Program-made: the position numbers and the translations under genes
Notes under the pieces: model-generated
Seen by the model: only the letters and a program-made list of their open reading frames with translations
Told to the model about the DNA's origin: nothing
The model's database searches: none
Shown: in pieces, positions 1 through 64,000 of the stretch
Numbering within the stretch: position 1 is the first letter of the stretch
How the letters are laid out: the number at the start of each line of letters is the position of its first letter
Origin: Cryomorphaceae bacterium 1068
Lineage (GTDB): Bacteria > Bacteroidota > Bacteroidia > Flavobacteriales_D > Cryomorphaceae
Reading direction: 5' to 3'
DNA: 64,000 nt
NCBI GenBank assembly: GCA_027214385.1
Contig: JAPVXR010000005.1
Location: 1-64,000, forward strand

Positions 1-1
1 C

Positions 2-79
2 TTCTTACCTTCAGATGGAGTCAAAGAATTACTAGACAATGAAATAGAAAAAAGAAATACGCTTGCCATCAAAACCTAA
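2..79 (+). CDS. 3' end of a gene cut by the window edge
   Basis: An open frame enters from the left edge and ends at TAA (77-79), giving about 25 C-terminal residues. The tail is hydrophilic (LLDNEIEKRNTLAIKT at the end). It is too short to assign a family. It is called coding because it is open from base 2 and has ordinary composition, but 25 codons could stay open by chance. Confidence 0.4.
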   Translation, partial: FLPSDGVKELLDNEIEKRNTLAIKT

Positions 80-380
80 ACTGCATTAAAACGCATTTTA
101 CATTCAACGTTAGCCTGACTGTCTCCAATCAGCTCAGCCCTTCAATCTACCCCCTGCGAGCTACGAACCACGCCCTACAAAATACACCTTGGCTGAATAC
201 TGAATAACACCTGCCACCGACCACTGCCCACCCACCTGATTTCAATACAACCGAATTTCCATTAAATTTGGATATGATCAACCGGACACAATCGGTTTAA
301 TGCCAAATAAGCGCCACTAAGCCGAGCGTTCTCACGGGAGGCAACGAACTTTATTCAATCGCGAGCCACAACTAACTAAA
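80..380. other. Intergenic region upstream of the DUF6544-like gene
   Basis: About 300 bases without a credible open frame. The middle (159-235) is built of 7-bp units and is listed separately. I see no TAnnTTTG-type promoter in front of the gene at 381. Confidence 0.5.
159..235. repeat. Degenerate 7-bp tandem repeat, short copy
   Basis: From about 159 the sequence can be cut into eleven consecutive heptamers without indels, for example aaccacg, ccctaca, aaataca, then tgaatac, tgaataa, cacctgc, caccgac, cactgcc and cacccac. The first units match the ctacgaa/ccctacg vocabulary of the much longer block at 1582-1826, so the two probably belong to one repeat family. Confidence 0.5.
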
Positions 381-1505
381 ATGCGAATAGCTTTAGCCAT
401 ACTGATCGGAATACACGGAATAATCCATCTATTCGGATTTTTCAAAGCGTTTGGCATCGGCGATTTTAATGCCATTCTACTGCCCGTTTCAAAAACGTAT
501 GGCCTACTGTGGCTCCTTGCATTTTTGCTTTTTGCCGGTACGATCTTTTCGATGCTTTTCCATTCCGGCTATTGGTGGTACATCGGTTTTTTAGCCGTGA
601 TACTATCGCAGGTATTGATTTTCAGTTTTTGGTCTGACGCAAAATTCGGTTCACCGGCAAACGTGATTATTCTGTTGGCGATCATCATAGGGTATTCTGG
701 TTTCAACTTCGATCAGAAAATTGAACGAGAAAGAATAAGCCTCTTTGAAAATGCTCAACTCCCGAGCCAAAGCATCGCCACCGAAGAAGAATTGATTGGT
801 TTGCCATCAATCGTTCAAACATGGCTGACCAATAGCGGCGCAGTGGGCAAACAGGCCATAGCCAATGTGCATTTAGTTCAAGAACTACGGCTAAGATTGA
901 AACCCGAGCAAACAAGTTGGAACGAGGGCATAGCAGAGCAATATTTTACCACTCAACCACCGGCATTCAATTGGAGTATCCGCACTCAAATGAACGCCAT
1001 ATTAAGCGTAGTAGGCAGAGACAAATTTGAAAAGGGCAAAGGTGAAATGAGCATAAAGCTTTTTTCACTTATACCCGTGGCAAATGCAAAAAATGACCAA
1101 AAGGTAGACCAAGCCACTTTGCAACGCTACTTGGCCGAAATCGTTTGGTTTCCTACAGCGGCTTTGAGCCAATATATAGAATGGGAGCGTATAGATGCCT
1201 ATACCGCCAGAGCCACTATGAAGTACAATGGAACCGAAGGTTCTGGCGATTTTTACTTTAGTAAAGACGGAACCTTTGAGAAATTCGTGGCCATGCGTTA
1301 CCGAGATTCTAATGATGCCGAGCCTACCGAATGGTCTGTTATGGCGACCAAAACCGAAGAAAGGAATGGGATAAAAATACCCGTTGAGTGTGAGGCCGCT
1401 TGGACCATAGACGATGGCAAACGGACTTGGTTAAAATTGAAAGTCACCGACATTCACTACAACGTAAAAGAAATGCCGGTACCCGATCAGGGAGATAACG
1501 AATAA
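381..1505 (+). CDS. Membrane protein with C-terminal soluble domain (DUF6544/DUF6920-like)
   Basis: A 374-residue protein. The first ~106 residues carry four hydrophobic segments (about 3-21, 38-59, 64-84 and 93-106), so it is an inner-membrane protein with short loops. Residues ~130-374 form a soluble domain rich in W, F and charged residues, with a beta-rich look (for example WFPTAALSQYIEWERID and a conserved-looking SGDFYF stretch). This layout resembles a Bacteroidota family usually labelled DUF6544 or DUF6920, of unknown function; the family name is from memory. The ATG is preceded by an A/T-rich leader. No partner gene lies next to it. Confidence 0.75.
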   Translation: MRIALAILIGIHGIIHLFGFFKAFGIGDFNAILLPVSKTYGLLWLLAFLLFAGTIFSMLFHSGYWWYIGFLAVILSQVLIFSFWSDAKFGSPANVIILLAIIIGYSGFNFDQKIERERISLFENAQLPSQSIATEEELIGLPSIVQTWLTNSGAVGKQAIANVHLVQELRLRLKPEQTSWNEGIAEQYFTTQPPAFNWSIRTQMNAILSVVGRDKFEKGKGEMSIKLFSLIPVANAKNDQKVDQATLQRYLAEIVWFPTAALSQYIEWERIDAYTARATMKYNGTEGSGDFYFSKDGTFEKFVAMRYRDSNDAEPTEWSVMATKTEERNGIKIPVECEAAWTIDDGKRTWLKLKVTDIHYNVKEMPVPDQGDNE

Positions 1506-1581
1506 GCCAATCATCAGCACTCCTAAGCGTCTACCAGCCCATGGCCGTTTCCCTTGTTTTCAATAGAATCAAAATTCTCCA

Positions 1582-1826
1582 CCCTAAGCCCCACACCCTA
1601 AAAATCACGCCCTACACACTACCCACTACCCACCACTAAATACGCACTACGCCCTACGCCCTACGCTCTACGCACTACGAAATACGCACTACGAAATACG
1701 CACTACACACTACGCCCTACGCCCTACGCCCTACGAAATACGCCCTACGAAATACGCCCTAACTTAATACCACCAACCATCGACTATCGACCATCGACCA
1801 CAAAACCATCTACCACAGACCAACAA
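1582..1826. repeat. Long 7-bp tandem repeat (35 units, no indels)
   Basis: The block reads as 35 consecutive heptamers in one register. The core (1582-1763) uses a few variants of ccctacg, cactacg and aaatacg, most sharing TACG at the end. From 1764 the register continues with caccaac, catcgac, tatcgac, catcgac and cacaaaa. Substitutions are common but the 7-bp phase is never broken. No protein product is likely, because 7 bp rotates through all frames. A 14-bp stretch (1779-1792) recurs inverted at 3032-3045. Confidence 0.85.
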
Positions 1827-1858
1827 AAAACCCCGACATCTTTCCGACATCGGGGTTT
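1825..1858 (-). terminator. Rho-independent terminator for the fibronectin-III gene
   Basis: A 9-bp perfect stem (AAACCCCGA at 1828-1836 pairing with TCGGGGTTT at 1850-1858) with a 13-nt loop. Read on the minus strand the stem is followed by a run of six T. It lies about 100 bases past the stop of the minus-strand gene at 1956-2579. Confidence 0.75.
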
Positions 1859-1955
1859 CAATCATACATGCTACACATATCTCCGTTTTGTTTTAATAAT
1901 AAACCGTGTACTTAAGGGGATACATGTTACCAACTCACCGCTGGCAGAGGAGTGG

Positions 1956-2579
1956 TTAGGCCGCCATTACCAGGGCTACATCGCTGTAGGCGCTCGTCAT
2001 ATCGCCACTGATGGCCATTACACGAAACCAGTACATCGTGCCGCGCGTCAGGTTTTGCACCGTACCGCTGCTCTTTGACGTTACCAAGGCTACCGTCCAT
2101 TGGGGCTCGGCCACCGCAGGATCGGCAGTGCTTACCTCTACCTGGTAGGCCTTGCTGTAGCTTACGGCTTTCCAGTTTAAGATTACCTCACCTTCCTTCT
2201 TGCTGCGCTCGGCCAAGAAGTCGATGGGTTGACCCAAACTCGTAGCAGGCTCACGCTGCTTGCGCACTTCAAATCCCGAGCTCTCGATCACCTCACCATC
2301 GCCATTGGCTACAAAGGCTACATATTGCCCCAATTGGCGCATCATGGCTGTAAAAGCCCGCTGCCCGTTGTTGCGGCTGTTTATCGCGCGTCTGTCGCCG
2401 AAGGCAGCCGCCTCTACGCGGTCTTCAAAAGCGTCAAGCGCGGTTTGCAAATCTGCCAGCGACGGTACAGGATCAGGAAAGCTGGCATTTCCCGTCATGT
2501 TTGCAATGATCAGACGGCCCTTGGCGAGCAAGTCTGTCGGTTTTAGGCCCGTGAGGCCCAGTTTGATTTGATTTTCCAT
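1956..2579 (-). CDS. Fibronectin type III domain protein without signal peptide
   Basis: A 207-residue protein. Residues ~115-205 form a fibronectin type III domain: a V-L-N-W-K strand, the central YQVEVS strand, and the L-T-R-G-x-x-Y-W-F-R-V turn that marks FN3 modules. The first ~110 residues are helical (TDLLAKGRLIIANMTGN, then an ALDAFEDRVEAAAFGDRRA helix) and resemble the N-terminal part of a small Bacteroidota family with the same layout. There is no signal peptide or sorting domain, so a cytosolic or phage/tailocin-like structural role is possible but unproven. The gene is visibly richer in G+C than its neighbours, is flanked by repeat blocks and has its own terminator, which may point to transfer. 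Confidence 0.8.
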   Translation of the reverse strand: MENQIKLGLTGLKPTDLLAKGRLIIANMTGNASFPDPVPSLADLQTALDAFEDRVEAAAFGDRRAINSRNNGQRAFTAMMRQLGQYVAFVANGDGEVIESSGFEVRKQREPATSLGQPIDFLAERSKKEGEVILNWKAVSYSKAYQVEVSTADPAVAEPQWTVALVTSKSSGTVQNLTRGTMYWFRVMAISGDMTSAYSDVALVMAA

Positions 2580-3257
2580 AGTATTTAAATTTTATGGATA
2601 AATGGCTGTCCACTTTGGCGCAGCTCACAGACCTATACTAAACTGCAAAAAGAAAGTTTCAAGAAAATAGAAAATTAACATATATAAACAGACGACACGA
2701 AGCGGGGGCTGCGGCCTTAAACTATTGAAGATGAGAGAATCAGAAGGCCTTGGTCGCTATTCGAAAGATAAGAAAAAGATCCAAAAAAAGAAGACGACCA
2801 AGTGGGGCAATGATGGTCTTCACACGACGAAAGAAGACCATCACACGACGGAAGATAGGCATCAAGTGGGGCAATGAGGGTCTTCACACGACGAAAGAAG
2901 ACGATCACACAACTGATGATAGGCATCAAGTGGGGCAATGAGGGTCTTCATACGACGGAAGAACACCTTCACACGAGGAAAGAACCCCTTCATGGCACGC
3001 GTTAATGCCATCAAGTGGGGAGACGGTCTGTGGTCGATAGTCGATTGACTAAGTTACAGGCCTGGTGAAACGAGCAGCACGGGAGATTTCAACTTTTATC
3101 AACAGGGTAGAGGAGGTGAAAGGGGAATTTGTATTTTGTGGGGGAATTAAGGTTAACCAAATGGAGAGACAGCCCATAGATTAGAGAATAGCTCAACCTA
3201 GTAGATAGGTCTGGGAGCACTCTGTCTTCTTGGTTGACGGGAAAAAATAAAACGACT
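2580..3257. other. Long intergenic region with 21-bp repeats
   Basis: Nearly 680 bases without a convincing gene. Bases 2580-2790 are A/T-rich and include a short open frame from ATG 2731. Bases 2790-3025 are tandem repeats. An inverted copy of part of the 7-bp block lies at 3032-3045. The rest up to 3257 shows no recognisable element. Confidence 0.6.
2790..3025. repeat. Degenerate 21/22-bp tandem repeat with 64-bp higher-order period
   Basis: The word AGTGGGG occurs at 2801, 2865, 2929 and 3014, spacings of 64, 64 and 85. Each 64-bp unit splits into sub-units of 21, 21 and 22 bp built around tTCACACGACGgAAGA or aTCAAGTGGGGcAA; the last spacing (85) is 64+21. About eleven sub-units are visible. 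Because 64 is one more than a multiple of three, the encoded motif HTTKEDxHTTxDRHQVGQ changes frame in every unit and ends in TGA each time, so a long repetitive protein is not encoded. Confidence 0.85.
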
Positions 3258-3578
3258 ATGAAAAAGTTACTTCTGATAATGCTCATCTCGATACCTGCGC
3301 TGGTCGTGGGGCAGGAAACGGTGAAGTATGATTATATGACAATCGTTCAGCGGGGTGACATCATCGCGATTAGTGAAGGGGAGAACTATGAAATCATCAA
3401 GATTAAAAAAGAAAAGGAAGGCGCTGATGATTATCGGCCTATTTTAAAGATGGCAGAAGCGTTTGAATTGGAGAGTTGGCAAGTTTATGAAGTAGATATG
3501 GGGGAAGCATACGGTTATGTCAGATTAGCTTTTATAATGAGGCGGGAGAAGGGATACGCAGGTAATGAAGATAAATAG
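3258..3578 (+). CDS. Small secreted protein of unknown function
   Basis: Starting at ATG 3258 (eight codons after the first in-frame ATG) gives 106 residues beginning with a clear signal peptide: MKKLL, a hydrophobic core, and a likely cut after VVGQ. The mature part is mixed alpha/beta and charged (IVQRGDIIAISEGENYE, then KEKEGADDYRPILKMAEAFE, and a C-terminal VRLAFIMRREKGY). I do not recognise a family. The later start is preferred because it puts the basic n-region directly before the hydrophobic core. Confidence 0.7.
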   Translation: MKKLLLIMLISIPALVVGQETVKYDYMTIVQRGDIIAISEGENYEIIKIKKEKEGADDYRPILKMAEAFELESWQVYEVDMGEAYGYVRLAFIMRREKGYAGNEDK

Positions 3579-3580
3579 AA

Positions 3581-3612
3581 GTGCCGCAGGGTTGCAAACC
3601 CGGCGGAGCAGA
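3581..3612 (+). repeat. Intergenic hairpin element, copy A
   Basis: GGGT (3589-3592), five-base loop TGCAA, ACCC (3598-3601), flanked by GCCGCA on the left and GGCGGAGCAGAT on the right. It sits just after the stop codon at 3578. Confidence 0.75.
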
Positions 3613-3679
3613 TTTTTGAGTGAAAAATCGATTTCTAAAGCCTCACGTTTCTTAGCTTAGCGTTGTGCTTCACGCGAAA

Positions 3680-4015
3680 ATGAAAAATCTTCACCTATTC
3701 ATATATACGACTTTGTTAATGACATGCTTTCAGTCATGTAAAACTTTTGACGCTACAGTTGAAAGCAATGACACATGTCGAGTTCATGAATGTAAAATGA
3801 AAGTTGCTCGGACTCCGATAAAATACGGACGAGGTCCGATGAAAACTAAAATTGAATCTGACTTTTTCGATTACCCCAATACGAAGACCGACCACTATGG
3901 CGGATGCATTATAGATAAGGATCGACCTAAAATTTACAAATATTACTATTGCCAAGAATGCCAACAATTAGCGAAAAGAGAAAGAAAAAAGCACGAAGCA
4001 CAACAATCGCTATAA
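3680..4015 (+). CDS. Small lipoprotein with Cys/His motif
   Basis: Starting at ATG 3680 (in frame after an upstream GTG) gives 111 residues. A lipobox ending in FQSC lies near residue 20, so it should be a lipoprotein. The mature part has C-R-V-H-E-C-K-M followed by P-I-K-Y-G-R-G-P, and near the end Y-Y-C-Q-E-C, suggesting a metal- or disulfide-bound core. A motif of the form C-x-H-x(3)-M-x(5)-P-I-x-Y-G recurs in small Bacteroidota proteins of unknown function; I recall this rather than having checked it. The C-terminus is strongly basic. Confidence 0.7.
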   Translation: MKNLHLFIYTTLLMTCFQSCKTFDATVESNDTCRVHECKMKVARTPIKYGRGPMKTKIESDFFDYPNTKTDHYGGCIIDKDRPKIYKYYYCQECQQLAKRERKKHEAQQSL

Positions 4016-4040
4016 AAACATGCCCTTCGGGCCACGTTTC

Positions 4041-4070
4041 ATAGCGGGAATATTACCCAGCGGAGCAGAT
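4041..4070 (+). repeat. Intergenic hairpin element, copy B
   Basis: GGGA (4046-4049), loop ATATT, ACCC (4055-4058), followed by AGCGGAGCAGAT as in copy A. Just before it is a separate small hairpin GCCC-TTCG-GGGC (about 4022-4032). Confidence 0.65.
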
Positions 4071-4106
4071 TTACCGGGCAAAGCATGGCATTAAAAACAG
4101 AATAAA

Positions 4107-4589
4107 ATGAGTTCAACTGTCCCCACCTTTCGACAAGTCGCTTGGATCTCACTGTTCCCTCATCTGCTGGTCATGGGAATATTTATGTTGATCTGGTATC
4201 AGTTTGATACGTCCGCTTTTATTCTCTACGGAGCAGCCACTTACTTGATCCTTTCGCAATTCTTAAGACAGACCATTGCTAAGGAACATAGAAAAGGAAT
4301 GGCCAGTGTGAAACGCGAAGATTTTAAAAATGCCATTCCACACTTTGAGCAGAGTTACGCCTTTTTTAAAAAGTATGACTGGGTAGACAAGTATAGATTT
4401 CTAACTTTATTGAGTTCTGGCAAGATATCGTACAAAGAAATGGCATTGAACAACATCGCGTTTTGTTATGGGCAAATGGGAAACGGAAAAGCCTCGAAAG
4501 AATACTACGAAAGAACGTTGAAAGAATTTCCCGAAAGTGGAATAGCCAAAGCCGCATTAAGGCTTTTGAACTCAATGTCCAATGAATAA
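4107..4589 (+). CDS. Membrane protein with TPR-like helical tail
   Basis: A 160-residue protein with two transmembrane helices close together (about 15-31 and 36-51) followed by a helical region. The segment MALNNIAFCYGQMGNGKASKEYYERTLKEFP has the A-x-x-Y-G-x-x-G pattern and the ...Y-x-x-x-L-x-x-x-P ending of a tetratricopeptide repeat; a weaker one precedes it (AIPHFEQSYAFFKKYDWVDKY). It is probably an inner-membrane protein presenting TPR helices to the cytosol. The partner is unknown. Confidence 0.7.
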   Translation: MSSTVPTFRQVAWISLFPHLLVMGIFMLIWYQFDTSAFILYGAATYLILSQFLRQTIAKEHRKGMASVKREDFKNAIPHFEQSYAFFKKYDWVDKYRFLTLLSSGKISYKEMALNNIAFCYGQMGNGKASKEYYERTLKEFPESGIAKAALRLLNSMSNE

Positions 4590-4593
4590 ATGT

Positions 4594-4630
4594 GCTCCGC
4601 TCCTCGGGGTATGTCACCCAGCTGAACTAA
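4594..4630 (+). repeat. Intergenic hairpin element, copy C
   Basis: GGGT (4607-4610), loop ATGTC, ACCC (4616-4619), with GCTCCGCTCC on the left and AGCTGAACTAAA on the right. Confidence 0.7.
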
Positions 4631-4684
4631 AACAAATACCGTAGTTTACATACCTAGCGGGCAAATATTTATAATTCAATAAAA

Positions 4685-5236
4685 ATGAAAGAAGTCTTTT
4701 TTTTAATCCTTTTTGGCCTTATTTGCATGAGTGGTTTCTCGCAAGTGGTATTCGACTTTGACAAAGATGAGGCCCTATTTGAGAGAGTCATTGTAGTAGA
4801 TACAATCTCCAAAGACGATCAATACAAGAGGGCTCGATTATGGATGGCTGAAAATTTGAAATCCTCAGATGAGCAAATACTGGCCGATGAGGAAAACCAC
4901 GAGTTCATAATTGGAACGGGAAATGTCTTTCTCCCCGATCAGACGCTTCTAAGAGAAAAGGTCGTGAACTTCAAAATGTCCATTTACTTTCGGGAAGGCA
5001 GGTATAAGGTAATTTTCAGCGAATTGGTTTATTCATGGGTAGCGGTCAGTATGGACATGACAACGCGCACTCCTGGTATGCTAGAGCTCAATGAAAACTA
5101 CAAGAAGCTTTATTCGAAGAAGAAAATTAAAAAAACAAAAGTGGAAGAAGAGATCGATACCGCTTTTGAAAACTTGCTGGATGATTTGAATGACGCAATT
5201 ACAGGCGGTTCAGAAAATCATTCAGATGACTGGTAG
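4685..5236 (+). CDS. DUF4468-like secreted protein
   Basis: A 183-residue protein with a signal peptide (MKEVFFLILFGLICMSGFSQ). The mature part begins VVFDFDKDEALFERVIVVDTIS, then K-D-D-x-Y-x-R-A-R-L-W-M-A-E, and later a VNFKMSIYFREGRYKV-F-S-E-L-V-Y strand pair. This order matches the DUF4468 (TBP-like fold) domain common in Bacteroidota exported proteins. Function is unknown. The C-terminal ~50 residues are charged and probably helical (KKKIKKTKVEEE then ENLLDDLNDAI). Confidence 0.8.
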   Translation: MKEVFFLILFGLICMSGFSQVVFDFDKDEALFERVIVVDTISKDDQYKRARLWMAENLKSSDEQILADEENHEFIIGTGNVFLPDQTLLREKVVNFKMSIYFREGRYKVIFSELVYSWVAVSMDMTTRTPGMLELNENYKKLYSKKKIKKTKVEEEIDTAFENLLDDLNDAITGGSENHSDDW

Positions 5237-5359
5237 TAAAACGGAAAATCAGTGTTACCCTTTCCTCGCTCCACAAGGCAGCAATCAGGGGAGAAGGGCT
5301 TTTTCCGCGTTTTAGCAACCAAAAAACTACGATAATGCACGCAAAGTGAAATTTTTAAT

Positions 5360-5713
5360 ATGACAGGACATATTTTCTTTTACTTGGGACTTTCACTAAT
5401 GGTGATACACGAGATGGATGCAATTCGATGTAAAGAGTGGCGAATATTTCCGGGCTTATCAATGCTGAGTGACAAAATTGGACATATAGTCTTCCTCTTT
5501 TTACACATTCCCCTTTTTTACTTTGTGTTTTGGAAGCTATCGCAGAGTCAAGATGTTGAAGCATTTATCTATGGATTCAACATATTTATGATTGTGCATT
5601 TAGCTCTTCATATACTTTTTCTAAAACACAAGAACAACGAATTCAAGGATTGGATTTCTTGGTCTATAATTATTGGAGCGGGTCTATGCGGAACTCTAGA
5701 CCTGTTGATTTAA
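5360..5713 (+). CDS. Small four-helix membrane protein (DUF6713-like)
   Basis: A 117-residue membrane protein. An opening helix carries the motif VIHEMDAIRCKEWRIFPG, followed by three further hydrophobic segments (about 43-57, 70-86 and 97-116). The H-E-M-D-A-x-R-x-x-E-W-R-I sequence is the signature I associate with DUF6713; function is unknown. Two hundred bases upstream hold only weak remnants of the hairpin family. Confidence 0.75.
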   Translation: MTGHIFFYLGLSLMVIHEMDAIRCKEWRIFPGLSMLSDKIGHIVFLFLHIPLFYFVFWKLSQSQDVEAFIYGFNIFMIVHLALHILFLKHKNNEFKDWISWSIIIGAGLCGTLDLLI

Positions 5714-5795
5714 CCGCTACGCAGGGTATCGCACCCGCTCCGCTGGGTTTGCAACCCCCAGCTCCGCAGGATTTGCAATCCTGCGGCACTAACCT
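5713..5795 (+). repeat. Three hairpin elements in tandem, copies D1-D3
   Basis: D1 is GGGT (5724-5727), loop ATCGC, ACCC. D2 is GGGT (5745-5748), loop TTGCA, ACCC. D3 has a perfect 9-bp stem, CCGCAGGAT (5764-5772), loop TTGCA, ATCCTGCGG (5778-5786), ending in CACTAACC. D3 is the best preserved palindrome of the family, and its compensated GGAT/ATCC stem suggests that base pairing is what is conserved. Confidence 0.85.
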
Positions 5796-5842
5796 AAGTA
5801 CCTCAACTCTCTGCACCAAACGAAGCCGCAATTCACCACGAA

Positions 5843-6334
5843 ATGAAAAACCCCGAAGCAATCGCCGAAATACGAGAGTATCCACCAACGCAAATCTTGT
5901 TTCGCGTCGTATGCGTGGCTTGGATGGCTTTCGCGATGTACAAGTTCAGCATCAATCCCGTCTTCTTCGGGCTCAGTATTCTGGCCGCCCTTACTGTCTT
6001 TTTACTCATTACCCGAATGGCGATAACCGTTACGGAAAATGCGGTGAGAATCGAACACCAAAGAATACTGCCATTCCTCTCCTTAGTGCTGGTATACCCG
6101 CTGGATGAAATAGAAGAGATACAGCTCGATATGGCCGATATGAGCATAGCTCCGCGCGTGCCTACGGATATCTCCGTTCTCTTTCCAAATGCGCGGGTTA
6201 TCAGGCCCGAGTCACTCAATATCAAACGAAAAGATACACCATGGAAGAAGTTCAGACTCGTCGGTACCAATGAACAATACAAAGACTTGGTCGGAATCGT
6301 ACAGTCTATGATGGCTAGTCGGGATAGTAGATAA
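5843..6334 (+). CDS. Membrane protein of unknown function, PH-like tail
   Basis: A 163-residue protein with two transmembrane helices (about 18-36 and 40-57), then a soluble domain opening MAITVTENAVRIEHQRILPF. The pattern of two helices followed by a strand-rich domain of ~100 residues resembles membrane-anchored PH-like proteins, but I cannot name a family. It follows the triple hairpin cluster by about 50 bases. Confidence 0.65.
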   Translation: MKNPEAIAEIREYPPTQILFRVVCVAWMAFAMYKFSINPVFFGLSILAALTVFLLITRMAITVTENAVRIEHQRILPFLSLVLVYPLDEIEEIQLDMADMSIAPRVPTDISVLFPNARVIRPESLNIKRKDTPWKKFRLVGTNEQYKDLVGIVQSMMASRDSR

Positions 6335-6392
6335 GCACCCGCTCCGCGAGGTATGCCACCCGTGCCGTGAGATTGTCAACTCGGCGGAACAG
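6335..6392 (+). repeat. Intergenic hairpin elements, copy E and a decayed second copy
   Basis: The first is AGGT (6349-6352), loop ATGCC, ACCC (6358-6361), with CCGCTCCGCG on its left. A second, poorly paired unit follows (about 6364-6387: GCCGTGAGAT...ACTCGGCGGAAC). The pair precedes the BACON lipoprotein gene. Confidence 0.65.
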
Positions 6393-6469
6393 TTAAATTG
6401 TGCATGGCATCCTTCGAACCAATTTTTCTATAAATTTGAAGGGTATAATGTGGCAAAAGCAAAAGTAAA

Positions 6470-7216
6470 ATGAGAAAAATAATGACTGGTAAGATTAAAT
6501 TTCAAATTGTGTTTTTCTGTCTTGGTGCAATACTTCTTGGGGGTTGTTCAAAAGATGAAGATGACGACAATGTTGGTAGCGGTACTTGCAGTGATGGTAT
6601 TCAGAATCAAAATGAAACCGACGTAGATTGTGGCGGTATATGCAGTCCGTGCAGTATGGTGCAACCCAACACGCTAAATGTAAGCAGTCAATCATTTTCT
6701 TTTGGTTCATCAAGTGGTTCGCGATCCGTATCCATAACCTCAAACGTTGATTGGTCAGTTTCCACTTCTTCATTTTGGATTAGCGCCTCTCCATCCAGCG
6801 GCAGCGACAATGGATCTATATCAGTTTCGGTAAGTTCCAATTCATCGACTAGTTCACGCAGCGGTGTCGTGACTGTATCAGGTGGTGGATTGACAAGAAA
6901 TATTTCTATTTCTCAGTCGGGTGAAGATGATCCGGAGCCCACTCAATACGGTACCATATCATTTTATCGGGCAGTTGGAAACGGACCGTTTGAGTTTTAC
7001 TTCGAAGGTGACTACTTAGGTACAATATACAGCACCTACTATACGAGCAATCCAGGCTGTTTTCCGAGCGGAGCAATGTACAACACGGATCTTTTGCCTT
7101 ATGGGAACTATTCTTATAATGCCTACATTTTAAATGGGCTGGGGGAGATAGTATACAATTATAGCGGAAGTGTATACTTGGATAATCCATGTGAGACCGT
7201 TGGAGTAGGGCCGTGA
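6470..7216 (+). CDS. BACON-domain lipoprotein
   Basis: A 248-residue protein with a lipoprotein signal (ILLGGCSKDEDDD; Cys near 26, acidic residues after it as in surface-exposed Bacteroidota lipoproteins). Next is a Cys-rich motif CSDGIQNQNETDVDCGG followed by CSPC, a short module seen in many secreted proteins. Residues ~65-150 are a Ser-rich BACON domain (strand-rich, DWSVS...WISASPSSG, ISISQSG end), usually a carbohydrate- or mucin-binding Ig-like fold. The last ~90 residues (aromatic, two Cys) are unassigned. A TAAATTTG motif (6431-6438) may be its -7 promoter element, but no TTG lies at the right distance. Confidence 0.8.
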   Translation: MRKIMTGKIKFQIVFFCLGAILLGGCSKDEDDDNVGSGTCSDGIQNQNETDVDCGGICSPCSMVQPNTLNVSSQSFSFGSSSGSRSVSITSNVDWSVSTSSFWISASPSSGSDNGSISVSVSSNSSTSSRSGVVTVSGGGLTRNISISQSGEDDPEPTQYGTISFYRAVGNGPFEFYFEGDYLGTIYSTYYTSNPGCFPSGAMYNTDLLPYGNYSYNAYILNGLGEIVYNYSGSVYLDNPCETVGVGP

Positions 7217-7237
7217 TAAGATCATCTGCTCTTTATT

Positions 7238-7310
7238 CCCCGCTCCACAGGGCATGCCACCCTGGGGAACTAATAAAAACCGCAGGGTATCATACACGGC
7301 GGAGCAGGTA
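7238..7310 (+). repeat. Intergenic hairpin elements, copies F1 and F2
   Basis: F1 is GGGC (7250-7253), loop ATGCC, ACCC (7259-7262), with CAGGG/CCCTG extending the stem. F2 is GGGT (7285-7288), loop ATCAT, ACAC, followed by GGCGGAGCAGGT. Both keep the five-base loop. Confidence 0.75.
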
Positions 7311-7383
7311 AGACTTTTGAAAGTGGATCAACATCTTTTCTTTGGCAGGAAATTGCATCTTGCAGGGCAGTGATTAAATTAAA

Positions 7384-7845
7384 ATGAAAACAAGACTTGT
7401 ATTATTTGCCTGCTGCTTCTTCCATTTCTCAGAAATTTACAGCCAAGATGTTGAATTCCGCAGCATTATTGAAACCTGCGCACAATCAATGAATGAATTT
7501 TGGGCTGATAATGATATTGATAGGCATATCACGTATAGCGACAGCTCGAGGATCATTGGCTTTGACGAAGGGTCTGAGAAGTATGTTTTACGCGATATTG
7601 ATCACGATGCCGTTTGGACTATTCAGTTTACCGAAGATTCGAGGGACTCGCTCTACTTAACCTTTGATAATGAAGGAACATGGCGGCACGTATTCCGACT
7701 TATCAATGAAGATGACAGTTGGACAGTAGTCGAACACCTGATGACTATTGCGAAAGATAAACCCGATTCAAGAGATGCTGAACGTTTCCAGGAGTTATTA
7801 GATTCTCATGAAAGCGAGAAGGCAAGAGGAAATAAGAAAAACTAA
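7384..7845 (+). CDS. Secreted protein of unknown function
   Basis: A 153-residue protein with an N-terminal signal peptide (MKTRLVLFACCFFHFSEIYSQ). The mature domain is acidic with alternating strands (HITYSDSSRIIGFDEGSEKYVLRDI..., LYLTFDNEGTW, DSWTVVEHLM) and a helical charged tail ending in KNKK-like basic residues. I do not recognise the family. Gaps on both sides carry the local hairpin family. Confidence 0.7.
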   Translation: MKTRLVLFACCFFHFSEIYSQDVEFRSIIETCAQSMNEFWADNDIDRHITYSDSSRIIGFDEGSEKYVLRDIDHDAVWTIQFTEDSRDSLYLTFDNEGTWRHVFRLINEDDSWTVVEHLMTIAKDKPDSRDAERFQELLDSHESEKARGNKKN

Positions 7846-7880
7846 GCCCCGCAACGAAGGGTGTGCCACCCAGCGGCACT
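7845..7880 (+). repeat. Intergenic hairpin element, copy G
   Basis: GGGT (7859-7862), loop GTGCC, ACCC (7868-7871), with CCCCGCAACGAA on the left and AGCGGCACTA on the right. It begins one base after the stop codon at 7843-7845. Confidence 0.7.
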
Positions 7881-7967
7881 ATACGCTCACTTCGGAGCCA
7901 GAAATTTAATTCGCCACCTCTGTCGTTAAATGTCAATTTATGTCGTCCTACGTATAAAAATACACCA

Positions 7968-8486
7968 ATGAAACGCCATATAGCATTCTTCATTTTCCTG
8001 TTTTCATATTCTATCGCTACCGCTCAAGAAGTAGATTTGACCGACGAGTTTCTCCAATTGGAGGAATACCTAACGGTTATGGACTCCTTAAACGAAAGCG
8101 TTTCACAAGCTCCGGTCAAATGGCATTTATTGCACTTGCTACAAGTCATCAATGGAACGATGGCTACAGCGACCCACTCAGATCCGGATGGGTTTGAGTC
8201 AAAATCGAGTTTCGAATGGTTTTATGTTTCGACAACCGGAAAAATTCCAAGAGGAGTAGGGAAAGCTCCCGATGCGGTAAACCCAAGTTTTGACATTAGC
8301 GAAGACGACATTAGAATCGAATTGGAAGCCGCTAAGCTGAGCTTGATGCAATGGAGTGATTTGGATGACGACAACTATTTTAGACATCCCGTATTTCTTG
8401 ACCTGAATAAACGTAAGCTAAAGAAGTTCCTCAAGATTCACACGCGCCATCACTTGCATATAGTGGAAGATATAGTCGAGCTTTAA
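7968..8486 (+). CDS. Exported DUF1569/DinB-like protein
   Basis: Starting at ATG 7968 gives 172 residues with a signal peptide (MKRHIAFFIFLFSYSIATAQ); the open frame extends 35 codons upstream but that part runs through the hairpin element. The mature part has the outline of a DUF1569/DinB four-helix bundle: W-H-L-L-H-L-L in an early helix, then the late HPVF turn followed by L-K-K-F-L-K-I-H-T-R-H-H-L-H-I-V. The histidines at the helix ends could bind a metal. DUF1569 proteins I know of are cytoplasmic, so export is unusual. The assignment rests on motif spacing only. Confidence 0.65.
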   Translation: MKRHIAFFIFLFSYSIATAQEVDLTDEFLQLEEYLTVMDSLNESVSQAPVKWHLLHLLQVINGTMATATHSDPDGFESKSSFEWFYVSTTGKIPRGVGKAPDAVNPSFDISEDDIRIELEAAKLSLMQWSDLDDDNYFRHPVFLDLNKRKLKKFLKIHTRHHLHIVEDIVEL

Positions 8487-8528
8487 AAGGAGATTGCGTT
8501 ATAGGAACATATTTCATTTAGATTATGT

Positions 8529-8565
8529 CACCGCTGCACAGGGTACGCCACCCTGTGCTAAGTTG
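8529..8565 (+). repeat. Intergenic hairpin element, copy H (perfect)
   Basis: GCACAGGGT (8536-8544), loop ACGCC, ACCCTGTGC (8550-8558): a perfect 9-bp stem with the family's five-base loop, preceded by ACCGCT and followed by TAAGTTGCAAC. Confidence 0.85.
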
Positions 8566-8631
8566 CAACTCATCCATGCTTCGGTTTTCACTACCGAATT
8601 TTATAGCCCTTGGCAGGTTTTGCTTACTTTT

Positions 8632-8651
8632 GGGATGCGAACGTAAAACCC
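8632..8651. repeat. Dispersed 20-bp word, copy 1
   Basis: GGGATGCGAACGT followed by AAAACCC. The same word with one substitution occurs at 10836-10855. Both copies are intergenic. Confidence 0.5.
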
Positions 8652-8749
8652 GTAGGGCAAAATAGGCAACGCTGCGGTGCAGAGGGACAAAAATTCGACC
8701 TGAACAATCCCAAAAATAAAGTAAGGCATTTGAGCAAATTAAATTTAGT

Positions 8750-9097
8750 ATGAAAAGAGTATTGAGACTGGCGGTCATTGTAATCGGACTTTCAACATTT
8801 TCTAGTTGTGCCATACACACCGGATATATGAACAACTCGGCATCATTGAGTCAGGCTAATTTTAGCTATACGCAAACAAGTATCTCCGGCACTGCATCTA
8901 CTTTAAAGGTTTTTGGATTTGGTGGGCTTGCAAAATCGGCACTTGTGGATGACGCGAAGAAAGATATGTTGGAAAACCATCCTCTTCAATCCAATCAAGC
9001 GCTTGCCAATATTACGGTAAATTGGAAAACGGGATTCTTTATTTTTGCACAGAATCATCAATGCACGATTACTGCTGATATTGTTGAATTCAACTAA
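8750..9097 (+). CDS. Small lipoprotein (DUF6567-like)
   Basis: A 115-residue protein with a lipobox (FSSC, Cys near residue 21). The mature part reads GYMNNSASLSQANFSYTQ, then G-T-A-S-x-L-K-V-F-G-F-G-G-L-A-K-x-A-L-V-D-x-A-K-K-D-M, then N-Q-A-L-A-N-I-T-V-N-W-K and ends TITADIVEF. This series of motifs matches a short Bacteroidota lipoprotein family that I recall as DUF6567; function unknown. The gene at 9108 follows after 10 bases, so they are probably co-transcribed. Confidence 0.8.
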   Translation: MKRVLRLAVIVIGLSTFSSCAIHTGYMNNSASLSQANFSYTQTSISGTASTLKVFGFGGLAKSALVDDAKKDMLENHPLQSNQALANITVNWKTGFFIFAQNHQCTITADIVEFN

Positions 9098-9107
9098 TGG
9101 GAGATTG

Positions 9108-9317
9108 ATGAAAAGAGCCGTTCTCATATTTTTGATTTTCGTTCCATTCGTGTCTTGAAAGAAGGACGACGGATGTGTGGATGAGCGTAAAAAGGGAGAT
9201 TACTATTGTTTGACCGTTTACGACCCCGTATGTGGCTGCGATGGCAAGACCTATGGAAACTCTTGCGAAGCCGAAAGAGAGGGTGTGACTTCTTGGACAG
9301 AAGGCACCTGTGATTAA
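9108..9317 (+). pseudogene. Kazal-type inhibitor lipoprotein with TGA at the lipobox cysteine
   Basis: The frame from ATG 9108 encodes a lipoprotein signal (MKRAVLIFLIFVPFVS), then TGA at 9156-9158, then KKDDGCVDERK and a compact Kazal domain (CLTVYDPVCGCDGKTYGNSC, ending TSWTEGTCD) to TAA at 9315-9317. The TGA falls exactly where the lipobox cysteine is expected, since VS-C-KKDD would be a normal export signal, and one base change from TGC or TGT explains it. The Kazal cysteines and the VCGCDGKTYGN signature are intact. The gene is therefore freshly broken or the base is a sequencing error. Without the signal the domain would not be exported. TGA is a normal stop elsewhere in the window (for example in def). 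Confidence 0.8.
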
Positions 9318-9367
9318 AGCCACACGATGCGAAGCGATTTACCGGTAGGCTAATCAATAAGGCCATG

Positions 9368-9404
9368 TCGGGAGCTATGCGCAAGTTCTCCGCTCCCGAG
9401 ATTT
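9368..9404. other. Hairpin downstream of the Kazal gene
   Basis: TCGGGAGC (9368-9375) pairs perfectly with GCTCCCGA (9392-9399) around a 16-nt loop, followed by GATTTTA. It could be a weak terminator for the 8750-9317 unit; the T-run is short. Confidence 0.35.
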
Positions 9405-9556
9405 TACCTTCGGTGTTATTGTTCGTTATTACTGCTTTTCAGACAGTTAGGATCTGCCTCGCCTTGGCAGCTTTTCCGAAGGGATAGGTTTAGAATTTAT
9501 GTAGAAGATTGCCATGCAAGAGGATTCTAGCGTCGTATAGCAGCACTTCACCACTC

Positions 9557-10342
9557 TCAATTCATCTCTTCCAGTAGTTTATTGATCAGGGTGTGCGTAT
9601 TCTCCAATTCCCAATCGTATTGATCGGTATCTTCTTCAATTGCCTTTTTGAATAGTTTGAAGGCTTTCAGTCTGAGTTTGGCATACTTGAGCAGAAGTGC
9701 GTTCTGTTGTATCAAATCATCAGGTAGGTCGGCCATCTCATTTGTCTTTTCTATGATTTGGATATTCTCTTCCCATTTGGGAATGATTTTTCTGTCCAGT
9801 TCGCGCAGCAGGGTATTGCTTTGTTTGGTGCCCAAATGCTCATAGAAAATCATTGTTTCCGTCTCGTTCTGAAAGAAGGTCTCCATCTCGGCATCGTATT
9901 GGTCGTAAGCTTCCGCCTCAGGCGATAAGAAGGCATAGCTCAAAAGGCCTATTGCCATTACTGCTAGCGAGATAAGTCCGATGCCTGCCGCTTTCCATGT
10001 CGAGTAGAATTGGTTTTCATGCTCCTTGTGCTGAGTCAATACCTTGCCCTGAATCTTCTCCACGATCAAATAGATAATGAGGGTGTAGACGGCAGGGATA
10101 ATTTGATTGGGCACCTTATCAATGATGGATTCGGGAAGCGAGAAAATGACAATGAAGATGACCGCCGTAGCAACGAATCCAAGAATGAATGCACTTCGGC
10201 CCTTATCCGGTTGGTCCAATGAGCGGTAATTCTCTCTGATCAGGTATCCCGATGCCATAGGCCCGCCGAGGAAAGTAGCGATTCCGATGGATTTTTGAGA
10301 ATAGAACTTAAGCTCCTTGGTGTCGTTTTCGTTTTCTGCCAT
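9557..10342 (-). CDS. Four-helix membrane protein with helical C-terminal domain
   Basis: A 261-residue protein. Hydrophobic segments at about 18-35 (SIGIATFLGGPMASGYLI), 50-68, 80-95 and 118-138 place the first half in the inner membrane. Residues ~145-261 are a charged, probably helical cytosolic or periplasmic domain (DRKIIPKWEENIQIIEKTNEM...). The KSIGIATFLGGPMASGYLIREN motif recurs in unnamed flavobacterial membrane proteins, as far as I recall. Function is unknown. It has a good upstream promoter at 10399-10428. Confidence 0.75.
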   Translation of the reverse strand: MAENENDTKELKFYSQKSIGIATFLGGPMASGYLIRENYRSLDQPDKGRSAFILGFVATAVIFIVIFSLPESIIDKVPNQIIPAVYTLIIYLIVEKIQGKVLTQHKEHENQFYSTWKAAGIGLISLAVMAIGLLSYAFLSPEAEAYDQYDAEMETFFQNETETMIFYEHLGTKQSNTLLRELDRKIIPKWEENIQIIEKTNEMADLPDDLIQQNALLLKYAKLRLKAFKLFKKAIEEDTDQYDWELENTHTLINKLLEEMN

Positions 10343-10398
10343 TTCTGCGTTTTTGATGTTGCTCAGGACGTCAATTCTCTGTTTGTCTCAATTCTTCC

Positions 10399-10428
10399 CA
10401 AAAATAGCCAACCTTCCGCTTTTTGCAA
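10399..10428 (-). promoter_or_regulatory. Bacteroidota-type promoter for the membrane protein gene
   Basis: Read on the minus strand: TTG (10428-10426), 19-bp spacer, TATTTTTG (10406-10399). This fits the TTG / 17-23 bp / TAnnTTTG consensus and lies about 57 bases before the start codon at 10342. Confidence 0.6.
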
Positions 10429-10549
10429 GAGTTCTTCCAAGATCTGGACATACACTACAGCCGATTTCCTTGCTTCGCTGCCTGAGACCTCTTAGCTTAG
10501 CAAGAGCTATTATAAAGTTTAAAACACACCTATCTCAACATTCGCTATC

Positions 10550-10735
10550 ATGGATAAACAAATAAAAAGAAAAGCACTCATCCTCTTGGCGATCGGCCTA
10601 TTGATCATCGCAGCTTCGCAAGTCGTATCTCATTACATCGTACTTCCCGATTTCGCCAATGGCGTCTTGATAGGAACGGGCGTTGGCTTGTTGCTGATCG
10701 CTTTGATCTTTGGAAGTTTCAGAATGGCGAAATAG
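10550..10735 (+). CDS. Small two-helix membrane protein
   Basis: A 61-residue protein: a basic start (MDKQIKRK), a hydrophobic helix (about 9-27), a short loop with HYIVLPDFANG, a second Gly-rich helix (38-55) and a basic end. No family recognised. The ~200-bp gap to the divergent gene holds that gene's promoter; none is evident for this one. Confidence 0.65.
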   Translation: MDKQIKRKALILLAIGLLIIAASQVVSHYIVLPDFANGVLIGTGVGLLLIALIFGSFRMAK

Positions 10736-10835
10736 TGAATCCGCTCCGTATAGAGGCAGGCGCATCGCACACATTGAGAGACACAGATCTTAGTGGCTCC
10801 GGATTCTTATAGAAGAATGTTCTTCAAGAGGATTC

Positions 10836-10855
10836 GGGATGCGAACGTCAAACCC
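10836..10855. repeat. Dispersed 20-bp word, copy 2
   Basis: GGGATGCGAACGT followed by CAAACCC, one substitution from the copy at 8632-8651. It lies between the convergent genes ending at 10735 and 10921. Confidence 0.5.
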
Positions 10856-10920
10856 TCCGAGCTCATATTTTTGATTTCGCCCGGCAGGCTATCCCTTCGT
10901 TGAAGCAGATGCCGCCGAGA

Positions 10921-11361
10921 TCAATCCAAGCTGGATTTGCTCAAAGAAATCTCCTGCGTATCGGGAGATTTTAGGTCTTGTTCAATATTGAAAGGGATAC
11001 CGAGTTTTTTGCTTGCCCAACCCTCGCTGGTGTACATCAAGAAAGTAGAATCATCAGTGCGAACGACATCAAGCAATTGTGCAAAAGCTGCCACTCTGGG
11101 CGAATCCATCAAAAGTGCTACACGGCCTGTAGTTGTCAGCTCCTTGTTATCGGCTAAAGCTTTAGCAATTTGCTTTGTTTCTTTTACTTCCATTAACAGG
11201 GTTACACCCCTCAGGTCAACCAAAATGTCTAGGGCAGGATGGTAATCAGGGTCTTGCCATATCTTCTCTGCCCCGTTCATCCACAATGAGAAGGTGAATT
11301 CTCCCGTAAATTGTTGAATCATGAGGTTTCTCTCCTTTATAATCACATACCGCATTTCCAT
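10921..11361 (-). CDS. SpoIIAA-like/STAS-related cytosolic protein
   Basis: A 146-residue soluble protein without signal. The pattern of alternating strand and amphipathic helix (MIQQFTGEFTF... ALDILVDLRGVTLLM... TKQIAKALADN... RVALLMDSPRVAAFAQLL... FLMYTSEGWASKKLGI) resembles SpoIIAA-like/STAS domains, which often carry a D-L-R turn after the second strand. The ending EGWASKKLGI is typical of this group. Role unknown; perhaps a response or stress protein. Start could be Met1 or Met3. Confidence 0.65.
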   Translation of the reverse strand: MEMRYVIIKERNLMIQQFTGEFTFSLWMNGAEKIWQDPDYHPALDILVDLRGVTLLMEVKETKQIAKALADNKELTTTGRVALLMDSPRVAAFAQLLDVVRTDDSTFLMYTSEGWASKKLGIPFNIEQDLKSPDTQEISLSKSSLD

Positions 11362-11381
11362 GGCTTGTTTTAAAACGGGCG

Positions 11382-11416
11382 CAAAGCTAATGGAATTTGG
11401 TAGGCGTGCATAACAA
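11382..11416 (-). promoter_or_regulatory. Likely promoter for the STAS-like gene
   Basis: Minus strand: TTG (11416-11414), 24-bp spacer, TAGCTTTG (11389-11382), 20 bases before the start codon. The -7 element is perfect; the spacer is slightly long. Confidence 0.5.
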
Positions 11417-11458
11417 CCCCGTGGCTTTTAACATAACTTGTTAATTTCCCTCTCTATG

Positions 11459-11475
11459 CCGGGTATGCCCCCTGT
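11459..11475 (+). repeat. Decayed hairpin element, outlying copy
   Basis: GGG-T-ATGCC-CCC at 11461-11472 keeps the five-base ATGCC loop seen in copies E and F1 but has lost the flanks. It is the only likely member found outside 3581-8565. Confidence 0.4.
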
Positions 11476-11747
11476 ACATGAGTCACATCATTGTTAGGAG
11501 GGTATAGTCTCAATATAGTTGAGAGATAATAAGGTCACCCGCTCTTATTTCAGATGGAAGATGGAGTGCCCTTCATCATGGCACGGCCTTCTGTTCCACC
11601 GCGTACGTTTTGCGCAAGCATACCTTCTTAAAGCAGCAGAATCCCTATTTTGTGGGGAGTATAAAAACTGATCAAAATAGATTTATGGCTAAGTATTGTC
11701 TGTGGTCATGTGCAGGTATGTACCTTTATTTGAAATAAGCATAGATT

Positions 11748-11930
11748 TTGAAATCAAAAAACAAAAAGTATTTGGGCTTGGCAATGGCACTTGGCGTGGC
11801 CATTGGTGGTATTGTTTCGTTTGTTACAGAAGGTGGTGCCTGGATTGCGATAGGCCTGGCATTGGGAGCAGTTATAGGTGCTCGGATGGATGCCCGTGAA
11901 CGAACCGGTGAGAACAACCCAAGCAATTGA
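11748..11930 (+). CDS. Small glycine-zipper membrane protein
   Basis: A 60-residue protein with a basic start (MKSKNKKY) and two Gly/Ala-rich hydrophobic stretches (LGLAMALGVAIGGIVSF and IAIGLALGAVIGARMDA). The G-x(3)-G spacing is that of glycine-zipper small membrane proteins. The C-terminus is polar. Function unknown. It is followed closely by the AHSA1-like gene and may share its transcript. Confidence 0.65.
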   Translation: MKSKNKKYLGLAMALGVAIGGIVSFVTEGGAWIAIGLALGAVIGARMDARERTGENNPSN

Positions 11931-11988
11931 AAACCCTCTCCGATAGGCTTTTCTCCGGAAAGAAGTCTCAACCAAAAAACCAAAATCC

Positions 11989-12429
11989 ATGAAGCTCAAA
12001 GCAAGTGCTTCCATTCAAATTCAAAAGCCCGTAGAAGAAGTCTACGAAGGGATCGTAAACCCCGACGCGATGACGAAGTATTTTATTTCGGAGAGCAACG
12101 GCCGACTTGACTCGGGAGAGGACTTGCTGTGGAAGTTTCCCGAATTTCCCGACAGGTATCCCATCACAAGTACCAAGGTTGAAGCCAATCGCACGGTCTC
12201 CTTCGTTTGGGACCCTGAAACCGTGGTCACCATTGCGCTGGAAGCTCTGCCCGGCAGGAGCACCGTGGTGCGCGTAAAGGAAAGCGGCAAGGAACTGAAT
12301 GAGGCAAACCTCAAGTGGGTGATTGAAAACTCGGGCGGATGGTCCAACTTTCTGGCCTGTCTGAAAGCCTATTTGGAGTATGGCATCCAATTGCGAAAAG
12401 GGGCGTATGATTTTATGTGCGTGAAATAA
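11989..12429 (+). CDS. SRPBCC / AHSA1-like protein
   Basis: A 146-residue cytosolic protein of the START/Bet v1-like superfamily, close to the AHSA1 (activator of Hsp90 ATPase homolog 1-like) group. Typical features are the opening I-Q-I-Q-K-P-V-E-E-V-Y-E-G-I-V-N-P, a middle WKFPEFPD region with R-T-V-S-F-V-W-D-P, and the C-terminal helix G-G-W-S-N-F-L-A-C-L-K-A-Y-L-E-Y-G. These proteins bind hydrophobic ligands; the ligand cannot be predicted. Start ATG 11989 gives normal family length. Confidence 0.85.
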   Translation: MKLKASASIQIQKPVEEVYEGIVNPDAMTKYFISESNGRLDSGEDLLWKFPEFPDRYPITSTKVEANRTVSFVWDPETVVTIALEALPGRSTVVRVKESGKELNEANLKWVIENSGGWSNFLACLKAYLEYGIQLRKGAYDFMCVK

Positions 12430-12532
12430 GTGAGCTCGCTTCCACTTTAACGTCGCCCGTATTCACTTATGCCAAATAAGTGTATATTGAAGGAGTATAA
12501 AGCACTAGATCTCACTCTCAAATATCTTCGCC

Positions 12533-12781
12533 ATGACGGAAACATTGGACAACAAAGAGCAGACGAACACGGCCCGAAGCAATCAATCGCTGGAGGTAAG
12601 GGATAAGCTATACTTCGGCATGGTTTGGTGGGGCGTGCAATCCTGGTCCCTTGTAAACGGCTTTAAAGCCGACGGCTTCAGTCGGAAATACAAAGAAGCA
12701 AGAAAAGCCATGCGTACGGGAATGACTATATACGCGATTGGTGCGGTGGTGTTTATTTTGGTGCTCCTGCAGCAGGGGTAG
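12533..12781 (+). CDS. Small protein with one C-terminal membrane helix
   Basis: An 82-residue protein. The first ~25 residues are polar; residues 28-60 read MVWWGVQSWSLVNGFKADGFSRKYKEARKAMRTG, an aromatic segment followed by a basic helix; residues ~63-80 are a transmembrane helix (MTIYAIGAVVFILVLLQQG). It may be tail-anchored. No family recognised. Confidence 0.55.
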   Translation: MTETLDNKEQTNTARSNQSLEVRDKLYFGMVWWGVQSWSLVNGFKADGFSRKYKEARKAMRTGMTIYAIGAVVFILVLLQQG

Positions 12782-12867
12782 GAGGTATCCCATTTGTGCA
12801 CTAAAGCTGCTCCTTAAGTTTTTTGAAAACCATTTTACCTATGTCGTTTGAGTAAATTCGAAAGAGG

Positions 12868-13179
12868 ATGAAAGTCTCGGATAAATCGGTGCGAGTTATA
12901 AATGTGGTATTAATCTTCTGCATTCTGTTTATAACGGCCGGGCGCATTTTGGAGGCAAAGGATATAAGCCTGTTGCTGTATCAGGTTTTTCATGAAATGC
13001 TGTACATTCCCATCGTCTTTATACTCCCTTTTTTCTGTTTACTCCTCTTTATAGCATTGCTCTTTAAGCGCCCAAAGTCGCGCCCTGTCTATCTCTGTTT
13101 GGTGCTGAGTTTTGCCATTTGTGCGCTGTTCGCCCTCAAATTGTATTACTTGGTTTACGAAGAGGCATTGCTCTTTTAG
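12868..13179 (+). CDS. Small three-helix membrane protein
   Basis: A 103-residue protein with three hydrophobic segments (about 9-24, 45-67 and 74-95) joined by short basic loops (KRPKSRP before the third). No conserved motif recognised. It ends 95 bases before the large BNR-repeat gene. Confidence 0.6.
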   Translation: MKVSDKSVRVINVVLIFCILFITAGRILEAKDISLLLYQVFHEMLYIPIVFILPFFCLLLFIALLFKRPKSRPVYLCLVLSFAICALFALKLYYLVYEEALLF

Positions 13180-13273
13180 TTAGGTGATAGAGTTGCCAAA
13201 GGATTGATCGCAGAGCTTTCTTTTATAATCCCAACCTTTATTACCTTGCGCATGCTCAAAAGCAATACATCTT

Positions 13274-16200
13274 ATGAAAAGAATTCTCCTCGGGCTATTG
13301 GCCCTTACGCTCACCTTTGCCGCAAAGGCACAAGAAGATGAAAAACCAACCGGCCCTTGGGATGCCAAAAACTTTGAAGGACTGAAGATGCGCAGTGTCG
13401 GTCCCGCCTTTATGTCGGGTCGAATAGCCGATATTGCTATTCATCCACAAGACGAAAGCACGTGGTATGTGGCCGTAGGTTCAGGTGGCGTTTGGAAAAC
13501 CGAGAATGCGGGGATCACCTTTACACCCATCTTTGATGGAGAGGCAGTTTACTCTACTGGTTGCATCACTATCGATCCCAATAATCCGTCTACCCTATGG
13601 CTCGGTACGGGCGAGAATGTAGGTGGCCGTCACGTCAGTTACGGCGACGGAATCTACCGCAGTACCGATGGTGGAAAGAAGTGGAAGAATATGGGACTGC
13701 CGGATTCTGAGCACATTTCCAAAATAATTGTTCACCCGAGCAATAGCGATGTGGTGATGGTAGCCGTGCAAGGCCCGCTATGGAGTAGCGGCGGCGAGCG
13801 CGGTTTTTATAAAACTACCGATGGCGGCGAGTCTTGGACGCGCACTCTCGGAAATGGCGAGTGGACAGGCGTAACCGATATTGCTGTAGATCCGCGAAAC
13901 CCTCAAGTGGTGTATGCCGCCACATGGGACAGGCACCGCACCATAGCTGCTTATTTGGGCGGTGGACCAGGCACCGGTCTGCACCGCAGTACTGACGGCG
14001 GCGATACGTGGGAAGAGCTGAAAGGCGGATTGCCCGAAGGCAATATGGGAAAGATCGGCTTGGCCATCTCTCCGCAAAATCCGGATGTGCTTTATGCTGC
14101 CATCGAGCTTAATCAGCGTGAAGGGGCCGTGTACAAATCAACCGATAGAGGTAGCACTTGGACCAAACAAAGCGATACGGTATCGGGAGCTACGGGGCCG
14201 CATTATTACCAAGAGCTCTATGCGAGTCCGCACAAGGAAGACCGCATCTACTTGATGGATGTTCGAGTGCAAATTTCAGAAGATGGCGGGAAGACCTTTC
14301 GGCGAATGAATGAAAAAAACAAGCACTCCGATAATCACGCAATGGCTTTTAAGATGAGCGATCCCGACTACTTGCTCTTTGGAACCGACGGTGGGCTTTA
14401 CGAATCGTTTGACTTGGGCGAAAACTGGCGCTTCTTCTCCAATCTGCCTCTCACGCAGTTTTACAAATTGGCGGTAGACGATGCAGAGCCGTTTTACAAT
14501 ATTTACGGAGGTACGCAAGACAACAATACCCAAGGAGGCCCTTCGCGCACAGACGATTACCAAGGCATTCAAAACAGCGATTGGAAAGTGGTGCTCTTCG
14601 GCGATGGACACCAGCCTGCCACAGAGCCGGGCAATCCCGATGTCGTTTATGCGCAATGGCAGCAAGGAAATCTGGCCCGAGTTGATATGACTACGGGAGA
14701 AATAGTGGGCATTCAGCCCCGAGCGGGCGAAGGAGAGCCACATGAGCGCTTCAACTGGGACTCACCCATTCTGGTTAGTTCGCACAAGCCCACGCGCATC
14801 TACCATGGCTCATACCGGCTATGGAAGTCCGATGACCGCGGCGACAATTGGACCGCCATCAGCGGCGATCTAACCCGAGATCAAAATCGACTAGAACTTG
14901 AGATTATGGGCCGCAAGCAGAGTTACGACAATGCATGGGACCTCTATGCCATGTCGACTTTCAACACCATCACTTCGATAGCTGAGTCGCCACATGACGA
15001 GAATGTGATCTACATCGGCACGGATGATGGCCTGATGCACCGTACCGACGATATGGGCGCCAATTGGACCAAAATGGAAGTGAGCAGCATAGCAGATGTG
15101 CCCGCAACGGCTTACGTCAACGATATTAAGGTAGATCTCCATGACCCCAATACGGTATATGTAGCGCTCGATAACCACAAACATGGAGACTTGAAGCCCT
15201 ACCTTTTCAAAAGTACCAATAAGGGTAAGTCGTGGACGAGCCTTACCGCCGATCTTCCTGAGAAGACGACGGTTTGGAGAATCGTACAAGACCACGAGCA
15301 GGAGAATTTGCTCTTTATCGCCACAGAGTTTGGCATCTACTTTTCAGTAAATGGCGGTGCTAAATGGACCATGATCAAAGGTGGAGTGCCCACCATCTCC
15401 TTTCGGGATATCACGATACAGCGACGCGAGAACGATCTCGTAGCTGCCAGTTTTGGTCGTAGCTTTTACGTCTTTGATGATATGAGCGTTTTCCGCGAAC
15501 TCACCGAAGAAGGGATGAAAGAAGAAGCGCAGCTATTTCCCACCCGCAAAGCTTGGTGGTACATCCCGCGTCCCGATCTTGAATTTGAAAAAGGAAGGGG
15601 CTCACAAGGAGCTTCGCACTATATCGCTGACAATCCGCCCTTCGGAGCGGTATTCACTTACCACCTCGCCGAAGGCTATAAAACAGCCAAAGCCGAGCGA
15701 ATGGAGGCGGAGAAAGAATTGGACAAAGAAGGGGAGGACATCCCATTTCCGGGATACGATCAGCTGGATGCTGAAACCAATGAGATGCCTGTGAGAATTT
15801 GGCTCGAAGTAGCCGATGCTCAAGGAAATCTCGTTCGCAGAGTCAATGCTCCCACTGAAAAAGGATTTCACCGAGTAGCCTGGGACTTGAGGCTTCCACC
15901 AAGTCAGGTGGTTTCGAAGGGCCAAGAAAAGATCGGCGACGATTCGGGATTCATGGCAATGCCCGGCACCTACCAAGTGCGAATTGTGAAGGAGACAGCA
16001 GAAGGCCTTATCGCTTTGACCGAATACCGCAGCTTTGAGGTAGTTCCTCTCCACAAGCAGGGCACATTGAAGAATCCTTTGGCGGATCAAATGGATGAGT
16101 TCTGGCGCGAATTCGAGAAAATCGGCACGAGCAATTCCGTAATGAACAAGCGCAAGAATACCTTGGGAGAGCAAATCAAAGCGATGGGAGTGGCCCTGGC

Positions 16201-16531
16201 ATACGTGCGTAAAGGCAATGAGGACTTAATGGCTGAATACCGAAGCCTCCGTGACGATTTCTACGCTTTCAAAAACCGAGTTGATGGCAGCCCGTCGATC
16301 AATAAGATAGGAGAGAAGGCACCCCCGACTGTGAACGAACGGATGTGGGAGATTTACATAGCTGTAGGCTATTCTACTTATGGACCTACCGGAGCTGCAG
16401 AGCAAACCATGTCTATCTTGAAAAAAGAGATGGCGGAGCTCATGCCACAACTTGAAGACCTTGAGGCCAAAGCCGCAGCCATGAACTATAAGCTGGTAGC
16501 AGCGGGAGGACCTCCCGTGGAAGGATTTTAA
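13274..16531 (+). CDS. Secreted BNR/Asp-box beta-propeller protein (VPS10/sortilin-like)
   Basis: A 1085-residue protein with a signal peptide (MKRILLGLLALTLTFAAKAQ). Residues ~30-760 contain at least ten Asp-box motifs of the S/T-x-D-x-G-x-x-W type (STDGGKKW, TTDGGESW, STDGGDTW, STDRGSTW, SEDGGKTF, SDDRGDNW, TDDMGANW, STNKGKSW and others), the hallmark of BNR/VPS10-like propellers with blades built around them. Residues ~790-930 look like Ig-type strands (VRIWLEVADAQGNLVRRV, FHRVAWDLRLPPSQVV), followed by a helical tail. There is no type A or B T9SS sorting domain. Such proteins are widespread in Bacteroidota; substrate unknown. A terminator follows. Confidence 0.9.
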   Translation: MKRILLGLLALTLTFAAKAQEDEKPTGPWDAKNFEGLKMRSVGPAFMSGRIADIAIHPQDESTWYVAVGSGGVWKTENAGITFTPIFDGEAVYSTGCITIDPNNPSTLWLGTGENVGGRHVSYGDGIYRSTDGGKKWKNMGLPDSEHISKIIVHPSNSDVVMVAVQGPLWSSGGERGFYKTTDGGESWTRTLGNGEWTGVTDIAVDPRNPQVVYAATWDRHRTIAAYLGGGPGTGLHRSTDGGDTWEELKGGLPEGNMGKIGLAISPQNPDVLYAAIELNQREGAVYKSTDRGSTWTKQSDTVSGATGPHYYQELYASPHKEDRIYLMDVRVQISEDGGKTFRRMNEKNKHSDNHAMAFKMSDPDYLLFGTDGGLYESFDLGENWRFFSNLPLTQFYKLAVDDAEPFYNIYGGTQDNNTQGGPSRTDDYQGIQNSDWKVVLFGDGHQPATEPGNPDVVYAQWQQGNLARVDMTTGEIVGIQPRAGEGEPHERFNWDSPILVSSHKPTRIYHGSYRLWKSDDRGDNWTAISGDLTRDQNRLELEIMGRKQSYDNAWDLYAMSTFNTITSIAESPHDENVIYIGTDDGLMHRTDDMGANWTKMEVSSIADVPATAYVNDIKVDLHDPNTVYVALDNHKHGDLKPYLFKSTNKGKSWTSLTADLPEKTTVWRIVQDHEQENLLFIATEFGIYFSVNGGAKWTMIKGGVPTISFRDITIQRRENDLVAASFGRSFYVFDDMSVFRELTEEGMKEEAQLFPTRKAWWYIPRPDLEFEKGRGSQGASHYIADNPPFGAVFTYHLAEGYKTAKAERMEAEKELDKEGEDIPFPGYDQLDAETNEMPVRIWLEVADAQGNLVRRVNAPTEKGFHRVAWDLRLPPSQVVSKGQEKIGDDSGFMAMPGTYQVRIVKETAEGLIALTEYRSFEVVPLHKQGTLKNPLADQMDEFWREFEKIGTSNSVMNKRKNTLGEQIKAMGVALAYVRKGNEDLMAEYRSLRDDFYAFKNRVDGSPSINKIGEKAPPTVNERMWEIYIAVGYSTYGPTGAAEQTMSILKKEMAELMPQLEDLEAKAAAMNYKLVAAGGPPVEGF

Positions 16532-16565
16532 GTAGAGATAACAAAATCTGAAATTACAAGACAAA

Positions 16566-16593
16566 AAAAGAGGCTCAATTAAGAGCCTCTTTT
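16566..16593. terminator. Bidirectional terminator
   Basis: AAAAGAGGCTC (16566-16576) pairs perfectly with GAGCCTCTTTT (16583-16593). A seven-A run on the left gives a T-run on the minus strand, so it can stop both the BNR gene and the small minus-strand gene at 16665-16865. Confidence 0.85.
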
Positions 16594-16664
16594 CACCATC
16601 AACTCGAATCCAAACGGATTCTTCAAAGCACTTCAACCTAACAAATTGAATGAGTGTGCTTAGC

Positions 16665-16865
16665 TTATTCAGCCATTGCTATGGCAATCTTGTTTTTTAA
16701 TACTCTCGATACACCTGACTTATTGAAGTATTGGTCGAGCGTGTAGGTGTACTCCTTACAACGATTTTCTGTCAAACACTTTCTCTCAATCACTTGTGAG
16801 CCATCTTCGCTTAGGTAAAGTTCTACAATGCTCTTGGGGTTATTAATGGTATCAACTAATTTCAT
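16665..16865 (-). CDS. Small cytosolic protein of unknown function
   Basis: A 66-residue protein with no signal peptide: MKLVDTINNPKSIVELYLS, then EDGSQVIERKCLTENRCKEYTYTLDQYF and an AIAMAE end. Two cysteines lie six residues apart. Mixed alpha/beta. It is accepted as real because it has its own terminator and a near-consensus upstream element (TATTTTAG), but no family is recognised. Confidence 0.55.
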   Translation of the reverse strand: MKLVDTINNPKSIVELYLSEDGSQVIERKCLTENRCKEYTYTLDQYFNKSGVSRVLKNKIAIAMAE

Positions 16866-16931
16866 ATATCTTTAAATTTTGGCTTACTAAAATAGATGAG
16901 GATATTTCTAGGAGCCACCTTTTAAAGAGAA

Positions 16932-16963
16932 TTGCATTTATAATTGAAAGAATTGTAGATTTG
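16932..16963 (+). promoter_or_regulatory. Promoter of the Lrp/AsnC gene
   Basis: TTG (16932-16934), 21-bp spacer, TAGATTTG (16956-16963), a full match to the Bacteroidota housekeeping promoter. The predicted transcription start is about 20 bases before ATG 16993. Confidence 0.75.
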
Positions 16964-16992
16964 GAATTCAAATTATGTAAATGTGCTAGAAT

Positions 16993-17487
16993 ATGCCTAA
17001 AAAGATTGACCATATAGATTCCGAGATCATTCTCAAACTAATTGACAATGCGCGAAAACCTTTTACCGAGATAGCGAAGGAGCTTATCGTATCTACGGGT
17101 ACCGTGCATCAACGGGTTAAGAAGTTGGAAAACAAGGGGATTATCAACGGCTATTCCATTTCGATCAATTACCACAAATTCGGGTATACTCTTACCGTTT
17201 ATGCGGGCATCTTCGTATCGACAGGCTATAGTGCCATGCAGATCATCGACGAGTTGAATGCTATTCCTGAAGTAACCGTAGCGGATTTAGCCGCTGGAAC
17301 GTACAGCATCTTTTGCAAATTGAGGTGCAAGGATACCCTTCACGCGAAGGAAGTCCTATTCAGAATGCAGGATATAGAAGGGGTGAAGGGAACCGAAACC
17401 ATGATCATGCTCGAAGAGCGCCTGAATGACAATAAGCGATTACTTCGTTCTATCATCGGCGATATGAAAGAAGAGATGCGATCTTAA
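16993..17487 (+). CDS. Lrp/AsnC family transcriptional regulator
   Basis: A 164-residue regulator. Residues ~5-50 form the winged helix-turn-helix (DSEIILKLIDNARKPFTEIA, then VSTGTVHQRVKKLENKGIING). Residues ~65-145 form the RAM/AsnC ligand and oligomerisation domain (YAGIFVSTGYSAMQIIDELN, V-A-D-L-A-A-G-T-Y-S-I-F-C-K, then HAKEVLFRMQDIEGVKGTETMIML). Lrp-type proteins sense amino acids and control nearby or global targets. Its stop codon interlocks with that of the convergent gene. Target not deducible. Confidence 0.9.
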   Translation: MPKKIDHIDSEIILKLIDNARKPFTEIAKELIVSTGTVHQRVKKLENKGIINGYSISINYHKFGYTLTVYAGIFVSTGYSAMQIIDELNAIPEVTVADLAAGTYSIFCKLRCKDTLHAKEVLFRMQDIEGVKGTETMIMLEERLNDNKRLLRSIIGDMKEEMRS

Positions 17488-18098
17488 GCTTCTCCGAGCT
17501 TTCCTTTGAGCTCTTCCACTCGATTGATCTCCGTTTGAAGATCTCTCATCAGCTTCGTTTCTTTTTCTCGAGTTTTGCGCTTGTGCTCATCAAACTCTCC
17601 TTGCAGCTGACTGAAGTCTTTCTTGGCTCCTTTAGTAGTCTTGTTTGCCGATGAGAATCGGAAATACAAAATCAACACAGCCAAAATCAGCACAAATATG
17701 ATCACCCAACTAAAGGTAATGTACCCGCCTTTGGTCATATCTATTCCCAAGAAGCTCATGTGCTCTATTTGATAAGCTTGATTAGAAAGGCTGCTGTCTC
17801 TGTCGGCCAAGTTGGTCTCCAGTGTCGAAACAGTCTTTTTCAAGGAGCTTACTTCTTTATCTAGACCATTGATCTCAGCACTGTTTTCGTTCAGAGTATC
17901 CTCTACTGCCGACCAAAATCCGTCGAGCATCATCTTATCAACTACCTTATACTGCTGGTAGCTATTCGATTTCTTTTTAAGATCGATGAATTGATTTTCG
18001 AGCGTATTGGGCTTTTCAGATTCTTCATCTGCTTGAGCAAAGCCTGCAAAGGGAAGTGTAGCAAGTACTGCAATAAAAATTAACCGGCGATAAAGCAT
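17484..18098 (-). CDS. Membrane-anchored coiled-coil protein
   Basis: A 204-residue protein with a signal peptide (LIFIAVLATLPFAGFAQ), a coiled-coil region (~60-110, NGLDKEVSSLKKTVSTLETNL), one transmembrane helix (~127-145, FSWVIIFVLILAVLILYFRF) and a charged helical cytosolic tail (~150-204). Homologues in Bacteroidota databases are often labelled tRNA (guanine-N1)-methyltransferase, which the sequence does not support; there is no SPOUT or Rossmann fold. A structural or sensing role across the membrane is plausible. A TACCTTTG element on the minus strand (18141-18134) is probably part of its promoter. Confidence 0.75.
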   Translation of the reverse strand: MLYRRLIFIAVLATLPFAGFAQADEESEKPNTLENQFIDLKKKSNSYQQYKVVDKMMLDGFWSAVEDTLNENSAEINGLDKEVSSLKKTVSTLETNLADRDSSLSNQAYQIEHMSFLGIDMTKGGYITFSWVIIFVLILAVLILYFRFSSANKTTKGAKKDFSQLQGEFDEHKRKTREKETKLMRDLQTEINRVEELKGKLGEA

Positions 18099-18308
18099 GT
18101 TTTGTTCTTTTATTCTGAGCGTAGTATAACGAGCAAAGGTAAACGACTTTTTGGCTCAAGCTGCGCTTTTACCTTGTTGATTTGTTCACAATACGAAGTA
18201 AGGACTATCAAGTTGTCAATTCAATGATTTTCTTCAATTATCGAAGTCATATAGAAATTGCTGATGCTACATAGATGAGGCTTTAGTCAATTATATATGT
18301 AGGTACAT

Positions 18309-18316
18309 TAAATTTG
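18309..18316 (+). promoter_or_regulatory. Probable -7 element of the pirin operon
   Basis: TAAATTTG matches TAnnTTTG and lies 43 bases before ATG 18360. A TTAG about 23 bp upstream could be a poor -33 element. Confidence 0.45.
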
Positions 18317-18359
18317 TACTCACATTCGATTCCACATAATTAACCTAGAAGATAAGATC

Positions 18360-19073
18360 ATGAAAACAGTTATTCACAAAGCCAACACCAGAGGACATGC
18401 CGACCATGGTTGGCTCAATACACATCATAGTTTCAGTTTTGCCAGCTACTTCGATCCCGAGCGTGTTCATTTCGGGATGCTAAGGGTACTGAATGATGAT
18501 ATCGTGACAGGAGGGAAAGGCTTTGGCACACATCCTCATGAAAATATGGAGATCATCAGTATTCCGCTAGAGGGAGATTTGGAGCACAAGGATAGCATGG
18601 GCACCAGCGGAGTCATCCGTAAAAATGATGTTCAGCTGATGTCAGCCGGAACGGGTGTTTTTCACAGCGAGTACAACAAGAACGCCGACGAACCGGTTAA
18701 CTTCTTACAACTTTGGATTTTTCCTAAGTACAAGGACATCGCGCCGCGGTACGATCAAAAATCTTTTGTTCCGAGTGAGAGGAAGAATCAATTTCAAGAA
18801 ATCGTTTCTCCCTTGGAATCATCTGGAACAGGAGTTAAGATCAACCAGAATGCCTACTTGCACATGGCTGATTTGACTGAAGGAACAGACCTGACTTACC
18901 AAGTGAAAGGTGAAGGAAACGGAGTCTATGTATTTGTATTGAAGGGGGACGTTACCATAGCAGGTGAACCACTTCAAAAACGCGATGGAATGGGCATTTC
19001 TGATATTGGCAGCTTTACGCTTGAAGCCAATACAAATGCAGAGTTACTACTAATCGAAGTACCAATGAACTAG
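18360..19073 (+). CDS. Pirin family protein (YhaK-type)
   Basis: A 237-residue bicupin of the pirin family. The metal ligands are present at the same numbers as in characterised pirins: His58 and His60 in THPHENMEI, His102 and Glu104 in FHSEYN. The N-terminal GHADHGWLNTHHSFSFASY is also a family signature. Such proteins bind Fe; some degrade quercetin or act as redox sensors. It is the first gene of a run of five, with 6-bp spacing to the next. Confidence 0.92.
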   Translation: MKTVIHKANTRGHADHGWLNTHHSFSFASYFDPERVHFGMLRVLNDDIVTGGKGFGTHPHENMEIISIPLEGDLEHKDSMGTSGVIRKNDVQLMSAGTGVFHSEYNKNADEPVNFLQLWIFPKYKDIAPRYDQKSFVPSERKNQFQEIVSPLESSGTGVKINQNAYLHMADLTEGTDLTYQVKGEGNGVYVFVLKGDVTIAGEPLQKRDGMGISDIGSFTLEANTNAELLLIEVPMN

Positions 19074-19079
19074 GAAATC

Positions 19080-19946
19080 ATGGAATTAAAAAAGATCACT
19101 CAAACACTACCGGCTTTTGAATTGGATATGGGCGGAATGCCGGTCTTTCAGCCCTTTCCCACAAATCGATTGGAGCAAATCGATCCGTTTTTACTTTTTC
19201 ACCATAGTCATATTAAAGTGGAAGAAGGAGTAAACCCGCTTCATGCAGGGGTAGGGCCTCACCCTCACCGTGGATTCATGCCTGTGACCTACGTTATCGA
19301 GGGTGAACTTCATCACAGAGATTCATTCGGAAACTCTTCAGTAGTTAGGCCGGGCGGCGCTCAATGGTTGAGTGCCGGAAGAGGAATCGTTCACAGCGAG
19401 CGACCTTCGGCTGCGCTTGCAGCGACAGGAGGCACGGCAGAAGTGATCCAGCTTTGGATCAATTTGCCAAAAGCTAATAAAATGGAAACGCCCAGCTATT
19501 TGGGTATCCAACCCGAGGAAATGACATCTGTGCCCATCTCGGATGGTATGACCTTGGATGTGATATCGGGAGAGTATGATGGAAACAAGGGTAAAGCCAA
19601 ATCCCCTTTTTCCGTTTTTCTGGCAGCTCTTAAATCCGAAGGAAAACAGAACGGAAAGCTGACCCTTCCCGAAGGAATGGACGGTGGTTTCTATGTGATA
19701 AGAGGCAAAGGAACGGTGAAAGGTCATGGCTTAATTGAAGAGAAAAGCTTTTACCGAACGAGCAAGGAAGGCGATGGATTGGAATTCGAATTGGAAGCAG
19801 GATCTTTAATTCTGATTCTTTTGGGACAACCGCTAAACGAGCCTTTGGCGACTTACGGCCCCTTTGTAATGAACACTCAAACAGAAATAATGGAGTCTAT
19901 CCGAGACTACAACCAAGGTAGAATGGGGATTTTAATAGAAGAATAA
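19080..19946 (+). CDS. Second pirin family protein
   Basis: A 288-residue pirin, longer and divergent from its neighbour. Expected Fe ligands are His61 and His63 (HPHRGF) and His105/Glu107 (VHSERP). The opening DMGGMPVFQPFPT and D-P-F-L-L-F-H-H match the larger pirin subgroup, and the C-terminal cupin ends ATYGPFVMNT, another pirin mark. It follows the first pirin by 6 bp and precedes the nitroreductase by one base, so the genes are surely co-transcribed. Confidence 0.9.
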   Translation: MELKKITQTLPAFELDMGGMPVFQPFPTNRLEQIDPFLLFHHSHIKVEEGVNPLHAGVGPHPHRGFMPVTYVIEGELHHRDSFGNSSVVRPGGAQWLSAGRGIVHSERPSAALAATGGTAEVIQLWINLPKANKMETPSYLGIQPEEMTSVPISDGMTLDVISGEYDGNKGKAKSPFSVFLAALKSEGKQNGKLTLPEGMDGGFYVIRGKGTVKGHGLIEEKSFYRTSKEGDGLEFELEAGSLILILLGQPLNEPLATYGPFVMNTQTEIMESIRDYNQGRMGILIEE

Positions 19947-19947
19947 T

Positions 19948-20607
19948 ATGGAAACGACAGTAGAAAGATTGACAGGAGAAGAATTGATTTCAGCCTTGAA
20001 TTGGCGATATGCGACCAAGAAGTTTGACCCTGAGAGAAACCTCGATGATCAGCAGGTAGATGTACTTCTTGAATCGCTTCGGCTCAGTGCCTCTAGTATG
20101 GGCCTACAGCCATATGAGTTTATCCACGTGAAAAATCCGGAGATACGAGAACAATTGAAAGAACATTCACACGGTCAAACTCAAATTACGGATGCGTCTG
20201 AACTGATTGTATTTGCTGCAAAAACAAAAATAGGTGAGGAACATATTGAAGACTATGCCCGATTGGAAGGCGAACTCAGAGATCGATCAGAAGATCAGAT
20301 TCAACGAAAAATTGCCGGAACGCTGGACTATGTAAACCGCATGGATAAAGAGCAGTTGTTCAATTGGAACAGCAGGCAAGTCTATATAGCTATGGGTACT
20401 TTACTAAGCGCCGCAGCCTTGATGGGAATTGACGCCTGCCCGATGGAAGGCATCAAAGGTGAGGACTACGATAGGATTCTTCAATTAGAAGCGCTAAATT
20501 TACGAAGCCTTGCGGTGGTGACATTGGGTTACAGAAGCAGTGATGATTCGTATGCATCTCAACCAAAATTTCGTTTTCCGCGAGGTCGAATCATTAAGAC
20601 CATTTGA
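19948..20607 (+). CDS. NAD(P)H-dependent oxidoreductase, nitroreductase family
   Basis: A 219-residue FMN flavoprotein of the nitroreductase (NfsB-like) fold. Typical features are the N-terminal R-Y-A-T-K-K-F-D-P motif, S-S-M-G-L-Q-P-Y-E-F, the W-N-S-R-Q-V-Y-I-A-M-G-x-L-L-x-A-A helix and G-I-D-A-C-P-M-E-G-I. It is expected to reduce nitro compounds, quinones or related electrophiles with NAD(P)H. It sits third in the pirin operon. Confidence 0.9.
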   Translation: METTVERLTGEELISALNWRYATKKFDPERNLDDQQVDVLLESLRLSASSMGLQPYEFIHVKNPEIREQLKEHSHGQTQITDASELIVFAAKTKIGEEHIEDYARLEGELRDRSEDQIQRKIAGTLDYVNRMDKEQLFNWNSRQVYIAMGTLLSAAALMGIDACPMEGIKGEDYDRILQLEALNLRSLAVVTLGYRSSDDSYASQPKFRFPRGRIIKTI

Positions 20608-20611
20608 GAAC

Positions 20612-20917
20612 ATGTCTGAAACTGAATACGAGTTTGAACACGACAAAGAGCGTCAAACCTTTGGCGTCAAAGTAAAAAGAGATTGGGTAGAGTTGGAGTA
20701 TCGTGCCAATCGTGAAGGGAAGTTTTTCATTACAAATCTGGAAGGTCCTCCTGAATTATTGGAGAATGGTCTGGGAGACAAAATGCTAGAGCATGCCTTG
20801 AACTACATAAAGGAAAACGACTACCGTCTCATCCCATCTTGCAAGGCTATCAAGGACTACCTGAAAAGGTATCCTGAATATAAGGAATTGGTAGCAACGG
20901 GAATCCGATTGGGTTAA
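20612..20917 (+). CDS. Small GNAT-like protein (YjdJ type)
   Basis: Start ATG 20612 gives 101 residues; earlier in-frame ATGs lie inside the nitroreductase gene. The sequence EYRANREGKFFITNLEGPPELLENGLGDKMLEHAL, then IPSCKAIKDYLKRYPEYKELV, is the minimal one-domain acetyltransferase-like family of E. coli YjdJ, with a shortened acetyl-CoA loop (G-L-G-D-K). The next gene is a YjdI homologue, the same pairing as in E. coli, which supports both assignments. Confidence 0.85.
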   Translation: MSETEYEFEHDKERQTFGVKVKRDWVELEYRANREGKFFITNLEGPPELLENGLGDKMLEHALNYIKENDYRLIPSCKAIKDYLKRYPEYKELVATGIRLG

Positions 20918-20930
20918 ATTACTTTCCGAT

Positions 20931-21344
20931 ATGATGAAGAAAGAATACCAAAACAGTGGCACCACTGTAGTGTGGAAACCCGAGCTTTGCTATCACTCTA
21001 AAAACTGTGTGAAAAACCTCCCTAAAGTTTTTGACCCAAATCGCAAACCATGGATTGAAGCGGCAAACGCTACTGAACGGGAACTTAGAGATACCATTGA
21101 CAAATGCCCTTCGGGAGCTTTGTCATATAGGGTTAAAGGTGAAGAACAAAAATCAGATAATATGGCGACAATAGAACCACTTAAAAACGGCCCCGTTTTG
21201 GTTAAAGGCAAGCTAAGCTTGAAATCAGTTGATGGCGAGGAAGTGTTGGAGCAAGAAGTTATAGCCTTGTGCCGATGCGGTGCTTCCGGTAAAAAACCTT
21301 ATTGTGACGGTAGTCATTCCAAAGTTAATTTCGAAGCTGAATAG
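20931..21344 (+). CDS. YjdI-CDGSH fusion iron-sulfur protein
   Basis: A 137-residue protein with two Fe-S modules. Residues 1-70 match YjdI-type mono-cluster ferredoxins (VVWKPELC20, C26, KC59P). Residues ~85-137 form a CDGSH domain: C114-x-C116-x8-C125-DGS-H129, the exact ligand set for a 2Fe-2S cluster with one His. The cluster types are family knowledge, not seen directly. It closes the pirin operon. Confidence 0.9.
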   Translation: MMKKEYQNSGTTVVWKPELCYHSKNCVKNLPKVFDPNRKPWIEAANATERELRDTIDKCPSGALSYRVKGEEQKSDNMATIEPLKNGPVLVKGKLSLKSVDGEEVLEQEVIALCRCGASGKKPYCDGSHSKVNFEAE

Positions 21345-21519
21345 AGAAACAATATTGACAGTAATGCGTTATTATGTCAGCTGAAAGGAATACAGTTTAA
21401 ACCAATGTTTGTGGGTGGCCCCACGCCGAAAATCTTTGGCAGGGCCTGTTGGATCATGGTTGATTAGGTTTTGGTTTAAGTTCCTTCCGGTTTCACCGGA
21501 ATATACAGGTCCTGATAAA

Positions 21520-21549
21520 AAAAGGGAGTCTCATATGAGGCTCCCTTTT
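21520..21549. terminator. Bidirectional terminator after the pirin operon
   Basis: A 30-base palindrome: 15 bases starting AAAAGGGAG pair with 15 ending CTCCCTTTT, with one G-T wobble. A and T runs on both sides let it serve the operon ending at 21344 and the lipoprotein gene ending at 21572. Confidence 0.85.
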
Positions 21550-21571
21550 CTTTTGTTCAAATTTGATTTAG

Positions 21572-22117
21572 CTATTCATCATCATCTTCTGTCGCTTCAA
21601 TTTGGAGATCCAAAATTTTCTCCATTACCTCAAGACTCTCTTTATCGATTTTTGAGTCTGTCTTGGCTTGCTTTTTCATAAAGCGGAACATGGCATTTTT
21701 CTTTATTTCGTAAGCAATGTATACCGTGTACTGTTCACCGTTGTAATATTTCTCCTCACCAATTTTTCTCAAGTCAGCCAGTCCTGTGTTCATCACCTGT
21801 CTGGTTAGGCTTTGAAATTTGTCGGCTACGTCTGCACCCACGGCATTATCCGTTTGACCCAAATATTGGTCTGTTACGTTTCGCATATTCGTGCTTACCT
21901 GACCCGCCAGTTGATTCTTGGCTTCGATGTCTGCTTTACCGCGAGCGATGTTGTCTTTTATGCTCGATCCTTTTCCCGTAGCTCGAAAATAACGGTTATT
22001 CGACTCGTATTTGGATCCTGTAAAGGGCTCTTTTACTTTTTCACCCATGGGTGATTGACTTCCGCATGCAACAAGAATTGCAGCGGCAAATAGAGATATG
22101 GCAATTCGAAATTTCAT
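21572..22117 (-). CDS. LPP20-like lipoprotein
   Basis: A 181-residue protein with a lipobox (ILVACGSQ; Cys near 18). The mature part, R-Y-F-R-A-T-G-K-G-S-S-I-K-D-N-I-A-R-G-K-A-D-I-E-A-K-N-Q-L-A and a late Y-T-V-Y-I-A-Y-E-I strand, resembles LPP20-type lipoproteins, which have a beta-alpha fold around an A-x-x-x-A-x-x-x-L helix. The tail is acidic (EATEDDDE). Function unknown. Confidence 0.7.
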   Translation of the reverse strand: MKFRIAISLFAAAILVACGSQSPMGEKVKEPFTGSKYESNNRYFRATGKGSSIKDNIARGKADIEAKNQLAGQVSTNMRNVTDQYLGQTDNAVGADVADKFQSLTRQVMNTGLADLRKIGEEKYYNGEQYTVYIAYEIKKNAMFRFMKKQAKTDSKIDKESLEVMEKILDLQIEATEDDDE

Positions 22118-22193
22118 AATTTCTAAGTTTTAAGCTTTAGGAGTAAAATTCATGCCAAAATAGCGTAAATTAGATTTCGAAGGATTAAGAAGA

Positions 22194-23003
22194 ATGACAC
22201 AGACGAAAAACACGGATTTGAATTGGGGCTTGGCTCTAAGTGGTGGCGGGGCTCGAGGGCTTGCTCAAGTTGGTGTTCTCCAGGCTATTGATGAGTGCGG
22301 TTTGAAGCCGTCTTGTATCAGCGGCGCCAGTATCGGAGCTGTGGTTGGTTCCCTTTATGCAGCAGGCATGAAGCCAATGGCTATGCTCGATCTCCTTTCG
22401 GGAAAAGGCTTTTTGAATTTGTTTCGGCTCAAGCCCAGTTTATCGGGGCTTTTGGGTATGAAATATTTGGAAGAGGTGTTGGATAAAAATCTTCCTGCTA
22501 CTTTCGAAGAACTCTCAATTCCACTTCACGTCTTTGCTACAAATTTGGCTAAAGGCGATTGTATCGATTTTCACAAAGGTGAATTGAGAAAACCAATCTT
22601 GGCATCTGCGAGTATCCCTATTCTATTTGAACCGATTGAAATCAAAGGTGAGAAATATGTAGATGGCGGAGTGTTGAACAATTTACCCTCAGGTGCATGT
22701 GTCTCTACTTGTTCTTACGTTTTAGGAGTTGAGGTGAACAAAGGAAAATTCACCCAAAACCTGAAAACAATGAAAAATGTCGCCCTTGAGGTATTCCATT
22801 TGGTTGTAAACCGCAGCAGTGAGGAGGGAATGAAAATGTGTGATCACGTGTTAAGACCTGAAATGGAAGCATCATTTGATCTTCTTGACTTTTCCAAAGC
22901 TAAAAGCCTGTTTGACTTAGGATACAAAGAGGGAATGGTTTGGGCGGAAAAGTTTAAAGCCGATCATATTGATCAAGCAGTTGAAAATGTAATTATTAAA
23001 TAA
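22194..23003 (+). CDS. Patatin-like phospholipase
   Basis: A 269-residue patatin-fold acyl hydrolase of the RssA/NTE type. The oxyanion hole G-G-G-A-R-G is at 17-22, the nucleophile Ser46 in G-A-S-I-G, and the catalytic Asp157 in D-G-G. Expected to cleave lysophospholipids or acyl esters near the membrane; there is no signal peptide. Its TAA overlaps the next gene's ATG by one base (TAATG), so the two are translationally linked. Confidence 0.92.
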   Translation: MTQTKNTDLNWGLALSGGGARGLAQVGVLQAIDECGLKPSCISGASIGAVVGSLYAAGMKPMAMLDLLSGKGFLNLFRLKPSLSGLLGMKYLEEVLDKNLPATFEELSIPLHVFATNLAKGDCIDFHKGELRKPILASASIPILFEPIEIKGEKYVDGGVLNNLPSGACVSTCSYVLGVEVNKGKFTQNLKTMKNVALEVFHLVVNRSSEEGMKMCDHVLRPEMEASFDLLDFSKAKSLFDLGYKEGMVWAEKFKADHIDQAVENVIIK

Positions 23004-23440
23004 TGAAAAGGATTCTTATAGCCGTTGATAATGAAAACGGTACTGATGAAATGCTGGACTACGCAGGAAAGATGGCATCGCTCTATGATGCAACTCTTTA
23101 CATATTGCACATCGCACGACCCGAACCTGAATTCGTAGGTTATGACGTGGGCCCCGAGTATATTCGGCTTGATGCAGCCCGCGAATACAGGGATGAACAT
23201 CGGTGGGTACAGGAATTAGCAAAGCGTTTGGATTCTCAGAATATTGATGCCAGAGCATTATTGATACAGGGTTATGTGGCTGATGAGATCTTGAAACAAG
23301 CTGATGACATCGAAGCAGATTTGGTGATTTGCGGGTCGCACAAAAACGGATTTTTCTACAACCTGTTTCTAGAAAACATTGCGGTAGAGCTCAGTAAAAA
23401 ATCCAAGAGGCCGCTGCTCGTTTATCCAATGCCTGATTAG
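23003..23440 (+). CDS. Universal stress protein (UspA family)
   Basis: A 145-residue single-domain Usp. The opening strand RILIAVDNENGT, the helix DEMLDYAGKMASLYDATLYILHI and the late V-I-C-G-S-H-K-N-G...L-F-L-E-N-I-A-V-E-L-S-K-K-S-K-R-P-L-L-V-Y-P follow the family, although the usual G-x2-G-x9-G-(S/T) ATP loop is altered (GSHKNGFFYNLFLENIA), so ATP binding is doubtful. Coupled to the patatin gene. Confidence 0.88.
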   Translation: MKRILIAVDNENGTDEMLDYAGKMASLYDATLYILHIARPEPEFVGYDVGPEYIRLDAAREYRDEHRWVQELAKRLDSQNIDARALLIQGYVADEILKQADDIEADLVICGSHKNGFFYNLFLENIAVELSKKSKRPLLVYPMPD

Positions 23441-23444
23441 GAGT

Positions 23445-23462
23445 AAGCCGTTTAGGCTTTTT
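23445..23462 (+). terminator. Possible short terminator after the Usp gene
   Basis: AAGCC (23445-23449), loop GTTTA, GGCTT (23455-23459) and five T. It overlaps the stop codon of the convergent MFS gene. The stem is only five pairs. Confidence 0.4.
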
Positions 23463-24663
23463 GCATTTTGTCCGATGAAATATTGAGGAACAACCCGGTA
23501 GCCACTACAATAGAAAAGGCACCCAGCACATACCAGAGAAAAGTATATCCGGAGTACTTGATTAGAAAAGTACCCACCGCAGGAGCTGCGATAAAAGCTA
23601 TACTGTAACCAACGGAGTACATCCCCAGATACCGACCACGAGACTTCTCATTTGCCCTTTGTACGGTATAGGTAGTCATAAAAGGCATGGCGAGTATTTC
23701 AGAGATGCTCAATAGAATCATTGATAAAACAAGAATGACCATGCCTTCAGCTACATTGAGCATGATGAGTCCTAAGCCGGCAAACACAGCGCCCAAACTT
23801 ACCACCCGCTTTATGGAAATCTTGTTTCCAAGTTTTGCGACCAAAGGCATTTCAATGGCAAACACTATAAATCCATTCAGCGCCAGGAGCCAGCCAATCT
23901 GGTTTTCCGGCAAGAAGTAAATTTCTCGATAATAAAGCGGGAGACTGATAAACAGCTGGAAAAACACGGTGCCATACCCTGCTACCAATAAGATGAAAGC
24001 CATAAACGAAAGATCCTTCCATGGAGGAAGTGGTTTCGCTTTTGGTTCAATCAATTCCGTTTGTTTTTCCTCTTTATTCTTCGGGAGATTTAAAAAATAG
24101 AGAGCAAATAAAATTCCAGCTCCTATGCAAGAAAATCCGTCTACATAGAAGAGTAGGTCGTAATTTTTTGCTGCTAAAAAGCCTCCGATGGCTGGTCCGA
24201 TCGTGAACCCAAGGTTGGTTGCCATCCTATTCAGCGAGTAAGCTCTGGTAAGATTTTCCTTTTTGGCGTACTGAGCTACGGCTGTAGAATTGGCCGGGCG
24301 CAGTGAGTCTGTAACTACAGTGGTCAGAAAAAATCCAATTGCCAAGCCTTCAAAGCTTTCGATATTTCGTAGAATCAAAAAGCAAACTCCGCCGCCAATC
24401 AAAGCTCCTGTTTGCACCGCAAAAGATCCTACTCGATCCGTAAGCCACCCGCCTAGAAAAGAACCAACAAGAGATCCGGCTCCGAATAGTGAGAGTATGA
24501 TTCCTACCTCTTCTAATGTAAGTCCTCTCGCCTCACGCAAATAGATACTCAAAAAAGGCAGAACCATGGTCCCCGTTCTATTTATCAGAATGACGAGCGC
24601 CAAAAGCCAAGCAGGTTTGGATAAGCCGCTATATGATTTCGAATAGAGTTTTAAAATGCGCAC
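23452..24663 (-). CDS. MFS transporter
   Basis: A 403-residue transporter with the twelve hydrophobic segments of the major facilitator superfamily and a larger cytosolic loop in the middle (~195-215, KNKEEKQTELIEPKAKPLPPW). Motif A-like G-S-F-L-G-G-W-L-T-D-R-V-G lies after helix 2. Closest in feel to the drug:H+ antiporter family; substrate unknown. The start is GTG (24663-24661); I see no better ATG. A TACCTTTG element on the minus strand (24691-24684) is a likely -7. Confidence 0.85.
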   Translation of the reverse strand: MRILKLYSKSYSGLSKPAWLLALVILINRTGTMVLPFLSIYLREARGLTLEEVGIILSLFGAGSLVGSFLGGWLTDRVGSFAVQTGALIGGGVCFLILRNIESFEGLAIGFFLTTVVTDSLRPANSTAVAQYAKKENLTRAYSLNRMATNLGFTIGPAIGGFLAAKNYDLLFYVDGFSCIGAGILFALYFLNLPKNKEEKQTELIEPKAKPLPPWKDLSFMAFILLVAGYGTVFFQLFISLPLYYREIYFLPENQIGWLLALNGFIVFAIEMPLVAKLGNKISIKRVVSLGAVFAGLGLIMLNVAEGMVILVLSMILLSISEILAMPFMTTYTVQRANEKSRGRYLGMYSVGYSIAFIAAPAVGTFLIKYSGYTFLWYVLGAFSIVVATGLFLNISSDKMQKA

Positions 24664-24708
24664 CTTTAAGAGTCAACTTGAGCCAAAGGTAGATTCATTT
24701 CAGTCACG

Positions 24709-25821
24709 GTGTTAAAAGTGATTTTATTATCATCTTTGAACCAAAGTAATCTGATTTTGAAAGTAGCTTTCCAATCGGTTTGTCTGATCGTTCTTTTTCT
24801 TGTACCCACATTCGGCTTTTCCCAAAGTGTCGAAGTAGGAAACGTTGGCAATACAGAAACTTTAGATTACGATACGACTTATATCCAAACCTTTCCTGGG
24901 TTTATAACAGGTAGGTTTTACCTGTCCCAAAAATTCACCAATCTGGAGTTTTTCGATGACATTCAAAACAGAAATATTTACTACGAACCCAATACGACCC
25001 TAAACCTGGGTATCGGTGTAACTGTAAAGGGGTTTACCCTGAATTTGGCATATGGGTTTGATTTTCTAAACCCCGATGTGGGACGAGGTAAAACGAAGTA
25101 CTTGGATTTGCAATCGTATACCTATACCCGGCATTCGGTAATAGATTTTTATGGACAATTTTATAATGGGCTTTACATGGATAATACATCGGATATTATC
25201 CCTGAATGGGAAGATCCGTTTTATGTTCGATCCGATATGCGGCTCAGGCTCTTTGGCCTTTCCTATCTGCACCTTTTCAATGGTGAAAAGTTCTCATATG
25301 CTGCACCTTTTGTTCACAACGAGGTACAGAAAAAGAGTGCTGGCTCGTTCCTGCTTGGGGGTGAAGTGGCATTGGTGTATGCAGATGGAGATAGTAGCTT
25401 GATTTCTTCGCTGGTCAACGAAGATCTTTTTGTTCCCTTGAAGGGAATTAGAGAAATAGCTTTTTTCGATATCGGTCCCAAAGGGGGATACTCTCACACA
25501 TTCGTTTTCATAAAACATATGTTCCTGACGCTTTCACTCAACTTTCGACTGGGAATAGGGCCAACTCGATACACATACGATGACGGAACGGAAGAATCGG
25601 AGTGGCTGGTAAACCCTTCTGCAGATTTTCGCTTCGGTTTCGGATACAATTCCCCTGAATGGTATCTTGGACTAACTGCCGTTTCTTCTACCTTTCAAAA
25701 TGCCGTGAATGAAGCAGAGAATGGGATGGTTTTCGGCGTGGGTAATGTACGTCTAAACTATGTCAAACGATTTCTGATGGGACCCAAAGTAAAACGTGTG
25801 GTAGACAAGCTCCCGCTCTGA
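24709..25821 (+). CDS. DUF4421-like outer-membrane beta-barrel protein
   Basis: 370 residues if started at GTG 24709; a TTG at 24757 would give a tidier signal peptide (LKVAFQSVCLIVLFLVPTFGFSQ), so the start is uncertain. After the signal, D-Y-D-T-T-Y-I-Q-T-F-P-G and then alternating amphipathic strands run to the end (FYLSQKFTNLEFF, TLNLGIGVTVKGFTLNLAYGF, FRFGFGYNSPEWYLGL, VRLNYVKRFLM). This matches DUF4421, a barrel family of Bacteroidota outer membranes. Function unknown. Confidence 0.8.
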   Translation: MLKVILLSSLNQSNLILKVAFQSVCLIVLFLVPTFGFSQSVEVGNVGNTETLDYDTTYIQTFPGFITGRFYLSQKFTNLEFFDDIQNRNIYYEPNTTLNLGIGVTVKGFTLNLAYGFDFLNPDVGRGKTKYLDLQSYTYTRHSVIDFYGQFYNGLYMDNTSDIIPEWEDPFYVRSDMRLRLFGLSYLHLFNGEKFSYAAPFVHNEVQKKSAGSFLLGGEVALVYADGDSSLISSLVNEDLFVPLKGIREIAFFDIGPKGGYSHTFVFIKHMFLTLSLNFRLGIGPTRYTYDDGTEESEWLVNPSADFRFGFGYNSPEWYLGLTAVSSTFQNAVNEAENGMVFGVGNVRLNYVKRFLMGPKVKRVVDKLPL

Positions 25822-25851
25822 CAAGTCATTCTTTTCCTAGCTAACTGATTT

Positions 25852-26487
25852 TCAGAATTTGACATCTATCATTTTAAAAAAGACAGCATAAGCTGTGTGT
25901 TTTTGCAATTTCCTTTTTGACAGCATGTTCGAGCTGACAACTTCTACGCTGCACTCTTCATCACAAGAGGATTCTACTAAGATTATGGGAATTGAAAGCC
26001 GCGCTACTTCGGCTAATTGAGCCAATTCAATTTTATAAACTGAAAAGCCATTTTCGTTGTGAATGGGGTCAGAGCTGAACGAAATGGCGTCTGTGTTTTT
26101 CAATGCTTCAACTGCTACGATGTGCAGTCGGCCCTCTTCAGGAATGGCGAAGCGATGGACAAAGCAAGAATCACTTTTGTAAATATCTTGTCCGATCCAG
26201 CCCGTGGGTAGCTTTACATTTTTCCAGGGTTGCGCTGGTTCTTCTAGGCTAACTGTTACCCCTTGCAGTGTGAGGTAGAGTATGGGGTTGCAATGCCGAT
26301 GAAGCGCTGTAGTGTCTCCATTGGAAGCACGAACATTGAGCACCCTTAATTGATCATTTTCAAAAATGGATTGATGAAATTCTTCTTTATGAACTAAAGG
26401 GTATTTATCAGATTGAGAGAAGGCATTATTGCTTGAAAATGTGATAACAAGAAAAAAAATAAACGGCATTCTAGTATTTTCCGGCAT
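25852..26487 (-). CDS. Secreted cupin-like protein
   Basis: Start ATG 26487 gives 211 residues with a signal peptide ending NAFSQS; a further start at 26469 and an upstream one at 26511 are possible. The mature part has a cupin-type core: NDQLRVLNVRASNGDTTALHRHCNP with H-R-H as candidate metal ligands, then YLTLQGVTV, and a second set of strands. Metal binding is inferred. It is divergent from the gene at 26525. Confidence 0.65.
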   Translation of the reverse strand: MPENTRMPFIFFLVITFSSNNAFSQSDKYPLVHKEEFHQSIFENDQLRVLNVRASNGDTTALHRHCNPILYLTLQGVTVSLEEPAQPWKNVKLPTGWIGQDIYKSDSCFVHRFAIPEEGRLHIVAVEALKNTDAISFSSDPIHNENGFSVYKIELAQLAEVARLSIPIILVESSCDEECSVEVVSSNMLSKRKLQKHTAYAVFFKMIDVKF

Positions 26488-26524
26488 GGTTCTTACATTT
26501 AGGGACACCAAAATTTAAAATAAC

Positions 26525-26902
26525 ATGAAAATTAAGCTAATCCTAACTGCCTTTGCATTTGCCATCGCATCTTTTTCTTTTGCCCAAACAGATAAAGCTG
26601 TTTCTATGGAGGATAAAGTGAAGCAACAGGCTACTGAACTTACAGAACAAATGACAACGTACCTCGACTTGAATGAATCTCAAGCTCAAAGAATGTTGGG
26701 AATGAATATGTCCATGTTTAAGAGCAAAGCGGCGATGGAAAGTATGGACCTTTCTGATGCTGAAAAGGCTGAAAAGATCAAGGCGTACGAAGAGCGAAAT
26801 AACGAGACTGTGAAACAAGTTCTGACTGAAGAGCAATATGAAAAGTTTAAAGCAAAGTACACCCAGACCAAAATGAATAAGGCTGAAAAGTCTAAAAAGT
26901 AA
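26525..26902 (+). CDS. Small periplasmic helical protein (Spy/LTxxQ-like)
   Basis: A 125-residue protein: signal peptide (MKIKLILTAFAFAIASFSFAQ), then an all-helical, charged, Met-rich mature part. The pattern L-D-L-N-E-S-Q-A-Q-R-M-L and V-L-T-E-E-Q-Y-E-K-F-K-A-K-Y echoes the repeated LTxxQ motifs of Spy/CpxP-like envelope proteins. A chaperone-like or metal-related role is possible; nothing here proves it. A strong terminator follows. Confidence 0.75.
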   Translation: MKIKLILTAFAFAIASFSFAQTDKAVSMEDKVKQQATELTEQMTTYLDLNESQAQRMLGMNMSMFKSKAAMESMDLSDAEKAEKIKAYEERNNETVKQVLTEEQYEKFKAKYTQTKMNKAEKSKK

Positions 26903-26917
26903 AAGACTCAATGTTGA

Positions 26918-26941
26918 AAGGGTGCGCGAGCACCCTTTTTT
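26918..26941 (+). terminator. Rho-independent terminator
   Basis: GGGTGC (26920-26925), GCGA tetraloop, GCACCC (26930-26935) and six T, with AAA extending the stem. A textbook terminator 17 bases after the Spy-like gene. Confidence 0.9.
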
Positions 26942-26952
26942 AGTTTATACCC

Positions 26953-27375
26953 ATGAGAAAATATATTGTCATTATTCTATCACTTGTTCTGGTCTCTTGC
27001 TCTACAGTTCAGAAAGCATCTGACGGGTCTTCTCTTTTGTCCGATTTGATAGGCAATGAATGGATATTAAAGAGCCTAAACGGTGAAGATGTAAATGAAG
27101 CCGACTTTATGAAAGGGCTTCCTACTCTTACCTTTAAAGAGGATGGCGCAATGCAGGGATCAACAGGCTGCAATTCCTTTTCAGGCAAGTTTTCTTTAGG
27201 AGAAGTTATGAAACTCGATCCTGGAGCTATGACCAAAATGCATTGTCCGGGTTCGGGAGAAACTGATTTTATAAATGCTTTAACAAGCGCTACTTCCATA
27301 GATGTAGTAAAGAATGACCTCGTTTTGAAAAAAGCATCCGATGAACTTCTTCGTTTCACTACTGCCAAAGAATAG
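26953..27375 (+). CDS. META-domain (HslJ-like) lipoprotein
   Basis: A 140-residue lipoprotein (lipobox LVSC; Cys near 16). The META domain is plain: W-I-L-K-S-L-N-G-E-D-V, P-T-L-T-F-K-E-D-G-A-M-Q-G-S-T-G-C-N-S-F-S-G-K-F, then M-T-K-M-H-C-P-G. HslJ of E. coli is linked to novobiocin and heat response. The next gene starts 3 bp after this one ends. Confidence 0.88.
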   Translation: MRKYIVIILSLVLVSCSTVQKASDGSSLLSDLIGNEWILKSLNGEDVNEADFMKGLPTLTFKEDGAMQGSTGCNSFSGKFSLGEVMKLDPGAMTKMHCPGSGETDFINALTSATSIDVVKNDLVLKKASDELLRFTTAKE

Positions 27376-27378
27376 ATT

Positions 27379-29037
27379 ATGAGTGATATTGAAATTGCCA
27401 ATTCATTTCAGCCCAAGCTGATTGAAGAAATAGCTGAGAAAATAGGAATCGCGAGGGAAAACCTAGAACATTACGGTAAGTACAAGGCGAAAATTCCCGC
27501 TCATTTGGGTGGAAATCCCAATGGAAAACTGATCTTGGTTACGGCTATGACACCTACACCTGCAGGAGAAGGGAAAACAACTGTTTCTATTGGCCTGGCT
27601 GATGCCATGAACCACATTGGTGCCCAAACTACCTTGGCACTCCGCGAGCCTTCTTTGGGCCCCGTCTTTGGAATCAAAGGTGGCGCTACCGGAGGAGGTT
27701 ATAGTCAGGTGATACCTATGGAGGAGATCAACCTTCATTTCAATGGAGATTTTTCTGCAGTGGAAAAAGCCAACAACTTATTGGCCGCACTTATTGACAA
27801 TAATCTTCAGAGCAAAAACCGAAATCTTGATCTCGATCCGCGCACCATTCGCTGGAAAAGGGTCATGGATATGAATGACCGAAGCCTCCGAGACATTGTT
27901 ATCGGTTTGGGTGGAAAGACAATGGGAGTGCCGCGAGAAGCAGGCTTCGACATTACTGCGGCTTCTGAGATTATGGCCATTCTTTGTTTGGCAGAAAATC
28001 TGGAGGATCTCAAGAATCGATTTGCCAGAATACTGGTGGGACTAAATCGAAAGGGAGAACCCGTCTACGCTCGTGATTTAAACGCCCAAGGAGCGATGGC
28101 CACCTTGTTGAAAGAGGCCATCAACCCCAATTTAGTGCAAACACTCGAAGGAACTCCTGCTTTGATCCATGGCGGACCGTTTGCAAACATTGCCCAAGGA
28201 ACGAACACACTGATTGCTACAAAAATGGCGATGACACTTAGCGATTTCACGGTCACTGAAGCTGGTTTCGGTTCTGATTTGGGAGCTGAGAAATTCTTGG
28301 ACATCAAGTGCCGGTCGGGAAATATTAGTCCATCTGCGATCGTGATGGTAGCCACCATTCGCGCGCTCAAGTACCATGGTGGTGTAGAACTCGCCGACTT
28401 ACAGAAACCTGACGTTGATGCTGTAAAGCGGGGAATACCCAACCTCGAAAGACATTTGGAAAACGGAAAAGTCTACGGAGTTCCAACTATTGTGGCAGTC
28501 AATCGATTTACTTCCGACTCAGATGATGAGGTACAAGCCGTTATCGATCATTGTAAGGCACAGGGTATTGAAGCCTATTCAGCTGATTATTGGAAAGACG
28601 GAGGCAAAGGTGGAACAGAATTGGCAGAAGCCGTTGTCAATCAAGTCAATGACTTTTCGGGTTCATTTACCCCTGTGTACAATCTTGATCAATCAGTAGA
28701 AGAAAAGGTGAATGCCGTCGCAAAGAAAATCTACGGTGCGGGTCAAGTTGATTTTGCGGGTCCTGCAAAAGCCGATATGCGACTGATCGAAAGGCTGGGA
28801 CTATCCAATTTACCCATCTGCATAGCCAAAACACAAAGCTCGCTTTCGGATGATCCCAAAAGAAGAGGCCGCCCGGAAGGTTTTGGAATTGAGGTGCGCG
28901 AAATTGAAATAGCAGCAGGAGCGGGATTCCTCATTCCAATTACAGGAAAGATGATGCGAATGCCCGGACTTCCTGAAACACCCGCTTCAGAAAATATAGA
29001 CATTGATAAAGACGGTAAGATCTCCGGCCTTTTTTAG
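27379..29037 (+). CDS. fhs: Formate-tetrahydrofolate ligase
   Basis: A 552-residue enzyme, the normal length. It makes 10-formyl-THF from formate, THF and ATP in one-carbon metabolism. The P-loop-like T60-P-A-G-E-G-K-T-T is present, followed by the conserved R-E-P-S-L-G-P-V-F-G-I-K-G-G-A-T-G-G-G-Y and, near the end, I-C-I-A-K-T-Q-x-S-L-S-D-D-P and the G-F-L-I-P-I-T-G-x-M-M-R-M-P-G-L-P motifs. Its stop codon interlocks with that of the convergent phosphatase. The 3-bp gap to the META lipoprotein suggests a shared transcript. Confidence 0.97.
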   Translation: MSDIEIANSFQPKLIEEIAEKIGIARENLEHYGKYKAKIPAHLGGNPNGKLILVTAMTPTPAGEGKTTVSIGLADAMNHIGAQTTLALREPSLGPVFGIKGGATGGGYSQVIPMEEINLHFNGDFSAVEKANNLLAALIDNNLQSKNRNLDLDPRTIRWKRVMDMNDRSLRDIVIGLGGKTMGVPREAGFDITAASEIMAILCLAENLEDLKNRFARILVGLNRKGEPVYARDLNAQGAMATLLKEAINPNLVQTLEGTPALIHGGPFANIAQGTNTLIATKMAMTLSDFTVTEAGFGSDLGAEKFLDIKCRSGNISPSAIVMVATIRALKYHGGVELADLQKPDVDAVKRGIPNLERHLENGKVYGVPTIVAVNRFTSDSDDEVQAVIDHCKAQGIEAYSADYWKDGGKGGTELAEAVVNQVNDFSGSFTPVYNLDQSVEEKVNAVAKKIYGAGQVDFAGPAKADMRLIERLGLSNLPICIAKTQSSLSDDPKRRGRPEGFGIEVREIEIAAGAGFLIPITGKMMRMPGLPETPASENIDIDKDGKISGLF

Positions 29038-30344
29038 AAGTCGGTCTCGTTGATTTGATAAGACCAGAGTTTTTCGCCCGTGGCACTTTTGATTTCAATA
29101 TTGACCACACGTGCTTTTCTTGCACCTGAGATGTTGATTAATCCGAAGTTGTGCTGATTAATCAATGATCCTTCAATACGATTATCGTTCTTTTCGTCGC
29201 CTGGGTTGTGCGTTCCCGATGTAAGCGGCGATACGGTAAGATCGTAAATCTTGATTCCGTCAATTTCCACTTCGCTCATTTCGGTGTGGTGTCGATCACC
29301 CGTAAGGAAAATGACTCCGGTGATTCCTTCTTGGGCTATGCGATTCAAAAGCATCGCTCGTTCCTCTTCATAGTTGGCGTAATTTTCATAAACCGCTGCG
29401 GTGCTCAATACTTGACTGCCGCACGCTACGAACTTGAAGGGAGCACGGCTGTATTTCAAGAGCTCAATCAACCAATCAATCTGCTCCTCGCCAAGCATCT
29501 GCTCTTCAATGGTCGCCATATTGTATTCAGAGCGGTGCCAGCGGTTGTCCAAAAAGAAGAAATGCGCGTCGCCGTATTCGATAGCTGAGGTAATGCCTCC
29601 AAGGTTGTTCACTCCATAATTGTTGTTTGCCCAGAAGAGCTTGAATGCATCCAGCGTTTCTTCCTTGTATGGGAAAGTGCGTGTGGCGTCATTTGGCCCG
29701 AAATCGTGGTCATCCCAGATAGCGTAGTGATTGGCTGCAGCCAAAAGGTTTTGCATCTCGGGCAATGATCGGGTGTGGGTGTACCTTCTCAAAATTCCCG
29801 TTCGCGAAAACCAATCGACTTCTCGCAAGTAGATGTTGTCACCAAGCCAAAGCATCATATCCGGATTTTCATCGGCTATGGTTTCAAAAATTCCATAGGT
29901 GCTTCCGTATGACTTTCCCGGTCTATCGTACTTTTCTTCATTGATATAAGCGCAACTTCCGATTGCAATCTTTAACTCAGGAGGGGCTGTTCTAAATTGC
30001 CATAGCGATTGAGTGCTAAAAGTCAGTTCGCGATCTGAGGTTTGATTTTCACCATTGGCATAAATGGAATAGCGGTAAGTAACTCCGGGTTCCAGACTAT
30101 CGGCAATCAAGTGCACTACATTGGCATTTTCGGGTGCTGCTGCTTTTGCGAGCGAACGAAATTCGCGCTCTGGCAGTGTATCGGGCCAATAGACCAGCTC
30201 CACAATACAAGCTTCTTCCATCTGAACCCAAATCAAAGCTTCGCGCATTTCGGCATAGCCCTTCATTGGGCCTGACTTAAGTAGATCCTGAGCCGAAAGT
30301 AGGAGAGGAGCGAGCAAAAAGAAGATCGAGATGAGCCTTTTCAT
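29034..30344 (-). CDS. PhoD-like secreted phosphatase
   Basis: A 436-residue protein with a signal peptide (MKRLISIFFLLAPLLLSAQ), an N-terminal Ig-like domain (~30-130), and a metallophosphatase domain with the PhoD marks: I-G-S-C-A-Y, L-W-L-G-D-N-I-Y, I-W-D-D-H-D-F-G-P-N-D-A and F-L-T-G-D-R-H-H-T-E. These supply the Fe/Ca ligands in PhoD-type phosphodiesterases. It should act in the periplasm or outside. No T9SS sorting domain is seen. Confidence 0.9.
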   Translation of the reverse strand: MKRLISIFFLLAPLLLSAQDLLKSGPMKGYAEMREALIWVQMEEACIVELVYWPDTLPEREFRSLAKAAAPENANVVHLIADSLEPGVTYRYSIYANGENQTSDRELTFSTQSLWQFRTAPPELKIAIGSCAYINEEKYDRPGKSYGSTYGIFETIADENPDMMLWLGDNIYLREVDWFSRTGILRRYTHTRSLPEMQNLLAAANHYAIWDDHDFGPNDATRTFPYKEETLDAFKLFWANNNYGVNNLGGITSAIEYGDAHFFFLDNRWHRSEYNMATIEEQMLGEEQIDWLIELLKYSRAPFKFVACGSQVLSTAAVYENYANYEEERAMLLNRIAQEGITGVIFLTGDRHHTEMSEVEIDGIKIYDLTVSPLTSGTHNPGDEKNDNRIEGSLINQHNFGLINISGARKARVVNIEIKSATGEKLWSYQINETDF

Positions 30345-30402
30345 TGAGACAATTTTCTACAAAGAAAGGGTCAATTTTCAAATGAGAAGTCAAGGCGACG
30401 TT

Positions 30403-31680
30403 TTATTGCACGATGACTTTCTGATTTCGAGAAGATTTATCAGTATACAAGACGGTAAAGAGATAGGTACCTTTTGGCAAAGAAATTATATCGCCTGGTT
30501 TTGGTTTTTCGATGAGTCTTCCTTCCACGCTGTAAATAGCAATCAGATCAATCTTTTCATCAGAAGGCAAAGTGACTGCTCCATTTGATGGATTTGGGAA
30601 AATAAAGGGCTTTTCATTTTCCATTTGGGAATAGTCTGAAAGGGGGGAGCATTCCAGATTTGAAATCAATTCCCAAAGCTCTACGTCAAATGCAGACGCT
30701 GCGGCCTCCAACCCGAAGGCCGCATCTCCTTGTCTCGTAACTACTAGTCCTTGGGACGGCACCACATATATCTTTTGATCATTGGCTCCCAAGGCCATGT
30801 ACATATCATCCGGACCACTTGGTATCATCGAACCTTCATATTGAACGGGGTCCAGCGGAAACATGTGATTTGATTGACCATTGAGCCACCACAGGTAGCC
30901 ATAGGATTGATTCATCAGTTGAGAAGGCGTGGTAAGTGCTTGAATGTATTCAGGAGCGGTCAGAACGGCCGTGCCATCCCACTCAAAACCGTTCATCGCC
31001 AGCCAGCCAAACCTTGCCATATCTCGATGCTTGCTGAAATAGAGATTGTCGACCCAGAACCCTGTCATACCTGTTACTTCTTCCACAACCGAGTTGGTGT
31101 AATCGTTACGATCTATTCCCGTAGCGGCCTCAACTACCTCGATAAGCCGTCTGTAAACGGCATTGTGGTAATGCCACTCTGTTCCTACCTCTGCATCAGT
31201 ACATTGATAGCATCCGGGTTCCGTACAGTCCCAGAGAAAAGGAGAATTGTTGAACGAAGAGCTCATGGTCAGTTGATGAAAGATGGTTCTTTCGTATTCA
31301 TCGATGGAGTCACAACTCGTCCACCCTGTGCCGATGTATTGAGATACGGGATCATCTAAGCTCAGCAGTTCGTCTTCCAGTGCTTTTCCTGTAAGAGTGG
31401 CAGTGATTGTTTTTGCCGCTGATGCCCAGTACCAAAGGGTATTTTCGTCATGTCCGTTGAAATAGTTTTCTAAAACGATACGACCATCTTTCAGGATAAT
31501 GAATGCCCTGCTGTTCTTTTCCTCCAAGTAATTGAACAACGTATCAATGTTCTCTTGGCACCAATTCAACTCGCTCGGCTCCATGGTTTCCCAATCATTT
31601 CCTTCTGCAGGTGGAAAGTAGGTTTGAGCGCTTGTTGTAACAAAGAGCAGTGAAGAGACAAAAAAGACAAAACACTTCAT
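30403..31680 (-). CDS. Secreted serine hydrolase (beta-lactamase fold) with T9SS type A sorting domain
   Basis: A 425-residue protein: signal peptide (ending TTSAQ), a class C beta-lactamase-like hydrolase domain (~35-335) with the S87-A-A-K nucleophile motif, Y-H-N as the likely second motif, and W-L-A-M-N-G-F-E-W-D-G-T-A-V-L further on. Residues ~350-425 form a T9SS type A tail (F-P-N-P-S-N-G-A-V-T-L, L-I-A-I-Y-S-V-E-G-R, L-P-K-G-T-Y-L-F-T-V). It is therefore probably carried to the cell surface or medium. Substrate unknown. Confidence 0.88.
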   Translation of the reverse strand: MKCFVFFVSSLLFVTTSAQTYFPPAEGNDWETMEPSELNWCQENIDTLFNYLEEKNSRAFIILKDGRIVLENYFNGHDENTLWYWASAAKTITATLTGKALEDELLSLDDPVSQYIGTGWTSCDSIDEYERTIFHQLTMSSSFNNSPFLWDCTEPGCYQCTDAEVGTEWHYHNAVYRRLIEVVEAATGIDRNDYTNSVVEEVTGMTGFWVDNLYFSKHRDMARFGWLAMNGFEWDGTAVLTAPEYIQALTTPSQLMNQSYGYLWWLNGQSNHMFPLDPVQYEGSMIPSGPDDMYMALGANDQKIYVVPSQGLVVTRQGDAAFGLEAAASAFDVELWELISNLECSPLSDYSQMENEKPFIFPNPSNGAVTLPSDEKIDLIAIYSVEGRLIEKPKPGDIISLPKGTYLFTVLYTDKSSRNQKVIVQ

Positions 31681-31811
31681 AGGGATTTGACGAGATTCAG
31701 AGTATAAGGTTTAAATTCTAAAAACCGCTTGACACGAAATTAAACCATTCCGCATTAATCCCTGACTCAATTTGGAGTGAGGCACTACTTTCGTAATAAA
31801 TCTACACTATC

Positions 31812-32186
31812 ATGAATCTGTCAAAGACCGCTAAAATCCTGATCGGGATATTCACTATTCTCCAGCTATTCGCTGCTCTTGGCTTTGTAGTATGGATCAT
31901 TGCAGCTGTGCTTCCTGAAGCAATCGCCTTAAAAGATGACATGGGTCCTGAGTTTGCGCTGAGCTTGTTTGGAGGAATGCTCGCATGGATCATCTTCCTG
32001 AGTGTCTACACGGTAGGATTCATGATCTTTTATTTGATACACGCAGGTACCAACAAGGAAACCAGCACGGGTGTCAAGGTATTGTGGATTGTCTTGATAC
32101 TTGTATTTCAAGTATTGGCCGAGGTGGTTTACTATTTTCTGGAAATTCTTCCTGAGAAATCGCTTACGGCTAAGCTCGAAAACTGA
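31812..32186 (+). CDS. Small membrane protein with PLDc_N-like end
   Basis: A 124-residue protein with three transmembrane helices (about 8-30, 50-72 and 86-108). The final helix region, GVKVLWIVLILVFQVLAEVVYYFLE, is very close to the phospholipase D N-terminal membrane motif (KxLWIxxIxxxPxxGxxxYYxxG), but without a downstream PLD domain. Two bases separate it from the convergent paaE-like gene. Confidence 0.7.
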   Translation: MNLSKTAKILIGIFTILQLFAALGFVVWIIAAVLPEAIALKDDMGPEFALSLFGGMLAWIIFLSVYTVGFMIFYLIHAGTNKETSTGVKVLWIVLILVFQVLAEVVYYFLEILPEKSLTAKLEN

Positions 32187-32187
32187 T

Positions 32188-33273
32188 TTACGGTTCGTCG
32201 TAGTCCACGACCATCTTCGCAGAAGTAGGGTGTGATTGGCAAGTCAGGATATATCCGTCTTCCACTTCCTTATCCGTTAGAGCGTAATTTACATCCATCA
32301 CGGCTGAGCCTTCCATGACCTTTGCACGGCAAGTGCAGCAAGAACCACCTGTACATGCGTAAGGCGCATCGAGACCTGCATCTAAAACCGCGTCCAATAT
32401 ATTGTCGCTAGCAGTGACCGTTATTTCCATCTCTTCACCGTCCAAAACAACGGTGACTTTTGATTCGGCTACGGGTGTATTCCCGCCCTCGTTATTGGAG
32501 ATGCTTTCTGCCTCTTCCGTTTCAGCGGGAGGAGTGGTGAACAACTCAAAATGAATTTTTTCCTTGGCAATCCCTTTAGCAGTAAGCGTTTCATTGATGC
32601 TATTGATCATGTCAAAAGGCCCGCAAATGAAGTATTCGTCTGCTTTTTGAGTTGCTTCAAAACGTTCCATAAGTTCAGAACATTTATCTGCAGACATGCG
32701 TCCGCTAAAAAGAGGATCTTCCGTTTCTTCACGGCTCAATAGATGAGCCACTTTAAGTCTATCGGAGTATTTCGTCTCCAGCTCGTCGAGTTCTTCTTTG
32801 AATATAATATCCGCAGTGCTCTTGTTTCCATAAAACAAGCTGAAGCTGTTTTCGGCATTTACCGCTAAAGCAGTTTTAAGCAAAGATAGGATAGGAGTGA
32901 TTCCGCTTCCTGCAGCGAACGCGACATAATGCTTCGGTGAAGATGCGGGCATCTCCGTGTAGAAGTTTCCCATCGGCTTCATTACTTCAAGTACTTGGCC
33001 TTTTTCAATTCCATTGTTGAGGTAGCTGCTCATGCGTCCGCCCTCCACTTCTTTCACGGCGATGCGGAGATCACTGTCGGAGATAGGGCTTGAACAAGCA
33101 GAATACGAACGTCTCAATTCCTCGCCATTAAAATCTCGGCGAAGTGTGATGTATTGACCTTGTTTGTATTGGAATTCGCTTTTGAGTTCTTCGGGGATTT
33201 CGAAAGCGATGGAAACGCAGTCTTTGGTCTCTCTGCGAACGTCTTTGATCTTTAAGCTATGAAATTTGGCCAT
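32188..33273 (-). CDS. paaE: PaaE-like ferredoxin-NAD(P)H reductase
   Basis: A 361-residue flavo-iron-sulfur reductase: FNR-type FAD domain (~1-100, with R-R-S-Y-S-A-C-S-S-P), NAD(P) domain (~105-230, A-A-G-S-G-I-T-P-I-L-S-L-L), and a C-terminal plant-type 2Fe-2S domain (C-T-G-G-S-C-C-T-C, then I-L-T-C-Q-S-H-P), i.e. C-x4-C-x2-C-xn-C. This is the domain order of PaaE, which passes electrons to the phenylacetyl-CoA epoxidase; related reductases feed other oxygenases, so the substrate is not fixed. The rest of the paa genes lie 9 kb away and the oxygenase is not in the window. Confidence 0.85.
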   Translation of the reverse strand: MAKFHSLKIKDVRRETKDCVSIAFEIPEELKSEFQYKQGQYITLRRDFNGEELRRSYSACSSPISDSDLRIAVKEVEGGRMSSYLNNGIEKGQVLEVMKPMGNFYTEMPASSPKHYVAFAAGSGITPILSLLKTALAVNAENSFSLFYGNKSTADIIFKEELDELETKYSDRLKVAHLLSREETEDPLFSGRMSADKCSELMERFEATQKADEYFICGPFDMINSINETLTAKGIAKEKIHFELFTTPPAETEEAESISNNEGGNTPVAESKVTVVLDGEEMEITVTASDNILDAVLDAGLDAPYACTGGSCCTCRAKVMEGSAVMDVNYALTDKEVEDGYILTCQSHPTSAKMVVDYDEP

Positions 33274-33295
33274 TTTGGGCTTTGAAATTTGCGTG

Positions 33296-33326
33296 CAAAA
33301 ATAGGATTCTCAGGCCTATCGGCCAA
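33296..33326 (-). promoter_or_regulatory. Promoter of the paaE-like gene
   Basis: Minus strand: TTG (33326-33324), 20-bp spacer, TATTTTTG (33303-33296), 23 bases before the start codon. Full match to the phylum consensus. Confidence 0.7.
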
Positions 33327-33392
33327 GTGTCTGTTTTAACGCCGATAAATAATGAATGTTTATGCCTCTTTTCAAAAAGTGCTGGTGAAAAA

Positions 33393-35477
33393 CTAATACA
33401 CTAAAAGATCGTTTAGCGCTTTTTCTACTTTTTGGGCATTTGGTATCATCGTTTCCTCTAAGGTTGAATTTAAAGGGATGGCAGGCAAATCTTCCGATCC
33501 GATCACTTTTATCGGCGCATCTAGTTTTTCAAAACAATTTTCTTGAATCGAACCGGCGATACCTTTAGCGAAGTTGCAGCCCAAAGGCTCTTCCGTTACG
33601 ATCAAGCATTTTCCATGAAGACGAACTCGCTTGTAAACTAAGTCCTCATCCCAAGGAGATACCGACCTGAGGTCTACGATTTCTACCCTTCCGTCAAACT
33701 GCTTTGAAGCTGTTTTCGACCAGTAAACGCCCATTCCGTAGGTGATGACCACCAAACTTTCTCGGCTTTCCACTTTTGTGGTGGAGGCCTCTTGGGCAAT
33801 TCTTCCTTTGCCAATAGGCACGACATAATCGCGGTCAGGAAGCTTTGATTTGGCTTCTTCCGTTCCTTTGATCTTACTCCAGTAGAGACCTTTGTGTTCC
33901 AGCATTACCACTGGATTAGGATCATAGAAGGCGGCCTTCATAAGTCCTTTCATGTCAGCACCGTTAGAAGGATAGACCACTTTGATCCCTCTGATATTGG
34001 TTAATACTGATTCTACTGAAGATGAGTGATAAGGGCCACCACTTCCATAAGCTCCAATGGGAACACGGATCACAGCCGATACTGGCCATTTACCGTTTGA
34101 GAGGTAATAACTTCGACTCAATTCGGTGAAAAGCTGATTGAGTCCAGGCCAGATGTAATCGGCAAACTGTACTTCCACAATTGGTTTTGCACCTGCAGCT
34201 GCCATACCCACTGTGCTCCCAACAATAAAAGCCTCCATAATCGGAGTATTGAAAACCCGATCATCTCCAAATTTCTGCGCGAGTGTGGCGGCTTCTCGAA
34301 ATACTCCACCTAGTCGACCACCAACGTCTTGACCGTAAAGTAAAGCCTCGGGGTGATCCTCTAAAATTTCTTGAACGGCGAATAGCGCGCAGTCCACCAT
34401 CAGGGCAGTTTCTGCTCCTGAAGGCGATCTCTCGCCTTTTTCTTCCAAAATCGGAGTAGGAGCAAAGTCGTGGGTGAAAAGGTCTTCTGGTTGCGGGTCT
34501 TCGGCTTGCAGTGCTTCCTCATAATCATCCGATACCTTTTGAGCAGCTTCGTCGAAAATAGTGTCCAAATCTGCTTCACTCTGTCCCGCATCGATCAGCT
34601 CAGCTCTTAGCCTGTCCCATGGGTCTCGGCTTTTGTGCTCTTCCAGGTCGTCACGGTACCATTCCATTCGCACGCCGGAGGTGTGGTGACCAAGAAGTGG
34701 CACTTTGGCGTGCACCAAAAAAGGTCTCCGCTCTTCGCGAACGGTTTTAAATACTTCCTGTAGGGTATTCCAGCTTTCTTTTATGCTCGCACCGTCGATG
34801 CTTCTCGTCTCAATTCCTTTAAAACCGCGAGCATAATAGGCTGCGTCGTTTGCGCGCACTTCATCGGCGCTGGCAGATATGTCCCACTCATTGTCCTGAA
34901 CCAAGAATACCATCGGAAATTGCTTCAAGGCAGCCATCTGTAGCGCTTCGCTGATTTCTCCCTCGGTCATCGCCGCATCGCCGATGCTGCACACTACGAT
35001 CGGAGCATCTTCAGTCTCTTGCAGAAGACCTTGCTTTTCCATGTATTGAATACCCATGGCTACACCTGCTGAGGGAATGGCTTGCATTCCCGTTGCACTT
35101 GAGTTGTGGGGAATTTTAGGCATATCATCCCGCTTCAAGCTCGGGTGTGAATAGTATGTTCTTCCTCCCGAAAAGGGGTCATCTCTTTTGGCCAAAAGCT
35201 GGAGCATGAGCTCATAAGGCCGCATACCGATTCCCAACAGGATACTGTCATCACGGTAATAAGGAAATACGTAGTCCTGAGGGTTCAGTTGTAGTCCACA
35301 GGCCAACTGTATGGCTTCGTGTCCGCGAGAAGAAGCATGCACATACTTGGCCGTCACAGCCTTGTTTTCCTCGTACAATGCGGCCATGGCTTTTGAGGTG
35401 CTCATCAATTCCCAAATTCTTAATAAAGCCTCTTTGGGGATAGTTGTTTCCTCCATATTTTCTGTTGCGGTGGTCAT
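33393..35477 (-). CDS. 2-oxoacid dehydrogenase E1, alpha and beta fused
   Basis: A 694-residue protein joining both E1 subunits. Residues ~15-330 are the alpha half, with the thiamine-diphosphate motif G166-D-A-A-M-T-E-G ... N196. Residues ~350-694 are the beta half (L-Y-G-Q-D-V-G-G, F-N-T-P-I-M-E, Q-F-A-D-Y-I-W-P-G). It is most like the branched-chain 2-oxoacid type (BkdAB). The E2 and E3 genes are not nearby. A TAACTTTG on the minus strand (35502-35495) is the probable -7 element. Confidence 0.9.
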   Translation of the reverse strand: MTTATENMEETTIPKEALLRIWELMSTSKAMAALYEENKAVTAKYVHASSRGHEAIQLACGLQLNPQDYVFPYYRDDSILLGIGMRPYELMLQLLAKRDDPFSGGRTYYSHPSLKRDDMPKIPHNSSATGMQAIPSAGVAMGIQYMEKQGLLQETEDAPIVVCSIGDAAMTEGEISEALQMAALKQFPMVFLVQDNEWDISASADEVRANDAAYYARGFKGIETRSIDGASIKESWNTLQEVFKTVREERRPFLVHAKVPLLGHHTSGVRMEWYRDDLEEHKSRDPWDRLRAELIDAGQSEADLDTIFDEAAQKVSDDYEEALQAEDPQPEDLFTHDFAPTPILEEKGERSPSGAETALMVDCALFAVQEILEDHPEALLYGQDVGGRLGGVFREAATLAQKFGDDRVFNTPIMEAFIVGSTVGMAAAGAKPIVEVQFADYIWPGLNQLFTELSRSYYLSNGKWPVSAVIRVPIGAYGSGGPYHSSSVESVLTNIRGIKVVYPSNGADMKGLMKAAFYDPNPVVMLEHKGLYWSKIKGTEEAKSKLPDRDYVVPIGKGRIAQEASTTKVESRESLVVITYGMGVYWSKTASKQFDGRVEIVDLRSVSPWDEDLVYKRVRLHGKCLIVTEEPLGCNFAKGIAGSIQENCFEKLDAPIKVIGSEDLPAIPLNSTLEETMIPNAQKVEKALNDLLVY

Positions 35478-35583
35478 CTTGTTAGGTTGAGCGGCAAAGT
35501 TAACAACTTAGACAGTGTTTTGATTTTTCAACGGGAAGCGGGCTTTCTGAAAATTTCAAATATATTTGGTGAAAACCACGACT

Positions 35584-36162
35584 ATGAAGTATCTATCCAT
35601 TGTAATCGCATCATTTTTATTGTTTTCCATATCAGACCTAAAAGCTCAGAAAGATTCTGAGAAACCATCTACCGTCATTTTTACTGCCGGTTGGAGTTAT
35701 GCTGATTTGAATCAGGGAGATGAGTCCACTGATTCGCGAAATGGTCTTCATATCGGATTGAGAAAAGATATTAAGCTTTTTCCGACGATGCACTTGGAAA
35801 CAGGGGCACTCTACGTGCAAAAAGGGGCAACGTTTGATCTTGAGGAGCTAGGCACTTTGGAGTATCAGCTCGATTACATTGATATTCCCGCCGCACTTAA
35901 ATTCAAGTTCGGAGGTCTTTATGCCTTGGGTGGAGTTTCAGGAAATATCAGGATCAAGTCAGAGGTAGAAGGAGAAAAAGTTGATAATATCAATCCTTTT
36001 TCGCTGTCCTCATCGTTGGGCGCAGGGTTTAAGTTTCTGATGTTTTCAATAGATGCCAGATGGAACCACACCTTGACTGATATTGTAAAGGACAATGACG
36101 GAGACAAGATCTACAACTCATATTTCTTGATCGGATTGAGTTTTCACTTGCAACGCAAGTAG
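35584..36162 (+). CDS. PorT-like outer-membrane beta-barrel protein
   Basis: Start ATG 35584 gives 192 residues; upstream in-frame TTG/GTG codons overlap a TATATTTG promoter-like motif (35561-35568). After the signal peptide (ending LKAQ) come eight amphipathic strands (IFTAGWSYADL, NGLHIGLRKDIKLF, HLETGALYVQKGATF, LDYIDIPAALKFKFGGLYALGG, AGFKFLMFSIDARWNH, SYFLIGLSFHLQRK). The L-D-Y-I-D-I-P strand and F-H-L end are typical of this barrel family. Function unknown. Confidence 0.8.
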   Translation: MKYLSIVIASFLLFSISDLKAQKDSEKPSTVIFTAGWSYADLNQGDESTDSRNGLHIGLRKDIKLFPTMHLETGALYVQKGATFDLEELGTLEYQLDYIDIPAALKFKFGGLYALGGVSGNIRIKSEVEGEKVDNINPFSLSSSLGAGFKFLMFSIDARWNHTLTDIVKDNDGDKIYNSYFLIGLSFHLQRK

Positions 36163-36212
36163 AAATCTATGTAGCTCAGCAGCAGTTCTTCATTTCTTTT
36201 GTACTTCTTGAC

Positions 36213-36220
36213 TACTTTTG
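36213..36220 (+). promoter_or_regulatory. -7 element directly in front of def
   Basis: TACTTTTG ends four bases before ATG 36225. With a start of transcription about seven bases downstream, the mRNA would have little or no leader. No TTG lies 17-23 bp upstream; the nearest is 11 bp away. Confidence 0.4.
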
Positions 36221-36224
36221 TAGA

Positions 36225-36809
36225 ATGATATTACCAATAGTCGCCTACGGCGATCCTGTATTGAAGAAGGAAGCCGATGACATAGATAAGGACCACGAAG
36301 GTCTGGATGAGTTGATTGACAATATGTTTGAGACCATGTACGGTGCTCAAGGCATAGGGTTGGCTGCACCGCAAATTGGAAAGTCCATTCGGCTCTTTAT
36401 CGTTGATGCTTCTCCTTTCGGTGAAGATGAGGAAGATCCCGAAGCTCAGAAAGTAAAGGATTTCAAAGAAGTCTTTATCAATGCTCGTATCGTTGAAGAA
36501 AAGGGAGAGCCCTTCGTTTTTCCGGAAGGGTGCCTCAGCATACCTAATATCCGGGAGGACGTAACGCGCGATGACACTATTGTGATTGAGTATTACGATA
36601 GAGAGTGGAATTTTCATCGAAAAGAATACGACGGCTATGCAGCCCGAATTATCCAACACGAATACGACCACATAGACGGTATTCTATTTACCGACAAATT
36701 AAAACCGCTGAAAAAGAAATTACTGAAGCGCAAGTTGACGGATATTTCCAAAGGAAATGTAGAGGTGAATTACCGTATGCGATTTCCACAATTAAAACTT
36801 AAGAGATGA
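36225..36809 (+). CDS. def: Peptide deformylase
   Basis: A 194-residue enzyme that removes formyl groups from new proteins. All three motifs are intact: G43-I-G-L-A-A-P-Q-I-G, E101-G-C103-L-S and H145-E-Y-D-H149, giving the Cys and two His metal ligands and the catalytic Glu146. The acidic insertion D-E-E-D-P-E-A (~68-74) is common in this phylum. The last codon TGA overlaps the next ATG (ATGA), so the genes are coupled. Confidence 0.97.
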   Translation: MILPIVAYGDPVLKKEADDIDKDHEGLDELIDNMFETMYGAQGIGLAAPQIGKSIRLFIVDASPFGEDEEDPEAQKVKDFKEVFINARIVEEKGEPFVFPEGCLSIPNIREDVTRDDTIVIEYYDREWNFHRKEYDGYAARIIQHEYDHIDGILFTDKLKPLKKKLLKRKLTDISKGNVEVNYRMRFPQLKLKR

Positions 36810-37381
36810 TTAGGACAGTAGGATTGGCAGTTTTTGGTGCATTGGTAATGGTATCGTGTGCCTCTGAAGAGACAGGGTCGGAAGAACGTGCAAAGACCCA
36901 TGCTGAACAAAGGTTGGAACTATCTATGCGCATTGATTCTCTTGAGACGATCATGGAGGAGAAAAACCTCCTTCCCGGAGATGAACTGATGGGGGAGCTA
37001 CTGAAAGATTACATTGAGTACACGGAAAAGTTTCCAGGTGATATGGACAAGACGCCCGAGTATCTCTACAAGGCGGCGGCCATATCCAGAGCGGTAAATC
37101 TACCGGTAAAAGCCATTAAACTCTACGATCGTATTCTGGCAAAATACCCACGTTGGGAGAAAGCACCTGAAGTGGCCTTCTTGACGGCCTTCACTTACGA
37201 TGAAGATCTGGGCGAACCTGAATTAGCAAAAGAGTCTTACGAAAAGGTAATCGAAAAGTACCCCGGCGACCTATGGGCTGTGCAAGCCGAGCAGCGATTG
37301 GCTACTGTAGGAATGAGCGACGATGAGCTTCTGGAGTTTTTAAAAGAGAAGCAAAAGGAAGCCGAAGCGGCTGAGGATTAA
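36806..37381 (+). CDS. TPR-like lipoprotein
   Basis: A 191-residue lipoprotein (lipobox MVSC; Cys near 18). The mature part is all helical with tetratricopeptide-like repeats: YLYKAAAISRAVNLPVKAIKLYDRILAKYP and VAFLTAFTYDEDLGEPELAKESYEKVIEKYP. It ends in an acidic helix. It resembles the outer-membrane lipoproteins that scaffold other proteins, but no partner is evident. It starts inside the last codons of def and its stop interlocks with the convergent gene. Confidence 0.8.
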   Translation: MIRTVGLAVFGALVMVSCASEETGSEERAKTHAEQRLELSMRIDSLETIMEEKNLLPGDELMGELLKDYIEYTEKFPGDMDKTPEYLYKAAAISRAVNLPVKAIKLYDRILAKYPRWEKAPEVAFLTAFTYDEDLGEPELAKESYEKVIEKYPGDLWAVQAEQRLATVGMSDDELLEFLKEKQKEAEAAED

Positions 37382-37788
37382 TCCTCACATCCATCCACTT
37401 CTTCCACTTCAATCTCATCCAGCGTGAAATTGAAGTTGCTGTTCTCCAATTGCTCGGATGTAAAATTCTCTGGAACAAAGTAGATTCCATTGAGCTTTCC
37501 CACTCTGGATTTCAATCCGGGAATGCACTCGCCTTCGATTCGCCCTGACTCTCTCAGTATTCCTTCGTAGTATAGATTGATGTCCATAGCCAAAGTCACC
37601 GCACGGTCTGCGGTGTTTTCTACTTTTAGCAAAAGCGCATCCTTTTTTACTCCGTCCGCATCTTTTGCTTGTCCCCACTTGGTGGAGATTTCCAATCCGT
37701 TTACTTTTTGGTATTCAGTGTATCCTTTTTGAGCTTGTAGTGTTCCGCAAAGAAAAACGGTGATAAATAAGCCAATGCAATTCTTCAT
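37378..37788 (-). CDS. Small secreted protein of unknown function
   Basis: A 136-residue protein with a signal peptide (MKNCIGLFITVFLCGTLQAQ) and a beta-rich mature domain (YTEYQKVNGLEISTKWG, ALLLKVENTADRAVTLAMDINLYYEG, GLKSRVGKLNGIYF), which has an Ig-like look. Two cysteines remain in the mature part. It ends with the acidic EVEEVDGCED. No family recognised. Confidence 0.65.
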   Translation of the reverse strand: MKNCIGLFITVFLCGTLQAQKGYTEYQKVNGLEISTKWGQAKDADGVKKDALLLKVENTADRAVTLAMDINLYYEGILRESGRIEGECIPGLKSRVGKLNGIYFVPENFTSEQLENSNFNFTLDEIEVEEVDGCED

Positions 37789-37879
37789 ATTTCTTGCTTT
37801 TGCACAAAGTTGATTAAAAAAATCATCACTGATTTGAACTTACCCCAAACTTCCGTGTACCGAAGGGAAATCAACAGCA

Positions 37880-38701
37880 ATGAATTTGGTTTCCACAATT
37901 ACTCAAGAGCGCAACGACCCCAGGTATCTTCAGATATTCTTATTGGGATCTTTTTTGGCCTACGGGCTTCTATTTCTTCAATGGTCGGCAAGGCTCGATG
38001 TTTTCGCCGCTGCCTTTGTTTCATCCCTTGTTACCCAGATCATTTGGGCCAAATGGAAAGGGCAACCCCTTAGTTCTATTAAGAGTGCTTTGATAAGCGC
38101 TTTGGGTCTCTGCTTGCTGCTGAGGGTAGATTCCGTTTGGGTAATGGCCTTGGCAGGAGTCGCGACAATCTCTTCAAAATTCCTCATTCGACACAAGGGC
38201 AAGCACGTTTTCAATCCCACCAATTTTGGGATTATCCTCGCTATTCTGACCGGGCACGCCTGGATATCACCGGGCCAATGGGGCCACGGTGAAACAGGGA
38301 TGTTGCTTATATTATTGGGTGCCACGGGCATTCTGCTCCGAGTAAAGCGTTGGGATCTCTCTTTGACTTTTCTCACGGTGCTGTTTGGTTTGGAGTCGTT
38401 GAGGCTCATTGCCTATCTCGGTTGGGATTGGCCCGTGGTTTTCCACCGCTTCAATAGCGGAACTATTCTGCTTTTCGCCTTCTTCATGATTACCGATCCC
38501 AAGACGACTCCAAATAGCCGAAAAGGGAGAATTCTCTGGGCGAGTATGATTGCCTTACTCAGCTTTTTTCTTGGTCAGTTTTTCTACCTGTACCAAGCCC
38601 CGCTTATTGCATTATTTATCATTTCATTCACTACTCCACTCATCGACCAGGTGTTTAAAGCCGAGCGATTTAAGTGGATACCTAAAACCCAAAACATATG
38701 A
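37880..38701 (+). CDS. RnfD/NqrB-like membrane protein
   Basis: A 273-residue protein with about eight to ten transmembrane helices. The motif K-H-V-F-N-P-T-N-F-G-I-I-L and the later R-F-N-S-G-T-I-L-L-F-A-F-F-M-I-T-D-P-K-T-T-P are the RnfD/NqrB signatures; in true RnfD/NqrB the SGAT-type threonine binds FMN, and here S-G-T fits. No other Rnf or Nqr subunits are present, so it is a stand-alone relative. It is ATGA-coupled to the next gene, a DUF2330 protein. Confidence 0.85.
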   Translation: MNLVSTITQERNDPRYLQIFLLGSFLAYGLLFLQWSARLDVFAAAFVSSLVTQIIWAKWKGQPLSSIKSALISALGLCLLLRVDSVWVMALAGVATISSKFLIRHKGKHVFNPTNFGIILAILTGHAWISPGQWGHGETGMLLILLGATGILLRVKRWDLSLTFLTVLFGLESLRLIAYLGWDWPVVFHRFNSGTILLFAFFMITDPKTTPNSRKGRILWASMIALLSFFLGQFFYLYQAPLIALFIISFTTPLIDQVFKAERFKWIPKTQNI

Positions 38702-40158
38702 AAAGGAGAATCACCGCCATTTTTATGGCTATGCTGATTATCAGCACCGATGTGTCAGCCTTCTGCGGATTTTACGTCGCAAAAGCTTCGACCGATTTAT
38801 TCAATGAAAAATCAGAAGTCATTCTGGTAAGAGACGGCGATCACACCGTCATCACCATGAGCAACGACTTTAAGGGCGATGTCAAAGACTTTGCGATGGT
38901 AGTGCCCGTGCCAGTCGTTCTCAGAGAAGACCAGATCAAGGTTGTTGAGCGAGAAATCTTTGACCGGCTCGATGCCTATTCTGCTCCACGACTTGTGGAA
39001 TACCACGACGCCAACCCTTGTCAGCCGATTGTACAGCGTGATATGGCGATGAGCAAAATGGCCGTGCCCGAAATGAGTATGAGAATGCAAGAAGAAGTCA
39101 TGGAAGACGAAGACAAAGACTATGGAGTGACCATCGAAGCCGAGTACACCATCGGTGAGTACGACATCTTGTTGTTAAGCGCCGAAGAGTCTGATGGTTT
39201 GGAGACATGGCTTACGCGCAATGGTTATCAGATTCCTGCCAAGGCGGCTGAAGTATTAGAGCCATACATCCTCAGCGACACCAAATTCTTTGTGGTTAAG
39301 GTCAACTTGGATAAGCAGCAGAAAAATGGATTCGACTACCTCAGACCGATTCAAATCAGCTTTGAGAGCGACCGATTTATGCTTCCTATCCGATTGGGTA
39401 TGGCCAATGCCAATGGTCCCCAGGATTTGATTGTATACGCTTTTACGCGCACGGGAAGAGTAGAGCCCGTGAATTACCGAACGGTGAAAATGCCCACGGC
39501 CAATAAAGTTCCACTTTTCGTAAACCGATACTTCGGTGAGTTCTATCAAGACCTTTTTCACCGTGCTTACCACAAAGAGGGCAGGAGTGCAGTATTCTTG
39601 GAATACGCTTGGAATGTAAGTCCAATGCAAGGGGTAAAGTGCGACCCTTGTGTGTCACCACCACCTGTATTTGGAGATTTTGCTACCGCAGGAGTCAATT
39701 GGGTTACGGGGATGAATTACGAGAGTCAGGTCTTTTTTACCCGTTTACATGTGCGCTACACTAAAGATCGATTCCCACAAGACTTGCAGTTTCAGGTTAC
39801 TCCGAACGCCGAGCATTTTCAGGCCCGTTACGTTATCACTCATCCGGCCAAAGGAGACTTGAATTGTGAGGCAGGAGATCGATACGTTCGTGATTTGGAA
39901 AACAGAAGAAGTCTGGAAGTAAAGGAGCTTGCTGCTCTTGCGGGTTGGACCAACCCCAATTATGCCGACTACGTAACAGAGTACTCAAAACGCTTCAAGC
40001 CCGATAAGTATGCACCACAGCGAAATTCATTCTTGCCCTCAGCGATTTTGCCCGGAGGTGATGATGATGGTGGATCATGGGCCAAGTGGTTGTTTCCGCT
40101 AGCAGTAATATTAGGGGTCACCTTTTTGCGTCCCAAGCGAAAGCGAAAAGACGCCTGA
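38698..40158 (+). CDS. DUF2330 protein with signal peptide and C-terminal anchor
   Basis: A 486-residue protein. The signal peptide ends at VSAFCGFYVAKA, the diagnostic start of DUF2330. The core (~30-330) carries G-D-V-K-D-F-A-M-V-V-P-V-P and the E-Y-D-I-L-L-L-S-A-E-E-S-D-G-L-E-x-W-L motif. The last ~25 residues are a hydrophobic helix followed by R-P-K-R-K-R-K, an anchor in the membrane. The start overlaps the stop of the RnfD-like gene, so the two probably work together. Confidence 0.9.
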   Translation: MKRRITAIFMAMLIISTDVSAFCGFYVAKASTDLFNEKSEVILVRDGDHTVITMSNDFKGDVKDFAMVVPVPVVLREDQIKVVEREIFDRLDAYSAPRLVEYHDANPCQPIVQRDMAMSKMAVPEMSMRMQEEVMEDEDKDYGVTIEAEYTIGEYDILLLSAEESDGLETWLTRNGYQIPAKAAEVLEPYILSDTKFFVVKVNLDKQQKNGFDYLRPIQISFESDRFMLPIRLGMANANGPQDLIVYAFTRTGRVEPVNYRTVKMPTANKVPLFVNRYFGEFYQDLFHRAYHKEGRSAVFLEYAWNVSPMQGVKCDPCVSPPPVFGDFATAGVNWVTGMNYESQVFFTRLHVRYTKDRFPQDLQFQVTPNAEHFQARYVITHPAKGDLNCEAGDRYVRDLENRRSLEVKELAALAGWTNPNYADYVTEYSKRFKPDKYAPQRNSFLPSAILPGGDDDGGSWAKWLFPLAVILGVTFLRPKRKRKDA

Positions 40159-40190
40159 TGCAACCTTATAAGTTCTTCTAACGTCATTAG

Positions 40191-40219
40191 GGGTGAGCGA
40201 CCAATCGTTCACCCTTTTT
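40191..40219 (+). terminator. Rho-independent terminator
   Basis: GGGTGAGCG (40191-40199), loop ACCAAT, CGTTCACCC (40206-40214) with one G-T pair, followed by five T. It closes the RnfD-like/DUF2330 unit. Confidence 0.85.
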
Positions 40220-40307
40220 CCATCCAGACCGCCTTATAGTTGATGAAGTTTCTTAGGAGATAACTCCTGAGTTTACAGTGAATTAATTATATTACAAGCT
40301 ATAAGTT

Positions 40308-40700
40308 ATGGCAACAAAAAAAATACTTCTACTCGCCTTTTTGTTCGCGTGTTTCTCAGTTACCGTGAATGCCCAGAAATCATCAGGTGATGATTCTCTG
40401 CCCGACAGTCCTTTGGATATTTTTATCCCCAATGCTTTTACACCCAATGGTGATGGATTGAATGATTCTTTCAGAACCCAAATCACAGGGCCCGAACTCG
40501 ATCTTTATGAGTTTATGGTTTTGGATCGAAACGGTAAGGAGGTATTCTACACTACAGACCCGAATGAAAATTGGGATGGAACAATTAAAGGGAGTTCTTT
40601 TACTTCAGGTACTTCCATGTTCATTTATATCCTGAAGATTAAATCAATAGAAGATAGAGGGCCAATGACATTAAGAGGTCATGTGGTATTGATTCGCTAG
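40308..40700 (+). CDS. Stand-alone T9SS type B sorting-domain (CHU_C) protein
   Basis: A 130-residue protein: signal peptide (ending VTVNAQ), a linker of about 12 polar residues, and then only a gliding-motility-associated C-terminal domain (CHU_C): I-F-I-P-N-A-F-T-P-N-G-D-G-L-N-D, E-F-M-V-L-D-R-N-G-K-E-V-F, N-W-D-G-T and a final R-G-H-V-V-L-I-R. Type B tails normally sit at the end of large exported proteins; here there is no cargo. The full set of motifs, the ATG and the signal peptide argue that it is complete rather than a remnant. Confidence 0.88.
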   Translation: MATKKILLLAFLFACFSVTVNAQKSSGDDSLPDSPLDIFIPNAFTPNGDGLNDSFRTQITGPELDLYEFMVLDRNGKEVFYTTDPNENWDGTIKGSSFTSGTSMFIYILKIKSIEDRGPMTLRGHVVLIR

Positions 40701-41371
40701 GCAAAAACGGGTTTTCTCGATTCAGCGGCTTTTTGAATCTTGAGCAGAAGATCAACTGATGAATTTCCGTTCAACCTGATTAGGCCCACTCTTCTGGCAG
40801 CGGCCATACTTGCTTCTTTTAGGAAATTATCGCGACATCCGATATTGATCATGGCCTTGTACATAGCTTTTCGCACATGTCGGGGCTCATCTTTGATGCA
40901 TCCTGAAATTGCGTTGATGTGATCGATAAAAAAGTCCTCGCCTAAAGTATTCTTTTGCTTGGCTACAGATGCCAATGTAGAATACGCGTAGCAGCGTTTA
41001 TCCGCATCCTTACTCTTTTTCCATACGTCTATAAAGTGAACGGCATATGGGGACTTAGCCACAACGTTTTCGCAAAACTTATCCGAAAAAGGAGAAGGGT
41101 AGACCTGCTCAATTCTATCAGACATTTCATCTATGGTGTAGCTCTCGCCATCATCAATGTAGGTTCCCAGTACTTTGAGATCGTGGTTGTGACTCGCATA
41201 GAGCTCATCGGCTAGAACGGCGTCAGTTTCTAGCTGTTTCGCGATTTTTTGAACGGTGGTGAAGTTCAGTCCGAAGGTATCGTCACCATTTGTAATCTTT
41301 TTCGACCAACCGTTCTTAATGTCGTTTGAAGGAATAGTCTTTAGTTCTGCGGTAAGTTCATCTAAAGTCAT
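40697..41371 (-). CDS. AlkD-like DNA alkylation repair protein (HEAT-like)
   Basis: Starting at ATG 41371 gives 224 residues, the usual length; the open frame extends 34 codons further upstream. The helical repeats follow the AlkD family: G-L-N-F-T-T-V-Q-K-I-A-K-Q-L, D-A-V-L-A-D-E-L-Y-A-S-x-N-H-D-L-K-V-L, and A-V-H-F-I-D-V-W-K-K-S-K-D. AlkD glycosylases remove alkylated bases; family members without catalysis also exist and I do not identify the catalytic Asp with certainty. The stop interlocks with the CTD gene. Confidence 0.8.
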   Translation of the reverse strand: MTLDELTAELKTIPSNDIKNGWSKKITNGDDTFGLNFTTVQKIAKQLETDAVLADELYASHNHDLKVLGTYIDDGESYTIDEMSDRIEQVYPSPFSDKFCENVVAKSPYAVHFIDVWKKSKDADKRCYAYSTLASVAKQKNTLGEDFFIDHINAISGCIKDEPRHVRKAMYKAMINIGCRDNFLKEASMAAARRVGLIRLNGNSSVDLLLKIQKAAESRKPVFA

Positions 41372-41741
41372 AAGGTCTAAAATAGTAGTTGGTAATCGAA
41401 GATAGACGATATTTTCTGAAAGAGAAAAGAATGTGCCTAGTAATTCATTTACATCACTATGTTCATATACCATCTGGGATTGATAAGTGCAATGCTTGTT
41501 TTTTTAATTAAATGCACCCCATGCCAGAGCATAGCGACGGGGGTGATTTACCTTTTGTATTGGCCTTTTAACGGTCTTTCACCGTAATCAAAGGACTTAC
41601 ATTTGGTGGGCCTAGTTTCATAAGCACATTACCGCTGAGAGATTCCAGGCTACTGTTTAAGTTGATATGATTGAAAGAAAATTCCGAACCAATTAAGCTT
41701 AAAACGGTTTTTTCATTAGGATATCTTAGAAGCATTAATCA
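41372..41741. other. Intergenic region between divergent genes
   Basis: About 370 bases. Apart from the upstream extension of the AlkD-like frame and a TACATTTG motif at 41598-41605 (without a suitable TTG), nothing stands out. Confidence 0.4.
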
Positions 41742-42410
41742 ATGATCTATTTCTCACCTGATTTCAACGAATTCTTTAAAGAACTCGCTGCCCATAATCA
41801 CAAAGATTGGTTTGATTTAAACCGAGACCGCTACCACAAAAACATCAAGGAGCCTTTTGAAATTTTTGTGTCAGACTTGGTGGACGAACTGAAAAAAGAT
41901 GACCCCAGGTTGAATATAAACCCGAAGTCGGCCATATTTCGCATTAATCGAGACATCCGCTTCAGTAAGGACAAGTCTCCATACAAGTTGAATCGATCTG
42001 CAGCTATTGCTCCTGATGGGAAGAAAAGTATCGCAAAAGGTGGAATTTATGTTGAAATAGGCCCCGGAAGGGTGATGGTGGGCGGAGGTGCCTTTCAGCC
42101 GGACAAAGAAGAGCTACAGAACCTCAGAGAAGCAATAGCTGCCAATCCGAAGAAGTTTAGAAAGGCAGTAGAGGATGAGCAGTTTCTTAAGGTTTATGAA
42201 GAAATTCATGGAGACGAAAACAAGCGACTACCAAGCAAGGCGCTATTGGAGGCTGCCAAGATCGAACCACTGATTTTTAAGAAAAGCTTCTATTATCTCT
42301 GCGAGTCACCTCCTGAAATGGTTACTTCAGATAAATTGATTCAAAAAATTGTAGGACAGTATAATGCGGCTAAACCCTTGCGTGATTTTATCTCGAAAGC
42401 TGTAAGCTAA
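41742..42410 (+). CDS. DUF2461 family protein
   Basis: A 222-residue cytosolic protein of the DUF2461 family (TIGR02453): N-H-K-D-W-F-D-x-N-R-x-R-Y, then I-F-R-I-N-R-D-I-R-F-S-K-D-K-S-P-Y-K and a middle G-G-I-Y-V-E-I-G-P-G-R-V-M-V-G-G-G. Widely conserved, function unknown. Its stop codon interlocks with that of paaY. Confidence 0.92.
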   Translation: MIYFSPDFNEFFKELAAHNHKDWFDLNRDRYHKNIKEPFEIFVSDLVDELKKDDPRLNINPKSAIFRINRDIRFSKDKSPYKLNRSAAIAPDGKKSIAKGGIYVEIGPGRVMVGGGAFQPDKEELQNLREAIAANPKKFRKAVEDEQFLKVYEEIHGDENKRLPSKALLEAAKIEPLIFKKSFYYLCESPPEMVTSDKLIQKIVGQYNAAKPLRDFISKAVS

Positions 42411-43012
42411 TATTCCCCTTTGATTTTATTCCAAGTGCTGTAGAGATTCTCTTGATTGGGGCGGTTTTCCTCTTCTTCAGTTAAGGATGTGGTCGGCTCT
42501 AGCGATTGACGACATTCTTCGGGGAGGGACTGATAAAGCGCGGTTCCTTTTGTTTTCCATGCGATCATTTCATCCGATACCTTCTTGATCACCTTACCCG
42601 GATTTCCAACGACCAAACTCCTTTCGGGAATATCCTGACCGGCAGCTACGAAGCTCAGCGCTCCTACAATCGATTCTCTGCCAATGCAGACATCGTCCAT
42701 AATAACGCTATTCATGCCTATAAGGCAGTTCTCTCCGAGATGAGCACCGTGGATGACAGCTCCGTGACCTACGTGCGCTGAGGGCTCTAAAATCACGGTT
42801 TTTCCAGGGAACATGTGGATCGTGCAATTCTCTTGAACATTGCAGCCATCACCGATTTCAATTCTACCCCAGTCTCCTCGAATAGCCGCTCCGGGGCCAA
42901 TGTAAACTTCTTTTCCAATGACCACGTTCCCTGTCACCGTAGCATTAGGATGAATGAACGCTGTGGGATGAACAACGGGAGTGAAACCCTTGAAGGAAAA
43001 GATATTGCTCAT
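42407..43012 (-). CDS. paaY: PaaY-like gamma-carbonic anhydrase fold protein
   Basis: A 201-residue left-handed beta-helix protein built from hexapeptide repeats (for example VVIGKEVYIGPGAAIRGDWGRIEIGDGCNVQ...). The three His of the family's metal site are suggested by C-T-I-H-M, S-A-H-V-G-H-G-A-V-I-H-G-A-H. PaaY acts as a thioesterase that protects the pathway from a dead-end oxepin product in characterised bacteria. It is the last gene of the paa operon, 3 bp after the thiolase. Confidence 0.85.
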   Translation of the reverse strand: MSNIFSFKGFTPVVHPTAFIHPNATVTGNVVIGKEVYIGPGAAIRGDWGRIEIGDGCNVQENCTIHMFPGKTVILEPSAHVGHGAVIHGAHLGENCLIGMNSVIMDDVCIGRESIVGALSFVAAGQDIPERSLVVGNPGKVIKKVSDEMIAWKTKGTALYQSLPEECRQSLEPTTSLTEEEENRPNQENLYSTWNKIKGEY

Positions 43013-43015
43013 ATA

Positions 43016-44227
43016 TCAGATATTGGGGTTTTCGAGAATCATGGCGTAGCCTTGACCCACACCAATGCACATCGTGCAGAGCGCATAGCGTTTGTTCTGA
43101 AGGTTTAGTTCCAGAGCTGCAGAGTAGGTGATTCTGTTTCCGGACATTCCCAGAGGGTGACCTAAAGCGATGGCGCCTCCGTTTGGATTGATCCGCGGAT
43201 CATTGTCCTGCAGGCCAAGCGAACGCGTGACGGCCAAACTCTGAGCAGCAAAGGCTTCGTTGAGTTCAATCACGTCCATATCATCCAAGGTGAGTCCTGC
43301 TCTTTGGAGGGCTTTTTTGGTCGCGCCGACAGGCCCAATTCCCATTATTCTCGGTTCTACGCCTACCACTGCGCTGCTAACGATTCGAGCGAGTGGTGTT
43401 AGGTTGTGTTTTTTAAGTCCTTCTTCAGAAGCAATAAGGGTCGCTGCTGCACCGTCATTAAGACCTGAGGCATTTCCGGCAGTTACGGTTCCATCTTTGC
43501 GAAAAGCGGGTCTAAGACCTGCTAAAACTTCGGCAGTTGTGCCTTTTCTAACAAACTCATCCTGTGCAAATCGGATCGGATCTTTCTTTCGCTGAGGAAT
43601 AATCACAGGCAGAATCTCTTTTTCAAGTCGTCCGTTTTCCTGCGCTCTTGCTGCTTTTTCTTGGCTCCAAGCTGCAAACTTATCCTGGTCTTCACGTGAA
43701 ATCTTGTGAATGTCAACCAGATTTTCAGCGGTTTGTCCCATCGCATCAGTTCCATAGATCTCTTCCATTTTCGGATTGATAAATCTCCATCCGAAACTGG
43801 AGTCATAGAGTTTGCTGTCTTGGCCGAATGGTGCTGAAGCTTTAGACAGAACCCAGGGTCCGCGAGTCATGTGTTCCATTCCTGCCGCGATGAAGACGTC
43901 GCCTTCATTCGTTTTCACGGCTCGATAAGCGTGCACGATAGCGCTCATTCCTGATGCGCATAATCTGTTTACGGTTTCACCGGGCACAGTGAAGGGGAGG
44001 CCTGCTAGAAGAAGAGCCATTCTGGCCACATTTCGGTTGTCCTCACCGGCTTGGTTGGCGCATCCCATAATTACATCATCGATTGCATTCCAATCCATAT
44101 TGGGGTAGCGGTCCATGAGCCCCTTGATAGGGTGTGCGGCTAAATCATCAGCTCGAACTGAACTTAAAGTTCCTCTGAATCTGCCTATTGGCGTTCTAAT
44201 TCCATCTACGATATATGCTTCTTTCAT
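43016..44227 (-). CDS. paaJ: 3-oxoadipyl-CoA / acetyl-CoA thiolase
   Basis: Starting at ATG 44227 gives 403 residues, the normal thiolase length. The active-site Cys90 lies in E-T-V-N-R-L-C-A-S-G-M; the C-terminal G-G-A-I-A-L-G-H-P-L-G and C-T-M-C-I-G-V-G-Q-G motifs supply the His and second Cys. In phenylacetate breakdown this enzyme cleaves 3-oxoadipyl-CoA to succinyl-CoA and acetyl-CoA. Context (paaG, paaH, paaI, paaY) supports the symbol; alternatively pcaF. Confidence 0.85.
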   Translation of the reverse strand: MKEAYIVDGIRTPIGRFRGTLSSVRADDLAAHPIKGLMDRYPNMDWNAIDDVIMGCANQAGEDNRNVARMALLLAGLPFTVPGETVNRLCASGMSAIVHAYRAVKTNEGDVFIAAGMEHMTRGPWVLSKASAPFGQDSKLYDSSFGWRFINPKMEEIYGTDAMGQTAENLVDIHKISREDQDKFAAWSQEKAARAQENGRLEKEILPVIIPQRKKDPIRFAQDEFVRKGTTAEVLAGLRPAFRKDGTVTAGNASGLNDGAAATLIASEEGLKKHNLTPLARIVSSAVVGVEPRIMGIGPVGATKKALQRAGLTLDDMDVIELNEAFAAQSLAVTRSLGLQDNDPRINPNGGAIALGHPLGMSGNRITYSAALELNLQNKRYALCTMCIGVGQGYAMILENPNI

Positions 44228-44228
44228 G

Positions 44229-44654
44229 TTAGATTTCCCAGTCTTTTGAAGTTCTATAAACACTACCGAAGAAAGATGCCACGACCTCTTCGTCCTGATT
44301 GGTAATGGTGATTTGGTAGTGTGCTACCTTTTCGCCGAGGTTGGTCTCGCGGGCTTCAGCAGTCAGCGTATCACCCGAATGAACCTGTCGGAAGTGAGCG
44401 ATGGATGTTCCCGTTGAAACTGCCATTTTTCCGTGGCCATTGCTGGCAAAGGCCAGTGCGCTGTCGGCTAAGCTGTAAGTCACACCGCCATGCGCAATAC
44501 CGAAGCCATTGAGCATTTCGTCCTTCACTTTCATTTTGAGCTTTGCGTAGCCCTTGTCCACTACGATTACCTCTATGCCCAGCCATTGGCTAAAGGCATC
44601 CTTCTTCATCATCGTTTCGACGATTTTCCATGATGATGGCTTTTTATCGGACAT
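44229..44654 (-). CDS. paaI: PaaI-like hotdog thioesterase
   Basis: A 141-residue hotdog-fold protein. Motif G-I-A-H55-G-G-V-T-Y-S-L-A-D64 gives the His-Gly-Gly oxyanion region and the Asp that acts as base in PaaI. It hydrolyses hydroxyphenylacetyl-CoA in the known pathway. One base separates it from the thiolase; it overlaps paaH by a single base (TAATG). Confidence 0.9.
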   Translation of the reverse strand: MSDKKPSSWKIVETMMKKDAFSQWLGIEVIVVDKGYAKLKMKVKDEMLNGFGIAHGGVTYSLADSALAFASNGHGKMAVSTGTSIAHFRQVHSGDTLTAEARETNLGEKVAHYQITITNQDEEVVASFFGSVYRTSKDWEI

Positions 44655-45850
44655 TAATTTTCAATTAGATTTTCGGAATAGAAGGTCTTTTTCTCTTCGA
44701 CCATCCTTTTGAGTAAAACACTTGGTCTATAACGGTCTTCTCCATATAAATCTTGCAATGCCTCAAGCTGTTTCAGGACTTCGTCAATACCGAGTTCGTC
44801 GGCCCATTGGAAGAGGCCTTTCGGGTAATTCACTCCACGGGTCATGGCTAGTTCGATACCTTCGCGTGTAGAAATATTGAGGTAGAGAGCATCGGCTGCC
44901 TCATTGATCAACATGACCAAAATTCTGTGAAGCACCTTTTGTCCCAGTTCCACATCTTCATTGGGTTTGGGATTATTTGCCGCATCGCTATAATCGTAAT
45001 AACCTTTGCCTGATTTTCGTCCCAGCCATCCGGCTTCCATCATTCGCTTTTGAGTGAATGACGGTCTGTATCGAGGATCGTAAAAGAACTCTTTGAAAAC
45101 GGTTTCCGTTACAACGTAGTTGATGTCATTACCGATGTAATCCATCAATTCAAAGGGTCCCATCCTAAAGCCTCCCAGTTCTTTTACGGCCCAATCAATG
45201 GTAGGTACGTCGGCAATTCCCTCTTCTAGTATGCGCAGGGCTTCACCGTAAAACGGGCGTGCTACTCTATTGACGATAAAGCCTGGAGTGTCCTTGGCAA
45301 TCACGGTAACTTTCCCCCAGGAATCGATTAAATTCCTTGCTTCAACAAGCGTATCACCGGACGTTTGAACGGCAGGGATGATCTCCACTAGAGGCATCAA
45401 CGGAGCAGGGTTGAAAAAGTGAATCCCCAAGACCCTTTGAGGCTTCGAACAAGCTGATGCTATTTTGGCAATACTCAAACTTGACGTATTGGTTGCAAGT
45501 ATGGTATTGTCGTCTGCTATTAGTTCTAAGTGGCTGAAAAGGTTCCTTTTAACGCCCAAGTCTTCAACTATTGCTTCAATCATAAGTCCCGTACCCGTCA
45601 GGTCTTCTAGGTGATTGCAAAACTCAATTCTGTTGTAGATTGATTCTCCTTCTTTTTGGGTTATCCGTTCTTTTTCGACAAGTCTATCCAGTATTTTTTT
45701 AAGCTTCGTAGCAGCGCTGTCCAGTGCTTCACTGTTATTGTCAAACAGGCAGACATCATGGCCTGCGGCAGCCGCAACTTGGGCTATTCCGGCCCCCATT
45801 GATCCGCTTCCGATTATTGCAATTTTAGTGTCTTTGTCTAATCTACTCAT
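44654..45850 (-). CDS. paaH: 3-hydroxyacyl-CoA dehydrogenase (PaaH-like)
   Basis: A 398-residue protein. The NAD-binding G14-x-G-x-M-G lies at the N-terminus (I-I-G-S-G-S-M-G-A-G-I-A-Q). L-G-I-H-F-F-N-P-A-P-L-M and P-G-F-I-V-N-R-V-A-R-P-F-Y-G-E-A follow, then two C-terminal 3HCDH domains. It oxidises 3-hydroxyadipyl-CoA to the 3-oxo form. Third from last in the operon. Confidence 0.9.
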   Translation of the reverse strand: MSRLDKDTKIAIIGSGSMGAGIAQVAAAAGHDVCLFDNNSEALDSAATKLKKILDRLVEKERITQKEGESIYNRIEFCNHLEDLTGTGLMIEAIVEDLGVKRNLFSHLELIADDNTILATNTSSLSIAKIASACSKPQRVLGIHFFNPAPLMPLVEIIPAVQTSGDTLVEARNLIDSWGKVTVIAKDTPGFIVNRVARPFYGEALRILEEGIADVPTIDWAVKELGGFRMGPFELMDYIGNDINYVVTETVFKEFFYDPRYRPSFTQKRMMEAGWLGRKSGKGYYDYSDAANNPKPNEDVELGQKVLHRILVMLINEAADALYLNISTREGIELAMTRGVNYPKGLFQWADELGIDEVLKQLEALQDLYGEDRYRPSVLLKRMVEEKKTFYSENLIEN

Positions 45851-45853
45851 GTT

Positions 45854-46630
45854 TTATTCTCCTTTAAACTCGGGTTTCCTTTTTTCTAAAAAGGCCGTTA
45901 CGCCCTCGTTGTAATCATGCGTACCGCCTGCCCTCGTTTGAAGTTGTTCCTCCAACGCCAGCTGAGATGACAAATTATTTTGCATAGAGCGGTTCAGTGC
46001 TTTCTTTGTGTAAGCCAATCCTTTCGTAGGCATTGCAGCTAGTTTGGCAGCAGTAGCTTCAACAGCAGAATCAAATTCATCGTCCGGCACTGCCTTGTAA
46101 ATCATTCCCATTTCCATTGCATCGTTAGCCGATACTTTGTCGCCGAGCATCATTAGAGCTGAAGCTCTTTGAAAGCCGACTAGCCTTGGAAGAAAAAAGG
46201 TCCCTCCACTATCGGGGATGAGGCCTATTTTGCTAAATGCTTGAATGAAGGATGATGATTCGCAAGCAAGAACGACATCACAGGCCAATGCAATATTGGC
46301 TCCGGCACCTGCGGCAACGCCATTTACAGCGGCAATCACAGGCTTATCCAAATTCCTGATTTTTTCGATAATCGGGTTGTAGTGGTCACGAACGATACTT
46401 GTGAGAAGAGGACCCTCAGGGTCTGTTACCTCCTGTAAGTCTTGCCCGGCGCAAAATGCTTTTCCTATGCCCTGTATCACAACCGCACGAACAGATTTAT
46501 CGGCTTGACAAGAATCCAAGGCCGCATGCAAGGCAAAGGACATTTCCTTGTTGAAGCTATTGAATACTTTCGGTCGATTGAGCTTGAGAAAGGTTATGCC
46601 TCCCTGCTTTTCGATTAGAATTGATTCCAT
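45854..46630 (-). CDS. paaG: PaaG-like enoyl-CoA hydratase/isomerase
   Basis: Start at ATG 46630 gives 258 residues, close to E. coli PaaG; ATG 46639 is the alternative, and the longer frame runs into the promoter. Crotonase motifs: K-A-F-C-A-G-Q-D-L, A-A-G-A-G-A-N-I-A-L-A-C-D, and I-G-L-I-P-D-S-G-G-T-F. The Asp in P-D-S-G-G is the PaaG-type catalytic residue. In the known pathway it isomerises the ring-epoxide to the oxepin-CoA. First gene of the operon. Confidence 0.85.
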   Translation of the reverse strand: MESILIEKQGGITFLKLNRPKVFNSFNKEMSFALHAALDSCQADKSVRAVVIQGIGKAFCAGQDLQEVTDPEGPLLTSIVRDHYNPIIEKIRNLDKPVIAAVNGVAAGAGANIALACDVVLACESSSFIQAFSKIGLIPDSGGTFFLPRLVGFQRASALMMLGDKVSANDAMEMGMIYKAVPDDEFDSAVEATAAKLAAMPTKGLAYTKKALNRSMQNNLSSQLALEEQLQTRAGGTHDYNEGVTAFLEKRKPEFKGE

Positions 46631-46653
46631 TTTGATCATTGAAATTGGATGAG

Positions 46654-46683
46654 CGAAGTTAATTGAAAAGATAGAGCCTACAA
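46654..46683 (-). promoter_or_regulatory. Likely promoter of the paa operon
   Basis: Minus strand: TTG (46683-46681), 19-bp spacer, TAACTTCG (46661-46654), 24 bases before the paaG start. The -7 element has C in place of the last T of TTTG. Confidence 0.5.
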
Positions 46684-46728
46684 GAGAACTCAGGCTTCTC
46701 CTATGGCTGGATATCAAGAATTAAAATA

Positions 46729-46761
46729 TTGACATCTTCCTATTTGTTTTCGTAGCTTTCG
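46729..46761 (+). promoter_or_regulatory. Promoter of the small secreted protein gene
   Basis: TTG (46729-46731), 21-bp spacer, TAGCTTTCG (46753-46761), 27 bases before ATG 46789. It is divergent from the paa promoter. Confidence 0.5.
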
Positions 46762-46788
46762 AAGCAGTTTATTCAAAATCTAACCGAT

Positions 46789-47169
46789 ATGAAATTTCGT
46801 TTAACATTAGTTGCCATACTCATTTCAGCATTTGCATTTTGCCAAAACCTCGAAGGTCGTTGGGTGAATTCAAGTTTTACAGGCGAAGAAAATGTAGCCT
46901 ATGAATTTTTAAAAGATAACAAGGTGAAGATATTTTATGCAGGGACCCAGTTGACTGAAGGAGCGGTTGAGTATGAAATCAAAAAGAATGGAGATTTATA
47001 CATCATTATCTTGCAGTACCAAAACGTCTTGAATAATTATAGCGCCAATACCATTGGCTTGGTGAAAGTAATAGACAAGGACAGAATAGAGATGGAGTTT
47101 TGGGACAGAAAAGACGCACCAAAAGAGCTGGGATTTAGCGACGAATCTTTGCTTTACACGAAAGAGTAG
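46789..47169 (+). CDS. Small secreted protein, lipocalin-like
   Basis: A 126-residue protein: signal peptide (MKFRLTLVAILISAFAFCQ), then L-E-G-R-W-V-N-S-S-F-T-G, a run of alternating strands and K-E-L-G-F-S-D-E-S-L-L-Y at the end. The G-R-W start followed by beta-strands is reminiscent of lipocalin-like Bacteroidota proteins. Ligand unknown. It stands between the paa operon and ppk2. Confidence 0.65.
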   Translation: MKFRLTLVAILISAFAFCQNLEGRWVNSSFTGEENVAYEFLKDNKVKIFYAGTQLTEGAVEYEIKKNGDLYIIILQYQNVLNNYSANTIGLVKVIDKDRIEMEFWDRKDAPKELGFSDESLLYTKE

Positions 47170-47214
47170 ACCATTTCCATATTTCACAATTGAGGCAATG
47201 TATAATTAAATCCA

Positions 47215-48117
47215 ATGATCGATTCTTCGAACTTGTCATCTCAATTTCAAGTACCTACCGATGGATCCTTTGTCTTAAGTGATCATCATTCTACTTGGTC
47301 GGCTCCTTTGGGTATTGAAAGTCTCACGGGCAAAGAGCTAAAGAAAGCCGCCAAGAAGTTTTTGAAGGAAAACCTCAAGCAGCTTCAGGAAGCTCAAGAG
47401 TTGCTTTGGGCCAGCAATAGACGAAGCATGCTTCTGATCTTCCAAGCTATGGACGCGGCTGGTAAGGATAGTACCATAAAACATGTGATGACGGGCATCA
47501 ATCCTCAAGGGGTGAGTGTAACCAGTTTTAAGCAGCCTTCGAAAGAAGAATTGGAGCATAACTTTTTGTGGCGGTATTGGAATAAAATGCCCGAAAGAGG
47601 ACAAATCGGAATTTTCAATCGATCGTATTACGAAGAGGTGTTGGTAGTAAAAGTGCACCCCGAAATACTCGACGCAAGACCTCTTCCAAGGGGGCCTAGA
47701 GGAACTGAATTTTGGGAAGCCCGATATGAGGATATCAATACCATGGAGCGGCATCTCTTCAGAAGTGGAAAAGTGATTCTGAAATTTTTCTTGAATGTTT
47801 CAAAGGAGGAACAAAAGAAGCGCTTCATTGATCGGCTGAGCATACCCGAAAAACATTGGAAGTTTACTGAAAGTGATGTTCAGGAAAGGCAACACTGGGA
47901 TCGTTATATGCAAGCCTTTGAAGAAGCCATAAAGGCAACTTCTACCGAATGGGCTCCGTGGCACGTAATTCCTGCTGATAATAAATGGAAGATGAGAGGG
48001 TTGGTCTCATCTATTATTACTGAAAAGATTCTTAGTTTGAACTTGGAGTTTCCTCAAGTGAGTGAAGATGAAAAGGCTCGATTGCAAGAGATCAAAAAGA
48101 AGCTGGAAAATGAGTAG
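47215..48117 (+). CDS. ppk2: Polyphosphate kinase 2, class III-like
   Basis: A 300-residue PPK2 with Walker-A-type M79-D-A-A-G-K-D-S, followed by N-R-S-Y-Y-E-E-V-L-V-V-K-V-H-P and the lid R-F-I-D-R-L. Signature F-L-W-R-Y-W-N-K-M-P and R-G-T-E-F-W-E-A-R-Y-E-D-I-N fit the class III group, which phosphorylates both AMP and ADP with polyphosphate. A second, different PPK2 lies at 63038-63814. Confidence 0.9.
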   Translation: MIDSSNLSSQFQVPTDGSFVLSDHHSTWSAPLGIESLTGKELKKAAKKFLKENLKQLQEAQELLWASNRRSMLLIFQAMDAAGKDSTIKHVMTGINPQGVSVTSFKQPSKEELEHNFLWRYWNKMPERGQIGIFNRSYYEEVLVVKVHPEILDARPLPRGPRGTEFWEARYEDINTMERHLFRSGKVILKFFLNVSKEEQKKRFIDRLSIPEKHWKFTESDVQERQHWDRYMQAFEEAIKATSTEWAPWHVIPADNKWKMRGLVSSIITEKILSLNLEFPQVSEDEKARLQEIKKKLENE

Positions 48118-48180
48118 GAAATCACCCTTAAATTCAGGAATATTCTATTTCTTTACTCACTCAAACCAAAGCTTTTTCAA

Positions 48181-48645
48181 ATGAAATTTCCTATACATCT
48201 TTTATTCGCTCTTGCTATCTTATTTCACTCTTGTGGAAACGGAGATTCTGCTGAGTCAGACACATCAGAGGCAGATAGTGTCAAAACGGAAAAACATGTA
48301 GTAGCTGATCCACACAACAGCCAAAATGCATTAGACTGGACCGGAACCTATTCGGGCGTTCTTCCCTGCGATGCCTGTGATGAACTTCAAGCTGAAATAA
48401 CCCTCGAGGAGAACGGTCGATTTTCTCGAAAGCTAGTTTATAAGGGCAAATCAAAGACTCCCTTGCTCAGCTCAGGAATCTTCGAGTGGAATGAAGCGGG
48501 TTCTGAAATTACATTGAAGAGCTTCAAAGGAAATGGGCAAGTATACAAGGTAGGAGAGAACAGACTCATTTACCAGGTGCCTGAGGGTGGTTCGGTAGAA
48601 TACATTTTATCTAAAGTGGTTGAGAAGGCCGATGAGCCTGTATGA
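48181..48645 (+). CDS. NlpE-like lipoprotein
   Basis: A 154-residue lipoprotein (lipobox FHSC; Cys near 19) with an acidic linker and an NlpE N-terminal domain: W-T-G-T-Y-S-G-V-L-P-C-D-A-C-D, the C-x-x-C redox/metal motif. NlpE in E. coli signals envelope stress through Cpx and is linked to copper. There is no second NlpE domain here. Confidence 0.82.
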   Translation: MKFPIHLLFALAILFHSCGNGDSAESDTSEADSVKTEKHVVADPHNSQNALDWTGTYSGVLPCDACDELQAEITLEENGRFSRKLVYKGKSKTPLLSSGIFEWNEAGSEITLKSFKGNGQVYKVGENRLIYQVPEGGSVEYILSKVVEKADEPV

Positions 48646-48674
48646 GATTAAGCTCTCATTCAAGGTCTCTTGAT

Positions 48675-49844
48675 CTAAATAACTGCCGTTTTGATAATTG
48701 GGCCCAAAATATCCGCTGTGTTCGGGCTTTTCAGCCAGTGGTGAAGAATTCCGGCGTAGACTTCTCGGAAGTCGGTATTGAAAACTAAGTCGCCTTGATC
48801 CAAGTTTTGAAGTGAAGGCATTTCCCCTCTCAATCCGGGTTTTTTCAATCCGCCACTCATCAGCCAAAGGTTTCCTGCCGTCCCGTGATCGGTTCCTCCG
48901 CCAGCATTCTGAGCCACACGGCGACCGAATTCGCTGAAAACCATCACCAAGGTATCATCCCAAAGATTGGCTTGTTTTAAATCATTTTTGAAGGCCTGAA
49001 TGGATTCGTCTACATTCTTGAGCAGGCGCTCCTGAGTTCCTTTTTGATTGGCATGCGTATCAAATCCTGAGATCGATGTGTAAAAGACCCTTGTTTCGGC
49101 CCCTGACTTCATCAAATTGGCCACAATCCTCAAATCAGCGCTAAGTGTATTGGACGGGTAGCTGCCATCTCCGGAACTCGGCTTGATGAGGCTCGAAAGG
49201 TAATCTGCACCTTCAGTAACTCGAACGGCGGTTTGATAGAGGTAAGAGGCCATGTCGTGATCGTGTTTCTCGCTATGAGCCATGGCTTGCAAAAGTCGAT
49301 CATCTTTGATTCGCTTGATCCCGTTGAGATTTGAAATTGCCAAGGACTTCCCTTGATTTGCCTTCATAGCCAAACTCAAGTTTTCGTTGATCTCTAAAGA
49401 CGGGAACTCTGCCTTGCTTTTTTGAGACCAGTGGCCCAGCCATCCCTGATCTGAATAAGATTTTCCATCGGTGGCCGTATGCCAGATATCCATACTTCTG
49501 AAGTGTGATCGATTTGGTTCAGGATACCCGACCCCTTGAAAAATAGCCATCTCTCCTTCGTCAAAGAGCGAATTGAGCGACTTCAATGAAGGATGGAGAC
49601 CGAGTTCATCGGTCAACTTGTTTACTTCGTTTTGGTTGATAGCCAATCGAGGTCTGCTTTTGTAATAGATGTCATTTCGGTAGGGGACTACCGTGTTTAG
49701 CCAATCATTTCCTCCCGAAAGTTGTACCACAACCAAACGTTTTCCTGTAAAAGCAGAGGGAGCCGATAGCCTGAATAAGTTGGGTACCATCAATGTGGTT
49801 CCTGCTAATCCTGTGGTCTTTAAAAAGTCTCTTCTGTTTTGCAT
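48675..49844 (-). CDS. DUF1501 family protein (Tat-type signal)
   Basis: A 389-residue protein with a twin-arginine start (Q-N-R-R-D-F-L-K-T-T) followed by a hydrophobic stretch. The core has V-V-V-Q-L-S-G-G-N-D-W-L-N-T-V-V-P-Y and the late V-M-V-F-S-E-F-G-R-R-V-A-Q-N-A-G-G-G-T-D-H-G-T-A, the DUF1501 signatures related to alkaline-phosphatase-fold sulfatases. It is exported folded. It lies 2 bp after the DUF1800 gene and the two are a well-known pair. Confidence 0.9.
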   Translation of the reverse strand: MQNRRDFLKTTGLAGTTLMVPNLFRLSAPSAFTGKRLVVVQLSGGNDWLNTVVPYRNDIYYKSRPRLAINQNEVNKLTDELGLHPSLKSLNSLFDEGEMAIFQGVGYPEPNRSHFRSMDIWHTATDGKSYSDQGWLGHWSQKSKAEFPSLEINENLSLAMKANQGKSLAISNLNGIKRIKDDRLLQAMAHSEKHDHDMASYLYQTAVRVTEGADYLSSLIKPSSGDGSYPSNTLSADLRIVANLMKSGAETRVFYTSISGFDTHANQKGTQERLLKNVDESIQAFKNDLKQANLWDDTLVMVFSEFGRRVAQNAGGGTDHGTAGNLWLMSGGLKKPGLRGEMPSLQNLDQGDLVFNTDFREVYAGILHHWLKSPNTADILGPIIKTAVI

Positions 49845-49846
49845 GG

Positions 49847-51253
49847 CTATTTGAGTTGGTATTCAGGTAGAGAGGCTATAAGAGCCAGAGCGCCTTTGGT
49901 TCCTTCGAAACCAAGTAGTTTGATTTCTTCGATCATCTCGTTTTCGTTAAGAACGGTCTCCGGAATCAGCCAATTGGCGATTTGGGTTGTTTTATCGCTA
50001 TAAGACATATGTCCAAACGCCTCTTCAATTGCTGAAATATTGGATTTGGCCTGTAGTCCTTTTTTTAATCTCTTTGAGAGGTTTTCCGTCAAGTCCTCAC
50101 CTTGGGCAAAAGACTTATTCGTTTTTACTTCGTAGTCATTCTTTAGCAAAATGGCCCTTGCTAACGAAAGTCGAGTGGGGAGGGTAGAAGCGTCGATCCA
50201 CCCTTTGCCGGAAGGCCAACCTGCTACATTGGGCGGTTGAAAGAGTACTTGACCTAATCCCTTTTGTATGGCTATACGGTAGAAGTTGTCATCCGCACTT
50301 AGGTGGAAGTCTCGCTCCAAGCGTACCAACAGTTCAACAGGTGAGAGCACATCCTGCCCGATGATATCTTCAGAGTTAAACTCATCTGATTCTGCGATGG
50401 CAAGCAAGACAGGACCTATTTCATAGTCTGACTCGTAGAAGGTTCTGGTCAAAGTCGATTGTAGATTTTCGCTTGGAGGCCTTCCTAAGAAGTACTTCGC
50501 TATTTTTCCGGAGACATATTCAGCAGCAGCTTTTTCTTCGAGGATTCTATCAATTACCTCTTCTCCTGTCCAGCGTTTGGTTTCGCCGAAGAAGGTTTTT
50601 GTGCCATTGTCATGCTGGCGTTCGTTCAATTTGAAATGCCTATCAGAATCCACGTTCCATCCTGTAAATGCTCGTGCTGATTCCTTGATATCTTTCTCTG
50701 AATAGTTTCCGATCCCGAGTGTGAATAGCTCCATCACTTCTCTGGCAAAATTCTCGTTGGGATGGCCTTTGCGATTTTGCTGATTGTTCAGGTAGAGCAA
50801 CATCGCAGGCTCTTTAGCAATGCCGTGCAGAAGACTTCTGAAATTCCCCAAAGATTCTTTCCGAATAAGCTCCAGGTAGGAACTTGTCATGTACGAGGTT
50901 TTTGGTTTGCAAGCGAAGTGATCGTGCCAGAAGAGACTCATCTTTTCCCGTAGCGGATTCGATGTATTGGCCATTTTAGCTATCCATTCCCCATTGATTT
51001 CGATCACCAGTTTTCGATCGGCATCTATCATGGCTTTGCGGTCCGACTTTTCCATTCCCACCATTTCTTTGAAGCGGATGGGTTTCAGTTTCCTTGAGAT
51101 TTCTAAGGGACTGAAGTCTCTTGAATCCATCTGCTTTTCAAGATTTTTGTGAGCGTCAAATGAATTCGATTCCTTAAATAAAAGCAGGTCTTTAAGGCTT
51201 AAGCCGAATCCAAAACGAGAGTGATAGTGCTTTAATTCCTTAAGTGAATTCAT
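49847..51253 (-). CDS. DUF1800 family protein
   Basis: 468 residues from ATG 51253. The all-helical DUF1800 fold is shown by H-Y-H-S-R-F-G-F-G at the start, L-F-W-H-D-H-F-A-C, L-H-G-I-A-K-E-P-A-M-L-L-Y-L-N-N-Q-Q-N-R-K-G-H-P-N-E-N-F-A-R-E-V-M-E-L-F-T-L-G-I-G-N-Y-S-E-K-D-I, and P-P-N-V-A-G-W-P-S-G-K-G-W. No signal peptide is obvious. The family is always close to DUF1501 genes. Confidence 0.9.
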   Translation of the reverse strand: MNSLKELKHYHSRFGFGLSLKDLLLFKESNSFDAHKNLEKQMDSRDFSPLEISRKLKPIRFKEMVGMEKSDRKAMIDADRKLVIEINGEWIAKMANTSNPLREKMSLFWHDHFACKPKTSYMTSSYLELIRKESLGNFRSLLHGIAKEPAMLLYLNNQQNRKGHPNENFAREVMELFTLGIGNYSEKDIKESARAFTGWNVDSDRHFKLNERQHDNGTKTFFGETKRWTGEEVIDRILEEKAAAEYVSGKIAKYFLGRPPSENLQSTLTRTFYESDYEIGPVLLAIAESDEFNSEDIIGQDVLSPVELLVRLERDFHLSADDNFYRIAIQKGLGQVLFQPPNVAGWPSGKGWIDASTLPTRLSLARAILLKNDYEVKTNKSFAQGEDLTENLSKRLKKGLQAKSNISAIEEAFGHMSYSDKTTQIANWLIPETVLNENEMIEEIKLLGFEGTKGALALIASLPEYQLK

Positions 51254-51379
51254 AATCTTCATGTAATTAAGACTAGGCTTTTCTGTCTTGGTTTAATACC
51301 CTCTTTCAAGAACTGCACCGAAAACCGTTTTTAAGAAAATTGGAACGAAAGTTTGTAAATCTTGTTGTAGAAATGGCGC

Positions 51380-52282
51380 ATGGAAAATTCTCGAACCATA
51401 ATTGATCGGTCTTTTGGCATTTTGCTCTCTGAGAAAACCAAAAGAAAAAGCGAAAAGGTGATTGTCACCATTGCTATAATTTGCTTTTTTATTCACCTCA
51501 TTGGGATCTATTTGAAAAAGTTCGGATGGATCAGCATAGACGCTCATCCCGAATTGTTTTCAAGTCCAATAGCGGCGATCTATACGCCTTTTTCATTCAT
51601 CCTTTTGTACGAAGCGTATCTGCTGGTTTATTATCTCCCCAAGTCAACTTCCTTTTATATAGCAAAGCAATACGAAATCATCACCCTAATCGTGATTCGT
51701 AGGATATTCAAAGATTTATCCAATCTTGAATTTACTGAAGATTGGTTTAGCGTGAGTTACGATCTTCAGTTTACTTATGATCTTATCGCTACTATATTTC
51801 TTTTTTTCTTGATCTATCTTTTTTACCGTCTGAATGCGAATCAAAATTCACGGAAAGAAGCGTTAGAAAAAACTCCCGAAACCGAGAAGTTTATTTTGAG
51901 AAAGAAAATTATTTCCATTCTCTTGGTTCCCATTTTCCTTGTGCTGGCTGTTTACAGCCTGTTTAATTGGGTTTACCGTAGTTTTTCTCTTTCCGAAATG
52001 GTGGACACGATAATGGATATCAATGAAATATTCTTTGACGAGTTTTTTGGGATCCTAATCTTGACAGATGTCTTTCTATTGTTGATTTCATTTTTCTACA
52101 TCGATCGGTTTAGTTTGGTAATCAGAAATTCAGGTTTTGTAATATCTACCATTCTTATCAAACTCTCATTCGGAACGGAGGGAATTCTCAACACAGCTCT
52201 TATTGTAGTCGCAGTACTTTTTGGCGTCATCGTTTTATGGGCACAGAATCTGTATGCGCAAATTGAACCTATTGGGGATTAG
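51380..52282 (+). CDS. Seven-helix membrane protein of unknown function
   Basis: A 300-residue protein with hydrophobic segments at about 26-45, 64-86, 93-110, 132-148, 174-197, 222-241 and 267-292. Between them are charged loops (R-K-E-A-L-E-K-T-P-E-T-E-K). Segment 3 (EIITLIVIRRIFKDL) carries charges. I do not recognise a transporter or channel family. It is divergent from the DUF1800 operon. Confidence 0.65.
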   Translation: MENSRTIIDRSFGILLSEKTKRKSEKVIVTIAIICFFIHLIGIYLKKFGWISIDAHPELFSSPIAAIYTPFSFILLYEAYLLVYYLPKSTSFYIAKQYEIITLIVIRRIFKDLSNLEFTEDWFSVSYDLQFTYDLIATIFLFFLIYLFYRLNANQNSRKEALEKTPETEKFILRKKIISILLVPIFLVLAVYSLFNWVYRSFSLSEMVDTIMDINEIFFDEFFGILILTDVFLLLISFFYIDRFSLVIRNSGFVISTILIKLSFGTEGILNTALIVVAVLFGVIVLWAQNLYAQIEPIGD

Positions 52283-52338
52283 TATCTCTCTTCAAAGGCT
52301 TATTTGTTTTTTTGATTTTGTTGGGATTATCCCATAAA

Positions 52339-52369
52339 AAAAGGCCGTCACCAATTTGACAGCCCTTTT
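52339..52369. terminator. Imperfect terminator between convergent genes
   Basis: AAAAGG (52339-52344) pairs with CCTTTT (52364-52369), then a bulge and GTCA/TGAC; A and T runs on both sides. It can serve the membrane protein gene and the desaturase. Confidence 0.6.
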
Positions 52370-52390
52370 AATTCTATTAGAGTTTTTCTA

Positions 52391-53482
52391 TTAAGCTATC
52401 GCAGGATCCGTTCTGCCTAAATCTCTCAACATTTTAAAATGGCCTTTAACTGCAGCAAAGAATGTATTTTCCATATGATAAGGAATATTGAATTCAGCAG
52501 CAGTTTCTTGAACAATTTTAGAAAGCTTCGGATAGTGAACGTGACAAATGTTCGGAAATAGGTGGTGTTCGATTTGAAAGTTCAAGCCTCCCGTAAACCA
52601 TCCTACGATTTTGCTTTTGGGCGCAAAATTGCAGGTTGTTAAAAGTTGGTGAACCGACCAGTTTTGTTTAATTTCTTCTCCTTCTGCAATAACGAACTCA
52701 GAACTTGGAACCACGTGTGCCAATTGGAATGTGATGCTCAATGCAACACCCGCAACTACATGCATGCTCATAAACATGAGGAAGGTCATCCAGATGGGAA
52801 CATTTACCACAAGCATTGGCAACAACAGAAATACAGAGAAGTAAAGAATCTTACCGAATATGATTTTGGATAGTCTGCCTGCATATTCCTTGTTGGTCTT
52901 CAAGAAGCCTTTCTCCTTGTATTTTGCGAGTTTCAAGAAATCTTTTCCCGTAGCCCAGTAAAAGGTACTTACGGCATAAAAGAAAACAGCATAAATGTGC
53001 TGATACCTGTGGTACCAGTATCTTGGCTGATTTGGAGAAAAACGCAATAAATACCTTACCTCAATATCTTCGTCACCGTTCTCTACATTAGTGTAGGTGT
53101 GGTGCAAAACATTGTGTTGAATCTTCCACATTTTTGCGTCTGCACCTAGTGCTACAGAGGAAAATCCGAAAAGTCGATTGGCTTTCTTTTTGTCAAACAT
53201 TGAACCGTGCAAGGCATCATGCATAACAGAGGTACCCATGAAAGCCTTACCGACACCCATTACGATCCAAAGTGCAAATAACAACCCTACCGATTCGAAT
53301 CCTCCAAAAAGGATGACAATGAAAGGGCCGAAGTAGAGAAACAAAGCTGAGAATGTTTTTAGCTTCATTATTGAGTTACCGCTTTTTTCAATTTTATTTT
53401 CACTGAAATAAGCGTTTACTCTCTTTCTCAATTCGATTGAGAAATCTTTATTAATCTGTCTTGAAAATTTGTATCGCGTCAT
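52391..53482 (-). CDS. Acyl-lipid/acyl-CoA fatty acid desaturase
   Basis: A 363-residue membrane di-iron desaturase. The three histidine boxes are HDALH (88-92), HNVLHH (123-128) and QIEHH (303-307); Q in the third box is typical of front-end type enzymes. About four transmembrane helices lie at 43-62, 64-82, 163-180 and 212-252. It introduces a double bond in fatty acids; position unknown. A TACTTTTG motif on the minus strand (53602-53595) may be its -7 element. Confidence 0.9.
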
Positions 53483-53822
53483 TATAAATTATTGAATTGT
53501 CTTCTACACCTATCATCTGCACTCGGCGCAAAAATGAGAATAATTGATTGCATCCCTTGCGAATGCGAAACTTTTTCTCAACACCGTTGTAGGGCAAAAG
53601 TACGATTAAACGGTGAGGTATTGCTTAAATTGCTTTTTATCAATGCAGTAAAAGTGTAAAGTGTTGGGAGTTAAACTTTGTCATCCTTGTTTACGACAAA
53701 AGTAGTGAAGGAACACCAAGATCGATTTAAAGTTTCGAAAAGTCCTGAAAGGATTCTTTACACTATCACAATAAATGATAAATGTCGCCGGTTCTTGCGG
53801 CAGTTGTTGCATAATCATTGGG
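53483..53822. other. Intergenic region upstream of the desaturase
   Basis: About 340 A/T-rich bases. It may hold a desaturase promoter element (53595-53602). Short open frames here lack any recognisable product. Confidence 0.45.
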
Positions 53823-54293
53823 TCATAAGTCGTCTAGCAGATGCATGTAGTCCGCCTGAAGGTCTTCGTGCAAGGATGATAAAGTCTTTTCGATTTTAAC
53901 CTTCTGCCGTTCGTACATATTCATAAGTACATTACTTCTGTGAATGGCAATCCCCGAATTCTTCATGGCCTGGCAGAAATACAGCCGCACTTCTACCTCA
54001 GTTTGTTTATTTCCCGAGTAGCGGATGTTCTTGTTCAATTGCCTGAGAATCTTTTGGATCCCTTTTTTAGCATAATAGATGTGGCTGCTGTTTACTTCAG
54101 CCATCATCTCATCTATATCGTACTTAATAGATTCTATATAAGCTGTTTCATTGTTCGCATCAAAAAGCAAATAGGTTAGCAGCTCCTTGTTGTCTTTCTT
54201 AAATCTACCAAGACGGAGGCACAATTCTGCTAACTCTTTTGGATCACGAGTTTTTAGCTCTCTTCTGATTTCTGCTAGTGAAGCTGGTTTCAT
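53823..54293 (-). CDS. Conserved helical protein of unknown function
   Basis: A 156-residue cytosolic protein, all helical and charged: ASLAEIRRELKTRDPKELAE, then LGRFKKDNKELLTYLLFDAN, YYAKKGIQKILRQLNKNIRYSGNKQTEVEVRLYFC. The layout is shared by a group of flavobacterial proteins I remember but cannot name. No neighbour gives a clue. Confidence 0.7.
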   Translation of the reverse strand: MKPASLAEIRRELKTRDPKELAELCLRLGRFKKDNKELLTYLLFDANNETAYIESIKYDIDEMMAEVNSSHIYYAKKGIQKILRQLNKNIRYSGNKQTEVEVRLYFCQAMKNSGIAIHRSNVLMNMYERQKVKIEKTLSSLHEDLQADYMHLLDDL

Positions 54294-54491
54294 TTCGGAT
54301 ACCGGATAAAGGATAAGTATAATTCAATATTTGCAATTATCAGATTCTTTTAGGCTATTCAGAGAACTTCGTTTTTGAATTAGGAGATTAATGGACAATA
54401 GGAATCCGAGCTTTAATGTTTTTCCTCATTGGATTTAATCAACTAATAAGTTGATTTAGCGTTTCTTAGTTTAACCAACTAATCGCCAACC

Positions 54492-56960
54492 ATGAATAAG
54501 CTTTTTAAGGGAGCGCTGTTTTTACTTTTTCTGCCTGTTTTTTCAGGGGCTCAAAACTTTGTGGGAAGTGAGTTTAGATTGAGTTTTATAAAAAACCTTA
54601 ATCCTACATTTAATACTCCTCCAATATTCGATATTTCCATTCACGCTTTGGAAGGTTTAGATGCGACGGTAGAATATGGTCTTCCGACCGATCCTTTTTA
54701 CGAAACACAAACTATATCAATCAATGCAAACGAAGTGGGAGTGGTGAGTTTCGATCAAGATCAGTTTTTAAATCAGGAAACGCTCAATGTGGTTGAGACC
54801 AGATCCTTTTTGATTACAACTACGGGTGAGGCCAGAGTTTATGCTTTTCACAATCGTCTCTATTTTTCGGATTCATCTCCGATACTGCCTACTACGTCCT
54901 TGGGAAATGATTATTTGATAACCTCTTTTGAGCAAAGTGGTGGCGCATATCCATCCATTTTTAATGTTACTGGAACGGTAGATAATACTTCTGTCGACAT
55001 CACCCCCACATCAGGCACTTTACTCGGCGGAGCAGGAGATACCTTTACAGTCAATCTGGATGCCGGTGAGGTGATTTCCATCTCTTCATCAGGTGATTTA
55101 ACCGGAAGCAGAGTCACTTCTCAAGGTGCACTTATTGCCGTCTCCGGCGGCCATCAGCAATCTTTGGTCGGCCCTCCGGGTTGTGGCGCAGATAGCCACT
55201 TATGGGAACAATACATTCCCATTTCTGATTGGACAACCAGCTATCCCATTTTTCCGTTGAATGGAAATGATGGTGATCTGTTCAGAATTCTTGCACTTAA
55301 TGATAATACTCAGCTATACTCAGGATGCGACCTGATAGCTACCATTGACGCAGGAGAATTTTACGAAGAATTTTACGATTCTCCCTTTATCCTTACATCT
55401 TCAGAACCTGTTTCTGTAGCAGCTTATATGAGAGGAAACGATTGTGCAGGGACTGACACAGGCGACCCCAATATGCGAATGCTCCTACCTCTTAAGCAAG
55501 GCAATACAAATATCAAATTAAGGGTCGAAAATCCCCTGCAAGATGGCGGTCCATTCGGGGGTGATGCACTTCATGCAGTTCATTTAGTCATGTTGACGGC
55601 TGAGACGTCAGGCCTGAGTCTAAACGGCAACAATGTGACCACATGGCAGGCCTTTAATAGTCAGCCTGGTTTATCTTATGCTGAAATTGAGATTGATGAT
55701 CTCGATAATCTTCTTTCTATTGAATCTACTTCACCTTTTTGGTCTGAACTTATATCGCTCAAAGCATTTGATGCCTTCACCATGTCCTTGGGAAGTGATG
55801 CCGAAATAACCTTGCCCCCATTGGACTTGACTATAGTCAGTCTCGGTCCCGATCAGACCATTTGCCCCGGGCAGTCCATTATACTAGACCCTGGTCTTGG
55901 TATTTCAGGTACGTGGCAAGATGATAGTTTTCAAGAGACGTATACAGTAGTGGAGCCGGGAACTTATAGTGTTACAGTCGAGGATGCTTGTGGCGATGGT
56001 AGCGATGAGGTGATTATTTCCGAAGGATTTGTTCCTACAGTTGTGCTTCCATCAGAATTGATTATTTGCGGAGGGGATATTGAGTTTATTGAAGTGGAAG
56101 AAGAGCCGGGAGTAACCTACACGTGGAGTACCGAAGAGGAGGGTGGTACGATTGAGGTTGATGGATTCGGAACATACACAGTGACTGCTATATCTCAGGA
56201 TGGCTGTGAAAGCGAGGCTTCCACAGAGGTGCTCGATGGAGCTACGGCCGAAGTAATACTTACCGCACCCGAAGCCATCTGCGAGAATTCCGTAGATTCA
56301 ATTCTGGCTTCCGCCAATGAAGCAGGGGCATTTACTTGGAGCGACGGAACCATTGGGTCCAAACTGACGATAAGCGAGTCGGGAGACTACTCAGTGATTT
56401 TCGTTCCTGAAAGTGGCTGCGAAGTGGAAGAAGAGGTTTCAGTCGATCAGCTTTTTGCTCCTTTTGTTTTCGCCAATGACACAGTTATTTGCGATGGAGA
56501 TGTCATACAGATCAGAGCACAATCACCAAATGGAGATGCCTTTTGGCCAGGAATTTCAGATAGCTCAGTAGCATCAATAAGTGAAGAGGGTGCCTATGAG
56601 GCTGCTGCCGAAAATGAATGTGGAATAGCCTTCTTTACGGTGAGTATTGGGTTTAAAGACTGTTCTTGCCCTGCTTTTCTTCCCAATGCGTTTACACCCA
56701 ATGGCGACGGCCTCAACGATCTCTTCGTACCCAATATTCTTTGCGAGCCTGATTTCTATGAGCTGGTCATTTTCAACCGATGGGGAAAAGAAGTCTTTTC
56801 GAGTACCGACATTACCAAAAATTGGAATGGGGATAGCAAGAATAATCCTGACTTCTTCTCTTCAGAAGGAGTCTACAATTATATTCTTAAATTCGATAAT
56901 CCCTTGAGACCGTTGCAATCACCTCAAGAAATTACGGGAACAGTAACCTTAATCCGTTAA
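54492..56960 (+). CDS. Large T9SS-exported protein with IgGFc-binding-like N-terminus
   Basis: An 822-residue protein: signal peptide (ending FSGAQ), an N-terminal domain of ~300-400 residues (F-V-G-S-E-F-R-L-S-F, L-G-N-D-Y-L-I-T-S-F-E-Q, I-A-V-S-G-G-H-Q-Q, L-W-E-Q-Y-I-P) resembling the IgGFc-binding N-terminal domain of host-interaction proteins, then four or so PKD/Ig-like repeats (each with a Cys pair, for example I-C-G-G-D-I-E-F and Y-T-W-S-T), and a CHU_C type B tail (~725-822) with P-N-A-F-T-P-N-G-D-G-L-N-D-L-F and a final T-V-T-L-I-R. A surface adhesin is the likely role. Confidence 0.88.
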   Translation: MNKLFKGALFLLFLPVFSGAQNFVGSEFRLSFIKNLNPTFNTPPIFDISIHALEGLDATVEYGLPTDPFYETQTISINANEVGVVSFDQDQFLNQETLNVVETRSFLITTTGEARVYAFHNRLYFSDSSPILPTTSLGNDYLITSFEQSGGAYPSIFNVTGTVDNTSVDITPTSGTLLGGAGDTFTVNLDAGEVISISSSGDLTGSRVTSQGALIAVSGGHQQSLVGPPGCGADSHLWEQYIPISDWTTSYPIFPLNGNDGDLFRILALNDNTQLYSGCDLIATIDAGEFYEEFYDSPFILTSSEPVSVAAYMRGNDCAGTDTGDPNMRMLLPLKQGNTNIKLRVENPLQDGGPFGGDALHAVHLVMLTAETSGLSLNGNNVTTWQAFNSQPGLSYAEIEIDDLDNLLSIESTSPFWSELISLKAFDAFTMSLGSDAEITLPPLDLTIVSLGPDQTICPGQSIILDPGLGISGTWQDDSFQETYTVVEPGTYSVTVEDACGDGSDEVIISEGFVPTVVLPSELIICGGDIEFIEVEEEPGVTYTWSTEEEGGTIEVDGFGTYTVTAISQDGCESEASTEVLDGATAEVILTAPEAICENSVDSILASANEAGAFTWSDGTIGSKLTISESGDYSVIFVPESGCEVEEEVSVDQLFAPFVFANDTVICDGDVIQIRAQSPNGDAFWPGISDSSVASISEEGAYEAAAENECGIAFFTVSIGFKDCSCPAFLPNAFTPNGDGLNDLFVPNILCEPDFYELVIFNRWGKEVFSSTDITKNWNGDSKNNPDFFSSEGVYNYILKFDNPLRPLQSPQEITGTVTLIR

Positions 56961-56975
56961 CAAATACTCGTCACC

Positions 56976-57284
56976 ATGAAGCGTCTTCTTTTCTTCTTTT
57001 CACTTTTTCTCTCCATAAATTTATTGGCAGTGCCGTTTACCTTGCGTAATAATTCGCTCAAATCGATTCCACTTAAGATTCCCGGAGTGATGAATCCCAA
57101 TCTATCACCCATGTCAAATAGCGGGGTAGACCTCTGCGTGGGACAAGAGATCTTCTGCAAGATTGATGGCAAGAAAGTATTGCTCCTCACGGTAACTGAA
57201 GACTTGAAAGATCAAACATTAAAAGTCGACGAACTCATTCGCGAAAAGCGAAAAGAGCTGAAGGCGACTAAAAAGAAAAATTAG
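56976..57284 (+). CDS. Small secreted protein, partner of the adhesin gene
   Basis: A 102-residue protein with a signal peptide (MKRLLFFFSLFLSINLLA) and a conserved mature core: VPFTLRNNSLKSIPLKIPGV, MNPNLSPMSNSGVDLCVGQ, then a strand G-K-K-V-L-L-L-T-V and a very basic helical tail. I recall this core from other Bacteroidota, with no function. It starts 15 bp after the adhesin gene, suggesting a shared transcript. Confidence 0.8.
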   Translation: MKRLLFFFSLFLSINLLAVPFTLRNNSLKSIPLKIPGVMNPNLSPMSNSGVDLCVGQEIFCKIDGKKVLLLTVTEDLKDQTLKVDELIREKRKELKATKKKN

Positions 57285-59098
57285 TTATACCCTTTTGCTT
57301 GAAGCTTAAACAAGGCCGCATACTTCCCGTCCTTTTGCATCAACTCTTCATGGCTTCCAAGCTCGAGGAGCTTTCCGTTTTCCAAAAATAGAATCCGATC
57401 AGCCATACGCACCGTGCTAAAGCGATGGCTAATAAGCACAGCACTTTTGCCTTCCATTAGCTCCGCAAAGCGGATGAATACCTCATTCTCTGCTCGGGCG
57501 TCGAGAGCACTGGTGGGCTCGTCGAGAATCATCAGTTGCGCATTGCCCATGTAAGCTCTGGCTAAGGCTATTTTCTGCCATTCGCCGCCGCTCAGCTCAA
57601 CTCCGCCGCGAAATCGCTTGCCGAGCATCTGCTTGTATTTTTCGGGTAGCTTATTGATGACGGTATCTGCCAAACTCTTCAAAGCGCTCGACTCTATCGA
57701 AGCTTGATCTTCAACTCCCTCAATATTTCCGACAGCAATATTCTCTCCTGCAGGAAGCTGAAAGCGCATGTAGTCTTGAAAGATGATGCTGACGTTTTTT
57801 CGGAGTTCGTTCAGATCATATTCACGCAAGTCATATCCTTCGAGCAAAATTCGTCCCTCGGTTGGTTCGTAAAGACGAGCCAAGAGTTTGACCAAAGTGG
57901 TTTTTCCGGCTCCGTTTTCTCCCACAAGTGCCAGCTTTTCACCGGGCTGAAGCTTGAAGCTTAGATTGCGAAGTGAGTATGTTTTGGATCCGGGATATTG
58001 AAAGCTCACATTTTCGAAGGCGAATCCTTTTTTAATGCTTTCGGGGAAAGGACGAAGGATTCGGGTATTGTGGATATTCGGTTTGATTTCAAAAAAGTCA
58101 AAGAGATCCTGCAAGTAGAGCGCACTCTCGGCAATTTGAGTGAATCGATTCATAATGCTCTGAAGCATGTTTCGCATTTGCAAAAATGATCCTGCCAAGA
58201 AAGTGAGTTGACCTACGGAAATTTCTCCTTCCACTGTATCGATGGCGATATAAACATAAGCACCATAATAGGCTCCAGTTCCGATTACGGAAAGGGCTGA
58301 GCCCCAAAAGGCCCGCGACAGGGATAGCTTTCGATTGGCCTTATAGTATTCGTCGGCCAGTGTCTTGAAACGATCTGAGATAAAGTCGGCCAAACCAAAT
58401 ACCTTCACCTCTTTGGCGGTTTGGTCGCTGGCGCCGATGTAGCGGAGGTAGTCGAGTTCGCGTCGCTGGGGAGTCCAATTTCGGGTGAGGCTATAGCTAT
58501 CGGCGCTGAACTTGCTTTCGCCCAGAAATGAAGGTAAAATAGCCACGACCAATATTAAAATCAGTATCGGTTTGAATGCAATCAATCCTGCAGCGAAAAA
58601 TCCAATGGTAATGATGTTTTGAATCTGAGTGAGCACTTGGCTCATCAGAACGGTGCGACTGGTGGTTTGTCGCCTGGCTCTCTCCAGCTTGTCGTAAAAC
58701 TCGCTGTCCTCAAATTGGTAGAGATCAAGAGTCGCTGCGTGATGGATCAATTTGACGGAAGTCTGATTGCTGAACAAATCACCTAGAAGCCCATCCAATA
58801 AGGTGATGGCACGATTGGTGACATCACTCAAAATGGCCAATCCGAATTCAAGGCCAATGTAGAGCCAGATATTTCCATAAAAGGCTTCGGGTTGATCCAT
58901 CTGAAAAATGATCTCATCGATGATGAGTTTTCCTACCCAGAGCATCACCACGGGAATAGCAGCCTTGATAATCCGCATCACCACATTTCCAAAAGTCATG
59001 GAGGGACTCGTTTCCCAAATCATTTTGAAAAAGCGAGGAAGATTTTTAAAAGCGTCGAGACGCTCGCGGAATGAAGGCTTATCGGATTTCTTTGCCAT
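57281..59098 (-). CDS. ABC transporter, fused permease-ATPase
   Basis: Start ATG 59098 gives 605 residues. Residues ~1-330 hold the membrane domain with about six helices. The ATPase half has Walker A G393-E-N-G-A-G-K-T-T, the signature L-S-G-G-E-W-Q (502-508), and Walker B M-I-L-D-E-P-T-S-A-L-D (523-533). A homodimeric exporter of the MsbA/lipid/peptide type. The upstream TACCTTTG on the minus strand (59110-59103) is a good -7 element. Its stop interlocks with the 56976 gene. Confidence 0.92.
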   Translation of the reverse strand: MAKKSDKPSFRERLDAFKNLPRFFKMIWETSPSMTFGNVVMRIIKAAIPVVMLWVGKLIIDEIIFQMDQPEAFYGNIWLYIGLEFGLAILSDVTNRAITLLDGLLGDLFSNQTSVKLIHHAATLDLYQFEDSEFYDKLERARRQTTSRTVLMSQVLTQIQNIITIGFFAAGLIAFKPILILILVVAILPSFLGESKFSADSYSLTRNWTPQRRELDYLRYIGASDQTAKEVKVFGLADFISDRFKTLADEYYKANRKLSLSRAFWGSALSVIGTGAYYGAYVYIAIDTVEGEISVGQLTFLAGSFLQMRNMLQSIMNRFTQIAESALYLQDLFDFFEIKPNIHNTRILRPFPESIKKGFAFENVSFQYPGSKTYSLRNLSFKLQPGEKLALVGENGAGKTTLVKLLARLYEPTEGRILLEGYDLREYDLNELRKNVSIIFQDYMRFQLPAGENIAVGNIEGVEDQASIESSALKSLADTVINKLPEKYKQMLGKRFRGGVELSGGEWQKIALARAYMGNAQLMILDEPTSALDARAENEVFIRFAELMEGKSAVLISHRFSTVRMADRILFLENGKLLELGSHEELMQKDGKYAALFKLQAKGYN

Positions 59099-59188
59099 CT
59101 GGCAAAGGTAGGAAGCCTTCAATCGGAATGGTGTATCCTTTCAATTATGGGGTATAGAGGAATGTTATATTCAGGCGTAAGCTGTATG

Positions 59189-60319
59189 CTACTGAAGTTC
59201 TTCCCACCAACCCTGATATGCCGTACTTGGTTCATTCACAGAAACGAATTCTCCGATTTGAGGAATCACTACAGGGATGCTTAATTCCGCGCCAGCGGGA
59301 ACAACTCGCTTGATAGGATCATCCCACTGATGTAAGGCTAAGGTGAAGGCTCCCCAGTGTATGGGCATCATTACTTTTGCGTCAACTTCTTCTGTAGCCA
59401 GAGCCGTTTCTTCTGGCATCATGTGAATGGCAGCCCATTTTTCATTGTACTGTCCGCATTCCATCAGGGCAAAATCAAATGGACCGAATTTCTCACCGAT
59501 TTGTTTAAAGTGTGGTCCATAGCCACTGTCGCCGCTGAAGAAGAGCTTCGACTTCGAACTTTTAATCACCCAGGAACCCCAAAGGGTAGAATTGCGATCG
59601 GTCACCCCACGGCCTGAAAAATGACGAGAAGGAGTAAAGGCTATTGATATGTCACCGATGCTTCCTGCATCCCACCAATTAAACTCAGTGATTTGCTCCT
59701 CGGGTACTCCCCATTCACGGAAGTGGGCGCCGACACCTAGAGGGAGATAGAAGTGTTTGGTCTTTCCGATCAAGGCTTTGATTGATCCATAATCCAGGTG
59801 ATCGTAATGATCGTGGGAGATGATAATGGCATCGATGGATGGAAGGTTTTCAATGGAAATCGGCATTTCGCTATTGAAGCGATTTGCGCCAAGCCAAGGA
59901 TGCGGAGCGGCTACTTGGCCAAACATCGGATCAAGCAAGATATTCTTGCCTTCCATCTGAAGCAGAAAAGCGGAGTGGCCGTACCACATGAGTCGGGCAG
60001 GACCATCGTATCCAATGATTTCCTCTGAATCGCGAAAAATCATGGGTAAAGGTGAAGCCGGCTTGCGTCGTTCTCCACCTGCTAAGAACTCCCACATGGT
60101 TTTGGCCATGCCTTTGGCATCCATATCCATCGAAGTCTCGATAAGGTTTTGAAACTCGTTATTCTCATAATGACCTGATGTGGCGTACCGCTCTTTGTCC
60201 TCATTGCTATGGCTTCCGCCAAATTCAGGACTGAACTTAATAAACAACACAGCCACCACGGCAATGAATCCGATGGTAGAAGGAATGGCGATTAGCAACA
60301 TTTTGATGAATTTTTTCAA
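59189..60319 (-). CDS. Membrane-anchored metallo-beta-lactamase-fold hydrolase (NAPE-PLD-like)
   Basis: A 376-residue protein with an N-terminal transmembrane anchor (~8-28) and a metallo-beta-lactamase domain. Motifs: Y-G-H-S-A-F-L-L, H169-D-H-Y-D-H-L-D, F-S-G-D-S-G-Y-G, and H-W-G-A-F near the end. It is close to NAPE-PLD/UlaG-like phosphodiesterases; the substrate may be a phospholipid. Not linked to its neighbours. Confidence 0.88.
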   Translation of the reverse strand: MKKFIKMLLIAIPSTIGFIAVVAVLFIKFSPEFGGSHSNEDKERYATSGHYENNEFQNLIETSMDMDAKGMAKTMWEFLAGGERRKPASPLPMIFRDSEEIIGYDGPARLMWYGHSAFLLQMEGKNILLDPMFGQVAAPHPWLGANRFNSEMPISIENLPSIDAIIISHDHYDHLDYGSIKALIGKTKHFYLPLGVGAHFREWGVPEEQITEFNWWDAGSIGDISIAFTPSRHFSGRGVTDRNSTLWGSWVIKSSKSKLFFSGDSGYGPHFKQIGEKFGPFDFALMECGQYNEKWAAIHMMPEETALATEEVDAKVMMPIHWGAFTLALHQWDDPIKRVVPAGAELSIPVVIPQIGEFVSVNEPSTAYQGWWEELQ

Positions 60320-60435
60320 GCCTTACTCTTTTGAAGAGTCGCGAAGGTAAGGCCTTTGAAAAAGTAAATGTGAAATCAACTCAACAAAATAGAGGTAGCT
60401 TTAGACCAAGCGAGAAGACTATGCTCGAGCTGGTA

Positions 60436-61485
60436 TTAGTCGACTTTTTTCATACCATCAGTGAACAATAGATACTGTTCCACCGCTTCCTCAGCTGTCA
60501 AGTCTTTGGATAAGTTGGCTACTGACCTTTTAACCGAAGTGAAAAGAAACGGCCAATCGGAGCTATCTAAAAATCTCGCCTTGGTCTGAATATCTTCAAT
60601 AGAGTCAGCGTAGCGTTCTTGGCGTATTTCATTAATTTCTTCCAGTTCTGAGTCCGAAAGTTTCGGCACCCATATCGCATAGTTCATGCTGTCAGGTAGA
60701 AGAGGATGACTGTACCGCCATGTTGAGTAGGTTTCGAGTCGTCCATATTCAGGGTCGTCTTGAAATTTTAAATATTCGATACCTAACTCGGGGTCGAGCC
60801 TTCCTTTCTTTACGGCTTTTCGAATAGTGGGTTCAAGATCCGCGATACTCTTGTCATAACTCCTTCTTTGAGCCGTATGATGAAGTACAATGTGATGTGG
60901 TTGGGTGCGAAGATTCTCAGAATAGCCTATTTCGATCTGCGAAGGAAAACGCTGTGCTTCGGTTATTTCAAGAATTCGGTTAAGGTTGATGATGCGCAAA
61001 GTGTTGATCGTATCATCGTAATTTTCGTAATCCGGACGGAAGAGTTGGTCTCGGTCTCTGATCTCATTCATCTCAGCTCTAAGGGCCTGATCAAACTCAC
61101 GCTCGCGCTTGCTCTCCAAGATGTCCCACTCTTGCACTGACATGAAGTTGGAAAGGAAAGTTGATTTGATGAATCCCAGATCGTCAGAACCATTGACAAG
61201 TTGCTGAAGATATTCATCTCTTTCTGCTCTATAGTCGGCAGCGTGGGCCGCTAAGGCCGCATTGTAAACGTCTTTGCCAAAAGGCCGTTCTATTTGCCGA
61301 AAGGCCAAGCCATAATTGTCAAGAGCAGTGCGATAGTCTTCATCGCAAATGGCCATTTCAGCGGCATCTACAAGCTCTTGGTACTTCTGTACATCTATTT
61401 GCTGCTTGTGCTCGCAGCTTATAAAAACCGTCGCAATGAGGATAACGATAAAGAAAGACGAGAAAGGTATCTTTAACTTAAACAT
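60436..61485 (-). CDS. Lipoprotein of unknown function
   Basis: Starting at ATG 61485 gives 349 residues (the frame is open 27 codons further up). The lipobox is F-I-S-C (Cys near 24). The mature part is charged and helical (AEMAICDEDYRTALDNYGLAFRQIE has a TPR feel), with a motif H-H-I-V-L-H-H-T-A in the middle. No family recognised. It is followed upstream (in transcription order) by a DUF3703 gene that ends 32 bases before its start. Confidence 0.7.
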   Translation of the reverse strand: MFKLKIPFSSFFIVILIATVFISCEHKQQIDVQKYQELVDAAEMAICDEDYRTALDNYGLAFRQIERPFGKDVYNAALAAHAADYRAERDEYLQQLVNGSDDLGFIKSTFLSNFMSVQEWDILESKREREFDQALRAEMNEIRDRDQLFRPDYENYDDTINTLRIINLNRILEITEAQRFPSQIEIGYSENLRTQPHHIVLHHTAQRRSYDKSIADLEPTIRKAVKKGRLDPELGIEYLKFQDDPEYGRLETYSTWRYSHPLLPDSMNYAIWVPKLSDSELEEINEIRQERYADSIEDIQTKARFLDSSDWPFLFTSVKRSVANLSKDLTAEEAVEQYLLFTDGMKKVD

Positions 61486-61516
61486 ATCAATAGGTTGGAG
61501 GAATGAGTTTAAGAGA

Positions 61517-61891
61517 TTATTGCTCAACACCTGCTTCAGCAAATATGGCTCGAATTTGTGGATCAACGGGAAATGGTTTTAGTGGCGGTACATTTGCTCC
61601 CCCGGGATTACCTATCGGCACCTTTCCTAAAAATGACTTAATACCACCGAAAATGAGTCGTGGTATCTGTCCGAAAATTTCTTTCGTGCATTTAATGCGA
61701 AAGCCAAATTGAAGCATTTTCCAATGCACGTATGAATGGGCATATGGATAGCGCTGACCTATGATGTGCGCCCGTTCCAAATGCTCCCAAGCAATGTGGA
61801 AGTGTTGCTGTGAATAGGCTTGACGAAATTGAGCCAGTTCCGTTTCGAAGTATGGCTTAAGCCGATCGGGAATTGATGTGTGTAATTTCAT
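61517..61891 (-). CDS. DUF3703 family protein
   Basis: A 124-residue protein. The sequence AWEHLERAHIIGQRYPYAHSYVHWKMLQFGFR is the DUF3703 signature. It continues G-Q-I-P-R-L-I-F-G-G-I-K-S-F-L-G-K-V-P-I-G-N-P-G-G-A-N-V and a Pro-rich end, typical of the family. Function unknown; in some bacteria it lies near stress or metal genes. Confidence 0.85.
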   Translation of the reverse strand: MKLHTSIPDRLKPYFETELAQFRQAYSQQHFHIAWEHLERAHIIGQRYPYAHSYVHWKMLQFGFRIKCTKEIFGQIPRLIFGGIKSFLGKVPIGNPGGANVPPLKPFPVDPQIRAIFAEAGVEQ

Positions 61892-62118
61892 AGTGCTTCA
61901 ATCAATTGCTGCTCTTCCATTCACCGTTGAATAAAAACGTAGCTTATGATACTATTATTCTACGCAATCAAAGCGACTTTGTTATACCGGTCTTCTGCCT
62001 TTTTTTCATTGGAAATAGGTAGCAGGATCCCATCTTAACCATTGCCGAAAGGCTAACTCAGTTTAATATTTGCTTTATGGTTGAGGGTTTTATCTTTAGC
62101 ACAACCAACGCGCGCTGA

Positions 62119-62865
62119 ATGAAGGCTACAACCATCAATGAGGTCATCGAATACCTGGATCAAATAATCGAGGACTCAAAAAGAGAAAGCTCATACAGGG
62201 GCTACTTTCCCGCCCTTTACCGGAAGGTGACAATTCGTGTAAAAGAAGGGATTGAGAAGGGCGAGTTTGAAGACGGACCGCGTATGGAGCGTCTCGATGT
62301 GCTTTTTGCCAATCGCTACCTCGATGCCTATTACCGCTACAAGAGCGACCTACCGGTAACCAAAAGTTGGGCCTTTGCTTTTGAGAAAACCAAGAATTGG
62401 TGGCCACTTACGTTGCAACATTTGTTGTGGGGAATCAATGCTCATATCAATCTTGATCTTGGTATAGCAGCCGTTGATACAACGGGCGTGACGCCCATCT
62501 CAGAATTGAAAAATGATTTTGATAAGATCAACGAAGTGCTGGCCGAGTTGGTTGAGGAGGTGCAGGATGAACTATGCGAAATATGGCCTTTTCTGAAAGT
62601 TCTATTGAAACTATCAGGAAAGCTGGATAATAAGCTAATCAACTTTAGCATGAAGCTTGCCCGCGACGGAGCTTGGGAATTTGCGGAAGAGCTCGCTGCT
62701 ACTTCTCCTCAAGAGCGCTCTCAGGCTATAACCAAGCGAGATATCCGAATTGAGGAAATAGCCGAATACGTTTATCCCGCCAATATTTTAGCTCGAATCC
62801 TTTTTGGAATCATCAGAGTTGGACTCAGAAAATCGGTACCTAAGCGAATTGAGATATTGGAATAG
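62119..62865 (+). CDS. DUF5995 family protein
   Basis: A 248-residue soluble, all-helical protein. Y-F-P-A-L-Y-R-K-V-T, A-N-R-Y-L-D-A-Y-Y-R-Y and the central L-Q-H-L-L-W-G-I-N-A-H-I-N-L-D-L-G-I-A-A follow DUF5995. The Q-H-L and N-A-H-I-N-x-D-L residues suggest a buried polar site. Function unknown. Confidence 0.85.
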   Translation: MKATTINEVIEYLDQIIEDSKRESSYRGYFPALYRKVTIRVKEGIEKGEFEDGPRMERLDVLFANRYLDAYYRYKSDLPVTKSWAFAFEKTKNWWPLTLQHLLWGINAHINLDLGIAAVDTTGVTPISELKNDFDKINEVLAELVEEVQDELCEIWPFLKVLLKLSGKLDNKLINFSMKLARDGAWEFAEELAATSPQERSQAITKRDIRIEEIAEYVYPANILARILFGIIRVGLRKSVPKRIEILE

Positions 62866-63016
62866 TTTTTCGTATTGCGATACTCGCAGCATGCAGTACA
62901 TAGCGGGTATTGCTCGGTTCGACACTTGCACCATTCATAAGCAGTTCGACCTTATTTTAAGCTCTCCAAAAACGAATGTCTACTTAGATAATGCGAACAA
63001 CTTACTAAGCGTCGCG

Positions 63017-63044
63017 AATTACGAGCTTCGAAATGCGCTACGAA
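63017..63044. repeat. Short run of 7-bp units
   Basis: aattacg, agcttcg, aaatgcg, ctacgaa: four heptamers in the vocabulary of the 1582-1826 block, more decayed. They reach the last bases of the minus-strand ppk2 gene. Confidence 0.45.
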
Positions 63045-63814
63045 CTAAACGGTATTGTACTCAATACATGATTTATAGCTTCAAGCCTTGCAACTGATTT
63101 TTGATTGGCGTCGATAACTTTCCAAGGAGCGTGATCAGTATTTGTTTTCTCAAACATTACCTCCTTATACGTGGTGTATTCATCCCATAGCTCCTGAGCT
63201 TTCTCATCCACGGGAGTCATTTTCCATCGTTTCAACGGATTTTCTTTGATGTCGTCAAAACGCCGTGCCTGCTCATCTTTGGTTATAGAAAAGTAAAATT
63301 TGATGAGGTAAGTATCCGAGTCAATCAGCATTTTTTCGAACTCATTGACTTGCGACATAAACACCTCGTACTCGTGATCGGTGCAGAAGTTATTTACCGG
63401 CTCTACAACAGCTCGGTTGTACCACGATCTGTCGAAGAGAACGATCTCACCAGGCTTGGGTAGTTGATTGATGTATCGTTGAAAAAACCATTGATGTCGT
63501 TCATCATCTGTGGGTTTATCAAGAGCCACAATTCGAAAATGCCGAGGATTGATGTACTCCGTTATTCTTCTGATGGCACCACCTTTCCCTGCTGCATCGC
63601 GCCCTTCAAAAACCAGAACAACCTTCTTCCCGCTCTCGATCACCCAATTCTGTAGCTTGATGAGTTCCTCTTGCTTCTTACGAAATTCAACGGCGTATTT
63701 TGTTTCTTTCAATGCTTTAGGGACACTCACCTTTTTGCTTCGCAGTAGTGAATGCAGCCCTAGCTTTGAGTTCAACAGCTCGAGATCTTCCGGACTTATA
63801 TGTGAATTACTCAT
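63038..63814 (-). CDS. ppk2: Polyphosphate kinase 2, class I-like
   Basis: A 258-residue PPK2 with E70-G-R-D-A-A-G-K-G-G, then H-F-R-I-V-A-L-D-K-P-T-D-D-E and L-F-D-R-S-W-Y-N-R-A-V-V-E-P-V. The G-K-G-G loop (G-K-D-S in the other copy) and W-F-F-Q-R-Y fit class I, which makes ATP from ADP or GTP from GDP. It ends with D-A-N-Q-K-S-V-A-R, a family hallmark. Confidence 0.92.
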   Translation of the reverse strand: MSNSHISPEDLELLNSKLGLHSLLRSKKVSVPKALKETKYAVEFRKKQEELIKLQNWVIESGKKVVLVFEGRDAAGKGGAIRRITEYINPRHFRIVALDKPTDDERHQWFFQRYINQLPKPGEIVLFDRSWYNRAVVEPVNNFCTDHEYEVFMSQVNEFEKMLIDSDTYLIKFYFSITKDEQARRFDDIKENPLKRWKMTPVDEKAQELWDEYTTYKEVMFEKTNTDHAPWKVIDANQKSVARLEAINHVLSTIPFSS

Positions 63815-64000
63815 ATTGTATTTTTATTAATTCGATTCTAGAATAAGCAATAATGCCTTCATTTAGATTTCATGAGAGAAATCAATTGTCTATTTGGATC
63901 GCGCTGCGATGATACCTCATGATAACGTTAGGGTCGGGTAGGAGGCTCACTTTTTGCTCACCTTTACCTTTGTAATCAAATAGAGAAAGGATGTAGCGCA
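63815..64000. other. Right edge, possible promoter of a gene beyond the window
   Basis: No gene is visible. TACCTTTG at 63965-63972 matches the -7 promoter element and could serve a plus-strand gene starting past the edge; no TTG sits at the usual distance. Confidence 0.35.

What the first reader, a model, noticed from the sequence alone, without database searches (positions are those of the whole stretch)
3581..8565. A local family of intergenic hairpins with an invariant 5-nt loop, one or more after most genes of an orphan-gene run
At least eleven copies share the frame GCTCCGC(A)-GGGT-NNNNN-ACCC-(T)GCGGA/CACTAA. The stem sequence varies with compensation (GGAT/ATCC in D3), but the loop is always five bases, often ATGCC or TTGCA. 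They occupy most gaps between short same-strand genes, with one decayed copy at 11459. Some stems extend to a perfect 9 bp (5764-5786, 8536-8558). They could be REP-like elements moved by a REP-associated transposase elsewhere, RNA-processing signals in 3' UTRs, or recombination sites in a cassette-like gene run. Compensated stems argue for selection on, or replication as, a folded strand.
Basis: partly seen in the sequence, partly recalled or inferred. Interest (0 to 1): 0.7.

Follow-up and report, generated by a model that had tools for sequence, protein, structure and literature searches.

The report
Old cluster of mobile DNA hairpins
The hairpins are small repeated DNA elements of the REP type, the end pieces of a short jumping gene that other bacteria of the same family still carry but this one seems to have lost; here they have piled up in the gaps of one run of small genes.

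Summary
The hairpin family is real: 12 copies at 3579-8563, in 8 of the 9 gaps of a ten-gene same-strand run. It is not confined to the run. It is a REP (repetitive extragenic palindrome) family, scattered in this genome and common in its relatives. In relatives the same hairpins, often as inverted pairs, flank a RAYT transposase gene of the Bacteroidetes type (subclass 2.6). In 399 genomes of the order, REPs accompany the close RAYT clade (35 of 39 genomes, against 57 of 360 without it). The inner stem differs between species with compensation (0 of 500 shuffles as high), while the outer GCT foot is mostly kept (19 of 23); within the window alone there is no covariation signal. No RAYT gene was found in this genome by four searches, so these are probably stranded copies. 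One result goes beyond the given finding: similar REP-RAYT-REP units (91-98% alike) sit at different sites, and in the cleanest pair (two species, 96% over 769 nt) homology ends exactly at the outer GCTCC/GGAGC ends. That suggests these units moved whole, unlike classical RAYTs. The hairpins are not intrinsic terminators, and nothing supports integron-like cassettes.

The parts
3579..3612 (-). REP copy (25 of 26 to the core GCTCCGCTGGGTTTGCAACCCTGCGG), directly after stop of ORF 3258-3578
4036..4069 (-). REP copy, weak (22.8 bits with R1)
4596..4629 (+). REP copy; with 4630-4664 read as a decayed inverted doublet (REPIN); second half by eye
   Evidence: 4594-4664 DNA fold z -2.65
5713..5746 (+). 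REP copy, first of a direct triplet
   Evidence: 22.6 bits
5734..5767 (+). REP copy, second of the triplet (overlaps neighbours)
5758..5791 (+). REP copy with perfect stem CCGCAGGAT/ATCCTGCGG
   Evidence: z -4.92
6338..6371 (+). REP copy, left half of an inverted pair
   Evidence: doublet 6340-6391 folds no better than shuffles (z 0.09)
6360..6393 (-). REP copy, right half of that pair (weakest, 19.4 bits)
7239..7272 (+). REP copy, left half of the best REPIN doublet of the window (7239-7308)
   Evidence: 7241-7306 z -3.06
7275..7308 (-). REP copy, right half of that REPIN
7848..7881 (+). REP copy 2 nt after stop of ORF 7384-7845
8530..8563 (+). REP copy with perfect 9-bp stem; CTAAGTTGC at 8558-8566, as in the 3' part of the long-loop form, may be chance (at least one such match in 40 of 100 shuffles of the window)
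3258..9097 (+). run of ten same-strand ORFs (3258-3578, 3680-4015, 4107-4589, 4685-5236, 5360-5713, 5843-6334, 6470-7216, 7384-7845, 7968-8486, 8750-9097) whose gaps hold the copies

Best explanation
The hairpins are REP sequences, some as inverted doublets (REPINs), of a Bacteroidota family cognate to RAYT transposases of subclass 2.6 (Bertels group 5). In relatives the autonomous unit is REP(+)-RAYT-REP(-), about 0.75 kb, ending 5'-GCTCC...GGAGC-3'; REPINs and single REPs are its shortened, non-autonomous derivatives. Presumed mechanism (inferred from IS200/IS605 and E. coli TnpA-REP, not shown here): the HUH-tyrosine transposase binds the folded hairpins on single-stranded DNA, cuts beside them and re-joins them elsewhere. 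In this genome no RAYT was found, so the window cluster is best read as an old local accumulation of stranded copies at the 3' ends of small genes, where insertion does least harm. Shown: family membership by sequence, link with RAYT, inverted-pair layout in many loci, compensated stems across species, exact unit ends in one pair of units and one further end, absence of RAYT from the assembly at the cut-offs used. Inferred: the transposition chemistry, the history of the cluster, lack of a host function.
For: Genome-wide: 37 matches of the window model in the own genome at E<=10 (32 places; five palindromic copies are matched on both strands), 20 at E<=0.01, of which 7 in the window (150 of 425 candidates scored, so lower bounds). 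29 of 30 copies listed in the window and in the fetched own stretches are intergenic by simple ORF calls. RAYT: a 189-aa protein in same-family genome G006 hits NCBIfam REP_Tyr_transpos at 104 bits (cut-off 80) and Y1_Tnp at 37 bits (cut-off 23); NH[LI]H and SS are in all 9 close proteins, YIH[NQ]NP in 8 of 9. Of ten near-full-length RAYT places at >=54% identity, 9 were scanned: 9 of 9 have a model match within 250 nt and in 6 of 9 an outward inverted pair brackets the gene. Independent of the hairpin model, 48 of 65 named loci of these RAYTs have an inverted repeat between the two 300-nt flanks (score>=14), against 0 of 60 distal-flank controls. Co-occurrence in 399 genomes: close-clade RAYT (E<1e-63, cut chosen after seeing the list) 35 of 39 with REP, 57 of 360 without it have REP (Fisher 5.6e-21, relatedness not corrected). 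Folding: on 23 copies from 13 genomes, 8 of 9 pairs change on both sides, 0 of 500 shuffles reach any of the five measures, slid controls far lower. Cognate pairs: among 9 close RAYTs the tree groups genes by the inner stem of their REPs (GGGC/GGGT, support 0.99; GCAT, 0.97; GGAT, 0.82), G005 holding two types. Derivation: a G002 REPIN shares 62 of 65 nt with the left end of its RAYT unit. Own link: three own-genome copies match 26 of 26 core bases (the core was read from own copies), and the REPs beside the RAYT remnants in same-genus G001 and in G037 match 25 of 26.
Against: No RAYT in this assembly by four searches (E<=0.001, E<=1e-20, E<=10), so its presence in this species is not shown; a repeat-collapsed copy could be missing from the 59-contig assembly. 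Copy number is low for REPs (tens, a lower bound, not >100). The canonical GT[AG]G foot is absent. Within the window no covariation clearly exceeds shuffles and one doublet folds no better than chance. The distant RAYT clade is not clearly tied to this REP (9 of 25 genomes, p 0.09), and 41 of 92 REP-positive genomes have no RAYT at the cut used (at most 8 candidates scored per genome). G006 and G057 have flanking REPs in other orientations and G005:C83 a left copy only. 17 of 65 named loci showed no flanking inverted repeat. Rows of the 23-copy alignment were chosen by me, partly with a structure model, which favours pairing. No movement was observed.
Confidence: 0.85

Rival explanations
1. 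The hairpins are 3'-UTR signals (terminators or RNA-stability elements) selected gene by gene; repetition is convergence or co-option.
For: 12 of 12 window copies follow a stop codon, first in each gap within 43 nt; 23 of 28 classified copies lie between co-directional genes, 2 convergent, 3 divergent.
Against: Terminator-like sites in 3200-9200 are not above shuffles (5 vs mean 5.8), and only one of the 5, on the minus strand at 7847-7859, overlaps a copy (the edge of 7848-7881) and uses another stem. Copies stand in both orientations, in doublets and a triplet, and flank transposase genes in relatives. 3 of 28 are in divergent gaps.
Confidence: 0.1
2. The run is an integron-like or other recombinase-made cassette array with the hairpins as recombination sites.
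For: Short same-strand genes, one or more elements in 8 of 9 gaps.
Against: Elements occur singly, in doublets and next to other genes elsewhere; no recombinase domain among the 20 window proteins between 381 and 18098 scanned with Pfam (integrases were not searched genome-wide); the homologue of ORF 3680-4015 in G005:C55 has no R1 match in its locus.
Confidence: 0.04
3. Decayed copies of an unrelated insertion sequence or MITE whose ends happen to resemble REPs.
For: Unit ends are inverted repeats; one own-genome element is about 300 nt with a short left and a long right hairpin (C13:131901-132196).
Against: The transposase found between these ends is a Y1/HUH RAYT; transposases of other families between such ends were not searched for. 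Hairpin, not linear, conservation across species.
Confidence: 0.04

Closest known systems
REP sequences flanking TnpA-REP subclass 2.6 genes (= RAYT group 5) of Bacteroidetes, PMC6006769 (sections 12-13 read, passages elsewhere)
   Same: Bacteroidetes; no GT[AG]G foot; secondary structures flank the gene, copies elsewhere in the genome; protein motifs NH[LIV]H, YIH[QN]NP, SS and size about 180 aa match
   Different: [quoted passage not shown] here the hairpin is defined for one clade (GCT foot, compensated inner stem) and some similar units appear at different sites. Its supplementary table of motifs could not be read.
Classical REP/REPIN-RAYT systems of E. coli, Pseudomonas and Stenotrophomonas (PMC8266576: abstract and passages; PMC8049555: passages; PMC3116915: start of abstract in the search listing)
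   Same: Palindromes mostly intergenic, inverted doublets, cognate transposase gene flanked by them, REP and transposase co-evolve, genomes with REPs that lost the RAYT (the last from PMC6006769 passages)
   Different: No GTAG tag, tens rather than hundreds of copies, two or more RAYT units in some genomes
TIRtrons/TIRYTs (PMC3733652, passages)
   Same: RAYT-like gene between terminal inverted repeats that form a dispersed family
   Different: Those TIRs are described as mostly unrelated to REPs; here the terminal repeats are the REP hairpins
IS200/IS605 insertion sequences and their small derivatives (recalled, and passages of PMC6006769)
   Same: HUH-Y1 enzyme, hairpin ends, discrete unit with internal-deletion derivatives
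   Different: The protein is a RAYT by NCBIfam (REP_Tyr_transpos above cut-off, IS200 model below its cut-off); end hairpins stand inverted to each other

Membership tests
REP sequence family | short imperfect palindrome dispersed in many intergenic places of one genome | tested here: met
   20 matches at E<=0.01 genome-wide, 29 of 30 listed copies intergenic; copy number lower than typical
REP sequence family | folding conserved (compensatory changes) | tested here: met
   across 13 genomes 8 of 9 pairs, 0/500 shuffles; not met on the 12 window copies alone
REP sequence family | GTAG/GT[AG]G tetranucleotide at the foot | tested here: not met
   foot is GCT in 19 of 23 aligned copies, GTT in 2, GCA in 2; subclass 2.6 REPs are described as lacking GT[AG]G
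REP sequence family | same palindrome flanks a RAYT gene | tested here: met
   in relatives, 9 of 9 scanned loci; 48 of 65 named loci by a model-free test
REP sequence family | cognate RAYT in the same genome | tested here: not met
   0 by PF01797, by protein, by profile, by NF047646; assembly of 59 contigs
REPIN | two REPs in inverted orientation with a short spacer | tested here: met
   7239-7308 in the window and C3:217485-217556; 11 chosen pairs in relatives printed; 6338-6393 inconclusive
RAYT subclass 2.6 (proteins in relatives) | NH[LIV]H, WQ, YIH[QN]NP, SS, about 179 aa, Bacteroidetes | tested here: met
   WQ is WK or WL in 3 of the 9 close proteins; G005_C30 has YIHDNP
REP-RAYT-REP mobile unit | near-identical units at different sites with sharp common ends | tested here: met
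   fully met by one pair: G373/G341, 96% over 769 nt ending at GCTCC/GGAGC with unrelated flanks. One end exact: G001/G037, 236 of 240. Similar but less clean: G005 91% over 734 nt, G099 97% over 684 nt (copies 1.3 kb apart, local duplication possible). Against: G040/G096 share the flanks too, i.e. the same inherited site. Movement not observed.
Integron cassette array | attC sites plus integron integrase, cassettes shared as units | tested here: inconclusive
   no recombinase among 20 Pfam-scanned window proteins; no shared gene-plus-element unit found; attC features and a genome-wide integrase were not searched
Intrinsic terminator | hairpin followed by a run of T | tested here: not met
   none of the 12 hairpins is itself among the 5 hits; one minus-strand hit at 7847-7859 overlaps the edge of copy 7848 but uses another stem

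The most novel reading that the evidence does not exclude
In this bacterial order the RAYT is not a tame, fixed gene but a true insertion sequence whose ends are REPs, and because any two outward-facing REPs can serve as ends, it has picked up and shuffled passenger genes: the run at 3.2-9.1 kb would be a store of such REP-bounded orphan genes (for example ORF 5843-6334 between the + copy at 5758 and the - copy at 6360).
Probability: 0.07. Interest if true: 0.85.

Novelty: new variant of a known kind. Interest (0 to 1): 0.52.

Why it matters
RAYTs are usually presented as domesticated, mostly single-copy transposases that move REPs but not themselves, and the REPs of the Bacteroidetes subclass are described only as atypical. 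Here those REPs get a defined anatomy for one clade (mostly constant GCT foot, species-specific compensated inner stem, tight loop), a cognate RAYT clade, and a testable claim that the whole REP-RAYT-REP unit moves. That would make this clade a living intermediate between an insertion sequence and a domesticated REP system, and gives many natural enzyme/hairpin pairs for specificity tests. For the window itself the message is modest: an old-looking REP cluster in a genome that apparently lost its transposase.

Tried and rejected
Rfam at gathering thresholds: no match in the window. Own-genome RAYT: none. Gain/loss test between strains: the only same-genus genome searched, G001, shares the 1085-aa gene at 13274 (79%), but in the 58 kb of that contig that I fetched no other window ORF of 90 aa or more has a credible counterpart (one 33% partial hit to the ORF at 54492, plus antisense ORFs inside the shared gene), so no aligned run could be compared. 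DNA search of 3200-12000 in 60 relatives gave only matches up to about 280 nt. A foot motif over 48 named loci was not clean: stem start is ambiguous and the letters vary, so I claim the GCT foot only for the close clade. Loop length: the 5-nt loop is not universal. Window copies look more diverged than other own copies (mean 19.3 vs 21.9 of 26, p 0.05), but the yardstick was read from the other copies, so 'old' is weakly supported. The 'compensated within the window' argument was rejected. No structure prediction was run. Literature: the searches showed me, in the rows listed, no paper describing whole-unit movement of subclass 2.6 RAYTs; Bertels et al. 2017 is not held and supplementary files could not be read, so this is not proof that it is unpublished. 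PMC11194056 (passages) infers insertion of a RayT gene near abeS in Chryseobacterium, which points the same way.

Rows dropped or not seen: of 79 named RAYT loci (the best 80 of 444 relatives), 66 were typed into the flank test (13, mostly near contig ends, left out) and 65 had enough flank; distal controls existed for 60. G005:C80 had no locus when searches were made and was not scanned; one search left out L128, L130, L131 and L132, which one search had scanned. In the 399-genome searches at most 17 (REP) or 8 (RAYT) candidates per genome were scored. The 8 RAYT-positive genomes with weak or partial matches (E above 1e-45) fall in neither clade; 7 of these 8 have the REP. Three weak own-genome matches (C20:19036, C11:112952, C6:119296) are not among the 30 copies. 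The output was cut in the middle.
Full report
What is there. The window is the first 64 kb of contig C5 of a 4.32-Mb, 59-contig genome. A public contig titled 'Flavobacteriales bacterium' has the length of contig C11 of relative G040 (123,618) and its RAYT at the same place, so the order is most likely Flavobacteriales. Between 3579 and 8563 lie 12 copies of a hairpin with the frame GCTCCGC-n-GGGT-loop-ACCC-n-GCGG. They fill 8 of 9 gaps of a run of ten same-strand ORFs. Eight are on the plus and four on the minus strand; 7239-7308 is a good inverted doublet, 6338-6393 and 4594-4664 are poor or decayed ones. A copy at 11459 is not supported.

Chance and folding. Apart from reverse-strand echoes of the copies themselves, the best scores in the rest of the window are E 0.12 and worse. 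On 23 copies from 13 genomes, chosen by me, the same nine pairs show changes on both sides in 8 pairs, 90% of cells paired, and none of 500 shuffles as high on any measure; slid structures pair at 31-46%. Inner stems are mostly GGGT/ACCC here; at the RAYT loci of relatives they are GCAT/ATGC in G002 and G005:C49, GGAT/ATCC in G024 and G057, GCAG/CTGC in G040, and GGGC/GCCC with a 4-nt loop in G005:C30, G006 and G007. One genome can hold more than one type.

Distribution. The model finds 37 matches (32 places) in the own genome at E<=10 and 20 at E<=0.01; 7 of these 20 are in the 5-kb run, which the model, built from them, favours. Outside the run they come singly or in twos. By simple ORF calls, 29 of 30 listed copies are intergenic and 23 of 28 in co-directional gaps. 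A second model built from the 23 copies finds the element in 92 of 399 genomes of the order at E<=0.001.

The transposase. In G006, of the same family, dense arrays of the element surround a gene for a 189-aa protein, which NCBIfam names REP-associated tyrosine transposase above its cut-off and Pfam Y1_Tnp. The profile of nine such proteins weakly matches solved structures 4er8 (TnpA-REP) and two other transposases. The motifs fit subclass 2.6 of PMC6006769: Bacteroidetes, no GT[AG]G foot, atypical flanking structures with copies elsewhere. All 9 close RAYT loci scanned have an element within 250 nt; in 6 of 9 an inverted pair with outer GCT ends brackets the gene, G006 and G057 have other orientations and G005:C83 a left copy only. 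A model-free test on named loci from the genome collection, whose titles I recognise as Bacteroidota, found an inverted repeat between the two gene flanks in 48 of 65, against 0 of 60 distal controls. The stems differ from species to species. Across 399 genomes the close clade of RAYT and the element go together (35 of 39 against 57 of 360); the distant clade does not clearly (9 of 25, p 0.09). Relatedness of the genomes is not corrected for, and the clade cut was set after seeing the list. Among nine close RAYTs the tree sorts by inner stem type, and G005 holds two types, each with its own stem; the deeper nodes are poorly supported.

Units and derivatives. In G002, a REPIN of about 160 nt shares 62 of 65 nt at its left end with the RAYT unit: it looks like a unit with the gene deleted. 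RAYT units of 96% identity in G373 and G341, two species of one genus, share 769 nt that begin at GCTCC and end at GGAGC, with unrelated flanks. G001 (same genus as the window) and G037 (another family) share 236 of 240 nt from inside the RAYT to GGAGC, and G037 holds a second such right end at a contig end; both may be metagenome bins, so mis-binning cannot be excluded for this pair. G005 holds two units of 91% identity on different contigs, alike to within 3 nt of GCTCC on one side and diverging inside the hairpin on the other. G099 holds two of 97%, 1.3 kb apart, alike to within 4 nt of CTCC on one side and diverging inside the hairpin on the other; G114 holds two in tandem. These last may be local duplications. 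On the other side, G040 and G096 share their RAYT together with its flanks (88% over 3.5 kb), that is, at one inherited site, and repeats in G170 do not end at hairpins. [quoted passage not shown] The present cases suggest that some subclass 2.6 units do, or recently did.

The own genome. No RAYT is found by four searches; the last, at E<=10, rang in 8 of 14 control genomes (over the cut-off in 1). Three own copies match all 26 core bases; the REPs beside the RAYT remnants in G001 and G037 match 25. The own genome also holds long-loop copies like the one after the RAYT of G001 and G037. So the elements probably descend from that type of unit, and its gene is now lost or missing from the assembly. 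RAYT loss with REPs remaining is suspected or documented elsewhere (passage) and common here (41 of 92 REP-positive genomes, with capped candidates).

Judgement. The unusual parts are the density of copies in one run of small genes, and, beyond the window, the evidence that this RAYT clade can move as an insertion sequence with REPs as its ends. How the enzyme cuts, why the run attracted copies, and whether any hairpin now serves its gene are not shown.

Noticed in passing
window 9108-9317 (+): Small ORF with a Kazal-like cysteine pattern (label recalled, not searched) and a lipoprotein-like start, interrupted by an in-frame TGA about where a lipobox cysteine would stand.
   Followed up: partly
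window 1956-2579 (-): Fibronectin-III-type 207-aa protein with 10 copies in this genome but 0-2 in the seven family relatives; 5 of the 10 lie within 10 kb of a hairpin match, post hoc.
   Followed up: partly
G000:C16:57936-58003, C13:128598-128672, C6:196745-196804, C13:132125-132196: Long-loop form of the same element (loop longer by about 34 nt, GTGAGATCG...CTAAGTTGC), like the right end of the RAYT unit in G001:C28 and G037:C55.
   Followed up: partly
window about 4001-4047; G000:C9:1722, C21:34194, C20:25845; G002:C4, G036:C20: A second short repeat family (TGCCCTTCGGG...ACGTTTC) near several of the hairpins.
   Followed up: no
window 1600-1800: Low-complexity tract of CTACGCCCTACG/AAATACG units with matches at several places of C1 and at C24, C11 and C6.
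   Followed up: no
G335:C152:1-1223 (L181): Head-to-tail array of C-terminal halves of RAYT genes, about 400 nt each, about 94% alike, each with a hairpin element.
   Followed up: partly
starts of G000:C13 and C9: Two contigs begin inside what looks like one inverted doublet, overlapping by 17 nt (seen by eye); assembly breaks may fall on these elements.
   Followed up: no
window 1-111 and G000:C3:1-111: The first 111 nt of two contigs are 95% identical, a repeat at both contig starts.
   Followed up: no
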